Position numbers and translations under genes: made by a program
Source: a virus
Virus record (IMG/VR): IMGVR_UViG_3300042691_019871
Span: 1-37,439 of that record
DNA length: 37,439 nt
Strand: one strand, 5' to 3'
Shown here: one piece after another, positions 1 through 37,439 of the stretch
Numbering within the stretch: position 1 is the first letter of the stretch
Layout of the letters: each line of letters starts with the position of its first letter
The notes under the pieces: generated by a model
Told to the model about the DNA's origin: nothing
Database searches by the model: none
What the model saw: only the letters and a program-made list of their open reading frames with translations

Positions 1-1763
1 ATGAAAATCTTTTAAGAGGTAATGCTACATTAAAATGGACAAAAGAAATGGAAGAAGATTTGAAGCTTTGTAGAAAAAGCATTCTCCATTTTGCTGAAAG
101 TCATTTTTATATTGTTACTTTGGATGAAGGAAAAAAGAAAATAGAATTATATAAGTTTCAAAAAAAATTATTAAAATCATTTAAGGCAAATAGATTTAAT
201 GTTGTTTGTGCTAGTAGACAGGTAGGAAAAAGTACATGTATAACGATGTATGCTCTTTGGTTGGTGTGTTTTTTTGATGATAAAAGAATAACAATTGTAG
301 CTAACAAAGCCGATACAGCAGAAGAAATATTTGGGAGAGTAAGAATGGCCTTTGAGGGACTTCCTCTTTATTTAAAACCATCTGTTAAATCTTGGAGAAA
401 GAATGGATTTAATTTAGCAAATGGTTCTGCTATACAAGTAAGCACAACTTCATCAGCTGGGCCTAGAGGTTCTACAAGTAATCTTTTGTTAATAGATGAA
501 ATGGCACACTGTCCTAATGAAGTTATGAAAGAACTTTGGAAGTCTGCTATTCCTATTATTTCATCTTCCAAAAATTCACAAATAATTGTTATCAGTACTC
601 CTAATGGAACAGATAATAAATTTTATGAATTATATAAGGAATCACAAAAACCAAACAGTGAATGGAATTTAGAAATGGTTCACTGGGAAGATGTTCCTGG
701 AAGAGACGAGGCTTGGAAAAAATCTACAATAGAACAGCTTGGTTCTGAACAAGATTTTGAACAGGAATTTGGAAACCAATTTTTTACCAAGGGAAAAACT
801 GTAGTAGATCCTAAATTATTAGATGAATTAAAATCTAAATGTAAAGAACCTGTTTTAGTTTTAGATGAAGGTTGTTATAAAATATTTGATCTTCCAAAAG
901 AGAATGATTTTTTTGTCGTAGGTGTTGATGTTGGAGAAGGAATTGGTAGGTCCAATACAGTAGTTCAAATAATGAACGTTTCTAATCTACAAAACATAAA
1001 ACAATCTGCTATATATGTTAATAATAATATTAGCCCATATCATTTCGGTACTAGGCTTATGGGTATACTAAACGATTGGGGAAGACCTCCTGTTTTGGTT
1101 GAAAATAACAATAGTGGTCAACAAGTTCTAGATGTTTTGGGTAAAATACATAACTATGAAAATATAGTTTGTTATAATGCTGAGGGAATGAGTAAGCATT
1201 ACAACAATGAAAATAGATTAGGAATACATAGTCATACAAATACAAAGTATAGAGGAACATCTAATTTAAGATATTGGATAAACTCGCTTAATGCAGTTGA
1301 GTTTTATGATTTAGATACTTTGTTAGAAATTAATAATTTTATTCAACACCCAAATTATACATATAGTAAAAGAACAAATGATGATTTCGATGATAGAGTT
1401 TTTGCATTAATTTGGGGTTTATTTATTTTAGACCCATCTATTGTTGAAAAATATTTTTATATACATGATATAGATGATCAAGGAAGACCATTGATTATAA
1501 GACCGTTTACTAATAATTTTGATTTATTAAAACAAAGTCCTTTATTTTCTGGAAAAGGTACGATTTATAAAAAAACAGAGAATAATTATAGACCACTTTC
1601 TTATATAGGTGAAGTAAATACACCAGAAACAGCAAATGATAGTTTTGAATTGTTATCATGGATTAATAATCTATGGGACTCTAATCCTAAAATTGCTAAA
1701 AAAGAAGAAAATATAAATAAAAATATAGATGAGGAAACAGTTAACCCTGTTATATTATTTTAA
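1..1763 (+). CDS. 17: Terminase large subunit, gp17-like (5' end outside window)
   Basis: Packaging motor: an ATPase that pumps DNA into the prohead plus a nuclease that cuts the concatemer. Counting from the ATG at 48, the Walker A is SRQVGKST (about residues 56-63), Walker B is LLLIDE with D150/E151, and the RNase H-fold nuclease has D294 (GVDVGEG) and a late acidic cluster DDFDD (about 445-449). The frame stays open from position 3 through 48. The residues before the ATG (NLLRGNATLKWTKEM) align with T4 gp17 NLKRANIKTQWTREM, so the ATG at 48 is internal and the gene begins upstream of the window. The next gene starts 2 bases after the stop, with no Shine-Dalgarno sequence. The family call is firm; the 5' truncation is read directly from the sequence. 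Confidence 0.96.
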   Translation, partial: ENLLRGNATLKWTKEMEEDLKLCRKSILHFAESHFYIVTLDEGKKKIELYKFQKKLLKSFKANRFNVVCASRQVGKSTCITMYALWLVCFFDDKRITIVANKADTAEEIFGRVRMAFEGLPLYLKPSVKSWRKNGFNLANGSAIQVSTTSSAGPRGSTSNLLLIDEMAHCPNEVMKELWKSAIPIISSSKNSQIIVISTPNGTDNKFYELYKESQKPNSEWNLEMVHWEDVPGRDEAWKKSTIEQLGSEQDFEQEFGNQFFTKGKTVVDPKLLDELKSKCKEPVLVLDEGCYKIFDLPKENDFFVVGVDVGEGIGRSNTVVQIMNVSNLQNIKQSAIYVNNNISPYHFGTRLMGILNDWGRPPVLVENNNSGQQVLDVLGKIHNYENIVCYNAEGMSKHYNNENRLGIHSHTNTKYRGTSNLRYWINSLNAVEFYDLDTLLEINNFIQHPNYTYSKRTNDDFDDRVFALIWGLFILDPSIVEKYFYIHDIDDQGRPLIIRPFTNNFDLLKQSPLFSGKGTIYKKTENNYRPLSYIGEVNTPETANDSFELLSWINNLWDSNPKIAKKEENINKNIDEETVNPVILF

Positions 1764-1765
1764 TT

Positions 1766-2380
1766 ATGGAACAATCTACACTTAACAAATCGAGGAATGA
1801 TAAATTTATATTCTTCTTTTCATTACCAACAGCAATAAAAAAGTTAAAAGACCCAATTTTAAAGAAAGACTTTAATGAGGATAAAATCGAATTGACTGTT
1901 TTTGGTACATCTGTTCCAGATATAACCATACCATCAATAACATTAGGTTATGGTGGACAAAGTTATAAAACAAGTTCTTTTTCAAGACCAGATTATCCAC
2001 CATTGGATCTTAAATTTTTTATAGATAATGGTTATCACAATTATTATATATTATGGAAGTGGTTAAATTCATTTAATGATTCAAAATATTCCACTAGTGA
2101 TGTTTCAACAGCACCACAAGTTCCTTATGATTCAACTTTTGAGTTAGATAATCATTTTTCTGATTACACAACAGAATTAACAACATTAATTTTGGACGAA
2201 TATAGTAATAGAATAATGAAAGTAAGATATGAGGGTGCTTTTATAACATCTTTAGGTGGTATAACATATTCTCACCAGGATGGTGTTGAAATTATAAGCA
2301 ATGCTACATTTGGTTATAATCAACTTCATTTAGAGATGGAGCATAATGTTAATAGTTGTCTAGTATCATGTGATCAATAA
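1766..2380 (+). CDS. Tail-tube-fold protein (gp19/gp48/gp54 type)
   Basis: A 204-residue protein with the look of a tail-tube or tube-initiator beta-sandwich. It has a strand pair around GTSVPDITIPSITLGYGG (about residues 47-64), then RPDYPPLDLKFFIDNGYHNY (about 72-91) followed by an aromatic ILWKWLN helix, and a C-terminal strand region ending NQLHLEMEH. This pattern of a turn with PPL, F.ID and a NYY..WLN helix is common in tube-fold proteins of T4-like phages. The position between terminase and the hub protein supports a tail role. It could be the main tube subunit (gp19) or a baseplate tube-initiator (gp48/gp54); the sequence alone does not decide. It starts 2 bases after the terminase stop, and no Shine-Dalgarno sequence is visible. 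Confidence 0.6.
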   Translation: MEQSTLNKSRNDKFIFFFSLPTAIKKLKDPILKKDFNEDKIELTVFGTSVPDITIPSITLGYGGQSYKTSSFSRPDYPPLDLKFFIDNGYHNYYILWKWLNSFNDSKYSTSDVSTAPQVPYDSTFELDNHFSDYTTELTTLILDEYSNRIMKVRYEGAFITSLGGITYSHQDGVEIISNATFGYNQLHLEMEHNVNSCLVSCDQ

Positions 2381-2383
2381 AAA

Positions 2384-3955
2384 ATGAGTACTGAATATAA
2401 AGGCGAAATAGTTATGATTAGGAATCAGAGTTATCAAATGAGGATAACTATGTATAATGATAATTCTAAACCTTTTTTTATACCATTTAAAGCAGTAGAA
2501 GGATTAGCTATAGAGGAAAGTTTAGTAAACTGGTGGACAAAGGGATGGATAATGATACAGAATGATTTTGAGGTCTTGGAAAGAGGATCTTTGATTAACT
2601 ATAAGCAAAATAATAATGATGCCACACAATTTTGGCAACCTCCCTTATTTTATTTTAGAAATGATGGTAAAAATAAAATTAATATAAGAATAGCAACATT
2701 ATCACAGGATAATCTTAAAGATGAAGATTGGACAATGGATTATGATTTTGTTATATATGATGTAGAAGATATTCAATCTGATAATGCTATGAAAAAAATC
2801 AAAAAATTTTATTTTATAGATGAACGATATCAAATCTTTAATGAAAGAAATATTCCTTGGTCAACATCTACTCATGGACCAGCTAAATTATTAAATAAAC
2901 CTCTTTGGCAATTAACTGATTTTGAAAGAACCATGAGTCCAAACGAAGGCATTAGATCTTTGATAGAGACAGCTGGATGCAATACTTTTACAGAAAAATC
3001 CAGAAGTGAAATAAACGTTGGATATGATGCTGCTGGAAGTATAGATGAACCTAACATTCCTCTTAATTACACAAGTAATAAATTATGGAATCTTGATTCT
3101 ACTGGTTCTACTGATTCAAATATTTTTTATACATCACCAGCAAATTCAACTGTGTTAGATGATTTAGATTTTTTATTAAATCATGCTAAAGGAAAGGATG
3201 GAGATCCTGTTTTTTTAAGATTAAATAGATTTACTAAAGAATGGGAATTAGTATCATTAACTGATTATTTTAGAAATGCAAAACAAATAGAAAGAATGAT
3301 GCTTTTTGATGGATTGGAGCCTAAGAGTTCTGCATATATTCCTAGATCACATATTATACAAGATAATAATGTTATAAATTTTACGTCTGGACAAGCTTCG
3401 TTATTAAAAAATTATAAGTTTTGTCAAATGTCTCCTACTGATGATTTAAGATTTATTAATAGACCAATACATAAATTTAATTTTTCTGATGGAACTTATA
3501 ATGTATTATTTGAAAATAATAGTATGAAAACTTTTTATGAAAAAATGAAAGTTTTTGCTAAGGATGGTGGACTTTATAGTTTCAATACTTCTGCATCACC
3601 TCAATTATGGATGAATATTAATAAAACAAAATCACAAGGTATCTCATTGGAAAATACTTTTATTAATCAGGGTACAACTGATCTAAACTTTTTAAGAATG
3701 GTTAAAGATTTTATTTTTTTAAATCAAACATTATATTTTCAAAATGAAGGACTAACTCACAGAACACCTGGTAATTTTTTATTTATAGATAGAATGGATT
3801 CTAGTGATAAAAATTTATTCGATGATAAATTTTTAGGGCAATGGTTTATAACAAAGGTTATTCATTACTTTGATAAAACAACATATATAACTGATGTCTT
3901 TTCTTCTAAGATAGACGGACTAAATAAACATTGGGAGGTTATTGATACAAAATAA
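2384..3955 (+). CDS. Baseplate hub protein, gp27-like
   Basis: A 523-residue structural protein. The N-terminal part (IPFKAVEGLAIEESLVNWW, about residues 32-50) and the C-terminal part (HRTPGNFLFIDRM, then DDKFLGQWFITKVIHYF, then TYITDVFSSKIDG) have the layout of phage hub proteins of the gp27/gpD class, which form the ring on which the tail spike and tube are built. T4 gp27 is about 390 residues, so this one is longer. It lies upstream of a gp5-like spike and downstream of a tube-fold protein, which fits a hub. The call rests on this layout and on context, not on a catalytic motif. The start follows the previous stop by 3 bases. Confidence 0.6.
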   Translation: MSTEYKGEIVMIRNQSYQMRITMYNDNSKPFFIPFKAVEGLAIEESLVNWWTKGWIMIQNDFEVLERGSLINYKQNNNDATQFWQPPLFYFRNDGKNKINIRIATLSQDNLKDEDWTMDYDFVIYDVEDIQSDNAMKKIKKFYFIDERYQIFNERNIPWSTSTHGPAKLLNKPLWQLTDFERTMSPNEGIRSLIETAGCNTFTEKSRSEINVGYDAAGSIDEPNIPLNYTSNKLWNLDSTGSTDSNIFYTSPANSTVLDDLDFLLNHAKGKDGDPVFLRLNRFTKEWELVSLTDYFRNAKQIERMMLFDGLEPKSSAYIPRSHIIQDNNVINFTSGQASLLKNYKFCQMSPTDDLRFINRPIHKFNFSDGTYNVLFENNSMKTFYEKMKVFAKDGGLYSFNTSASPQLWMNINKTKSQGISLENTFINQGTTDLNFLRMVKDFIFLNQTLYFQNEGLTHRTPGNFLFIDRMDSSDKNLFDDKFLGQWFITKVIHYFDKTTYITDVFSSKIDGLNKHWEVIDTK

Positions 3956-3959
3956 TATT

Positions 3960-4265
3960 ATGAATGCAGATTTTTTAAAAATGAGAATGGAACAGGCAAG
4001 GCAAAAGCAATTACAGTCATCAAATAAAATGCCTTCGTCTGGACAAATGATAAAAAACTTAGGTTCTAGTGTAATACGGAATGTTGTAAGTGTTTCTAAA
4101 GGTAATAGTTTAAATGTAAATGAGAATGATGCTAATAACAGACTTTCCATTTGTAAACAATGTCCTTTTTTTGAAAAAAATTCACAAAGATGTTCTAAAT
4201 GTGGATGTTATTTATCAGTAAAAACATATCTAAAAGCTGAACGTTGTCCTATAGGTAAGTGGTAA
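3960..4265 (+). CDS. Small zinc-ribbon-like protein of unknown function
   Basis: A 101-residue protein whose C-terminal third is cysteine-rich: CKQCPFF, then RCSKCGCYL, then ERCPIGKW at the extreme C-terminus. That gives two CxxC pairs and further cysteines suited to binding zinc. The N-terminal part is polar and rich in Q, N and S. I chose the ATG at 3960, 4 bases after the hub stop. A longer reading would need a TTG at 3942 that overlaps the hub gene, and the usual spacing between genes in this block is 2-4 bases. Small proteins with this C-terminal cysteine signature and a terminal CPIGKW-like ending occur in other T4-like phages, but I know of no assigned function. Its place among tail genes suggests a virion or assembly role. 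Confidence 0.75.
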   Translation: MNADFLKMRMEQARQKQLQSSNKMPSSGQMIKNLGSSVIRNVVSVSKGNSLNVNENDANNRLSICKQCPFFEKNSQRCSKCGCYLSVKTYLKAERCPIGKW

Positions 4266-4280
4266 AACTGTGTTATTGAA

Positions 4281-4287
4281 ATAAATA
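4281..4287 (+). promoter_or_regulatory. Candidate late promoter box ATAAATA
   Basis: ATAAATA matches seven of eight bases of the T4 late consensus TATAAATA, the element used by gp55-programmed RNA polymerase; a gp55 homologue is encoded in this window. It sits in the only gap of notable size (31 bases) in the plus-strand block. The start codon at 4297 lies 9 bases after the box, so the transcript would have a leader of only a few bases. In so AT-rich a sequence a chance match is possible. Confidence 0.5.
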
Positions 4288-4296
4288 TATTATATA

Positions 4297-6150
4297 ATGA
4301 GCCTTTCTTATGATCCCAAATTAAATATATCATCTACTACTGGTGGAAAGCAGACTGTTAGTAACATACCTCAAAGTCCACAAAAAGTAGAAGATTCTAA
4401 ATATTTAGAAAAGGGTCTAACATCGAATCTTACTACTAATACATCATTTGCGGGGTCATTACCATCAATAGATACTTCTATTCTTAAAGCTGATCCTTAC
4501 AATAAATCTAGTGGTGTGTTTGAAGCATCAAATCCTTTTTATGGTTCTGATAGACAAACTTCGTCTATTAATGCTCCAATTTTAAGAGAAAATGCTTTAA
4601 ATGCGGATGGAACATATACAGGAAAAATCGAATATGATCCTAATTATAGTGCTTTAAAGGGAATAGAAGACTCAAACTCAAAATCTTCACTGTCTTCTAA
4701 AAATAAAGAGGAAATAAGAGGTCTTCCAAAAGACGCAGCTGCTGTTGCTAGTAAAAAATCAGATGCCTCAAAAGAAACCCCTATTGGGGGTAACTCAGCA
4801 AATGTTGTTATTGATATAGGTGTGGTTGCAAAGTCTGCTAGATTGTCAATGAATGATGTTGTAGCACTTCAGCAATATCTTTCTGGAGTTCATAATATAA
4901 ATTTACTAGCAGCTTGGGTTTATATGCTTTACAATGGATCTGGTTGTGTTGGAAAAACTGTGAGTGCATTAGGAAATTCAAATAAAAACGATCAACCTAT
5001 TACTATTTCTGGTAATATGTTAACGTATATGTGGACAAGAGGAAATGATATTATTAAAGGAAATTATCATAAGGGAATTGTAAAAATTTTTAAAAAAACA
5101 CCAGCATATAAAGATAAATTTTTTGAAGATGTTGGTGAAATTGGAACAACATTAATATCTAATGCTGATCAATTGCCAGATAATCCAATGACCGGATCTG
5201 CAAAACATACTCCTTCTCTTTTAGAAAAAGCATTAAATAAAATTCATCCTAAGTTTTCAAAAGAACTAGAAAAATATATAAATGTTTTAAAAGGTAAAGT
5301 TTATTTAGCACTACCAGCTAATGTATTAGGTTCTATACAATACGCAATAAATTATATTAATGGAATAATAACACATGTTTCACAAATGATAAATGAGATT
5401 TATCAAGGTTGTCTTCAAGCTATTCAAGATTTTATTGCAATGATAGATTCAATAATGGGTATGATTATGCAACAATTATTGAGTTTAGTTGATCAAATAA
5501 TTCCACTAGAAATTATATGTTTAATTTTAGATATAATATCTTTATTTGTTGGAGATTTAACATTTATAACAAATTTATTTTCTCATTCAGCAAAATTTAC
5601 AGATTTATTTAAAACATTTAATTTAGATGTTGGTCCTATTGGTGATTTTTTATCAGACCCTATTGATACACTAAAAGGATTTTTACCTGAAAATGTTAAA
5701 AATGTTATAGATGTAGTAGACAGTGTGGCTAATGATCCAATGGGATATCTTGGTTCAGTATTAAATGAATATGGATATGGTTATATGATGAATTATTTAA
5801 AAGGTGATATCATGGGTGGTGTTCTAGGTCAATTTGGATCTCAAGCACCTATTCTTTATCCCATTGCTGGTATAATGAAAAAGTATGGATTTAAAGGACA
5901 AATACAATTAACAGATCCCGATGAACCTTCACCAAATGTTATCATGCCACCTGCAATAATTGCTATGAGAAAAGGTATAAGAAAAACATTTGATAATTTA
6001 GGAAATTCTATTGATAGAGCAGATGGAGCTATTAATGAACAATTTTTTAATATTGCACAACGTACTGCTCAATCATTTGGACAAGATATAGGAAGTAGAT
6101 CAAACAATCTTCTTGGTAATGGAAACCAAAATCCAAATACAACATTTTAA
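4297..6150 (+). CDS. Virion protein with hydrophobic helical core, unknown
   Basis: A 617-residue protein I do not recognise. The first 150 residues or so are low-complexity and rich in S, T, N and K. A short globular region follows (ALQQYLSGVHNINLLAAWVY, about residues 189-208). From about 340 to 430 there is a long, strongly hydrophobic helical stretch (INGIITHVSQMINEIYQG, then DSIMGMIMQQLLSLV, then IICLILDIISLF). The tail is polar and N-rich. Its place between the hub and the spike, and its late promoter candidate, make it a likely tail or baseplate component. Its length is near that of T4 gp29 (590 residues, tape measure), and the hydrophobic part could be an ejected membrane-active segment, but neither idea is shown by the sequence. 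No Shine-Dalgarno sequence precedes the start. Confidence 0.7.
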   Translation: MSLSYDPKLNISSTTGGKQTVSNIPQSPQKVEDSKYLEKGLTSNLTTNTSFAGSLPSIDTSILKADPYNKSSGVFEASNPFYGSDRQTSSINAPILRENALNADGTYTGKIEYDPNYSALKGIEDSNSKSSLSSKNKEEIRGLPKDAAAVASKKSDASKETPIGGNSANVVIDIGVVAKSARLSMNDVVALQQYLSGVHNINLLAAWVYMLYNGSGCVGKTVSALGNSNKNDQPITISGNMLTYMWTRGNDIIKGNYHKGIVKIFKKTPAYKDKFFEDVGEIGTTLISNADQLPDNPMTGSAKHTPSLLEKALNKIHPKFSKELEKYINVLKGKVYLALPANVLGSIQYAINYINGIITHVSQMINEIYQGCLQAIQDFIAMIDSIMGMIMQQLLSLVDQIIPLEIICLILDIISLFVGDLTFITNLFSHSAKFTDLFKTFNLDVGPIGDFLSDPIDTLKGFLPENVKNVIDVVDSVANDPMGYLGSVLNEYGYGYMMNYLKGDIMGGVLGQFGSQAPILYPIAGIMKKYGFKGQIQLTDPDEPSPNVIMPPAIIAMRKGIRKTFDNLGNSIDRADGAINEQFFNIAQRTAQSFGQDIGSRSNNLLGNGNQNPNTTF

Positions 6151-6153
6151 TTT

Positions 6154-9100
6154 ATGAGTTATACAAAAGATCCTGTCTATGGAAATCATTTAGGAATTGT
6201 AATAAATAAAGAAGATCCCGAATATAGAGGTAGAGTACAGGTTTGGATACCACATATGTCCAATACTTTACATACTGATTGGAATGCTGAATTAAAAGAT
6301 AAAAAATTTAAACATATACATGATTCTGGTGCATTAACTCCTGCACTAATAGAAGAACTTAAAAAAGTATTACCATGGGCAGAATGTGCTTCTCCTATTA
6401 TGGGTGGAGGAACAGCCGCTAAATATAATTCATATACAGGACAAACTGATACATATCCTGCTAGAACATTTTTAGGTTCAAAAACCGATTATGGTGATAA
6501 CTTATTAATACCTAATGATGGTGGAAATAATCCAAATACTAATGGTTTAAATAAAGAATTTACTAATAGATTAAATGGGTTATATAAAGATTTAAATGAT
6601 TCTGGATATTATATAGGTATTACATCTGGAGCTAGAATAGGAAGCAGTGGGGCGCACAATGCAGCATTACAAAATGGTGCTATTGCTGTAGATGTTAGAG
6701 TTAGAGGTAATGGAAAATATGGTAATATTAATATAAATGAAATAAATCCTGCTCTTGATAAAGAAAAAAATATAGATTCAGTTGAGTTCGGACAACTTTT
6801 GGAAAAACATGGATTATGGCAACCTATGCATCCAGATAGAGGAGAAAGTAAAAACTGGGGATCACCTTTATATGAAAAATGGCATATAGAACCTATAGAA
6901 ACTAGACAACTAGATAACAATGGAAAAATAATAGCTAATACTAATCGGGGTAGTGTTTTGTTTGGTTCTATATCTAATACATTAAATAAAACATCGTCTG
7001 ATTTAGAAGAAAATGTACTTACTAAACGACCAGTTGATACTGCGGAGATTCCAGGAACATCTATAAATCCTTCAAAAACAGCTACTGATATTACTAGAGG
7101 ACCAGAAAGTTTCGGTGAATCCGGATCTACTCAAAATTTAGTGAATGTTAAAACAGTTCCAACAACAGGTTATAGTATCGGTAAATCTTATGGAGGAACA
7201 GACGAAACAGAAGATTCTGGAACAGGTAGAGGTGTGGGATCTTTTGAAAACGAACTAAGACCGGGTGTTGTAGCTGTTAATACTAATATATATCCAATTG
7301 GGACAATATTTAAGAATGCTGATACTGGTAATGTTTATATAGCAGCAGATAAACACGGTAATTCTAATCCGAACGTTGTTGATATATACTATACACCTTC
7401 CCAGTATAAACAACTTAAAGAAAAGGGAACTCCAAATACTCCTGTAAATTTAGCTGTAATAGGAAAAGTAGATCAAAGAGATATACCAAGAACATCAGAT
7501 GGTTTAAAAAACTTTTTATCACAATATGGAAATGTTCCAGAAGGAGAGGGTGCTTATGAATTTTTGGCTAGTGCAAAAGATGGAAATTTTATAAACTCTC
7601 CGATGGTAAGTCCAATACCAAACTTTAATCCAGCCACATATCCATCTAATTTATCAGGAGCACAACCTTCTGGATTTGTTTCTATACCTGATGCTGGAGC
7701 AAAAGTTTTTGTATTTTTCTTGGGTGGTGACATACAAAAACCAGTTTATTTTGCTGGATTATTAGAAACAGAATCGTATAGAAAAGCTGTACAAACAGCA
7801 TCTGATGGAACCGATATAATATCTGGAAATCAATATGGTTCTAAAAGTTACTTAGGATCGGAAGCTGGTGGACTTGGGATGCAATACAACCATTCACAAT
7901 CAACTGAAACTGGACTTCCTTCTATAGAAAACAATGTTAGATTAAATAATAGTTTAGGATCAGCTCTTAATTTAAATTCTGGTGACGGTAGTTTAACAAT
8001 ACCAAATAATTTTTCACTTATTAGTGGAGAGGTACATCAATCATCATCTCTTTATGATTTAACATCTAAACTAATTCATCAAAAATCTGAAGAAGATACA
8101 ACAATTCAGATTGGATTTGGTTCAAAAGAGGAAAATAAAACAAAATTTGAGGCTTATGAAAAATTACAAAAAATTATAAATGATGTACAAAAAAAGAAAG
8201 TAGAAGAAATAAAACAAAAATCAAAAAAAGGAGAGAAGGTTCCTTGTCCTTTATGTTCTACTTCTCACGCAGTAGATAGAGCTAGTTCGGCTGCTAAAAA
8301 GGTAAAAACTCTTTTAAGAAAAATAAAACTTCCTTATTTTTCTTATGCAGTTGATACGCTTGCTTTTTTAGCAGAATTAATAATGATTCCGTTTTGTTCT
8401 ATAGTTCCTGGTAGTGCATTGGGAGAATGTGGTAATTCTGATTGTGAAAAAGGTATGATACCTTCTCCACAAAAACCAATAGAAGAAGCAAATAAAAATG
8501 CAGCAAAAGCACTTGCATCAAAACAAAAAGAAATAGCAAAACTTGAACAACAATTAGGAAACGGTGGTAGTTATACTGTTTGTGCTACTAAAGATATTGT
8601 AATATCTGCTGGATTGCCTAGTGGTGATAATAATGATGCTCCTTGTTATGTAGAAACTGTTAATAATTCAATAACTGTGGGATTGAAAGCAAGTAAAGAT
8701 AAACAAACGTTAATTCCTAGATCTGCTGATAATTGTAAAAATGTAGTTTGCTGTCCCTCTATTCAAGCACCTGGTGGAAACATAATTTTAAGAGGAGGAA
8801 ATGCCGTAAAAATAATAGCAGGATCACCTGGTATTGAATTATTAACAAAAGGAAAACTAACTCTTAATTGTGGATCTTTGGAGATTTTAACAAGTGATGG
8901 ACAAATGACTCTTGGATCAAACAATCATACAGTAATAAAAGGAAAGGTAGTAACGATAGATGCTGATGATAGAAGTGGTGAAGGAGGAGTTGAAATAAAA
9001 GCTCCACATATGAGTTGTAAAGGGCTTTCTGTTTCTGGTGATGCTGGTATAAAGGGTGGTCTTAGAATAGATGGAGAATTATCTGTTGCCTATGTAAATG

Positions 9101-9747
9101 GTGTTGCTCAGAGAATGAGTACCGATGATGCTATGCCTCCGGATCAAAGTGGAAAATTTTCAAATTGGGCTGTTGGTTCTGCTCAAACTAATGATATTGC
9201 AAACTCCATCAGATTAGCAATAACTCATTATGGAATGAAGGATGCTATGCTTCTTTTATCAAATATAATAAAATATGTTCAAGAATTATATAATACAATT
9301 TTAGTTAATACAGTCGTAGAAACAAATACAACTGGATTTGGAGTGGGTTATGGATATGTTCAAATGTATAATTGGCATCATAATCATATGAAAGAACCAG
9401 ACCCCCATAATCATGATTATATAATACAAAGAGGAACACTAGCTGATAGTAAAGATGCTGTTTATAGTGCTGCTGTAGAACCTAATCCTGTACCAACCAG
9501 AGCAAGACAGAAAGGAATGGGTCCAGATGGTGGTCCAAAATCATTAGCTGGTTGTGGTGGGTTTGGTGGATGGGGTGGAGGTTCTTATAAAGGTAGAAGA
9601 TCCAAATATAATAAATTAAATTCTTTTGGTTTATATGATAAAGTAAAAGGGTTTTCTGGAACTAAGTTACAAGATAATAATGTAACTTATAAATACAATA
9701 AAGACGGTTCTATTGAATTTAATATAGATGAAAAACCATGTGATTAA
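6154..9747 (+). CDS. 5: Baseplate central spike, gp5-like, with M15-like and 3D domains
   Basis: A 1197-residue cell-puncturing spike. The gp5-type OB fold starts at about residues 5-82 (GIVINKEDPEYRGRVQVWIP; LPWAECASPI) and resumes at about 510-541 (IPDAGAKVFVFFLGGDIQKP). Between them lie an M15-peptidase-like domain (H168, D180, then E241 and H244 in YEKWHIEP) and a 3D domain (about 355-425; GVVAVNTNIYPIGT, AADKHG with D399, VVDIYY with D410). The first 3D aspartate position is N376. A linker with CPLC (698-701) follows, then a C-terminal beta-helix-like region (about 870-985) and a His-rich segment (HHNHMKEPDPHNHDY, 1075-1089). T4 gp5 instead carries a GH24 lysozyme after an uninterrupted OB fold. 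The role is to bore through the outer membrane and cut peptidoglycan. The stop codon overlaps the stop of the convergent minus-strand gene. Confidence 0.85.
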   Translation: MSYTKDPVYGNHLGIVINKEDPEYRGRVQVWIPHMSNTLHTDWNAELKDKKFKHIHDSGALTPALIEELKKVLPWAECASPIMGGGTAAKYNSYTGQTDTYPARTFLGSKTDYGDNLLIPNDGGNNPNTNGLNKEFTNRLNGLYKDLNDSGYYIGITSGARIGSSGAHNAALQNGAIAVDVRVRGNGKYGNININEINPALDKEKNIDSVEFGQLLEKHGLWQPMHPDRGESKNWGSPLYEKWHIEPIETRQLDNNGKIIANTNRGSVLFGSISNTLNKTSSDLEENVLTKRPVDTAEIPGTSINPSKTATDITRGPESFGESGSTQNLVNVKTVPTTGYSIGKSYGGTDETEDSGTGRGVGSFENELRPGVVAVNTNIYPIGTIFKNADTGNVYIAADKHGNSNPNVVDIYYTPSQYKQLKEKGTPNTPVNLAVIGKVDQRDIPRTSDGLKNFLSQYGNVPEGEGAYEFLASAKDGNFINSPMVSPIPNFNPATYPSNLSGAQPSGFVSIPDAGAKVFVFFLGGDIQKPVYFAGLLETESYRKAVQTASDGTDIISGNQYGSKSYLGSEAGGLGMQYNHSQSTETGLPSIENNVRLNNSLGSALNLNSGDGSLTIPNNFSLISGEVHQSSSLYDLTSKLIHQKSEEDTTIQIGFGSKEENKTKFEAYEKLQKIINDVQKKKVEEIKQKSKKGEKVPCPLCSTSHAVDRASSAAKKVKTLLRKIKLPYFSYAVDTLAFLAELIMIPFCSIVPGSALGECGNSDCEKGMIPSPQKPIEEANKNAAKALASKQKEIAKLEQQLGNGGSYTVCATKDIVISAGLPSGDNNDAPCYVETVNNSITVGLKASKDKQTLIPRSADNCKNVVCCPSIQAPGGNIILRGGNAVKIIAGSPGIELLTKGKLTLNCGSLEILTSDGQMTLGSNNHTVIKGKVVTIDADDRSGEGGVEIKAPHMSCKGLSVSGDAGIKGGLRIDGELSVAYVNGVAQRMSTDDAMPPDQSGKFSNWAVGSAQTNDIANSIRLAITHYGMKDAMLLLSNIIKYVQELYNTILVNTVVETNTTGFGVGYGYVQMYNWHHNHMKEPDPHNHDYIIQRGTLADSKDAVYSAAVEPNPVPTRARQKGMGPDGGPKSLAGCGGFGGWGGGSYKGRRSKYNKLNSFGLYDKVKGFSGTKLQDNNVTYKYNKDGSIEFNIDEKPCD

Positions 9748-10556
9748 ATTGTATCTGGCCAGATAGGAGCAGATAATCCATCCATTAACTCATCATTATC
9801 ATAATTTTGTCTCAAAAATTTAGGTTCTAATAAAGTTAATTTTATTTTAAGTCCTTTTGATACAATTTCTCTAGAATCAAAGTGATATTTGTGATACTTT
9901 TCCATGTATTTATCTCTAGCAACATCATAAATACTAGCCTTTACATAAAATATAGGAATACCTCTACCATATTTTATTTTTTTTAAGTCTCCATCACTAA
10001 AAGTTATAAGCTCTACTTTCCAACTATTATCCACATATGTATTTTTTATAAAATACACAAAATCGTTTGCTTTTTTTTGTACTTTTTCATTCCATAAGTC
10101 AGTAGTGAATTTTTTTAAATTTTCTAATGTAATTTCTTCCGTTGGGTCAAAATCAGCACCACACTTTTCTTTTATATTATAAAGTTGTTTTCCACTATCA
10201 TCACATACTACATCATTTTCTATTGTACAACCACCTTGTAAAAGATCGAGCTTTATACTTAATAAAGGAAGATATTTATCAATTGTTTTTGTCATTAACT
10301 CACCCATGCTTAATCTAGGATCACCAACATCATGAAGTGATGTTAATGATTGAACCCAAGGATCTATATTAAATTCTTCAAATCCTGGTCTAAGTACAGG
10401 GTCTATGCTATCATCTCTAGCACCTTTTAAAACCTCACATAAAAACGGTGTTATATCATCTGTTCTTAAATCTTTAGGATATTTTGAAATATCTAACTTT
10501 TTAACAGGATCTTCACATACGTCTGGATTTGAAATATTCTTACTTATTACATCCAT
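9744..10556 (-). CDS. Hypothetical protein, 270 residues
   Basis: Not recognised. It is acidic in the N-terminal half and mixed alpha/beta by eye, with no membrane segment or signal peptide. Four cysteines are scattered (CEDP, LCEV, GGC, VVCDD, EKCG region) without a clear metal motif. The C-terminal half (KVELITFSDGDLKKIKYGRG, then IPIFYVKASIYDVARDKYMEKY) reads like a beta-rich domain. It is the last gene of the leftward block, and its TAA overlaps the stop of the spike gene. It starts 1 base after the preceding stop, so it is probably co-transcribed with the two small genes before it. Being next to the spike on the opposite strand does not by itself indicate a structural role. Confidence 0.75.
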   Translation of the reverse strand: MDVISKNISNPDVCEDPVKKLDISKYPKDLRTDDITPFLCEVLKGARDDSIDPVLRPGFEEFNIDPWVQSLTSLHDVGDPRLSMGELMTKTIDKYLPLLSIKLDLLQGGCTIENDVVCDDSGKQLYNIKEKCGADFDPTEEITLENLKKFTTDLWNEKVQKKANDFVYFIKNTYVDNSWKVELITFSDGDLKKIKYGRGIPIFYVKASIYDVARDKYMEKYHKYHFDSREIVSKGLKIKLTLLEPKFLRQNYDNDELMDGLSAPIWPDTI

Positions 10557-10557
10557 A

Positions 10558-10917
10558 TTAATCTTCTATAATAGTGTTATGATTTTGTATAAACACGACT
10601 TTAAGAAACTCCATTAAGGCATCTTTATCTTTTGGATTACTATAGCTTTGTAAAATTACCCGTTCTCCTTCTAGGGTATAACCTAAAACCAAAAAGCTAT
10701 CAAGATATTCTTCATTTATACTTTTTAATATAGAAAGATCTCTGATAATAGTAGCATTTCTACCTTCGTTGGTTTTAAGCCAACGATCCATACTTTTTTT
10801 AAGTTCCAATGTATTTAATGTATCATATAATTTTTTTTCTATATTATCAACCTCTTGTAAAGGAATAGCTGATGTTTCTGATGTATTTGATGTGATTAAA
10901 ACCTTTTTCTTTTTCAT
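10558..10917 (-). CDS. Hypothetical protein, 119 residues
   Basis: Not recognised. The open frame extends to 10968, but the start is best placed at the ATG at 10917 (MKKKKVLITSN), which lies 1 base after the stop of the preceding gene and avoids a 50-base overlap. A perfect TATAAT lies 10 bases before this ATG, though without a convincing -35. The protein has a basic N-terminus, a helical middle (IEKKLYDTLNTLELKKSMDRW) and a compact C-terminal half (LDSFLVLGYTLEGERVILQS, then ALMEFLKVVF). It is small and soluble. The neighbours give no functional clue beyond membership of the early/middle leftward block. Confidence 0.7.
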   Translation of the reverse strand: MKKKKVLITSNTSETSAIPLQEVDNIEKKLYDTLNTLELKKSMDRWLKTNEGRNATIIRDLSILKSINEEYLDSFLVLGYTLEGERVILQSYSNPKDKDALMEFLKVVFIQNHNTIIED

Positions 10918-10918
10918 T

Positions 10919-11242
10919 TTATTTTGTATTATAAGATGATGCTTTATTATTAATGTTAAATTTAACAAGGTATTCTATAATAACTTCTATAGACGAAGTT
11001 TTTATTCTAAAATTATCTGGTATATATTGACCCCCATCATATATTTCAAAAAATTCTTCTCCTAAAAAGTTTTGATTATTAAAACATGTTATCATTATTG
11101 ATGTATTATCTGGATCAACAATAACAGTCCAGCTTCTACAATCCGATAAACTATATTCATTATATAGTTTATCTGCTACATATCCAGAGTCTCTTAACCT
11201 TTTTAAGAAATAACTAATTGTTGTGATTTTAGTCTTAGCCAT
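10919..11242 (-). CDS. Hypothetical protein, 107 residues
   Basis: Not recognised. The N-terminus (TTISYFLKRLRDSGYVADKL) looks like a helix that could belong to a small winged-helix or an alpha/beta fold. It is followed by beta strands (RSWTVIVDPDNTSIMITCF) and an acidic segment (GEEFFEIYDGGQYIPDNF), ending in a helix with polar residues. It lies downstream of the sliding clamp with a 24-base gap. That gap is extremely AT-rich (TATAATAT immediately before the start), which is too close to the ATG for a normal -10. It is probably co-transcribed with the clamp gene. Confidence 0.7.
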   Translation of the reverse strand: MAKTKITTISYFLKRLRDSGYVADKLYNEYSLSDCRSWTVIVDPDNTSIMITCFNNQNFLGEEFFEIYDGGQYIPDNFRIKTSSIEVIIEYLVKFNINNKASSYNTK

Positions 11243-11266
11243 ATATTATATAATTATAAAAAAATA

Positions 11267-12010
11267 TTATTTAACAAGGGCTGGTGTGATATATTTAATA
11301 TCTATCGCATCATCATCTTTAACATTAAAGACAAAAACCTTATATTCCTCATTGAGTTTGACTATTATATTGCTGTTTTTAGTAAACATTAAGTGTTTGA
11401 ATATTTCTATATTAACAGGTATTGGATTTAATATACCAGAACCTACATAAGATTGAGATAATTTTATCTCGACACTATCATTATTATGTCTGGTTAGATC
11501 ATTTACTTCTGCAAAAATACTATCTTCATTTTGTTTAAAATATATTTTAGAAGAGTCAGGAGAGAATGCATAAGCAGACATTATTTGCCTTTGACATGAT
11601 AAAGGTATGATAAATTCTGTATCAAATTTAAGTTGAGATATTTTTTTAACACTAAATGTTGATTTACTCATCACACTATCGTCTGCTAAATGATATTTAA
11701 AATGAGTTTTTTCGTCTTTATTAGTAGAAATACATTTAAGAAAGTTTTCATGTATTTCTATTTCTACATTATCACTGTTCAAGCAATCTAAACCACACAA
11801 AAACCTTTTAATGTCAATTAAGTTTATTTTAACTGATGGACAAACATCAGTTATTTTTCCCTTTATATACAAAATAACTACATTATCTTGTGTAGAACTT
11901 ATTGAAGATATTTCATTATCTTCTATTTTTAGGATACAACTATCGGATAGTCTATTAATAGTTTTTAATATCTTTTCTAGAAAAGATTTTTCTAAACAAA
12001 CTTTATTCAT
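11267..12010 (-). CDS. 45: Sliding clamp, gp45-like
   Basis: A 247-residue protein with the layout of a T4-type DNA sliding clamp (T4 gp45 is 228 residues and trimeric). It has an N-terminal helix (FLEKILKTINRLSDSCILKI), alternating strands, a central linker near residues 110-130, and a second similar half with LSCQRQIMSAYAFSP and NPIPVNIEIFKHLMF. The start and end match the one-domain-twice pattern of gp45. The clamp tethers polymerase gp43 and, with gp33/gp55, activates late transcription. In T4, clamp-loader genes 44 and 62 follow 45; none is in this window. Sequence identity to known clamps is low, so the call rests on fold pattern, length and company of replication genes. Confidence 0.75.
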   Translation of the reverse strand: MNKVCLEKSFLEKILKTINRLSDSCILKIEDNEISSISSTQDNVVILYIKGKITDVCPSVKINLIDIKRFLCGLDCLNSDNVEIEIHENFLKCISTNKDEKTHFKYHLADDSVMSKSTFSVKKISQLKFDTEFIIPLSCQRQIMSAYAFSPDSSKIYFKQNEDSIFAEVNDLTRHNNDSVEIKLSQSYVGSGILNPIPVNIEIFKHLMFTKNSNIIVKLNEEYKVFVFNVKDDDAIDIKYITPALVK

Positions 12011-12016
12011 TATAAA

Positions 12017-12406
12017 TTATTTTTTTGTTAGGTTATGAAAAACTTTACCAAACATACCACATAATTTGGTAAGATTGTTATTTATTTTTTCAAGACTTAA
12101 CTTAATATCTACTATATCATTTTTAATAGATTCGTCAATACTAATTGCATTAGTAGAAATTTTTTCTATACCTGTGGGTGTATTAACTTCAAAAGGAATA
12201 GTATCGTTTTGTTGAATATTAATTGGATGACTATTTTCAGAATTATTACCTTTTGTCTTAATTTTTTCAACAAAAGTATTTAAATTTATTCTATCAGCTG
12301 GAATATCTGGTCTTGATTCCATTAATGAATCAATTGATCTCATTTTTCCTTTAACCATTCCAGCTAACATAGCTGCCTCCATATCTTCTTGTTGTTCAGG
12401 TGTCAT
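12017..12406 (-). CDS. Hypothetical protein, 129 residues
   Basis: Not recognised. It has an N-terminal amphipathic segment rich in M and E (MTPEQQEDMEAAMLAGMVKG), a disordered N/S/T/P-rich middle and a C-terminal coiled-coil-like helix (KNDIVDIKLSLEKINNNLTK) ending in basic residues. The start codon overlaps the stop of folE2 in an ATGA, implying translational coupling, and 6 bases separate it from the clamp. The two-part helical design with a flexible linker suggests an adaptor or structural role, but nothing in the sequence identifies a partner. Confidence 0.72.
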   Translation of the reverse strand: MTPEQQEDMEAAMLAGMVKGKMRSIDSLMESRPDIPADRINLNTFVEKIKTKGNNSENSHPINIQQNDTIPFEVNTPTGIEKISTNAISIDESIKNDIVDIKLSLEKINNNLTKLCGMFGKVFHNLTKK

Positions 12407-13227
12407 AATAAATGTCCAAAGTTAGTTTTTGCTTTGAATGTAAATGAATTAATACTTTCTTTCTGATTTAAAATAATAGAAAAATCATTTATACTCTTTT
12501 TGTTTATGTGTTTTTGTAGATTATTTTTAATTTTTTCACAGATTTCCTCTATAAAAAATGGATTTTCATACATCATTTCTGTTTGATATGCTTCATCCTG
12601 TAATGATGAAGAATTATATACGGGACAAGAGCATGATTTTTCTACTAAATCAACTATATCTTCAACCCAAAATGTTTTTTTCTCTAGAATATCCAATATT
12701 TCAACACTAATTTCAGCCATACATCTCTGATTATGTGCTCCATAATCAGATATCTCTTTAGAAACTGGACATAAAGAACTATATGGTATATTTGTTTTTA
12801 ATATGAATCTTGTTTTGTTTTCATCAAACACAGCTTCGATATATGATTCATACCTAGAAATTGATATTTTATTAGAAACTGGTGATTTTTTATTTAAAAA
12901 ATAATCAAAATTAACCCCTAAAATACCAGAGGTAGAGTTTAATTCATCTTTAAATGTATTAATATATAGTTTAACTAGTTCTTCAATAGAAGAAAATTTA
13001 TTTTCAAATAAAAAATCAGATATTCTATTAATATTAGAACCATTAATGTTAGAATTTAACTCTGAAAGAATTTTTATTTTACAACTACTAGAATTACTCG
13101 TATTATCTTTTCTTTTTATAGTTAACGGTAAAAAAACATCATCACACCCTATTAATATAGGGTGTGATGAGTGAGATACCTTTTTTTCTGTATAAAAAAT
13201 GTCGGTTTCTTCTTTTTTTATAGGCAT
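12403..13227 (-). CDS. folE2: GTP cyclohydrolase, FolE2 type (GCYH-IB)
   Basis: Converts GTP to 7,8-dihydroneopterin triphosphate, the entry step of both folate and 7-deazaguanine (preQ0/queuosine) pathways. I placed the start at the ATG at 13227 (MPIKKEETDIFY), 4 bases after the gp32 stop. The longer frame to 13371 overlaps gp32 by 140 bases and its extra N-terminus does not look like a FolE2. In this numbering the FolE2 active-site block is LCPVSKEISDYGAHNQR with C153 and H165, twelve residues apart as in characterised GCYH-IB, and the later block QTEMMYENPFFIEEI holds the conserved glutamates. Length (274) is normal for the family. No queD, queE, queC or transglycosylase is in this window. 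Host folate supply, pterin cofactors or modified guanine in phage DNA are all possible uses. Confidence 0.9.
   Translation of the reverse strand: MPIKKEETDIFYTEKKVSHSSHPILIGCDDVFLPLTIKRKDNTSNSSSCKIKILSELNSNINGSNINRISDFLFENKFSSIEELVKLYINTFKDELNSTSGILGVNFDYFLNKKSPVSNKISISRYESYIEAVFDENKTRFILKTNIPYSSLCPVSKEISDYGAHNQRCMAEISVEILDILEKKTFWVEDIVDLVEKSCSCPVYNSSSLQDEAYQTEMMYENPFFIEEICEKIKNNLQKHINKKSINDFSIILNQKESINSFTFKAKTNFGHLL
13139..13170 (-). terminator. Intragenic terminator-like hairpin in folE2
   Basis: A perfect 14-bp inverted repeat (13139-13152 and 13157-13170) with a 4-base loop lies inside folE2, 57 bases after its start codon. Read on the minus strand, the stem is followed by GATG and then seven T residues, close to an intrinsic terminator. 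It encodes the stretch around SHPILIGCDD, so coding constraint may explain part of it. It could end part of the gp32 transcripts early. This is inferred from structure only. Confidence 0.45.
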
Positions 13228-13231
13228 TTTA

Positions 13232-14110
13232 TTATAAATCCTTGAGGATTTCTTGAATCTTTGCGTCAGCATCATCAAAATCAGATGAGCTTTCACTAGG
13301 TTTGTTTGTATAAGCTGAACCAGCAAAGGTTTCAATTTCAACCATACTATCAATATTTTCAATTTCTTCATGAACTGGTTTTTGTGTACTTTGTTTCTCT
13401 CCTTTTTCCAAACCCAGGAAGTGGAAATTTAACATTTCTTCGATTTCATCATATGTCTTATGATTAAAGATAGAATCTAGTTGTTTAATACTAGAATAAA
13501 CATCATCTAGATTATCAAGACCATCTATTTTAGATGGAGACATAAATTTAGAGCTAACATATTCTGGATATCCTCCGGAATTTTGTTCAACTTTAATTTT
13601 AAAGCTACAACCCTTATCAGAAAGGTCAAAAACTCTAGACCCATATTCATCAGAATCATCACCAGTAATTGCATCGGTAATAATCTTATTAAGTTGACGA
13701 CCATATCTAAGAATTTTTACTTTTCCTTCATTTTCTGGGTTTGTTGGGTCTTTAATTACGAAAACATTAGCCAACCAAGATTCATTTCTTTTGATTGGTC
13801 TAGTTTTTTCGATTTCAGTTTCATTCTTGGTGCGATATACCCTAGAACGATATTCTTCGATGGGACATTTATCCCCATATGTAGTTGGACAAAGGAACGA
13901 AATCATGTTGTTTGATACAACACTCTTCCACATATGGTGATAATAATGAAAAAAGGTTCTATCTGGTGCTTCTAGATTTGGAAGTAGCCTTACAACATAG
14001 GTCTTACCAGTTTCCATCTTCATAAAGTCCTTAAAATTACTTTCTGTTGTGGTTTTTTTATTAAGTGCGTCCTTGATGGACTCGAATAGATTTGAAGTAT
14101 ATTTAGTCAT
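13232..14110 (-). CDS. 32: Single-stranded DNA-binding protein, gp32-like
   Basis: Binds ssDNA cooperatively at forks and during recombination. It has the gp32 plan: a basic N-terminal arm, an OB-type core from about residue 27 (KTYVVRLLPN), a zinc subdomain region (H55/H58/H59, C74, C82), aromatic core strands, and an acidic C-terminal tail (SSSDFDDADAKIQEILKDL) that contacts partners. Length 292 compares with 301 in T4. T4 gp32 binds zinc with H64, C77, C87 and C90; here CPIE occurs where CPIC would be expected, so one cysteine ligand seems missing. The start overlaps the previous gene by 8 bases, and GAAGG nine bases upstream is one of the few plausible Shine-Dalgarno sequences in the window. 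Confidence 0.93.
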   Translation of the reverse strand: MTKYTSNLFESIKDALNKKTTTESNFKDFMKMETGKTYVVRLLPNLEAPDRTFFHYYHHMWKSVVSNNMISFLCPTTYGDKCPIEEYRSRVYRTKNETEIEKTRPIKRNESWLANVFVIKDPTNPENEGKVKILRYGRQLNKIITDAITGDDSDEYGSRVFDLSDKGCSFKIKVEQNSGGYPEYVSSKFMSPSKIDGLDNLDDVYSSIKQLDSIFNHKTYDEIEEMLNFHFLGLEKGEKQSTQKPVHEEIENIDSMVEIETFAGSAYTNKPSESSSDFDDADAKIQEILKDL

Positions 14111-14783
14111 ATTGTTCAGCCTTCATATTATTATTAATATTTGGTAAAGTCAAATTATTTTTGACAAATTTTTGAGTGTGATCTATCCATAATTTGATTT
14201 TTTGTTTAGATGAACAGTTGTTAAACCTTATTTTATAAGATTCTATGTTTTTATATAGATGTGGTATCCATAATTCCACTTCATCTTGTTCAAGATTACC
14301 TAGTTTATTGCTCCAACCACATGCTATAATGCAATATATGTTTAGTTTACTCTCTTTGTAATCTTTTACCCATGTAGGTAAACATAATGTTTTATGTTTA
14401 ATATAATCATCAAACAAAATATTATTTCTAACACAAAAAGACCCTATATGGACTATACTATTTTTTATATCTTGTAGTTGTGAGTCAGGTGATGTGTTTT
14501 CTTTATATTCTTTATATAAAGAAAAACATTTGATAGCTTTTCTGGAATGAAAAAAGCCAATTTTAGGGTAATTGTCGTTTGGATAAACGAAAGAAAAGGA
14601 TTCGAAGAAAAAATTCCAATCTATATGTCTGAATTTATTGAAAAATAATTCTAATTTATATAAATCTATCTTTATTTCATCAGAAATATCATTAAAATCT
14701 TTTCTAGGTGTATATGGATTTCCTTTCCTAGAATGTTTCAAATAACAATTGTAAATTTGTTTTTGTTTTTCTGTTATTTTCAA
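14103..14783 (-). CDS. Unknown protein in the position of gp59 (helicase loader)
   Basis: A 226-residue basic protein not recognisable by motif. It is rich in aromatic residues (RHIDWNFFFESFSFVYP, then KLNIYCIIACGWSNKL) and lysine, suggesting a helical DNA- or protein-binding fold. In T4 the transcribed order is rnh-dsbA-33-59-32, and the gene directly before 32 is 59, the loader of gp41 (217 residues). This gene has that position and size. I see no convincing residue alignment with gp59, so positional equivalence is only an inference. Its stop overlaps the start of gp32 by 8 bases. Confidence 0.72.
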   Translation of the reverse strand: MKITEKQKQIYNCYLKHSRKGNPYTPRKDFNDISDEIKIDLYKLELFFNKFRHIDWNFFFESFSFVYPNDNYPKIGFFHSRKAIKCFSLYKEYKENTSPDSQLQDIKNSIVHIGSFCVRNNILFDDYIKHKTLCLPTWVKDYKESKLNIYCIIACGWSNKLGNLEQDEVELWIPHLYKNIESYKIRFNNCSSKQKIKLWIDHTQKFVKNNLTLPNINNNMKAEQYD

Positions 14784-14788
14784 ACGTT

Positions 14789-15079
14789 TTATTTGTTAAA
14801 TTTTGATCTAAATATTTTTTTATAAAATCCAGGTATATTATCTACATATGTTTTGATAACATATTGTAAATTATACTCTCCTAGCAAATCACAATAAATT
14901 TTTTGTGTTTTTTTGTCTTCTAAAATTATTTTTAATAAATTTAAAAAATTTAATTTTTTATTATGACATATAGAAACAAAAGAACCAAATTTTAAAGTTA
15001 TTTCTTCAAATTCATTAACATCTAATGAATTTGAAGGATTCATTAATTTTTCTATTTGTTGGTGGGAGGTTATAATCAT
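14789..15079 (-). CDS. Small protein in the position of gp33 (late coactivator)
   Basis: A 96-residue protein, largely helical by eye (EFEEITLKFGSFVSICHNKK, then LLKIILEDKKTQKIYCDLL) with a basic C-terminus (YKKIFRSKFNK). In T4, gene 33 encodes a 112-residue bridge between RNA polymerase and the sliding clamp and lies upstream of 59-32. This gene has the matching place and size, but I find no sequence motif to confirm it. The start overlaps the stop of the DHH gene in ATGA, so translation is probably coupled. Confidence 0.7.
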   Translation of the reverse strand: MIITSHQQIEKLMNPSNSLDVNEFEEITLKFGSFVSICHNKKLNFLNLLKIILEDKKTQKIYCDLLGEYNLQYVIKTYVDNIPGFYKKIFRSKFNK

Positions 15080-15963
15080 TCTGGTTTTAAATTTTTCATC
15101 AATTCCATAAAAATAGGTGTCAATTTTCCAGCCGACGAATTAGCATTCCCACCACCTTCACAAAATTTTTCAGCAAATATACCCATATCAATATCATTTA
15201 TTTCTGTTTTCTTTCGCATATGTACTTTCTCTGTTTTAGTATTGATATAAAAAAATATATCTGGATTATAATTACGCATCAAACAATCTATTACAAGTAC
15301 ATTATATTTTTCGCCAATAGCAGCAATTGTTTTGTATTCTTTGCCCTTTATAGAAATATTTCCTTTAAATTTTTGAAGTTTTTCTACCTGTGAACAAGCA
15401 TATTCTTTTTCCATACGAATAATATGCTTTTGATTTTCTGTGAATGGCTTAAATCCATCCTTATAGTCGTTAATAAACTTTGAAAATTTACCCCTATATT
15501 CAGACCAGAATAAAATATTCAAATCATAAGACTCTTTTAATTCTAATTTATAACAATCAAAGTCATTAGCTAATGCAATTAAATATTTTTTTTCTTTAGA
15601 AATATTATCAAGACATTTTAAAAATGAATTGTATATTAATGCTGTATTTGATGTTGTTTCTTTAAAAATAATTTTTGCGTTTTTAAATTTATCTATAAAT
15701 TTACTGGAAGATTTATGATGATCAACAAATACTAATTGTTTAATGTCTAAATTTAGAAATGTTTCCCTCAACGGGAAGTCCATAACGATAGTAGATGGTA
15801 AATTGATAGTCTTGTCTTTATAGGATATTAATTTTTCCTCTATAGTATTATTAAAACATTCTTCATATTCGATAACATCATTAGGTTTAGCCCAAGTTAG
15901 GCATAATAAACTAACAGCACCATCTAAATCTCCATGTGTAAAAATTTTATATATTTTAGACAT
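15076..15963 (-). CDS. DHH-family phosphoesterase (DHH + DHHA1)
   Basis: A 295-residue phosphoesterase. Motif I is FTHGDLDG (H10, D12, D14), motif II MDFPL has D62, motif III FVDHHKSS has D81-H82-H83, and the C-terminal DHHA1 substrate-binding motif is GGGNANSSAGKL (about residues 271-282). These residues bind two Mn ions in RecJ, NrnA and related enzymes, which cut ssDNA, short RNA or cyclic dinucleotides. In T4 the gene at this point in the order is rnh, a flap/RNA exonuclease for primer removal, so a DHH exonuclease may do that job here. A nanoRNase-like or cyclic-dinucleotide-degrading (anti-defence) role is equally compatible. It lies 24 bases after gp41. Confidence 0.85.
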   Translation of the reverse strand: MSKIYKIFTHGDLDGAVSLLCLTWAKPNDVIEYEECFNNTIEEKLISYKDKTINLPSTIVMDFPLRETFLNLDIKQLVFVDHHKSSSKFIDKFKNAKIIFKETTSNTALIYNSFLKCLDNISKEKKYLIALANDFDCYKLELKESYDLNILFWSEYRGKFSKFINDYKDGFKPFTENQKHIIRMEKEYACSQVEKLQKFKGNISIKGKEYKTIAAIGEKYNVLVIDCLMRNYNPDIFFYINTKTEKVHMRKKTEINDIDMGIFAEKFCEGGGNANSSAGKLTPIFMELMKNLKPE

Positions 15964-15987
15964 TGATATATTTACAATAGTTTTAAA

Positions 15988-17373
15988 TTAGTCAACATCA
16001 TCACCTAAAGATTCAAGTAAACTCATGGTACTTGATATACTTGTTTCTTGTGATTTGTTGACTTTAGGAGTTGTTGAAACTACGAATGACGAAGATACTT
16101 CATCTGGATCTTTTAGAGTTAATGTCGGGTAATCTATCTCAAGAACAGTATGACAATCTCTAGGACCAAATCTATTTTTTGTAATTCCTAAATGAATTAT
16201 TCCTAATTCAACATCTTCTTTCTCTGTCCAAATAGAGAATTGAGCATCTGCTGTATGTGAAAGACCCATAGATTCACTAGTTGTCTCTAGACCGGGATTA
16301 ACTTCATTATATCCACTTCTATTGGTTTGTGTGGCTGTTATAACAGGACATTCAAATGCATAAGACATTGCTCTAACCATTTCTGTTATTTCTTTTACTG
16401 CGTCATATGATGACATTCCCTTCTCTGCTGGTGCTATAAGATTTAAATAATCTAAAACAATAACATCAGGTTTAATTCCAGATGATATTAATTTTTGTAT
16501 ATATGTTTTTATATGAGTTACTGAAACAGACTTTGGTGGAAATTCCTTTATTATAAGTTTCGAGTTTTTATGTTTAACTTTATATGAATTTAATTTTGTT
16601 TTAAGGAGAGGTATTTCTGTTGAAAGGTTATCCATAGAAATTTTTGATAACTGAGCACTTATTCTTTTAGCATAAACTTGCTCAGACATTTCCATAGAAA
16701 TCAATACAACGGTTTTATCTTGGTTTAGAATATTTGTTGCTATGTTACCCAAAAATATAGATTTTCCTACATTAGTAACACCATAAAATACATATAATGC
16801 TCGTCCAGTAGCCAGAAACCCACCACCTATTCTTTCATCCAGCCACTTCCATCCAGACGGAATATATTTAAATACTTTTTGTAATTCTGAACAATGTTCA
16901 TCTATTTTTTCCAAGTAATCAAATCCATTATTATCTATAAGAGAAATAGAACAAGCCTTTTCAAATGTTTTTAAAATTTCATATGTATCTATATCTCCAC
17001 TTTGAATGTTTAAAGATGTTTTTAAGACAGTATTAAAAACTGCTTTTTCTTTTAAAAATTTTTCTGTGTTATTTAAAAGAAATTCTTTGTCATATTTTTT
17101 ATCTATATCTGAAAAACTGCATAAAACCTCCTTTATACAATCTCTTTTATCTTTATCGGTTACAGTTATCTTTAATTCTGTAGAATTGGGTATCTTTTTG
17201 TGATTTCTATAAAAATCACAAAGTACAGATATAACAGTTTTATGTTTTTCATTAGAAAAATATGATGTATTTAAATATTCGTAAATAGTTTCAAAATAAG
17301 ATTGGTCTACAAAACAATTATAGACAATAACCTTTTCAAAAAGGTCGTAATCAAAATCTACAGATTTAGCCAT
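15988..17373 (-). CDS. 41: Replicative DNA helicase, gp41 (DnaB family)
   Basis: Hexameric 5'-3' fork helicase that also recruits primase. It has an N-terminal helical domain to about residue 150 and then a RecA-like motor: Walker A GVTNVGKS (198-205), VVLISMEMSE (about 222-231), Walker B VIVLDYLN (D308), and the ATQTNRSGYN motif, all typical of DnaB-type helicases. Length 461 compares with 475 for T4 gp41. The C-terminal end is acidic (SLLESLGDDVD). A strong sigma70-like promoter lies directly in front of the ATG and a terminator behind it, so gp41 begins a new transcription unit that probably runs on through the DHH gene toward gp32. Confidence 0.95.
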   Translation of the reverse strand: MAKSVDFDYDLFEKVIVYNCFVDQSYFETIYEYLNTSYFSNEKHKTVISVLCDFYRNHKKIPNSTELKITVTDKDKRDCIKEVLCSFSDIDKKYDKEFLLNNTEKFLKEKAVFNTVLKTSLNIQSGDIDTYEILKTFEKACSISLIDNNGFDYLEKIDEHCSELQKVFKYIPSGWKWLDERIGGGFLATGRALYVFYGVTNVGKSIFLGNIATNILNQDKTVVLISMEMSEQVYAKRISAQLSKISMDNLSTEIPLLKTKLNSYKVKHKNSKLIIKEFPPKSVSVTHIKTYIQKLISSGIKPDVIVLDYLNLIAPAEKGMSSYDAVKEITEMVRAMSYAFECPVITATQTNRSGYNEVNPGLETTSESMGLSHTADAQFSIWTEKEDVELGIIHLGITKNRFGPRDCHTVLEIDYPTLTLKDPDEVSSSFVVSTTPKVNKSQETSISSTMSLLESLGDDVD

Positions 17374-17379
17374 GTTGGT

Positions 17380-17408
17380 ATAGTATTTTATTTTACCTAT
17401 AAAGTCAA
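17380..17408 (-). promoter_or_regulatory. Sigma70-type promoter before gp41
   Basis: On the minus strand, TTGACT (17403-17408), a 17-base spacer and TACTAT (17380-17385). The -35 matches 5 of 6 consensus bases and the -10 matches 4 of 6, with optimal spacing. Only 6 bases separate the -10 from the ATG at 17373, which places the expected first base of the transcript on the start codon itself. Confidence 0.68.
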
Positions 17409-17411
17409 ATA

Positions 17412-17451
17412 AAAAAGGGTGGATGTTGACTAAACAACATCCACCCTTTTT
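17412..17451 (-). terminator. Intrinsic terminator after uvsX (symmetrical)
   Basis: A perfect 17-bp stem (17412-17428 with 17435-17451) with a 6-base loop; the GC-rich core GGGTGGATGTTG is flanked by A and T runs. It lies just past the uvsX stop and before the gp41 promoter. A/T runs on both sides mean it could stop transcription from either direction. Confidence 0.9.
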
Positions 17452-17462
17452 GCTTTTTCAAT

Positions 17463-18608
17463 TTATTCGTTCAATAGAACCTGCTCCGACTTCGGTGATA
17501 AAACACTTGACTCGTTTTTAAATGTAAGTTGTGTTTTTAATTTTTCTTCCAATTTTGGTAAAATTTTGGATTCCCAAATAGAATCATCATCTTTCCAATC
17601 TTTATAAAACCCTAAAATTTCTTCACCAACTGCATATCTATGTCCTTGCTTGTGAATAATTCCATAACCTTCAGCCATCTCAAGTAAACCAGAATACTTT
17701 GATAATCCTGTTCTAAAGTTAAGATACATTTCACATTCCAAAAAAGGCGGGACAAACCTGTTTTTGGTTGTTAATGCTCTCATAGTTAATCCGTTTACAT
17801 CTTTAGAGAGAGGAGTTACATCATCAAGCGCATTTTTATTATCAGATTTACCTACACGCTCTTGTTTGGTTGACATTTGAACAAGAACAGAAGACATATA
17901 TAGAGGACCAGAGCCTCCAGATTGGCTTTTTATTAATGTAGGATATAAAGCACCAGGGTTATCGTAAATGTGGTTAGTAAAAACTACTGGACAATTAGCT
18001 TTTGCTGCTGCGTGTGTTATAGCTCTTAACATAGACTTCAAGGAAACTGCTCTAGCACCCATGTCTGCACTATCTTTTCCATCTTCTATTATTTTTGCTT
18101 CTCTAGCAGAAATTAAATTCCCTAAAGAATCTATAGCCAACATAACTTTCCCTTGAAGACCTTTTTCAATGATAGTTTTCAAAAATTTAACAATTTGATT
18201 TCTACACTCTTCAATAACTTCAATTGGACAATGTTTTATTTTTTTTGGATCACATCCTAAATTAATGGCAGTATCTGGATCTAATGCATTTTCTGTATCA
18301 AAATAAACTACATGCATCCCCTTTTTTTGAGCATTTGCCATAATTTTATTGACCATCAATGTTTTTCCACAGGCTTGAGGACCAGCAAATCCTGTTATTC
18401 TTCCCATAGGTATTCCACCATATAAAGATCCAGATATAATTGCATTAAGGGCCATACATCCAGTATCAAGCCATTCCTTTACAGTTGATAATGTATTCTC
18501 ATTTAAAAATGCCGCATCAGGATTTAAATCATCTAATACTTTAAATGCATCTTCAATTACATCATTGTTTTCTTGTGTTTCTGCTGTTTCTTTTTGTTTT
18601 TTAGCCAT
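17463..18608 (-). CDS. uvsX: Recombinase UvsX (RecA/Rad51 family)
   Basis: Forms filaments on ssDNA and does strand exchange in recombination-dependent replication and repair, loaded by UvsY. It has Walker A GPQACGKT (76-83), Walker B VMLAIDSLGN (D160), and a DNA-binding loop region after QSGGSGPLYMSS (about 230-245); the glutamate in DTENALD (about 104-110) matches the RecA-type catalytic position. Length 381 compares with 391 in T4. The N-terminal 30 residues are acidic and polar, and the C-terminus is short and acidic. It has its own promoter and is followed by a terminator, so it appears to be a single-gene transcription unit. Confidence 0.96.
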   Translation of the reverse strand: MAKKQKETAETQENNDVIEDAFKVLDDLNPDAAFLNENTLSTVKEWLDTGCMALNAIISGSLYGGIPMGRITGFAGPQACGKTLMVNKIMANAQKKGMHVVYFDTENALDPDTAINLGCDPKKIKHCPIEVIEECRNQIVKFLKTIIEKGLQGKVMLAIDSLGNLISAREAKIIEDGKDSADMGARAVSLKSMLRAITHAAAKANCPVVFTNHIYDNPGALYPTLIKSQSGGSGPLYMSSVLVQMSTKQERVGKSDNKNALDDVTPLSKDVNGLTMRALTTKNRFVPPFLECEMYLNFRTGLSKYSGLLEMAEGYGIIHKQGHRYAVGEEILGFYKDWKDDDSIWESKILPKLEEKLKTQLTFKNESSVLSPKSEQVLLNE

Positions 18609-18617
18609 AATAATAAA

Positions 18618-18646
18618 ATTATATTATATGTTTTTGTAAAAAGCAA
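18618..18646 (-). promoter_or_regulatory. Sigma70-type promoter before uvsX
   Basis: On the minus strand, TTGCTT (18641-18646), a 17-base spacer and a perfect TATAAT (18618-18623). The ATG follows 9 bases after the -10, so the expected leader is about 3 bases. It lies between the upstream terminator and uvsX, where a promoter is needed. Confidence 0.8.
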
Positions 18647-18652
18647 CAAAAT

Positions 18653-18682
18653 AAAAAACCTCGACCGAAATCGAGGTTTTTT
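18653..18682 (-). terminator. Intrinsic terminator after the 128-residue gene
   Basis: A perfect 12-bp stem (18653-18664 with 18671-18682), GC core CCTCGA/TCGAGG, 6-base loop, with T-rich sequence on the minus-strand exit side. It lies 27 bases beyond the stop at 18710 and closes the gp43-side transcription unit before the uvsX promoter. Its A/T flanks also allow function on the plus strand. Confidence 0.9.
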
Positions 18683-18709
18683 ATTTTTACTTTTTATATG
18701 TCAACTATT

Positions 18710-19096
18710 CTATTCATCAAACAATTTAACCACATTTGGAGAATTATTATCAGAAGATTCACCTAGATTAGTATTTGGGATGTACAGATTGTTCTTATTA
18801 AAGATTTGCGAATATTGTGCTTGTAGTCTAAAATCTAAAGCATCAATATTGATCATGGTAATCAAATCTTTCTTAAATGTAAAAGAAGTATCTGCTTCTT
18901 TTTCTGCTAGGAATTCTCTAAAAAACAACGGAAATAATTGAATAGACATTCTATTATCTTGTGTTGGTACAGTAGATAAAACTACTGGGTTAACAACAAC
19001 TAAGTTTTTTTCATCCTCTGATGAAAGTTCGCCTACAATTGTTCTTCCGACATAATCCAAGAATACGGTTAGTTTATTTTTTTGTGTTTCGCTCAT
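18710..19096 (-). CDS. Conserved small T4-like phage protein, possibly Sm-like
   Basis: A 128-residue protein lying between uvsX and the DNA polymerase gene. The first half (KLTVFLDYVGRTIVGELSSE, then LVVVNPVVLSTVP, then SIQLFPLFFREFL) has the strand pattern of an Sm/LSm-like beta barrel, a fold often used for RNA binding; this is a by-eye impression. The second half is helical and ends in a polar, acidic tail (SPNVVKLFDE). I recall similar small proteins at the same place in cyanophage-type T4-like genomes, without a known function. It is followed by a terminator and preceded by a weaker promoter that overlaps the gp43 stop. Confidence 0.8.
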   Translation of the reverse strand: MSETQKNKLTVFLDYVGRTIVGELSSEDEKNLVVVNPVVLSTVPTQDNRMSIQLFPLFFREFLAEKEADTSFTFKKDLITMINIDALDFRLQAQYSQIFNKNNLYIPNTNLGESSDNNSPNVVKLFDE

Positions 19097-19108
19097 ATTA
19101 GACTTAAT

Positions 19109-19136
19109 AATTTACATTAATAAAAATAAAAATCAA
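19109..19136 (-). promoter_or_regulatory. Possible promoter before the 128-residue gene
   Basis: On the minus strand, TTGATT (19131-19136), a 16-base spacer and TAAATT (19109-19114), then 12 bases to the ATG. The -35 contains the TGA stop codon of gp43. The -10 is weaker than in the neighbouring promoters, so this is a lower-confidence call supported mainly by the repeated arrangement. Confidence 0.45.
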
Positions 19137-21724
19137 CTATTATTTTCATCATCATCCGAAAATAATTTAGAAAGATCTATTGTATAATTGCATTTAAGAG
19201 AAGGAGAACTCCAACCAATACAGTTATAAATTCTTTCTAATGGAGGAAATACAGTTTTATTAAACATTTTTTCATAATCAGGTTTAATATCTAGACTAAA
19301 TTCATTAGGAAATGTTTCATTAAATGAAATAATTCCTATGTTGTATTTGTTCTTACAAACATAAAATGTTTTTATTTTATTTCCGTTTGATATTTTTTCG
19401 TAAACATTTTGAATATTATATTCTTGTAATAATTTATTATAATAAATTGATGCTTTTACATGAGAGGGAGTTCCTTTTGGTGTACTAAATCCTTTAGTTT
19501 TAATTTCATATTTCTCCATATCATTAACCTTTTTTCTAACGGATATAAATGAAACATCCATATTCATAAATTCCTTATAAGAATCCATGAATATTTTATC
19601 AGACTCTTCTTTATTTCCTGATAAAATAACGGACTCCACTACATTTTTGATTAATGTTTTAACTTCGTTAGACATTATAGATTTTGCCAATTCCACACCT
19701 TTATAGATAAATGGATTTTTTGGTTTATACCCTTCTTTATCTATTACATGAAGTATATACATTTTCTTTTCTAAGAAAAGACCTTTATCACATATAGTTT
19801 CTCTTTTAAACACAAATCTAGGATCAATAGAATTATGTTTTTTATTTGACCACACTATTATCTCTTTATTTAATTTGTCATCTATTTTTTGAATTATCTC
19901 TTTCGAGATATCAGTTAATTCACCATTATTATCCAATAATTTAGAATTATAATGTTTTAATAAAGGTTCTATTGTTAAGAAAAGACTGTCAGTATCTGAG
20001 TATATGTATATATCTTTTTTTTCACAAATATATCCACTATCTTTAACATATTCATATGCTATATCAGATGCTTTTTTAATTACAGATTGACCTGTTAAGG
20101 TAACACTCGCGGAATGATCAATATCGTATAATGGAGAAAATCTTTGTGCAAATGTTCCATAAATAGAATTCAAAACTAATTTATAAACATTCTGTTCTGT
20201 GTCTAAATCTTGAATTTTTTGAAGTTCTTTGTTCTTTACATCTATGTCTTTTATATTTTTTAAATTCTTTTGAATTTCTGATATTTTATTTTTTGTTTTT
20301 ACTCGTTCGGTATATAATTTATCAATAAAAGCAGGTACAACACCTTTGAATTTTTGAGTATATAGAACATCATAATCAGATACACAAATTTTTTCTTTTT
20401 GTATAAATCTTTCAAATTTTTCTTTTTGTAAAGAAATAGTTTTTCCATTTATCAATTCTATGAAAAAGTTATCATTTTCTTTAGATATTATTTTTCCTAG
20501 TTTTGTTTCTGGTGAAATATTTAATGAGATAATAGTATTAGGATAAAGACTGTTTGCATCATAACTGACTAGTGACTCTCTAAGACCTCGTTCCGGTTCA
20601 TGAACATATCCACCAACATATTCTTTTTTTTCATTCTCTGATTTAAATGTAGGTATCATCTTTCCTTGAAGTAATGCTTCGTGTGCTATTGCGCCTGTAA
20701 TCATTGATACCTTTCCTGTTGCTTTTTCAAAAGGAATAAACCCTTTATAAGATAAAATTCTAACCAAGTTAAGATACTTTAAGGTTTCATCCAATTTAAC
20801 AAGAAGCCTAACATCTTGTATATTATATTTTACAAACAAATCCCAATCTGATTTTGATAATGATGCTAAATTACCAGACCCGAAATCTATTTTTCCTTCC
20901 TTTAGTTCCTTTTCAGCTATATAATTTAAACTATATGACTCAGAATCTCCTCTGGAAAATGCTTTATAGATTATCATATAATCCAAATTTGAAATACCTG
21001 ATATATACCATTTATCATAAGGTTTGTTATATTTGTTTATAACAACCCCCTCTCGTTTATAAACATTTTTTATTGGAGATAATCTTAAATAATCTTCATC
21101 ACCCATCAAATTCTTAATTCGATTTATTAAGTATGGAACATCGAACGTTTCAGAATTCCATCCACACATAATATCTGGTGGATTTTCTTCCCAAAAAGAC
21201 AAAAATTTATTTAATAACGAATATTCATCATCACAATGAATATATATTTCGTTATTATTTTTAGATTTAAACTTATCTAATCCCCAACTAAAATATTTTT
21301 TAGTTAGAGTATCATACAATGTAATAAGATTTATGGTGTCTTTTGCCTCTGATGGTTCTGGAAATTGATCAGGACTGTATGTTTCTATATCCCAAAAATA
21401 TATTCTTAATGGAAAAGAAGAATAATCTATAGTTTTTTTATCTTCTCTAAAAGTGTTTATTAAAAAGTCTTGTTCTATGTTTAAATTTTGAAACAATCTT
21501 TTAATAGGTGTTTCATTGACAAATTTATTTCTATAAAAATTGTTTTTAAATGTTATTTTTTTTAAGTTTGTATTAAAAATAGAAAGTGCATCAGAATGAG
21601 ATGCACTTTCCACATACAAACTAGGTTCGTAACTTGTCTCTACCTTTAGTCTTTCACCATATTCATCCCATGTCCATAGATGAATTACTCCTTTATTGTT
21701 ATCGTATGCTATGTTTCTATACAT
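19133..21724 (-). CDS. 43: DNA polymerase, family B, gp43-like
   Basis: Replicative polymerase with proofreading. Exo I is FWDIETYS with D112 and E114, the same numbers as in T4 gp43, which supports this start. Exo II is GWNSETFDVPYL (D195) and Exo III is YNIQDVRLL (D304). Polymerase motif A is SYDANSLYPN (D389), motif B is KLVLNSIYG (about 515-523) and motif C is YSDTDSLF (D577, D579). The C-terminus has a short hydrophobic stretch LSKLF, in the place where gp43 binds the clamp. Length 863 compares with 898. All catalytic acids are present. A good promoter abuts its start codon, and its TGA lies within the -35 of the next gene. Confidence 0.98.
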   Translation of the reverse strand: MYRNIAYDNNKGVIHLWTWDEYGERLKVETSYEPSLYVESASHSDALSIFNTNLKKITFKNNFYRNKFVNETPIKRLFQNLNIEQDFLINTFREDKKTIDYSSFPLRIYFWDIETYSPDQFPEPSEAKDTINLITLYDTLTKKYFSWGLDKFKSKNNNEIYIHCDDEYSLLNKFLSFWEENPPDIMCGWNSETFDVPYLINRIKNLMGDEDYLRLSPIKNVYKREGVVINKYNKPYDKWYISGISNLDYMIIYKAFSRGDSESYSLNYIAEKELKEGKIDFGSGNLASLSKSDWDLFVKYNIQDVRLLVKLDETLKYLNLVRILSYKGFIPFEKATGKVSMITGAIAHEALLQGKMIPTFKSENEKKEYVGGYVHEPERGLRESLVSYDANSLYPNTIISLNISPETKLGKIISKENDNFFIELINGKTISLQKEKFERFIQKEKICVSDYDVLYTQKFKGVVPAFIDKLYTERVKTKNKISEIQKNLKNIKDIDVKNKELQKIQDLDTEQNVYKLVLNSIYGTFAQRFSPLYDIDHSASVTLTGQSVIKKASDIAYEYVKDSGYICEKKDIYIYSDTDSLFLTIEPLLKHYNSKLLDNNGELTDISKEIIQKIDDKLNKEIIVWSNKKHNSIDPRFVFKRETICDKGLFLEKKMYILHVIDKEGYKPKNPFIYKGVELAKSIMSNEVKTLIKNVVESVILSGNKEESDKIFMDSYKEFMNMDVSFISVRKKVNDMEKYEIKTKGFSTPKGTPSHVKASIYYNKLLQEYNIQNVYEKISNGNKIKTFYVCKNKYNIGIISFNETFPNEFSLDIKPDYEKMFNKTVFPPLERIYNCIGWSSPSLKCNYTIDLSKLFSDDDENNS

Positions 21725-21732
21725 TTAGAGAA

Positions 21733-21761
21733 ATCATAGCACACGATACATGTTTAATCAA
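21733..21761 (-). promoter_or_regulatory. Sigma70-type promoter before gp43
   Basis: On the minus strand, TTGATT (21756-21761), a 17-base spacer and TATGAT (21733-21738), then 8 bases to the ATG, giving an expected leader of about 2 bases. The -35 contains the TGA stop (21758-21760) of the glycosyltransferase gene upstream. Confidence 0.75.
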
Positions 21762-23071
21762 GACTTTTGATCAGGGTTTAAACTAATAAGATCTGGATAT
21801 TTTTCATTCCTCTCCTTAGACCCCCAAGCAGTCAAATAAAGTCCGTGATATAGGTCTATGTGATCTTCCAACCACATTGTTTCAGCATATTGTCTTGCTT
21901 TTTTTGATTCTTTCATGTATCTATCACAATCTGATGTTAGATGTTCTAACATATTGATTAAATCAGAACCTTTTTTAAATTTGTTATCAGACATTTCATA
22001 TGTACATAGGTCTTGATATGTCCCAGGCAATCCTAATGCACCAGCTTCTATCATTTTAATATTACTTTTTGATTTATTGAAAATATTATCAACCAAAGGA
22101 GCAAATGTAACATTGCTATTGGTTTTAACTATATCCTGTGGATAATTTGGTAATGAGGACCATTCTACATATTCCATTTCACCATTATCAATGAAAGGTT
22201 TAAGTGCTAGTGGGTAGCAACCCTTCCAAACAAACTTAAATTTCTTTCTAGCCTTTATAATTTCATCTATAACATGATGAAAATCATCCTTCATTCCTGT
22301 CCTGTTTAGGACATCTATATGTGTACCAGAACCAGAATAAAGAACTCTAGGTCGTTTCTTGTTTTTTTCAAAATTCTTTAAAATAATATCTTCATTATAA
22401 AATCTATCCAACCAGAATTTAGGTGCATAATTTGGAATAACTGTTATATTCTTATTTCCTGTTTTATGGATATAATAATCTTTCATAAACTGACATGTAA
22501 CTGTCATTTCATCCATCATTCCAATAATATCCAATATATTTTTAACTATTTTATCATCATTAAAAGCATCTTTGCATCTATTATAATCTGGAATGTCTTC
22601 TCTGAAGACAATATCATCAACTTCATACAATAATCTAAGCCCAAAATCTTTCTTAACTTTGTTTAATTCTTTTATAAACATCAATTGATGCTCTGTTGCT
22701 TGTCTTTGAAACCTAACGGCTTTTATATTTTGATAAAATCTAAGATCCAGAATCATTTGTGTCATTCCAGAACAAATTGCTTTTTGATAAAAATTTAAAA
22801 GAAACTCTGGCCATATCATTCTCCAGAATCCACAACCACCATAATCAGCATAATAATTTAATACTCTAGGTAAATTTGCTTCTGGCATTTCTACTGGTGG
22901 TGGTGCTGGAATATTTATTGGTTTTAATGCAATGTAAAAAATATTTAATAAATTTTCATGAGTACCAACTGGAGGATTTGGAATAGAGTATTTAATTGCA
23001 CTAAATCCATATGTTACTCTTTTTTTGTCTGTGATTTCTGTAGGTTCTGATTTTTTAATTTTTAAAGCCAT
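21758..23071 (-). CDS. Glycosyltransferase, GT-B / GT4-like
   Basis: A 437-residue protein with the plan of a GT-B glycosyltransferase. A proline-rich N-terminus is followed by a first domain (VLNYYADYGGCGFWRMIWPE, about residues 70-89, and LLYEVDDIVF, about 146-155), then a linker ITVIPNYAPKF, then a C-terminal nucleotide-sugar domain beginning RVLYSGSGTH and ending IKMIEAGALGLPGTYQ, the usual place for the E-x7-E-like motif of GT4. Acceptor and donor are unknown. Similar genes lie near gp43/gp46 in marine T4-like phages as far as I recall. It is separated from the main glycan island by gp46 and has its own promoter. Confidence 0.8.
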   Translation of the reverse strand: MALKIKKSEPTEITDKKRVTYGFSAIKYSIPNPPVGTHENLLNIFYIALKPINIPAPPPVEMPEANLPRVLNYYADYGGCGFWRMIWPEFLLNFYQKAICSGMTQMILDLRFYQNIKAVRFQRQATEHQLMFIKELNKVKKDFGLRLLYEVDDIVFREDIPDYNRCKDAFNDDKIVKNILDIIGMMDEMTVTCQFMKDYYIHKTGNKNITVIPNYAPKFWLDRFYNEDIILKNFEKNKKRPRVLYSGSGTHIDVLNRTGMKDDFHHVIDEIIKARKKFKFVWKGCYPLALKPFIDNGEMEYVEWSSLPNYPQDIVKTNSNVTFAPLVDNIFNKSKSNIKMIEAGALGLPGTYQDLCTYEMSDNKFKKGSDLINMLEHLTSDCDRYMKESKKARQYAETMWLEDHIDLYHGLYLTAWGSKERNEKYPDLISLNPDQKS

Positions 23072-23082
23072 AATTTTTATTA

Positions 23083-23111
23083 AGTATAATGTAGTTGATT
23101 AGATAAATCAA
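23083..23111 (-). promoter_or_regulatory. Sigma70-type promoter with dyad at -35
   Basis: On the minus strand, TTGATT (23106-23111), a 17-base spacer and TATACT (23083-23088), then 11 bases to the ATG at 23071. The -35 contains the TGA stop of gp46. A 7-bp inverted repeat GTTGATT-N5-AATCAAC (23094-23112) covers the -35 and could be an operator or a short hairpin. Confidence 0.72.
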
Positions 23112-24913
23112 CACTTTAATTTAGTTTTCCCATTAAGTTTTTCCAGTTCTATAATATTATCTATGTTGTTTTTTGTAACATTTGAATTATGAGATATAAT
23201 ATATATTGATTCTTTATATTTTTCTGAATTTTCTTTTAAAATATCTATAACATTAGAAGTTCCTATGTCATCTAATGCAGAATCAAATAATTCATCATAT
23301 ATATTAATGGAATAAAATATTCCTGTCTGTGTTTTTAATATATCTTGGAATGTGAATAATATAGCTAAGTCAATTCTTTTTCTTTCACCACCACTAAAAT
23401 TAAAATATGAACATTCTTTATTGTTTTCATTAATAATAATCTCGTCAAATGTCTCATCAAAATTACAAGTACATGGTGCTTCCAGTCTTTTAAGATAAAA
23501 ATTTAACTTATTATTTAATACTATTAAAAGTTTCTTTATAATATATGTTTTAACACCTTCCTCAGAGACAATAAGTTTAGAATTGTCTAAAATATTAAGT
23601 TGTTTTTGCTCATCTGAAATATTTTTTTCCAAATCTGATACATCTATTAAAATCTCATCAATTTTATCAGATGTATAATCCTTTTCTTCTATAATTTCCT
23701 GTATATTTTGTAATAATTCTTTGTTTTTATCTTCTAATGTAGAATTTTCTCGTAATAAAGAATCTAAATTATTGTTTTTTACTATTAATGTTTTATTAAT
23801 ATTGTTTAATTCTGATTTTTTATTTAAAATTTGTGTTTTAATTTTATTAATCTCGTGTCTTTTTGAAGATACTTTATTAAATTCATCGTTTTTTGTATCT
23901 TTTTGCAAAGATAACTCTTTTATATGTTCTTCTAACGAAGAATCATCCTCTTCTGTTAATTTTTTCTTACAAGTTGGACAAATTCCTGTTTTATTTTTAA
24001 ATGAATTTATTTGTTTTTCTATATTCTGTCTTTCTGTGTGCAAAATTGCTTCTTTTTTAGATATTTCTAATATAGAATCCTCTGTTTTTTTTATTTTTTC
24101 TTCTAATTTTTGTATTGCTTCCTCTGTTTTATTGATTGAGTCTAATACCTTTGTTTTAGATTCTAATAATTTATTATTCTCGTTATTCTTTAGTTTTTCT
24201 TCGTTTTGATTTATTTTAGTATTTAAATTTTGTATTTTTTGTTTTTTTAACTCTTCGTTTTTTTCTTTTTGTTCTTTTAAAATACTTAATGTCTTGTGTT
24301 TTTCTGAAAATTTAGTTCCTAATACTTGAAAGTTTTTATTTTTCTCATTAAAATCTTGTCTAACTTTAGATAACATATCACTAAAGATATTAATCTGAAG
24401 TATGCTTTCAATAAATTTTCTTTTTTCTATTTTTTTCTGAGCCATGAATGGCAATGTATTATCTAACGACATTACTATAGAGTTTCTAAATAACTCTTCA
24501 TTTGCTCCTAGAAGTTCTTTTATAGCTTCATCTGTTTTCTGAATAGTAGAATATGTTGTATCTTGGTTCATTCTGTATAGATGAACCTTGCTTGGATTTA
24601 ATGTTCTTTCTATTTTATAATTTATGATTTCATTATTAATACCTTGAATATCAAACTCAAGTTCAACCAAGCACTCTTCCCTTGATTGATTATGTACTAT
24701 TTTCTCCTTTTTAATATCTCTTATAGTATTACCGAATATAACCCAGTAAAAAGCATCTATTATGGTTGTTTTACCACAACCATTTTTACTGTTTTTATCT
24801 TTGTTCAATCCTGTTATTAAAGATATTCCGTTTTGAAAATTTAAAATCAACGAATCTTCCCCTACCGATAGAAAATTTTTAATTAATATTTTTTTAAAAT
24901 TAACTTTTTTCAT
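23108..24913 (-). CDS. 46: Recombination endonuclease subunit gp46 (Rad50/SbcC-like)
   Basis: ATPase partner of gp47, processing DNA ends for recombination. The N-terminal half-ATPase has the Walker A NGCGKTT (44-50). Two long coiled coils (about 185-310 and 325-445) flank a zinc hook CPTC (312-315). The C-terminal half has the ABC signature NFSGGERKR (505-513) and Walker B YDELFDSALD with D540/E541. Length 601 is somewhat longer than T4 gp46 (560). The ATG lies directly after the stop of the FkbM gene with no gap. In T4 the partner gene 47 is the immediate upstream neighbour; here it is over 9 kb upstream, with the glycan island in between. Confidence 0.96.
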   Translation of the reverse strand: MKKVNFKKILIKNFLSVGEDSLILNFQNGISLITGLNKDKNSKNGCGKTTIIDAFYWVIFGNTIRDIKKEKIVHNQSREECLVELEFDIQGINNEIINYKIERTLNPSKVHLYRMNQDTTYSTIQKTDEAIKELLGANEELFRNSIVMSLDNTLPFMAQKKIEKRKFIESILQINIFSDMLSKVRQDFNEKNKNFQVLGTKFSEKHKTLSILKEQKEKNEELKKQKIQNLNTKINQNEEKLKNNENNKLLESKTKVLDSINKTEEAIQKLEEKIKKTEDSILEISKKEAILHTERQNIEKQINSFKNKTGICPTCKKKLTEEDDSSLEEHIKELSLQKDTKNDEFNKVSSKRHEINKIKTQILNKKSELNNINKTLIVKNNNLDSLLRENSTLEDKNKELLQNIQEIIEEKDYTSDKIDEILIDVSDLEKNISDEQKQLNILDNSKLIVSEEGVKTYIIKKLLIVLNNKLNFYLKRLEAPCTCNFDETFDEIIINENNKECSYFNFSGGERKRIDLAILFTFQDILKTQTGIFYSINIYDELFDSALDDIGTSNVIDILKENSEKYKESIYIISHNSNVTKNNIDNIIELEKLNGKTKLKC

Positions 24914-25534
24914 TTAAATATGTTTAATGTAAAAGGCATCTCCCCAAGTTACACCTTCCCAATTTGTATCTGTTCTTTTAAAACCAAAATTAATCAAAAA
25001 ATTATCTAAATCTGATACTAAACAGCAATTCTCATACAATTCTTTATTATTCACTTCCGTTAAAATATAATTTATATGTTTTAATGTTTTAATTGCACCC
25101 TTTAAAACCTCTAACTCAAACCCCTGAACATCCATATTCAAAAACTTAAATTCTTCCCCAAAGCAATAAGAATCTAATGGCTTTATGTCTACTTCTGTAG
25201 TTTTAGTAAAAACTATATTGGGATATTGTAATGTATGTATTTTTGGCTTTAGTAAAGAATTGCTTTGCCCTTCATTAGATGTTTCGCAATATAATTTTAA
25301 TTTATTTTCACACGAACCTATTCCAACATTATGACAATTTACATCCGTAAATTCTAAAGATTTTTTCTTTAAAACTTTAAATGTTTCTGGATGTGGTTCG
25401 AATATTTCAATTTTAACAGATGGGAATATATTTTTATATTGATCAATTTCTTTACCAAAATGGCCACCAACATGGATAATTCCGTCCGTTTTAATATTAT
25501 ATTTGTTTTTTAAAGTTAGAAGATCAAGTAACAT
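24914..25534 (-). CDS. FkbM-family SAM methyltransferase
   Basis: A 206-residue class I methyltransferase. The SAM-binding region reads GIIHVGGHFGKEIDQY (about residues 18-33) with the acidic end IEIFEPHPETF on strand 2, and the FkbM signature FKFLNMDVQGFELEVLKGA lies at about 130-148. FkbM enzymes O-methylate sugars or similar hydroxyls in glycans and secondary metabolites. It is the last gene of the glycan island before gp46, and has its own strong promoter with a perfect TATAAT, so it and gp46 can be expressed apart from the rest of the island. It probably methylates a sugar made or attached by the neighbouring enzymes. Confidence 0.88.
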   Translation of the reverse strand: MLLDLLTLKNKYNIKTDGIIHVGGHFGKEIDQYKNIFPSVKIEIFEPHPETFKVLKKKSLEFTDVNCHNVGIGSCENKLKLYCETSNEGQSNSLLKPKIHTLQYPNIVFTKTTEVDIKPLDSYCFGEEFKFLNMDVQGFELEVLKGAIKTLKHINYILTEVNNKELYENCCLVSDLDNFLINFGFKRTDTNWEGVTWGDAFYIKHI

Positions 25535-25542
25535 TTAAAAAA

Positions 25543-25570
25543 ATTATAACCTTTTTTAAAATAAAATCAA
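25543..25570 (-). promoter_or_regulatory. Sigma70-type promoter before the FkbM gene and gp46
   Basis: On the minus strand, TTGATT (25565-25570), a 16-base spacer and a perfect TATAAT (25543-25548), then 8 bases to the ATG at 25534. The -35 contains the TGA stop (25567-25569) of the GT11 gene. This is the only promoter seen inside the island and would drive the FkbM gene and gp46. Confidence 0.8.
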
Positions 25571-26316
25571 ACTTTTATTTTAATCATATTTGAGGTATAA
25601 ATTTCGTCTAATTTATCTGTTTTATTCCATATATCTGGTGCTAAAATTAATTTATCCTTACCAAAAAAACTTCCCCACCACCCAAAAGTACTATTAGAAA
25701 TTATACAAGCATCACTTTGACTCATTAGTTTTAAATCATCAATTTCAGATAGATTATAATATTGTATATTAAAATTATCAGGAAGAAAATTTTTAGCTAA
25801 ATGATAATAATCTGTTATTAAATAAAATTTTATATCATTAAAACTACTCAACACATAATCTATACTATATTTTATATATTCTTTTGTTATTACATTAAAA
25901 TTACTGTAATAAGGATGCAAATAATCACCTGTTCTTATTTGAATTGTACATATTTTTGTTTTTTTATCCTTTAATTTAACAGAATCAAAATTGAATAATG
26001 TATTAAGTTCATTTTTATACTTTTCTATATGTTTTGCTTTTTGAAAAAACCCATCTAGTAATATATCTTTTTGATCTATTTGCTTTTCTATATCAAATTT
26101 TGATTCTTCTATAATATATGAAGGTATAATATCTGTTTCTTGTATATTTTGAAATATATTATTTTTATAAAATGATAGAGGATTTCCTTGTCCTCTTCCT
26201 TTATCCAATTTATAGTTTATTTTATAATCTGTATTATTATGTTTAGAAAAAACATACCCTGAAGCTATTTGAAATAATAAATTTCCTAAACCTCCTTGAT
26301 AAATACTAGTTACCAT
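25567..26316 (-). CDS. Glycosyltransferase family 11 (alpha-1,2-fucosyltransferase type)
   Basis: A 249-residue GT11 enzyme. The three family motifs are visible: GGLGNLLFQIA at the N-terminus (8-18), IQIRTGDY (125-132; the family usually has HxRRGDY) and ISNSTFGWWGSFFG (206-219). Family members move fucose from GDP-fucose to galactose or similar acceptors. The histidine of the HxRRGDY motif is replaced by glutamine and one arginine by threonine, so specificity may differ. It lies at the downstream end of the overlapping island operon, 1 base after the preceding stop. Confidence 0.88.
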   Translation of the reverse strand: MVTSIYQGGLGNLLFQIASGYVFSKHNNTDYKINYKLDKGRGQGNPLSFYKNNIFQNIQETDIIPSYIIEESKFDIEKQIDQKDILLDGFFQKAKHIEKYKNELNTLFNFDSVKLKDKKTKICTIQIRTGDYLHPYYSNFNVITKEYIKYSIDYVLSSFNDIKFYLITDYYHLAKNFLPDNFNIQYYNLSEIDDLKLMSQSDACIISNSTFGWWGSFFGKDKLILAPDIWNKTDKLDEIYTSNMIKIKV

Positions 26317-26317
26317 A

Positions 26318-26959
26318 CTACCCTTTCAAAAATGGTATATTGTTTGAACACATAGTATCTTCATATGTTAATTGAGGTAGCCAAAAAACATTTTCCGTAG
26401 GTATGGTATCAACAAAATTTGAAAATGCTTTTTCTATAATATTGGAATTATCAGATATTTTTAAATCACTAAAAAAACATTTAAATTTTTGTATGTTACA
26501 ACCAAAGAACACAGTTAATATGTTATTTTCATTATGTTTTAAACTGTTTACAGATAAAAATTTATTAGTATCTATTGTTTTTATAAAATGATAGATATCA
26601 GGAGAGTAATATCTTCCAGAAATTTTATAAAAAAATGATTCATTTTTTAATAACGTTGAATTGTTTAGTGCATATATAATAGAATCTCTTTCTCCATGAC
26701 CTTTTCCATATATATTAACGTTACTATTACCCTTATATGAAATAAATTCTATTCTATTATCAAAAACATCACAAATATCATTAAATAATTCTTTTACGCT
26801 TTCTATCGAGTTATCAATAAAAATTAATTTTAAATCTGTTTCTTTTAGATATCTATTTAATGTTTTTTTATAATCTAATAACCGTGTGTTGAAATCTTTT
26901 CTATTTAAATTAAAACAATTTCCTACATCAATAGTAGATGTTAACAATAATTTATTCAT
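26318..26959 (-). CDS. Putative glycosyltransferase-like protein (KISGRY motif)
   Basis: A 213-residue protein that resembles sugar-transfer or capsule-related proteins more than any other family I know. It has an early strand LKLIFIDNSIES, then GKGHGERDSIIYALNN (about residues 84-99) followed by FYKISGRYYSPD, a pattern seen in some small bacterial glycosyltransferases that read a donor-binding GxGHGE..L segment and a KxSGRY segment. It ends with a FWLPQLTYEDTMC segment. The donor and acceptor are unknown. Its start overlaps the stop of the RmlD-like gene by 8 bases, so translation is probably coupled. Confidence 0.55.
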   Translation of the reverse strand: MNKLLLTSTIDVGNCFNLNRKDFNTRLLDYKKTLNRYLKETDLKLIFIDNSIESVKELFNDICDVFDNRIEFISYKGNSNVNIYGKGHGERDSIIYALNNSTLLKNESFFYKISGRYYSPDIYHFIKTIDTNKFLSVNSLKHNENNILTVFFGCNIQKFKCFFSDLKISDNSNIIEKAFSNFVDTIPTENVFWLPQLTYEDTMCSNNIPFLKG

Positions 26960-27743
26960 TTCTTAAAAAAACATAAAGTTCTTGCAATTGTTTTTCTAAT
27001 GAAAGAATATTTATGTCAGTTTTTAAACATTTATTAACTGTTTCTTTGGTTTCAAACTCAATAATATTTCTTTTTAAATTAAAAATTGAACAAATCATTT
27101 TTAATAGATTAAATTTATCTATTCTATCTGTTCCTATTTGAATTTTTTTATTAAATGTTTCGTTTTGTATAAAATCATGTAATAATTTAGCCCATTGTAA
27201 TGTGGTTATTCCATTCCAAAAATGATTTGTATATCCGGTTACTTGTTCTGTTTCATTTTTACTAAGAATCCATTCTAATAATGATTTTTTATCATATAAT
27301 TCTGGACCTATTATAGATGTTCTAATTTCAAAAACATTATTGAAATCATTTAGTAGTTCAGATGCTAATCTTTTGCTTTTCCCATATGTATCATTAGCAT
27401 CCATAATATCATCACTATCATACATTATTTTTTTTGTGTTTCCATTAAAAACACAATCAGTTGATGGATGAACTATCAAAGAATTTGGTTTGTTTTCTGC
27501 TAACCATACAGGAAAATATGTATTAATTAAATATATATCAGATTTAGTTGGTGTTTTTTGTGGTATTTTACCAATACAATTAACAATAATATCACAGTCT
27601 ATTTGTTTAATTTTAACTTTAAAACCATCTGATGGAAATTTTTCTTCTAATGTAGAGATGTTATATTTATTGGTTTTTTTGAAAAAATTTAAAACCATAT
27701 TACCCAACATTCCATTGTGTCCTAAAATTAATATATTTTTCAT
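26952..27743 (-). CDS. RmlD/FnlB-like nucleotide-sugar reductase (extended SDR)
   Basis: A 263-residue short-chain dehydrogenase/reductase. The NAD(P)-binding motif LGHNGMLG lies at 7-14, the active-site stretch PSTDCVFNG at 93-101 and the catalytic YGKSK at 120-124. Together these are typical of dTDP-4-dehydrorhamnose reductase and of FnlB/CapF reductases. The neighbouring PseB/CapE-type dehydratase makes a keto-sugar that such a reductase could take further, for example toward UDP-L-FucNAc-like sugars, but the real product is not fixed by sequence. It overlaps both neighbours by 4-8 bases. Confidence 0.82.
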   Translation of the reverse strand: MKNILILGHNGMLGNMVLNFFKKTNKYNISTLEEKFPSDGFKVKIKQIDCDIIVNCIGKIPQKTPTKSDIYLINTYFPVWLAENKPNSLIVHPSTDCVFNGNTKKIMYDSDDIMDANDTYGKSKRLASELLNDFNNVFEIRTSIIGPELYDKKSLLEWILSKNETEQVTGYTNHFWNGITTLQWAKLLHDFIQNETFNKKIQIGTDRIDKFNLLKMICSIFNLKRNIIEFETKETVNKCLKTDINILSLEKQLQELYVFLRNE

Positions 27744-28294
27744 AGATATATTAGTTGTTTATTTTGTGGCATCTTTTTTACCAAAGTAAGACCTGGATTA
27801 AACGGTAGTGTTAATATTTCAAATCTTGTATATAAATTTTGTTTTATATACAAAGCTGTCTTATAACAATCATTACACAACTCTGGTTTAAATAAATAAG
27901 AATCGAATGGATATGTATCATGTAATATAATAAATCCATCATCTATTAAATGCTTTTCTGCATTTAAAAAATCTTTTAAAGATTGTTCATGAGAATGATC
28001 GGCATCTATAAAAATTAAGTCATATTTCTCATCAGGTGAAATTTTCTCAAAAAACTCATCAGTTGTTGTTTCTAAATAAACTGAATTATTTGGAATAACA
28101 AATTGTGGGTTTGCAATATCAACGCCTGTTGCCTTACTACATAATGGAGATACTTTTTTAAAGGTCTTTCCACATCTAACACCTAATTCTAGATAATTCT
28201 CAGGTCTTATATAAGATGCTAGATTTTCTATAAATGAAGAATGATCAAATGTTTCTTCTGGTGGCGGTACGTTTCTTAAATGTATTGGTTTCAT
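27740..28294 (-). CDS. Class I SAM methyltransferase (Methyltransf_24 type)
   Basis: A 184-residue protein with a clear methyltransferase core: SAM-binding YLELGVRCGKTF (about residues 34-45), acidic loop KATGVDIANP (about 54-63), LIFIDADHSHEQ (about 93-104) and DDGFIILHDTYP. This IDADHSHE..L-D plus HDTYP pattern matches the Methyltransf_24 / CmcI-like group, often found in sugar and natural-product clusters. A second member of the group is encoded at 32168. Start and stop overlap the neighbours by 4 bases on each side. Substrate unknown; a modified sugar is the simplest guess. Confidence 0.82.
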   Translation of the reverse strand: MKPIHLRNVPPPEETFDHSSFIENLASYIRPENYLELGVRCGKTFKKVSPLCSKATGVDIANPQFVIPNNSVYLETTTDEFFEKISPDEKYDLIFIDADHSHEQSLKDFLNAEKHLIDDGFIILHDTYPFDSYLFKPELCNDCYKTALYIKQNLYTRFEILTLPFNPGLTLVKKMPQNKQLIYL

Positions 28295-29220
28295 AATGGT
28301 TTAAAAAAATTATATTGTTCTAGTAATTTATACAAACTTGTTCTATCTATTATATTTTGAGAACTCGAATATTCTGTATTATATTCTCCATATATATTGG
28401 AATAATGCATATGAAAATAATTTTCATTTTTCTTTACTCTTGATGCTTCCTCAGAAGAAAACATTATTTCATGTATTTTTTCAGAAATTCTAGGACTTCC
28501 TAACACATATTTTAAATTAAATTTTTCTTTATATATTTCAAATAAATCAAAAATTTTCATACTAACCAATTCAGGAATAATATTAACTCCTGTATGATTT
28601 AATGAATGTGAAATAACATCTACAGCAGAATCTATGTCTATTATAAATCTTGTCATTTCTTCTGAGAATAAAGTCAAACTGTAATTATTTTTAATAGCAT
28701 CCCATATTAATGGGATTATACTACCAGTAGAATTTAAAACATTTCCATATATAACGCTTGATAAATTAGGGTAATTTTTATTTTTTTCAGCATTTACTAT
28801 AAATGATTCTCCTCCTACAAATTTCATAGATCCATACAACGTAGTAGCAGATCTACTTTTATCACTAGATACAAAACAGCCAGCCTTTAAATTGTTTTTT
28901 TCACAAATTTTTCTACTGTTTATAGCTCCTTGAATTATGATTTGTAATGATTCTTCTACGTTTTGATCAACCGCCTCAATTTGCTTTAGACTAGCAGCAA
29001 AAATACCAATACTGCAATCTTTTGATGAATTTAGCATAAGATCTAAATTTCTAACATCCCCGATTATTGTTTTAATTTTTGGGTATTGTTTTTTTAAATA
29101 ATAATGTTTTGCTTCATCTCTGGAATAAATTACAATTTCATTATCATTATAATAATGTTTAATTAAATTTTTACCTAAAAAACCAGCACCACCTGTTATA
29201 AAAATTTTTTCATTTTTCAT
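28291..29220 (-). CDS. Nucleotide-sugar 4,6-dehydratase (PseB/CapE/FnlA type)
   Basis: A 309-residue extended SDR. It has the Rossmann motif ITGGAGFLG (8-16), FAASLKQIEAVD (about 74-85), matching the AALKH segment of PseB, the active site VSSDKSRSATTLYGSMK with S118-S119-D120-K121 and Y129/K133, and YGNVLNSTGSIIPLIW downstream. The S-D-K plus Y-x3-K set marks inverting UDP-GlcNAc 4,6-dehydratases (PseB, FlaA1, CapE), which open the routes to pseudaminic acid, FucNAc or QuiNAc-like sugars. It starts with an ATGA overlap and probably feeds the reductase and glycosyltransferases of the island. Confidence 0.85.
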   Translation of the reverse strand: MKNEKIFITGGAGFLGKNLIKHYYNDNEIVIYSRDEAKHYYLKKQYPKIKTIIGDVRNLDLMLNSSKDCSIGIFAASLKQIEAVDQNVEESLQIIIQGAINSRKICEKNNLKAGCFVSSDKSRSATTLYGSMKFVGGESFIVNAEKNKNYPNLSSVIYGNVLNSTGSIIPLIWDAIKNNYSLTLFSEEMTRFIIDIDSAVDVISHSLNHTGVNIIPELVSMKIFDLFEIYKEKFNLKYVLGSPRISEKIHEIMFSSEEASRVKKNENYFHMHYSNIYGEYNTEYSSSQNIIDRTSLYKLLEQYNFFKPL

Positions 29221-29993
29221 GTTATTTTTTTAACTATTACTTTATTATCTACCCACGGTAAATATCTGTTTAATTTACATGGTAAATCAGAAGCCTCTTG
29301 TAATTTTTTCCAATAGTGTACTGCTCCGTGATAATTGTAAAAATTTTCTTTAAAAGCCACTTGTGATTCTAGTATATATGCATAATGATCAAAAATCCAA
29401 TTTTTTTGTTTAGTAAAATCTCTAGATAAAAATTTTGTACATCCATTGATTCTAGGTGGTTCATGACTAACCCAGCTAGTTTTGTCTTTTATTTTCCATA
29501 ATCTACACCATTCATTTGGGTTATTACCATAACAATCTTCACCATCTGTTATTAACTTTTTACCAACATAATAGTTACATTTAAACATCATTCCATCAAA
29601 ACTATCATTACTTTCAGAAAAATGTAAAACGTCTTTTAATATATCTTTATTCCATATTTCATCGACATCAAACTGCATTAAAACACAATTATCTATTTCA
29701 TCCATGAAAGAATTACACATTTCTACCTTTCCATCCCAAAAGTTATCTTTTCGTATAACTGTAATATTTTTATCTTTACATATTTTATTCAAAAATTCAC
29801 TAGTTCCATCAATCGAAATATAATCATCTGAATAAAAATTTTTAGAAATATAATTACACCACCCTGTATCTAATATGGGTCTAGTTGCTCCTTCTATTAT
29901 ATACCAATGATCAAAAACTTTCGGTATAATATCATATTGTTGTTCTATAAATGGCATTCCATTTAAAACTATTGTAAATGCTATTTTTTTCAT
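29217..29993 (-). CDS. Glycosyltransferase, GT-A fold with DVDE motif
   Basis: A 258-residue GT-A-like protein. It has an N-terminal strand (KIAFTIVLNGMPFI), an acidic metal/donor motif MQFDVDEIW (107-114) and an aspartate-rich stretch FDGMMFKCNYY. The second half is rich in W, H and Y (SWVSHEPPRIN; FDHYAYI; YHGAVHYW). The layout recalls GT17-like and GT2-like enzymes, whose DxD plus E motif binds the nucleotide-sugar metal complex. Acceptor unknown. It is coupled to both neighbours by 4-base overlaps. Confidence 0.72.
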   Translation of the reverse strand: MKKIAFTIVLNGMPFIEQQYDIIPKVFDHWYIIEGATRPILDTGWCNYISKNFYSDDYISIDGTSEFLNKICKDKNITVIRKDNFWDGKVEMCNSFMDEIDNCVLMQFDVDEIWNKDILKDVLHFSESNDSFDGMMFKCNYYVGKKLITDGEDCYGNNPNEWCRLWKIKDKTSWVSHEPPRINGCTKFLSRDFTKQKNWIFDHYAYILESQVAFKENFYNYHGAVHYWKKLQEASDLPCKLNRYLPWVDNKVIVKKIT

Positions 29994-30724
29994 GCTATTG
30001 ACCAGTTGTTTTTTAATCTAGGTAAACCTTTGGGATGTCCATCTACCAAAGTTTCATTATAATACCCCTTTTTCATTACTAATATTTGTTTATTGTTTTT
30101 TATTCCTAATTGATCTATTAAATTTGTAAAGCAACTTTCGATTAAAAGTATTCTTTCTGCTTTTTCTATTATTCCTAACCAATCAAAAACACTTTGTGAA
30201 TGAGGTTTTATTTCAATAATCTGACCTTCGTAATTAGAAACATCTATATCTTTTTCTATTTTACTATCAGATGAATGTTTCTGTATTAAACAGAATCTAC
30301 TTTTATTAACTAAATTGAAGTATAATGCTTCTTCTCTTTCAAATTTTCTTTCTATTGAAAGAGTCCATTTTTTTTGAAAGTCAACATTTGCTAAAAAATA
30401 CCTAAATTCATCAAATGATTTTTCTCTTTGTGAAAGATAATGTTTTGTATTTTCATTATGCCAACTACCTGGACTCGTAAAGGATAAATCTAAAACTTCA
30501 CAATTATGTTGATTTACTAGATTAAAACTTTCAGTTATTCTGTCAGGTGAATAAGTTGGGATAAAATTTACGTAATTAATATAATCATTAAAATTGCTTA
30601 TTAATTCATTATAAATAGGCCAATAAATATCATATCCATTATCATAATAATGTTTTGCTATAGGTAAACAAATAATAATATCTCCAATTTTACCTGGTAA
30701 AATTATTCCTAACTTTTTTCTCAT
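29990..30724 (-). CDS. GT9-like (heptosyltransferase-type) glycosyltransferase
   Basis: A 244-residue protein opening with the GT9 signature GKIGDIIICLPIAKHYY (11-27), the segment that in heptosyltransferases binds the acceptor and starts the first GT-B domain. The C-terminal half has a strand/helix pattern with SVFDWLGIIEKAERILLIES (about 182-201), in the place of the family's donor-site loop where an 'IG.S.' serine usually occurs. GT9 proteins usually have about 320-350 residues; this one is short, so part of the fold is reduced. The target may be a lipopolysaccharide core or a phage glycan. It overlaps its neighbours by ATGA. Confidence 0.7.
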   Translation of the reverse strand: MRKKLGIILPGKIGDIIICLPIAKHYYDNGYDIYWPIYNELISNFNDYINYVNFIPTYSPDRITESFNLVNQHNCEVLDLSFTSPGSWHNENTKHYLSQREKSFDEFRYFLANVDFQKKWTLSIERKFEREEALYFNLVNKSRFCLIQKHSSDSKIEKDIDVSNYEGQIIEIKPHSQSVFDWLGIIEKAERILLIESCFTNLIDQLGIKNNKQILVMKKGYYNETLVDGHPKGLPRLKNNWSIA

Positions 30725-31377
30725 GGTTTATAATTTCCTTCTTCGTCTCTTATATTTAAGAATGCACTACTATATTTTCCAGTCTCTGACCCCTGTTTTA
30801 ATTCTAAACCAGACCATAAACATCTAATATTAAGATATGGAATAATTTGATTAAAAATAATATCAATAGCATGAAAATTTATCATACAATCTATTAATTT
30901 TTGTGTACATGTTACATTAACAATATAAGCATTGCAACTTTTAGTTCCATAAGTTTTATCATAATATAAAAGAGTTGGAGGTTTTAAATCTTTAGGCTTT
31001 AATCCACAACAAGAACCTAAGAAAGCTATGTCTCCATTTAAATTAACAAATTCTTCTGATGCTTGATTTAAATATTTAATTAAATGTGTATATTCTAAAT
31101 CCAAATCATCTTCTAAAATTAGAATATTATTATAATTATTTTTTAACTGTTGCTTGAAACAATAAACATGAGACATATTAACTGCTAAAACCCTTTTATT
31201 TATATTAAAAGGGTTTTTTATTTTTTTTATACTTTCTTCATCTTGGTATAATTCAACCCATTCTACTTTATCTGTTAAATTAAATTCATCAAATTTTGAA
31301 AGCAAATATTGTTTTCTTTCAGTTAAAGTTTTTAAATGAATTACATAAATTTTTTCATAAAAAGATGATAATTTCAT
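30721..31377 (-). CDS. Glycosyltransferase family 25
   Basis: A 218-residue GT25 protein, the family of LPS beta-1,4-galactosyltransferases. It opens with YEKIYVIHLKTLTERKQYL (7-25), the typical start in which IxLxxxxxRR/K is conserved, and has NILILEDDLDLEY (84-96) with the E-D-D metal site and FLGSCCG, and a conserved TKSCNAYIVN segment. Length is typical. A 12-bp hairpin lies within the coding region at about residues 54-64, forming a terminator-like signal on the opposite strand. Start and stop overlap neighbouring genes by 4 bases. Confidence 0.85.
   Translation of the reverse strand: MKLSSFYEKIYVIHLKTLTERKQYLLSKFDEFNLTDKVEWVELYQDEESIKKIKNPFNINKRVLAVNMSHVYCFKQQLKNNYNNILILEDDLDLEYTHLIKYLNQASEEFVNLNGDIAFLGSCCGLKPKDLKPPTLLYYDKTYGTKSCNAYIVNVTCTQKLIDCMINFHAIDIIFNQIIPYLNIRCLWSGLELKQGSETGKYSSAFLNIRDEEGNYKP
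31187..31217 (+). terminator. Terminator-like hairpin antisense to the GT25 gene
   Basis: A 12-bp inverted repeat (31187-31198 with 31206-31217), 7-base loop, stem AAAACCCTTTTA with three GC pairs, followed on the plus strand by TTATTTTTTTTAT. It resembles a weak intrinsic terminator for plus-strand (antisense) transcripts within a minus-strand gene. It may be a by-product of the lysine- and asparagine-rich codons. Confidence 0.35.
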
Positions 31378-32171
31378 GACATCATATATTTTCCAAAATG
31401 TTTCTTTTCTATTTCTTTTTCATTAGGATATAATTCAAACATATTGAATCCACTAGGTCTTTTTGTTAAAACATTATGATAAAACCACCCCCAAGGTTCT
31501 GTTATATTTTTTATCTCGGAATCGTATAAATTTTTATTGTATGTATTTTCCGGTGATGGATGACCAGATCCCCAACCATGATGTATATGAGCTATTTGAA
31601 TAGGATAATCATTTATTATTGGATCATTATTACCATATTGTTTTAATATACAGGTTAATGCAGTGTCATATAAAATAGATCCTATTAAATATTCTTTTAT
31701 TAAATTTCTATTCTTGATATACCATTCCTTTTTCATAACAAATGTGTCTTGTCCTGCTATCTCATATCTATATGGTGTCATTTTTTCATCTATACTTTGT
31801 ATAGGTAAAATATCCATTCTTGAACAAGCATAACCTGTATAATCGCCATTTAGAATATATTTTATAAATTTATCACTAAATAATACATCACTGTTAGTAT
31901 AAACCATATAATCACAGTCTGTTTCTGCTAATCCATCTAAAATATCTTTTACACAAGGTGTAGACTTTTTACCATTTTCAACAAAATCTCTACTATCCCT
32001 ATTTAAAAGTATTCTTTTGTGAGTATCTGGTATTTTTTCCTCATTTGATCTTTGAAAAGCAAATAAATTAACATTATCTGGAAAAAGTATTTTTAACTTA
32101 GCCTGAGTTTGTAAACCCAATGATTGTTTTAAATCTTCTCCAAAAATATTAGTACCTATACTTATTTTCAT
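31374..32171 (-). CDS. Putative GT-A glycosyltransferase
   Basis: A 265-residue protein with a nucleotide-diphospho-sugar transferase look. It has a short N-terminal strand (MKISIGTNIFGE), an acidic segment DYMVYTNSDVLFSDKFIKYI (88-107) at the usual place for the DxD-like donor site (here NSD), and a later HIHHGWGSGHPSPE stretch (about 199-212) rich in histidines that may hold the catalytic or acceptor site. Not assigned to a family. It is translated in an overlapping chain with the GT25 and methyltransferase genes. Confidence 0.65.
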   Translation of the reverse strand: MKISIGTNIFGEDLKQSLGLQTQAKLKILFPDNVNLFAFQRSNEEKIPDTHKRILLNRDSRDFVENGKKSTPCVKDILDGLAETDCDYMVYTNSDVLFSDKFIKYILNGDYTGYACSRMDILPIQSIDEKMTPYRYEIAGQDTFVMKKEWYIKNRNLIKEYLIGSILYDTALTCILKQYGNNDPIINDYPIQIAHIHHGWGSGHPSPENTYNKNLYDSEIKNITEPWGWFYHNVLTKRPSGFNMFELYPNEKEIEKKHFGKYMMS

Positions 32172-32749
32172 ACGTAAAGAACTCCTATTCCTTTTTCTTT
32201 TTTATCACTGTGTAAAATTTCTTTGTATTTGTAATTTGTTTTTAACGAATTCCATAACTTAAATACACCACCTTCTTCATTTTCTGCTATATCATGGAAT
32301 GCTATTATACCACCCTTTCTAACTAAAGGGGAATACATCTCAAAATCAATTTTAACAAAATCATACATATGATTTCCGTCTATAAACAAGAAATCTAAAC
32401 TGTTTGTTATTTCTTTAACTTGTTTTAAAGTTTTTTCCCACTGAGACATCCCCTTTATTAAATAAAGTCTTGTATTATTTTCTTTTGCCCATTTAGGCCA
32501 TTCGGTTGAATAGTTATGTTCTTGTTCCTTTACTCTATAATCATTAGGACCACAAAAATCTCTAACTGGTAAATCTACCGATATAACAGTTGCTTTATTT
32601 TTCGCATAATGCATAAAATGTTTTAGTGAAAACCCCATCAGAGAGCCAATTTCTAGTACATTTTGTGGGTTTAAATCTTTGTATATACTCAATAACTCTT
32701 CATATTCAGATACAATCTGTGTTTCGTTAATTCTTTGGTCTATTATCAT
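32168..32749 (-). CDS. Class I SAM methyltransferase (CmcI/Methyltransf_24 type)
   Basis: A 193-residue methyltransferase. It has NVLEIGSLMGFSLKHF (34-49) as the SAM-binding loop, VISVDLPVRDF as the acidic loop, LDFLFIDGNHMYDFVKIDFE as the D-G-N-H motif, and GGIIAFHDIAENEEGGV as the HD.A motif near the metal or acceptor site. This order (EIG..G; D-P; FIDG.H.Y; FHD) marks the CmcI-like group. It is the second of this kind in the island but shares little with the copy at 27740 beyond the family motifs, so it probably has a different target. The stop of the following gene upstream overlaps its start by 23 bases. Confidence 0.82.
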   Translation of the reverse strand: MIIDQRINETQIVSEYEELLSIYKDLNPQNVLEIGSLMGFSLKHFMHYAKNKATVISVDLPVRDFCGPNDYRVKEQEHNYSTEWPKWAKENNTRLYLIKGMSQWEKTLKQVKEITNSLDFLFIDGNHMYDFVKIDFEMYSPLVRKGGIIAFHDIAENEEGGVFKLWNSLKTNYKYKEILHSDKKEKGIGVLYV

Positions 32750-33596
32750 AAATTTTTTTAATAATGTTTATAACATTCTTTTGTGTTTCTGCTTGTATTT
32801 GTGATGGAACAGTATTATGAAGAAAATAAAAGTGTTTTAATCCTTCCTGTACTTGTTTCATGAACTTTTCTTCATTAGATGCTAAACTTGTATTGGCTTT
32901 TTCGTTTTCTGCTTCTTTTATATAATTTTCACTCCCACTTATATCAGCAAACCACCAGAATGGTGTATATTTCCCTTTTTTAATAATCCTATATGTATGT
33001 TCTACGTGTTCCCATGCATTGTAAAACGTCTCATCTAAAAGACCAACCTCATCTAAAATAGATTTGTTAAAATATGTAAACATCGCCACTATGTGTTCAT
33101 ATAATGATATGGATATTCCTTCTTTATATTCTACAACCAATTTAGGATTAGGTTCGGTTGTTTGTTTTGCTAGATGTCTCTTGGAAAGATCTCCTATTAT
33201 ATTTGGATTTTCTTGTTTTCTATTCCAAGGGCTACCAGGTCCATAATTAAAATGTGGTATTCCTGTAATATTATAAGCATTTATATATTTTTCCCAAATT
33301 TCATTATTGGATATGATACAATCATCTTCTAATATAAAAATATGCTCACATTCTTCATCTAACAAATACTTTAATGCTTTATTTTTTGTTTTACTAACAC
33401 CTAAATTTTTTTCATTTAAAATATATTTTATATTGTTTTCTGTAAAAAACGTTTTAAATTTAACGTCTAAATCTTTTCCATCGTTAACAACGACAATTTT
33501 ATGTACTTTTTGTAAATCTATACTTTTGACACATTGATCAAAGTATTCTGGTCTATTACAGGTGATAATTCCTATTCCTATTTTATTTTTTACCAT
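32727..33596 (-). CDS. Glycosyltransferase family 2
   Basis: A 289-residue GT2 enzyme. It has the N-terminal strand GIGIITCNRPEYFDQCVKSI (7-26), VVVNDGKD (35-42) as the nucleotide contact, NLGVSKTKNKAL (64-75) and IFILEDDCII (86-95) as the DxD/EDD site. The WW-F and H-rich segments (ITGIPHFNYGPG; AWEHVEHTYRI) are acceptor-side features. Near the C-terminus is FYFLHNTVPSQIQ, similar to the C-terminus of the gene at 33583. Donor and acceptor are unknown. Confidence 0.88.
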   Translation of the reverse strand: MVKNKIGIGIITCNRPEYFDQCVKSIDLQKVHKIVVVNDGKDLDVKFKTFFTENNIKYILNEKNLGVSKTKNKALKYLLDEECEHIFILEDDCIISNNEIWEKYINAYNITGIPHFNYGPGSPWNRKQENPNIIGDLSKRHLAKQTTEPNPKLVVEYKEGISISLYEHIVAMFTYFNKSILDEVGLLDETFYNAWEHVEHTYRIIKKGKYTPFWWFADISGSENYIKEAENEKANTSLASNEEKFMKQVQEGLKHFYFLHNTVPSQIQAETQKNVINIIKKIYDNRPKN

Positions 33597-34335
33597 AATT
33601 TTGTTGTAAAAATTCTATTGTTTTTAAGACTTCATCTTCTGATGATTTTTGTGATTCTGTTTGATTTGGAATAAAGTTGTTTTTATGCATAAAATAACCA
33701 TAAGAGTATCTAACCGACATATCTTCACTAGGAAAATCTTTTAAATAAGGATTAGATATTGTTTTTTTATTTTCTACCATTCCTACTGAAATTGTAGGAT
33801 AATAACCGACGGATGTATATAGCTTATTTTTACGCATTCGATGAATATAATCATAAACATGTAAATCATGTGAATTAACGATTTGTTCATCAAAAAAACC
33901 AACATTTTTTATAATTCCTGTAAAGGTATAAATAAATTTTGTGTTAAGTTTGTTAGATAATTTTAGAATGTTTTCGGTTTTATCATCTTCTACATCTAAT
34001 GTTTTGTTATCAACATATCCGGTTAAAAACCAAGTACCAAATGTTTCTGCTGTTTTATGTATTTTTTCAAAAATTTCTTTATCTTTTAAAACCTGATCAG
34101 AGTGTATTATAAAATAATGACTCAAATCATTTATTCTAAAATCGTGTAAGATTAAATTACACATATGAGCTAATGATACATCATTAACTTCTATATATTT
34201 GTTTATTCTTTCGTTTTTGTAAGAAGTTTTTCTGTTTCTCACAACGCACACATAATAGTTTTCTGGAATGTTTTTCAAACAATCAGCTAAACTATCATCA
34301 TCATAAATATCTAATATTCCAATTCCTGTTTTCAT
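33583..34335 (-). CDS. Putative GT2-related glycosyltransferase
   Basis: A 250-residue protein with a weaker GT-A pattern: NYYVCVVRNRKTSYKNE at about 26-42 and YFIIHSDQVLKDKEIFEKI (74-92), where HSD takes the place of the DxD site, followed by a GTWFLTGYVD segment and the aspartate-rich HDLHVYDYIHR. The C-terminus (YFMHKNNFIPNQ..SQK) resembles that of the neighbouring GT2 protein (YFLHNTVPSQ..TQK), suggesting a family relation. The first residues overlap the gp47 stop by 4 bases, making this the first island gene after gp47. Confidence 0.65.
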   Translation of the reverse strand: MKTGIGILDIYDDDSLADCLKNIPENYYVCVVRNRKTSYKNERINKYIEVNDVSLAHMCNLILHDFRINDLSHYFIIHSDQVLKDKEIFEKIHKTAETFGTWFLTGYVDNKTLDVEDDKTENILKLSNKLNTKFIYTFTGIIKNVGFFDEQIVNSHDLHVYDYIHRMRKNKLYTSVGYYPTISVGMVENKKTISNPYLKDFPSEDMSVRYSYGYFMHKNNFIPNQTESQKSSEDEVLKTIEFLQQNYGKK

Positions 34336-35372
34336 TTGTTTAATGTATTATAAATTTCGGTCAAGTAATTAATAACTTCTTCTTTGCATTCAATATCTAA
34401 TGTTTTAACATATTCATTTATATTTTCAAGTATATCTATACAATCATATGTTTTTGTTTCGTTTTCTTTTATATCTTGTTTTTCTGTATATTCTGCTTTT
34501 AAATTTAAAGGTCCGTGTTGCATAACTTTCATTAAAAAGTTATTAGCATCTTCCTGTTTTAATGATGATTCTAAATTCAAAGAAATAAAATTATTTTTAA
34601 TCTTATTTCCTATTAATTTTTTAGTCAAATCTTCTGATGTTAGTTTAACAAATTTTGGAGAAAAATCATTTTCAAAAAATTTAAAAGAAGAATTATCTAA
34701 ATCAATTATATAATACCCCCTTTCATCATCAACATCTCCAAAATTATGTTGATAAGGACTTCCCAAGTATAAAATTTGTCCTTTTTCGTAAACTCTATGA
34801 TCTTTTTTATGAAAATGGCCTGATATCACAAATGGACTCTTATCTAATAAGTTTTTGGAGTCTTCTCCCTTTTCACATGCTCTATAACTATTCATATAAA
34901 ATGTGTTAATTTCGAAGTGACCAAAACAAATATCAGTTTTTGGTATATCTTTACATTCAACACCCCAAGGAATAAAGGAAACTGACGTGTTTTGTTTTGT
35001 TTTTAATACCAAGGGTGATTCATCAACTATTTTAATATTATCCCAACCATCTAAAATAGATATAGAATTTATTTCTGCTTTCTCTTTATAAAAACAATCA
35101 TGATTCCCAACTGAAATAATGATTTGAAAGTCTTTAAAATAATCAAAGAATTTTTTTGCCGAATGAATTGTTCTAACAGATATTTCAGATCTATTATGAA
35201 ATACATCACCAGCAATAACGATTGTTTTTATTTGATTTTTTTTATAAAAATCAGATGCTTTCTTTGCAAATTCCAAAGAAATATCATGCCACTCAGGACT
35301 ATCTTGGTATAGTCCTATATGAATATCAGAAAAACATCCAACCTTTGAATCTAAAACATCAATCATTATCAT
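34332..35372 (-). CDS. 47: Recombination endonuclease subunit gp47 (Mre11-like)
   Basis: Nuclease partner of gp46. The calcineurin-like metal site motifs are in order: CFSDIHIG (13-20; D16, H18), VIAGDVFHNR (52-61; D56), ISVGNHDC (86-93; N90, H91, D92), ICFGHFEI and VISGHFHKKDHR. These supply the two-metal ligands of Mre11/SbcD. Length 346 compares with 339 for T4 gp47. The start at 35372 overlaps the gp55 stop by 14 bases; an ATG two codons later is equally plausible. In T4 gp46 follows directly; here the glycan island follows. Confidence 0.96.
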   Translation of the reverse strand: MIMIDVLDSKVGCFSDIHIGLYQDSPEWHDISLEFAKKASDFYKKNQIKTIVIAGDVFHNRSEISVRTIHSAKKFFDYFKDFQIIISVGNHDCFYKEKAEINSISILDGWDNIKIVDESPLVLKTKQNTSVSFIPWGVECKDIPKTDICFGHFEINTFYMNSYRACEKGEDSKNLLDKSPFVISGHFHKKDHRVYEKGQILYLGSPYQHNFGDVDDERGYYIIDLDNSSFKFFENDFSPKFVKLTSEDLTKKLIGNKIKNNFISLNLESSLKQEDANNFLMKVMQHGPLNLKAEYTEKQDIKENETKTYDCIDILENINEYVKTLDIECKEEVINYLTEIYNTLNK

Positions 35373-35964
35373 AAGAGTTAAGGTCTTTTCCTATTTTTAT
35401 TTGATTATTTTTAAATAAATTGGAATAATTCTCAGACATTAACATGTATTCTTGTTGATATTTTTCCTGAGCCTCGTTTATTGTTTTTTCTTTTTTAATT
35501 CTATTCCTAAATGCATTAAATGCTATCCTAGTAAAATAAGAAAATGGATTAGTTCCTTTTTCTCTATCATATTTTTTGGACATAAGAGCTTTAAACATTC
35601 TAACAATACCATCACCAACCATTTCTTCTCTATATGTATATCCAGCAAAATTTGAAGAATAACTTAATTTGTTAGCTATTTTGCTAACCATTTCTGCCAA
35701 TTCATTTGAGATATCACCAGACTGATAATATTTTACAATTTCATCATCAAATTTTTTGGGATCGACATAAAACTTTTCTTTAGGTACTTTTGGTTTTCTT
35801 GGTTTTAAAATTTTTTCTAATTCTTCGTCTTCTTCATCAACTTCATCTTCTTCGATGTCATTATATTCATTTTGTGAATATAACTCATCAATAACGTCCA
35901 TGTCGTCCATGTCTTCAAATTCATCAGATTTGTTTTTCGATAATCTTGTAGTTTTCTGTTTCAT
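35359..35964 (-). CDS. 55: Late-transcription sigma factor, gp55-like
   Basis: Replaces host sigma on RNA polymerase and recognises TATAAATA-type late promoters. The sigma region 2-like core runs FAGYTYREEMVGDGIVRMFK and NPFSYFTRIAFNAFRNRIKKE (about 106-160), matching T4 gp55 FSGYTQSWKQEMIADGIEA and AYITQACFNAFVQRIKKE. The first 60 residues form an acidic, probably disordered extension (EEDEVDEEDEELE) not seen in T4. The C-terminus has YSNLFKNN, near the usual place of a clamp-binding tail. The start is uncertain: the ATG at 35964 overlaps UvsW by 41 bases, and an alternative ATG at 35910 would avoid the overlap but still keep most of the acidic stretch. Confidence 0.9.
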   Translation of the reverse strand: MKQKTTRLSKNKSDEFEDMDDMDVIDELYSQNEYNDIEEDEVDEEDEELEKILKPRKPKVPKEKFYVDPKKFDDEIVKYYQSGDISNELAEMVSKIANKLSYSSNFAGYTYREEMVGDGIVRMFKALMSKKYDREKGTNPFSYFTRIAFNAFRNRIKKEKTINEAQEKYQQEYMLMSENYSNLFKNNQIKIGKDLNSYDND

Positions 35965-37348
35965 ATAATTTTTTTCTTTCTTTTAAATGTTTTAAAGCAT
36001 ATCTGGTATTATCAGCAATATCAAATATTGATGCGATTTTTTTAGTTGGATGTAATCTAAGTGCTCTACCTATAGACTGCATTATTTTTATTTTAGCCTT
36101 ACCAGCCGATGCAAAAATAATGTTATGTAAATTTGGTATATTAATACCAGTACTGAATATTTTCGACATTGCTACTACTATAACATCATCGCTGGCAGAC
36201 ATCAACTCTCTTATTTTTTCTCTTTCTTGTATTTCTGTTGAACCTTGTATAAAATAAATTTTTTTATTATTACTATTTTGTAATAAATTTGTTAAAAAAT
36301 TCCCATGATCAAGACGATCAACCATTATAATAGTATTGTTTTTAATATTTTGAGCTAAATTACATATTATTTTATTTCGATTTAAATCACTCAACAAATA
36401 TTCAAATTCTCTGACATAAGAATCCATTGAATAATCCATATTTAAAATATATGATGGTAAATTTTTATGATTTATTTTCAATATAACAACCTGAAATGAT
36501 GAAATATAATCCTGTTTTTCTAAATTTATAGTTTTTTCCTCATACACTATTGGACCAAATTTACCTAAAATATTCCATTGATCAATTAATGAAGGCGGCA
36601 TGGTTCCAGTAAAACCATACATATGTGGTGTCTTAAAAAGAGAAAAAATCTTGTTTATTGTGTTTCCTTTTCTTATTACATGAGTTTCATCACACAAAAA
36701 TAAATCTATATCTGATAATATTGATAAATCTGTTGATTTGCTTAGTAGTATCTGTGTACCAGCTATAATAATATCTGAATTTTCAAAATCAGGTTTGTTC
36801 TTTCCAGACCATTTTGTTATATTAGTTAAACCATAATTTAAAAAATCTTGATATGTTTGTTCAACTAGTTGAATTGATGGTACAGTAACTAATGTTTTTA
36901 TCTTTTTATTAAGGATATTATTAATATTTAAAATAAGTCCAGCCATTACATATGTTTTCCCGCCAGCCGTTGGCAAAACAACAACACCTCGACCTTGTTT
37001 TAAACAATTTTTAATTGAGTTTTCTTGATATGATCTATACTTTAAACTTAACTGCTTTAGGTCATAATCATCTGATATAGATAATGGGTTATAATATGTT
37101 TTGATATCATCATCTATATCAACATTAATTCCTTTTTTAAAAAAATAGTCTATTATTTCACCTAATAAACCAATTTCAAACTTTCCAGAAGGAGATATAC
37201 AGTAAAGTCTAGCCTGTACAAACGGAGAGTTGCTTTTATAGGCAGGGTTTTGAATTGAAAAATGCTCTCTAACTAAGGAGATAGATGATATATCTCCTTC
37301 TAATTGTAGAAGGCTTTTCTTTTTTCCACTGAACTTTATACTAATCAT
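35924..37348 (-). CDS. uvsW: DNA/RNA helicase UvsW
   Basis: Superfamily 2 helicase that unwinds branched DNA and R-loops, moving T4 from origin- to recombination-dependent replication. An N-terminal substrate domain (about 1-95) is followed by the Q-like YRSYQENSI (104-112), Walker A PTAGGKTYV (126-134), motif II LFLCDETH (216-223), motif III GFTGTMPP and, in domain 2, VDRLDHGNF, FSTGINIPNLHN and the motif VI QSIGRALRLHP. Length 474, slightly shorter than the about 500 residues of T4 UvsW. The start overlaps the stop of the upstream gene in ATGA. The 3' end overlaps gp55 by 41 bases. Confidence 0.94.
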   Translation of the reverse strand: MISIKFSGKKKSLLQLEGDISSISLVREHFSIQNPAYKSNSPFVQARLYCISPSGKFEIGLLGEIIDYFFKKGINVDIDDDIKTYYNPLSISDDYDLKQLSLKYRSYQENSIKNCLKQGRGVVVLPTAGGKTYVMAGLILNINNILNKKIKTLVTVPSIQLVEQTYQDFLNYGLTNITKWSGKNKPDFENSDIIIAGTQILLSKSTDLSILSDIDLFLCDETHVIRKGNTINKIFSLFKTPHMYGFTGTMPPSLIDQWNILGKFGPIVYEEKTINLEKQDYISSFQVVILKINHKNLPSYILNMDYSMDSYVREFEYLLSDLNRNKIICNLAQNIKNNTIIMVDRLDHGNFLTNLLQNSNNKKIYFIQGSTEIQEREKIRELMSASDDVIVVAMSKIFSTGINIPNLHNIIFASAGKAKIKIMQSIGRALRLHPTKKIASIFDIADNTRYALKHLKERKKLYETENYKIIEKQI

Positions 37349-37439
37349 GTTGTTTCTAATTTAGTTATATCTACTATATTTTTTAGATCATAACTCATTG
37401 TTTTAAATATATGTTCTATTTTTTCTAAATATTCGATCA
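37345..37439 (-). CDS. uvsY: Probable UvsY, C-terminal fragment (cut by window end)
   Basis: A 31-codon open frame that runs in from the right edge and stops with a TGA inside the ATGA start of uvsW. The readable tail (EYLEKIEHIFKTMSYDLKNI, then VDITKLETT) resembles the end of UvsY proteins of T4-like phages, which close with a helix followed by a SY.IKN-[AIV]-[VI]-[DE] pattern (T4: SRGFAIKHIQDMRAF). UvsY loads UvsX onto gp32-coated ssDNA, and uvsW and uvsY are neighbours in T4-like genomes. Only the tail is seen, so this is an inference. Confidence 0.5.
   Translation of the reverse strand, partial: IEYLEKIEHIFKTMSYDLKNIVDITKLETT

Follow-up and report, generated by a model that had tools for sequence, protein, structure and literature searches.

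Two candidate wall-cutting domains lie within the split OB fold of a phage central spike, at a site where relatives carry other domains

The window, that is, the whole stretch of DNA analysed in this study, is the 37,439-base IMG/VR virus record IMGVR_UViG_3300042691_019871, from position 1 to position 37,439. It encodes a terminase, a T4-type tail tube, a gp32-like SSB, a DHH phosphoesterase, UvsX, a DnaB-like helicase, SbcC and a family B DNA polymerase with about 31% identity to cyanophages. The window comes from an uncultured phage of the T4 superfamily that has no cultured close relative. The central spike gene and the features found along it are the following:

6154..9747, + strand: central spike gene, gp5-type, 1197 aa (open reading frame, OB matches and relatives)
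6154..6411, + strand: N-terminal half of the OB fold, residues 1-86 (OB HMM columns 12-31 at residues 13-32)
6472..7014, + strand: slot 1, approximately residues 107-287, which varies among relatives (break of DNA homology with the relative L002)
6493..6906, + strand: domain of most likely M15 fold, residues 114-251 (hhalign to the PaBG endolysin; Ply500 by Foldseek)
7012..7089, + strand: inter-slot linker, residues 287-312, which includes TAEIPGTSINPSK (75-86% identical DNA blocks)
7150..7491, + strand: slot 2, 3D/MltA-type domain, residues 333-446 (hhalign, Foldseek and AF2 confidence)
7657..7764, + strand: C-terminal half of the OB fold, residues 502-537 (OB HMM columns 60-95; Phage_base_V)
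7813..9744, + strand: C-terminal needle region, residues 554-1197 (conserved in relatives; weak Pfam match to DUF2345, E 0.086, below the cut-off)

Residues H168, D180, E241, H244, N376, D399 and D410, which a first-pass annotation of this DNA had singled out, are each at their claimed position in the 1197-aa reading frame. The needle region is predicted to form a beta-helix plus a tip. It is broken at about 8240-8440 of the window (residues ~697-764), where a conserved CPLC...CGNSDC cysteine cluster flanks a hydrophobic helical stretch; this cluster is found in long-spike members and is possibly a zinc-binding insert. Close to the C-terminal end, at about 9373-9417 (residues ~1074-1088), HHNH and HNH motifs recall the metal-binding tips of other spikes, and these motifs are changed in the relatives L003 and L004.

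The first-pass annotation had proposed that the OB fold begins near the N terminus and resumes at about residue 510, and our profile searches agree with this. The Pfam Phage_base_V model matches two separate stretches of the window spike, as it does in relatives, and its positions 42-74 fall on residues 504-536. We also searched the spike family with an OB HMM made from the unbroken OB domains of seven cultured phages. Its columns 12-31 and 60-95 match residues 13-32 and 502-537 of the window spike in order, with an E value of 7e-6 at Z=1000 for the full-length protein. Such ordered pieces are found in 18 of 18 family members, while reversed decoys give no meaningful match, and in L002, L003 and L004 the HMM columns of the LPWAE region align with the residues that correspond to 73-86. 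The N-terminal OB half of the window spike is 58-89% identical to those of long-spike relatives. By sequence, then, the window protein is a gp5-type central spike with its OB fold broken between residues ~86 and ~502. The same loop has only about 12-25 residues in T4, KVP40, HTVC008M, S-RIM2, phiM12, RHph_Y65 and Alishewanella phage Slicko01, in line with the earlier figure of about 20 for T4. The AF2 model of the window spike is poor, with a mean pLDDT of 50 and about 40 in the OB halves, and the 3D/MltA-type domain is its best-confidence part. An assembly artefact or a gene fusion is excluded by the same layout in many other contigs, and since thirteen more proteins, encoded on other contigs, have two-domain inserts at the same OB site, the split OB fold is not a matter of chance or assembly error.

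Neither slot of the window alone gives a Pfam match of its own, and PDB sequence searches with the M15 and 3D groups found nothing. However, comparison of profiles relates both domains to known families. Residues 114-251 in slot 1 share 52% identity with the same region of L008, and L129 supplies a third sequence of this type (M15a), with a weak match to VanY (E 7e-4). A profile of these three sequences matches the M15 endolysin of Pseudomonas phage PaBG, itself a Pfam M15_3 protein (E 6e-24), at 95.4% and E 1.7e-8 in hhalign, whereas control profiles of unrelated slot domains reach 1.1% or less against the M15a group. The hhalign profiles used in this study come from shallow alignments, and for this reason we place weight on the contrast with the controls and not on the probabilities. 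When the whole AF2 model was compared with 350,542 PDB chains by Foldseek, Ply500 ranked 2 (E 0.059) and LdcB ranked 5 and 8, these M15 relatives having E values of 0.06-0.3. The match to PaBG, the clean controls and the presence of Ply500 and LdcB in the Foldseek list make M15 the most likely fold of the slot-1 domain, as had been suggested from the sequence.

The zinc motif of this domain is another matter. Of the residues proposed to form it, D180 is kept, and so is the second M15 motif, ExxH, as E241-K-W-H244, which is the same in L008. H168 probably does not belong to the set. The histidine lies seven residues ahead of the aspartate in relatives, as in HYSGIAAD of L008, HGFGIAAD of L129 and HDNGYAAD of L003, and other M15 groups also keep this spacing, whereas H168 of the window sits twelve residues before D180 and so departs from His-x6-Asp. 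The annotation had aptly cautioned about the longer spacing, which is real; a frameshift is ruled out as its cause. A two-sequence alignment had suggested that five residues were simply inserted after the zinc histidine, but L129 speaks against this. In the three-way alignment the window segment IGSSGAHNAAL, which contains H168, pairs with IGSTGTDQATL of L129, upstream of the ligand histidine (SNHGFGIAAD), and the ligand-histidine loop is absent from the window domain. H168 is therefore probably not the homologous histidine or the zinc ligand. The first zinc histidine is probably gone from the window M15 domain, and this domain, probably degenerate, may serve for binding or as a spacer.

For slot 2, the claim of a transglycosylase-type 3D domain stands. 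A profile of window residues 333-446 together with L002, L007, L031 and L044 matches the 3D protein of Moorella phage MTATph1, a Pfam 3D member at E 1e-22, at 95% and E 4e-8 (hhalign), and unrelated slot domains used as controls reach 2.4% or less against the 3D profile. The Pfam 3D model itself finds no match in window slot 2 at E 10. In the Foldseek list for the whole model, YuiC ranks 1 (E 0.041), 3 and 4, and MltA ranks 9 and 10. The fold comparison that had been suggested thus places M15 and 3D/MltA structures high, but no match reaches E 0.001, none is below 0.04 and unrelated chains are interspersed in the ranks. A VIA fold search is likewise supportive only, with no Z above 5.8 and unrelated chains interspersed; its list for the slot-2 barrel includes expansin and kiwellin. 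YuiC uses its third aspartate, D162, as the catalytic residue, with T91 orienting it, and a part in the reaction is also proposed for D151 and Y93 (PMC4499186). The window equivalents of D162, T91, D151 and Y93 are D410, T338, D399 and Y340, the threonine and the tyrosine being assigned by motif. The 11-residue spacing of D399 and D410 is that of D151 and D162, and T338-G-Y340 corresponds to T-x-Y. N376, about which the annotation had rightly been cautious, aligns with the AVD of the known 3D protein. As it is the first aspartate that is replaced, and the catalytic third, D410, is kept, the 3D domain may still cut and is the likelier active of the two enzymes. The asparagine (AVN) variant is common to L002 and L044; in the latter (L044:675-4658), a phage contig that is otherwise different, the AVN-variant 3D domain lies close to the N terminus of a protein of 1328 residues.

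Sequence comparison across relatives indicates that the OB loop is a widespread two-slot cassette site, and that the window is one state of it and not a one-off. The domains found in the loop are M15 of three types, CHAP-like, M23-like, SLT-like, GH24 lysozyme, PF18013 tail lysozyme and 3D, where the names CHAP-like, SLT-like, M23-like and RNNNPGN-type come from motifs only. The pairs, slot 1 before slot 2, are M15a and 3D in the window, M15a and a 3D-like motif in L008, M15a and PF18013 tail lysozyme in L129, M15b and SLT-like in L003, M15b and GH24 in L006 and L012, M15b and 3D in L031, M15c and GH24 in L010, M15c and PF18013 in L109, CHAP-like and 3D in L002, CHAP-like and SLT-like in L004, M23-like and 3D in L007, and M15-like and RNNNPGN-type in L140. 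Members with a single domain include L027, L028, L030, L035, L107, L112, L120 and L128. Some of these assignments stand above curated cut-offs, namely GH24 in slot 2 of L006, L010 and L012 (Phage_lysozyme, E 3e-9 to 1e-14), the PF18013 tail lysozyme (E 1.5e-12 and 1.9e-9) and the Hedgehog/DD-peptidase fold match of L010 (26 bits against 22.1). The CHAP assignment in L002, L004 and L094 refers to Cys/His motifs only, and L002 and L004 have no Pfam match there; the structure model of L004, with a mean pLDDT of 44, is unusable. A motif reading of L008 slot 2 as canonical 3D finds no support in profile comparison, which gives 0.2-0.5%. The loop domains of L103, L106 and L032 have no confident family; that of L103 is SleB-like by motif, and those of L106 and L032 may be one and the same unassigned domain.

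In the first set of relatives the peptide cutter was always first, but this rule does not hold, since L145 looks reversed, with a glycan-type domain first; the order is thus a tendency, with putative peptide cutters usually in slot 1 and glycan cutters in slot 2. A wider scan found 171 relatives, of which 80 were kept. Among these 80, many loops of about 106-139 residues have no domain, while domain-bearing loops have 293-548 residues, and a long loop without a domain may be the older condition. In L027, L028, L030, L034, L035 and L036 the protein stops just past the C-terminal OB half, and the needle, if any, is another gene. M15b is also found outside spikes: in the cultured Rhizobium phages RHph_Y65 and RHph_N46, a large tail protein bears it close to its C terminus (L049:2481-5693 and L050:3132-5792).

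The loop domains are exchanged between spikes that are otherwise closely alike. L006 and L010 have OB halves that are 100% and 98% identical and needles that are 91% identical, and their slot-1 domains have no detectable relation. L006 and L008 are 94%, 98% and 88% identical over the same three parts, yet differ in both slots. For slot 1 of the window spike, an alignment scores Z 0, compared with 89% identity over the OB half. The borders of the exchanged segments recur at the level of DNA. Homology between the window and L002 ends at residue 106 and returns at 287, and in five pairs the break falls at nucleotides 317-327 of the gene. In three pairs the inter-slot linker is a block of 69-77 nt, 75-86% identical, between unrelated domains, and homology resumes ahead of the C-terminal OB half. 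With 73% identity between the slot-1 M15b domains of L003 and L006 but 51% between their needles, the cassette seems to have been transferred between lineages. The spikes of L008, L009 and L014, whose contigs come from three different samples, are identical over at least their first 720 residues.

With the split fold, the domain relationships and the exchange at shared junctions as observations, we infer the trimeric state of the spike, the location, timing and catalysis of its domains and the fitness reason for the arrangement. Our explanation, to which we give a probability of roughly 80%, is that the gene encodes a trimeric puncturing spike with wall-cutting domains at two fixed positions of the OB loop, and that these domains are exchanged by recombination. 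The OB fold would mount the trimeric spike on the hub and the C-terminal part would be the needle. Upon contraction the spike would enter the periplasm, where the domains borne by the long loop would open the peptidoglycan for passage of the tube and so take over the job of the T4 gp5 lysozyme; this role at entry is suggested by their position and by the domain content. Across the family, the peptide cutter would usually be in slot 1 and the glycan cutter in slot 2, and either cassette would be swapped independently of the other when lineages recombine at the conserved junctions. Of the two domains in the window copy, the 3D domain is the likelier active enzyme, with the M15 domain probably degenerate and perhaps a binder or spacer. 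We further lean, with only modest confidence, to the view that the loop works as a two-socket mount, in which one socket mostly receives peptide cutters, the other mostly glycan cutters, and enzymes of differing bond specificity are swapped at fixed junctions so that the phage could track host peptidoglycan without altering other tail parts.

Several other explanations have to be weighed against this one. It is conceivable, although we doubt it, that both loop domains of the window are dead as enzymes and only bind the wall or hold the spike, while another virion protein does the cutting. The probable loss of the first zinc histidine from the M15 domain and the asparagine in place of the first 3D aspartate would fit such an idea, but D399 and D410, the counterparts of D151 and the catalytic D162 of YuiC, are kept with their 11-residue spacing and the T-x-Y motif, and the AVN variant, being common to L002 and an unrelated virion protein of L044, is a conserved subtype rather than a sign of decay. 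We also think it unlikely that both window domains are active, with H168 binding zinc through a rearranged loop and with peptides and glycans both being cut. All of H168, D180, E241 and H244 are present, and SGAH of the window resembles GSAH at the ligand site of L008; however, the pairing of IGSSGAHNAAL with an L129 segment upstream of the ligand histidine, the missing histidine loop and the 7-residue spacing kept in other M15 groups argue against this. The claim that the spike cuts both peptides and glycans is accordingly better supported for L008, L129, L010 and L006 than for the window copy. More improbable still is that the insert does not serve entry at all, its domains acting late in host lysis or binding surface polysaccharide. 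M15 endolysins such as that of PaBG are annotated as lysis enzymes, and the fold of the slot-2 barrel is also seen in expansin and kiwellin, but the domains lie within the spike scaffold, PF18013 tail lysozyme and GH24 are among the domains found in the slots, and a related M15 domain is found near the C end of a Rhizobium phage tail protein.

No similar spike was found among cultured phages by tblastn, where the only near match was Alishewanella phage Slicko01 with its unbroken OB fold, or in the bacterial genomes searched, and no account of hydrolase cassettes in the OB loop was found in the open-access literature searched. According to a 2018 review, endopeptidase domains of virion lysins are nearly confined to phages that infect Gram-positive hosts (PMC6116005), and the long-spike family is worth checking against this statement once its hosts can be assigned. 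The family reveals a place at which a contractile spike can accommodate large enzyme domains, and at which these are repeatedly swapped in nature. It makes testable whether the host peptidoglycan type selects the spike enzyme, and why some phages would carry two bond specificities when sister phages have an empty loop of about 106-139 residues.

Staphylococcal HydH5 is a virion-associated lysin with two different wall-cutting domains in one protein. The long spikes resemble virion lysins of this type in having two such predicted domains in one virion protein, but differ in that the HydH5-type domains are not in an OB fold, and exchange of cassettes at fixed junctions is not described for them in the literature examined. 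The PaBG endolysin shares the M15 fold by profile; unlike the window domain, which is probably without the first zinc histidine, it is a free endolysin with an intact zinc motif. With YuiC, MltA and other 3D lytic transglycosylases the window domain shares the second and the catalytic third aspartate, their spacing and T-x-Y, and it differs from them in its first aspartate, which is asparagine, in lying below detection by Pfam 3D and in its place inside a phage spike. A further comparison is with T4 gp5, in which a lysozyme follows the complete OB fold and opens the peptidoglycan once the spike has been driven into the periplasm (PMC3004832). The window spike has no Phage_lysozyme match and its OB fold is interrupted, so that it does not have the T4-type layout of GH24 after the OB fold. 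The two designs would share an N-terminal OB fold, a wall-cutting domain and a C-terminal needle, the last two being predictions for the window spike, and GH24 itself is found in slot 2 of L006, L010 and L012. In contrast to T4, however, this family has its candidate enzymes within the OB loop, where a long spike usually bears two, and relatives have exchanged them.

Follow-up and report, generated by a model that had tools for sequence, protein, structure and literature searches.

A FolE2 homologue beside gp32 in a T4-like phage

The window, by which we mean the whole stretch of DNA that was analysed, is a 37,439-base IMG/VR virus record and a fragment of a genome. It derives from a T4-like phage: its terminase, gp32, gp41-like helicase, UvsX, gp43-like polymerase, gp46, gp47, late sigma factor and UvsW match T4. 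On the minus strand, an open reading frame (ORF) at 12403–13227, starting with an ATG at 13227, encodes a 274-aa protein that an earlier note, made from the letters alone, had read as a FolE2 placed 4 bases after gp32 and followed by a small gene and the sliding clamp. The earlier note neither mentioned the minus strand nor picked up the Val at the second Cys of the CPCSK motif; the gene arrangement that it described was borne out. The features of the locus are as follows.

11267–12010, minus strand: sliding clamp (PCNA fold), from an AF2 model and Foldseek
12017–12406, minus strand: small conserved gene, 129 aa, 3′ of folE2 and overlapping its stop by 4 nt; no Pfam match
12403–13227, minus strand: folE2 homologue, 274 aa (Pfam, PDB sequence and fold); C149 is V155, K197-R198 are S208-L209 and H246 is N260, with C153, H165, E212, E227 and E257 retained
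13139–13170, minus strand: RNA hairpin of 14 uninterrupted bp inside the folE2 coding sequence (nt 58–89), with a U-rich tract after it; the hairpin is conserved and covaries across the window clade
13232–14110, minus strand: gp32 single-stranded DNA-binding protein (PF08804, E = 1.2e-19)
15988–17373, minus strand: DnaB-like replicative helicase, bordering the queD slot (T4 protein match, Pfam)
17374–17462, minus strand: empty queD slot, 89 nt, in the uvsX/DnaB-like helicase interval that holds queD in sisters G005–G008
17463–18608, minus strand: UvsX recombinase, bordering the queD slot (T4 protein match)
18710–19096, minus strand: conserved 128-aa gene, bordering the dpdA slot; no Pfam match
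19097–19132, minus strand: empty dpdA slot, 36 nt, in the DNA polymerase/128-aa gene interval that holds a dpdA-like gene in sisters
19133–21724, minus strand: DNA polymerase (gp43-like), bordering the dpdA slot (T4 protein match)
21758–23071, minus strand: 437-aa gene, bordering the queE slot (PHROG glycosyltransferase match; no Pfam match)
23072–23107, minus strand: empty queE slot, 36 nt, in the gp46/437-aa gene interval that holds queE in sisters G005–G008
23108–24913, minus strand: gp46/SbcC-like subunit, bordering the queE slot (T4 protein match)

The protein belongs to the FolE2 family by its Pfam GCHY-1/FolE2 match (E = 5.7e-44; 151 bits, the cut-off being 25), and its only sequence relatives in the PDB were three FolE2 entries (2r5r, E = 2.8e-31; 3d2o, E = 1.7e-26; 8g6c, E = 6e-26). 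The AF2 model (pLDDT 87) matched 3d2o in Foldseek (E = 2.9e-19, TM 0.79/0.88), and the predicted protein has the tunnel fold of FolE2. No PHROG family matched it, and the 50,697 GenBank phage records gave only three FolE2 matches, at 28–29% identity and all in unannotated records. The gp32 stop is separated from folE2 by 4 nt (13228–13231), and the clamp is the second gene downstream of folE2. The clamp candidate has no match in Pfam or PHROG and was negative when aligned with T4 gp45 by hhalign; despite this, we assign it as the sliding clamp because its AF2 model (pLDDT 86.5) matches the PCNA fold in Foldseek (E = 3.7e-13).

A folE2 match lay alongside gp32 in 17 (L005–L020 and L075) of the best 80 of 161 gp32 loci in IMG/VR. 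With a phage FolE2 profile, 82 relatives came up in 152 stretches, the best 80 of which were kept. The alignment examined has 88 viral rows and still contains duplicate contigs (L002, L007–L010, L013, L014 and L019 are contigs of L005 and L085–L091); with these included, gp32 lies upstream of folE2, on the same strand and at most 374 nt away, in 84 rows, the rows with no gp32 match upstream being L148, L149, L150 and L152. In the clade to which the window belongs, the spacing from the gp32 stop to folE2 was 4 nt in 22 of 22 loci counted, as in the window.

Residues, selection and an embedded hairpin in folE2

Residues were numbered as in 3d2o (Neisseria gonorrhoeae), counted from the sequence alignment. 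The window protein keeps the five positions that we take to form the metal site and base pocket of FolE2, namely Cys147 (C153), His159 (H165), Glu201 (E212, presumably a metal ligand), Glu216 (E227) and Glu243 (E257), together with the YENP.F.E block. Among the 88 viral rows, Cys147, His159 and Glu216 are kept in all, Glu243 in 86 with gaps in the other 2, and Glu201 is replaced by Lys in 4. The position of Cys149, which we take to be essential for catalysis in the gonococcal enzyme, is the second Cys of CPCSK and is Val in the window (V155); the residue counts across the viral rows are 63 C, 13 A, 5 T, 4 V and 3 R. All 80 of the nearest bacterial FolE2 (the best 80 of at least 540 relatives) have Cys149, and so do 25 of 25 further bacterial rows, of which 22 were found by the Pfam profile in 149 genomes and 3 came from named plasmids. 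Lys197, Arg198, His246 and the Arg of the GTxMSR motif were also universal in both sets, which share two genes (L192/L339 and L216/L333), so that the 105 rows stand for 103 distinct genes.

Throughout the window clade, position 149 is Val, Ala or Thr, and most of the GTxMSR motif is lost. In the ten aligned rows of the clade, Lys197 is replaced by Asn, Glu or Ser, Arg198 by Leu (10/10) and His246 by Asn (10/10), and the Arg of GTxMSR is Lys in eight, Arg in one and Gly in one; the window protein itself retains this Arg. Positions 155, 64, 207 and 208 vary within the clade. A smaller group, L153–L155, has Arg at position 149 and has lost Lys197-Arg198 and the Arg of GTxMSR, with His246 retained. 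The disarmed viral proteins show two patterns: V/A/T at position 149 plus loss of K197, R198 and H246, or R at that position plus loss of K197 and R198. The GTxMSR, K197 and R198 positions presumably hold the triphosphate. The earlier note had taken C153 and H165 to indicate an active enzyme. Both residues are there, but activity of the window-clade protein is doubtful because Cys149, Lys197, Arg198 and His246 are lost, though kept in all bacterial rows examined.

Pairwise dN/dS of folE2 was 0.08–0.29 in the window clade (8 pairs) and 0.083 and 0.096 in the two L153–L155 pairs, against 0.005–0.039 in phages with Cys149 (7 pairs); gp32 gave 0.026–0.174 across all 17 pairs. Without its first 40 codons, window-clade folE2 gave 0.075–0.285. 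From these values, constraint on the gene is relaxed but persists, also beyond the first 40 codons. The ORFs are complete (269–278 aa) in the window and in 11 of the 12 clade loci examined; the exception, L002, is truncated at its contig end.

The start of folE2 encodes an RNA hairpin in this clade. An uninterrupted stem of 13–16 bp (G-U allowed) lies at about nt 58–94 of the coding sequence in 16 of 16 rows (15 loci and the window), whereas the longest stem in the same stretch has a median of 6 bp across 57 rows with Cys149 (the longest, 12, in L141, and the next, 10, in L144) and measures 7–10 bp in the three C149R rows; this comparison omits duplicate contigs and L020, L148, L149, L150 and L152, and L142 is likewise not among its rows. 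Folding z scores were −5.6 to −7.6 in the seven window-clade members tested versus 0.15 in one sister, L106. In an alignment of ten rows, pairing is kept in 95.7% of cells, with a covariation score of 0.406; neither value was reached in any of 500 shuffles, and structures slid along the alignment pair only 33–49%. Changes on both sides occur in 6 of 14 pairs, a count reached in 6 of 500 shuffles, and further pair types do not exceed the shuffles (276/500). Random synonymous recoding reached the observed stem in 40–109 of 2,000 trials per row, the rows being related and not independent.

Only 8 of the 16 window-clade rows have a U run of at least 5 after the hairpin, so 'terminator' does not serve as a general name; the element may be a terminator, an attenuator or a stabiliser. 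Rfam gave no match in the window. Cys28 was considered as a stand-in for Cys149 and set aside, as it lies in a hairpin arm and constraint on the RNA explains it equally well; nor can the clade-fixed H22, G27 and C28 argue for a new protein function, since the hairpin arms encode them. Another hairpin, embedded in the polymerase gene (21579–21613), was dropped, there being no comparable stem in that stretch of the relatives G002 or G003.

Deazaguanine genes in sister phages and in the window clade

The earlier note had connected FolE2 with 7-deazaguanine DNA bases. This connection holds for the lineage, whose sister phages carry a set of 7-deazaguanine modification genes and have folE2 in the same position; in the window clade no partner was found. 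Searches of 25 larger records detected QueD in 14 and QueC in 9, and neither in the six window-clade records among them (G002, G003 and G013–G016). The Pfam radical-SAM model detects QueE poorly (4 of the 25 records, none of G002–G008); with QueE from two other phage records as the query, the protein was found in all five fully fetched sisters (G004–G008) and in neither of the two fully fetched window-clade records (G002 and G003). These five sisters have an intact FolE2, and QueD, QueE, QueC, a GATase-like protein and a DpdA-like protein are present in every one. In G005–G008, queD lies at the uvsX/helicase junction and queE at the junction of gp46 and the 437-aa gene; in G004 (the same record as L092) the two are adjacent to each other elsewhere in the genome. 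All five carry the DpdA-like gene at the polymerase/128-aa gene junction, joined there in G005–G008 by a thyX-like gene. In most sisters queD, dpdA and queE are interspersed with replication genes, and queC and the GATase-like gene lie elsewhere.

The GATase-like homologues adjoin queC or lie one gene off in five of five sisters, with GATase_6 over its cut-off in G005 only (29.1 against 27 bits), weak in G004, G007 and G008, and without a match in G006. The DpdA-like protein has as its best GenBank phage match the 'DNA guanine transglycosylase' of Flavobacterium phage immuto (39% identity, E = 2e-41). It was missed by the Pfam TGT and NCBIfam DpdA models and found no TGT among solved structures, so its name reflects the annotated immuto homologue and the gene context. 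Two further records, G025 and G026, also combine FolE2, QueD, QueC and a radical-SAM protein, G025 with a TGT-like match in addition. By gene content, the sisters appear to carry a nearly full dG+ phage set with FolE2 as its first enzyme.

In the window, the queD, dpdA and queE slots are empty (89, 36 and 36 nt), and the queD slot contains a 17-bp terminator-like hairpin (17412–17451). The relative G002 (210,586 bases) is collinear with the window, and folE2 is the sole pathway gene found in it. Six-frame searches with sister profiles at E values up to 10 gave no match to QueC, QueD, QueE, the DpdA-like or the GATase-like protein in G002 or G003 (130 kb); the same search with a FolE2 profile recovered both FolE2 copies. 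DpdA/TGT was not matched in either genome by Pfam TGT, NCBIfam DpdA or the sister profile. The earlier note had suggested, as one option, that the rest of the pathway lies elsewhere in the genome, and had proposed to look there for queD, queE, queC, gat-queC, arcS-like or dpdA genes; with no QueD, QueE, QueC, GATase-like or DpdA-like protein matched in these two relatives and three slots empty in the window, this option finds no support. For its other two options, partners taken from the host and direct use of pterins, the sequences speak neither for nor against. For the window phage itself, the lack of queC and of the GATase-like gene is read from its relatives, whose records may be incomplete, as the window record is a fragment.

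Of the 80 proteins of G005 common to G004, G006 and G007 (blastp E ≤ 1e-4), 70 are retained in G002 and 68 in G003. The ten missing from G002 are QueC, QueD, QueE, the GATase-like and DpdA-like proteins, a metallophosphoesterase, an AAA ATPase, an HNH protein, a zinc-ribbon protein and one without a match. Conversely, only four ORFs of at least 60 aa are common to G002 and G003 yet absent from the five sisters (blastp E ≤ 1e-4). G002 also encodes ThyX (Thy1 E = 9.7e-50). Its adenylosuccinate synthetase was considered as a sign of 2-aminoadenine (Z) DNA and rejected, scoring 97 bits against the PurZ cut-off of 300 and carrying the WGDEGKGK motif, whose Asp we take to be catalytic; it is also under the PurA cut-offs (270 against 402) and reads as PurA-type, not PurZ, from its sequence.

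The slots were surveyed in 82 rows (81 loci and the window), counted wherever the flanking genes were visible; L002, L007–L010, L013, L014 and L019 were omitted as contigs of L005 and L085–L091, and L001, L003 and L004 as the window or the L002 contig. Rows without Cys149 had queD in its slot in 0 of 14 cases, versus 14 of 34 for rows with Cys149, and a DpdA-like gene in the polymerase slot in 0 of 11, versus 17 of 20. The queE slot was filled in none of ten rows, all ten being rows without Cys149. Of the 20 Cys149 rows with no queD in the slot, L092, L093, L098 and L107 carry it elsewhere in the record; L119, L139 and L145 have Cys149, yet no DpdA-like gene in the slot. In the C149R lineage, where the absence of partners rests on 74- and 52-kb fragments and empty slots, L155 has thyX (Thy1 E = 5.6e-50) in the dpdA slot and no dpdA.

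A replisome tree was built from gp32, uvsX and the helicase (40 rows, root not inferred). It places the window clade (9 rows, 100/100) on a different branch from L153+L155 (100/100), whose sister group is the queD-bearing L136+L147, and the disarmed state needs two changes on it. The presence of queD in its slot takes three changes by parsimony; a QueD gene tree, with L104 left out, was poorly resolved. Rows with a filled dpdA slot occur on either side of the deepest split drawn (L092, L098, L105, L107 and L115 on one side, L094, L106, L130 and L136 on the other), which makes losses in the two disarmed lineages the simpler account. The second lineage is best read, from these sequences, as having lost queD, dpdA and Cys149 independently of the window clade.

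Proposed fate of FolE2 and comparison with known systems

We propose that folE2 of the window clade is a relic of a lost pathway, probably no longer a GTP cyclohydrolase and kept for another role in the gp32 operon (probability about 0.6). The pathway is judged to be gone because the slots of the partner genes are empty and the residues are replaced. The ancestor would have had a complete 7-deazaguanine (probably dG+/preQ0) DNA-modification pathway, partly scattered in the replication operon, with folE2 after gp32, dpdA after the polymerase and, in the nearer sisters, queD at uvsX/helicase and queE beside gp46, and with queC and the GATase-like gene elsewhere. The window-clade sequences themselves show the partners gone, folE2 intact at its old position, residues invariant among the bacterial FolE2 examined replaced, purifying selection weaker than in sisters and a covarying hairpin near the start of the gene. 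We infer that FolE2 of this clade no longer makes dihydroneopterin triphosphate; it may be retained as a tunnel-fold protein that binds metal and perhaps a ligand resembling guanine or pterin, or that binds a partner from the replication machinery. Lying some 60 nt into folE2, the hairpin could terminate, attenuate or stabilise the gp32 mRNA, leaving gp32 protein in excess over the products of folE2, the small gene and the clamp. More tentatively, and with somewhat less than even odds, the first enzyme of the pathway may have been kept and disarmed at least twice independently, as T4-like phages gave up DNA hypermodification, becoming a non-catalytic or differently acting tunnel-fold protein produced alongside the replication proteins, with the start of the gene serving in the window clade also as an RNA element that controls the gp32 mRNA.

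Other readings of the gene make different use of the same residues. The protein might have been repurposed, applying its metal site and base pocket to a different purine or pterin nucleotide. The conservation of those positions while Cys149 and the inferred triphosphate positions change would fit this, as would the fixation of R198L and H246N in 10 of 10 aligned clade members and the purifying selection beyond the hairpin codons; yet the four clade-specific ORFs of G002 and G003 offer no candidate partner enzyme, the variation at positions 155, 64, 207 and 208 resembles relaxation, and we consider such repurposing unlikely. That the protein is still a GTP cyclohydrolase despite its altered site, feeding the host's QueD/QueE/QueC or a folate pathway such as ThyX-dependent dTMP synthesis, seems improbable. 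An unchanged fold, the five kept positions, persisting purifying selection and the ThyX of G002 all agree with activity, but four residues invariant in the 80 and 25 bacterial rows are all replaced in the window clade, and dN/dS is several-fold higher where the partner genes are lost.

The remaining two accounts concern the history of the locus. If only the RNA hairpin and the operon spacing were selected, the rest of the ORF would be a slowly degenerating leftover, in keeping with a dN/dS several-fold above that of Cys149 phages and with a covarying hairpin in the first codons. Complete ORFs in the window and nearly all clade loci, and values that stay well below 1 both beyond codon 40 and in the second lineage, make this quite improbable. 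It is very unlikely, finally, that the sisters acquired the pathway piecemeal and that the window clade never had it: the three queD changes could be gains or losses on a tree with no inferred root, and the QueD gene tree resolves little, but filled dpdA slots are found to either side of the deepest split, and G004, on the far side of it, has FolE2, QueD, QueE, QueC, the GATase-like and the DpdA-like protein.

A lone phage folE is easily taken for an active auxiliary metabolic or folate gene, and gene presence can mislead. The sisters and the window clade would provide a natural before-and-after series for the loss of DNA modification by a phage, a possible phage pseudoenzyme beside gp32, a covarying RNA hairpin within a coding sequence that is testable by synonymous changes, and a case of FolE2 replacing FolE in phage deazaguanine pathways. 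In CC-licensed literature, at the level of titles and the starts of abstracts and with subscription papers mostly outside, we found no paper on a FolE2-based phage deazaguanine pathway. The main text of a survey of such pathways sets aside FolE singletons and has 0 occurrences of FolE2 (Hutinet 2019, PMC6884629), folE2 figures in the list of viral genes of a 2026 survey (PMC13288924, for the part of the text available), and GTP cyclohydrolase and queuosine genes have already been reported in freshwater Far-T4 contigs (Roux 2015, PMC4360716).

The nearest known enzyme is GTP cyclohydrolase IB (FolE2, PF02649; 3d2o and 5k95, Neisseria gonorrhoeae), with which the window protein shares the profile, the fold and the positions of Cys147, His159, Glu201, Glu216 and Glu243; unlike it, the window clade is without Cys149, K197, R198, H246 and most of GTxMSR, and neither QueD nor another partner was found in the clade. 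Flavobacterium phage immuto has a queD-queE-folE-dpdA-queF region, whose annotated DpdA is the best GenBank phage match of the sisters' DpdA-like protein; it differs from the sisters in its annotated family A polymerase, in having these genes near one another and in an annotated FolE instead of FolE2. The Far-T4 phages of freshwater lakes, as far as the text of their description goes, resemble the phages studied here in a T4-like core and in carrying GTP cyclohydrolase and queuosine genes, but their Que genes are described in the structural module, unlike those of the sisters (Roux 2015, PMC4360716); the likeness is one of description, not of clade placement. The phage 7-deazaguanine systems of 9g, nt-1 and CAjan, as given in the main text of their description (Hutinet 2019, PMC6884629), have the same functional set as the sisters, which use FolE2 in place of FolE and have the genes partly interleaved in the replication operon, whereas the window clade has FolE2 alone.

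Hairpins and a gene island in the window

Terminator-like sites occur in excess in the window stretch (15, compared with 3.1 expected by chance), and promoter-like sites there show no excess (91, compared with 110 by chance). The hairpins concerned here and the gene island lie as follows:

17412–17451, inside the empty queD slot: strong two-way terminator-like hairpin, 17–18 bp
18648–18687, on the other side of uvsX: strong two-way terminator-like hairpin, 17–18 bp
21579–21613, minus strand, within the 5′-terminal part of the polymerase gene: 14-bp hairpin with a U-run
24914–34335, between gp46 and gp47: island that includes matches to glycosyltransferases, methyltransferases and nucleotide-sugar epimerases

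The first two hairpins bracket uvsX on either side, and a promoter-like match was found at 17408, by the hairpin of the queD slot. For the hairpin in the polymerase gene, the same stretch of the 210-kb and 130-kb relatives (G002 and G003) contained no comparable stem. Many genes of the island had no match among the relatives compared.

QueD and QueE of the sister phages

In the sister phages (loci L094, L106, L136 and others), the gene for QueD2 sits between uvsX and the helicase gene. These QueD2 proteins carry HGY, compared with HGH in QueD1 of G004 and G005, and have no clear first His; these positions are zinc ligands, so the metal site of QueD2 looks unusual. In QueE of all five sisters (G004–G008), the second and third Cys of the radical-SAM motif are separated by an insertion, and the Radical_SAM Pfam model missed this protein.

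tRNA and purine genes of the relatives

The 210-kb relative G002 (L240, L249 and L250) encodes a tmRNA and tRNAs that include Tyr-GTA, Asp-GTC and Asn-GTT; these three anticodons are among those modified with queuosine. It also encodes GMP reductase, together with an adenylosuccinate synthetase of the PurA type (L249 and L250); the two could convert guanine to adenine nucleotides in an AT-rich phage. A GuaC-like protein is also present in G004 and G005, and a PurA-like protein in G007.

FolE2 in other phage groups

In more than one group of phages, FolE2 seems to take the place of FolE. Two further records, G025 (L149 and L281) and G026 (L150 and L280), each encode FolE2, QueD, QueC and a radical-SAM protein, and G025 additionally has a TGT-like match. 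A different FolE2 subtype was found at another viral locus:

L020, 1305–2111: gp32 relative, followed by a FolE2 whose HNQR loop carries an insertion

This insertion resembles that of Sulfitobacter and Paracoccus plasmid copies.
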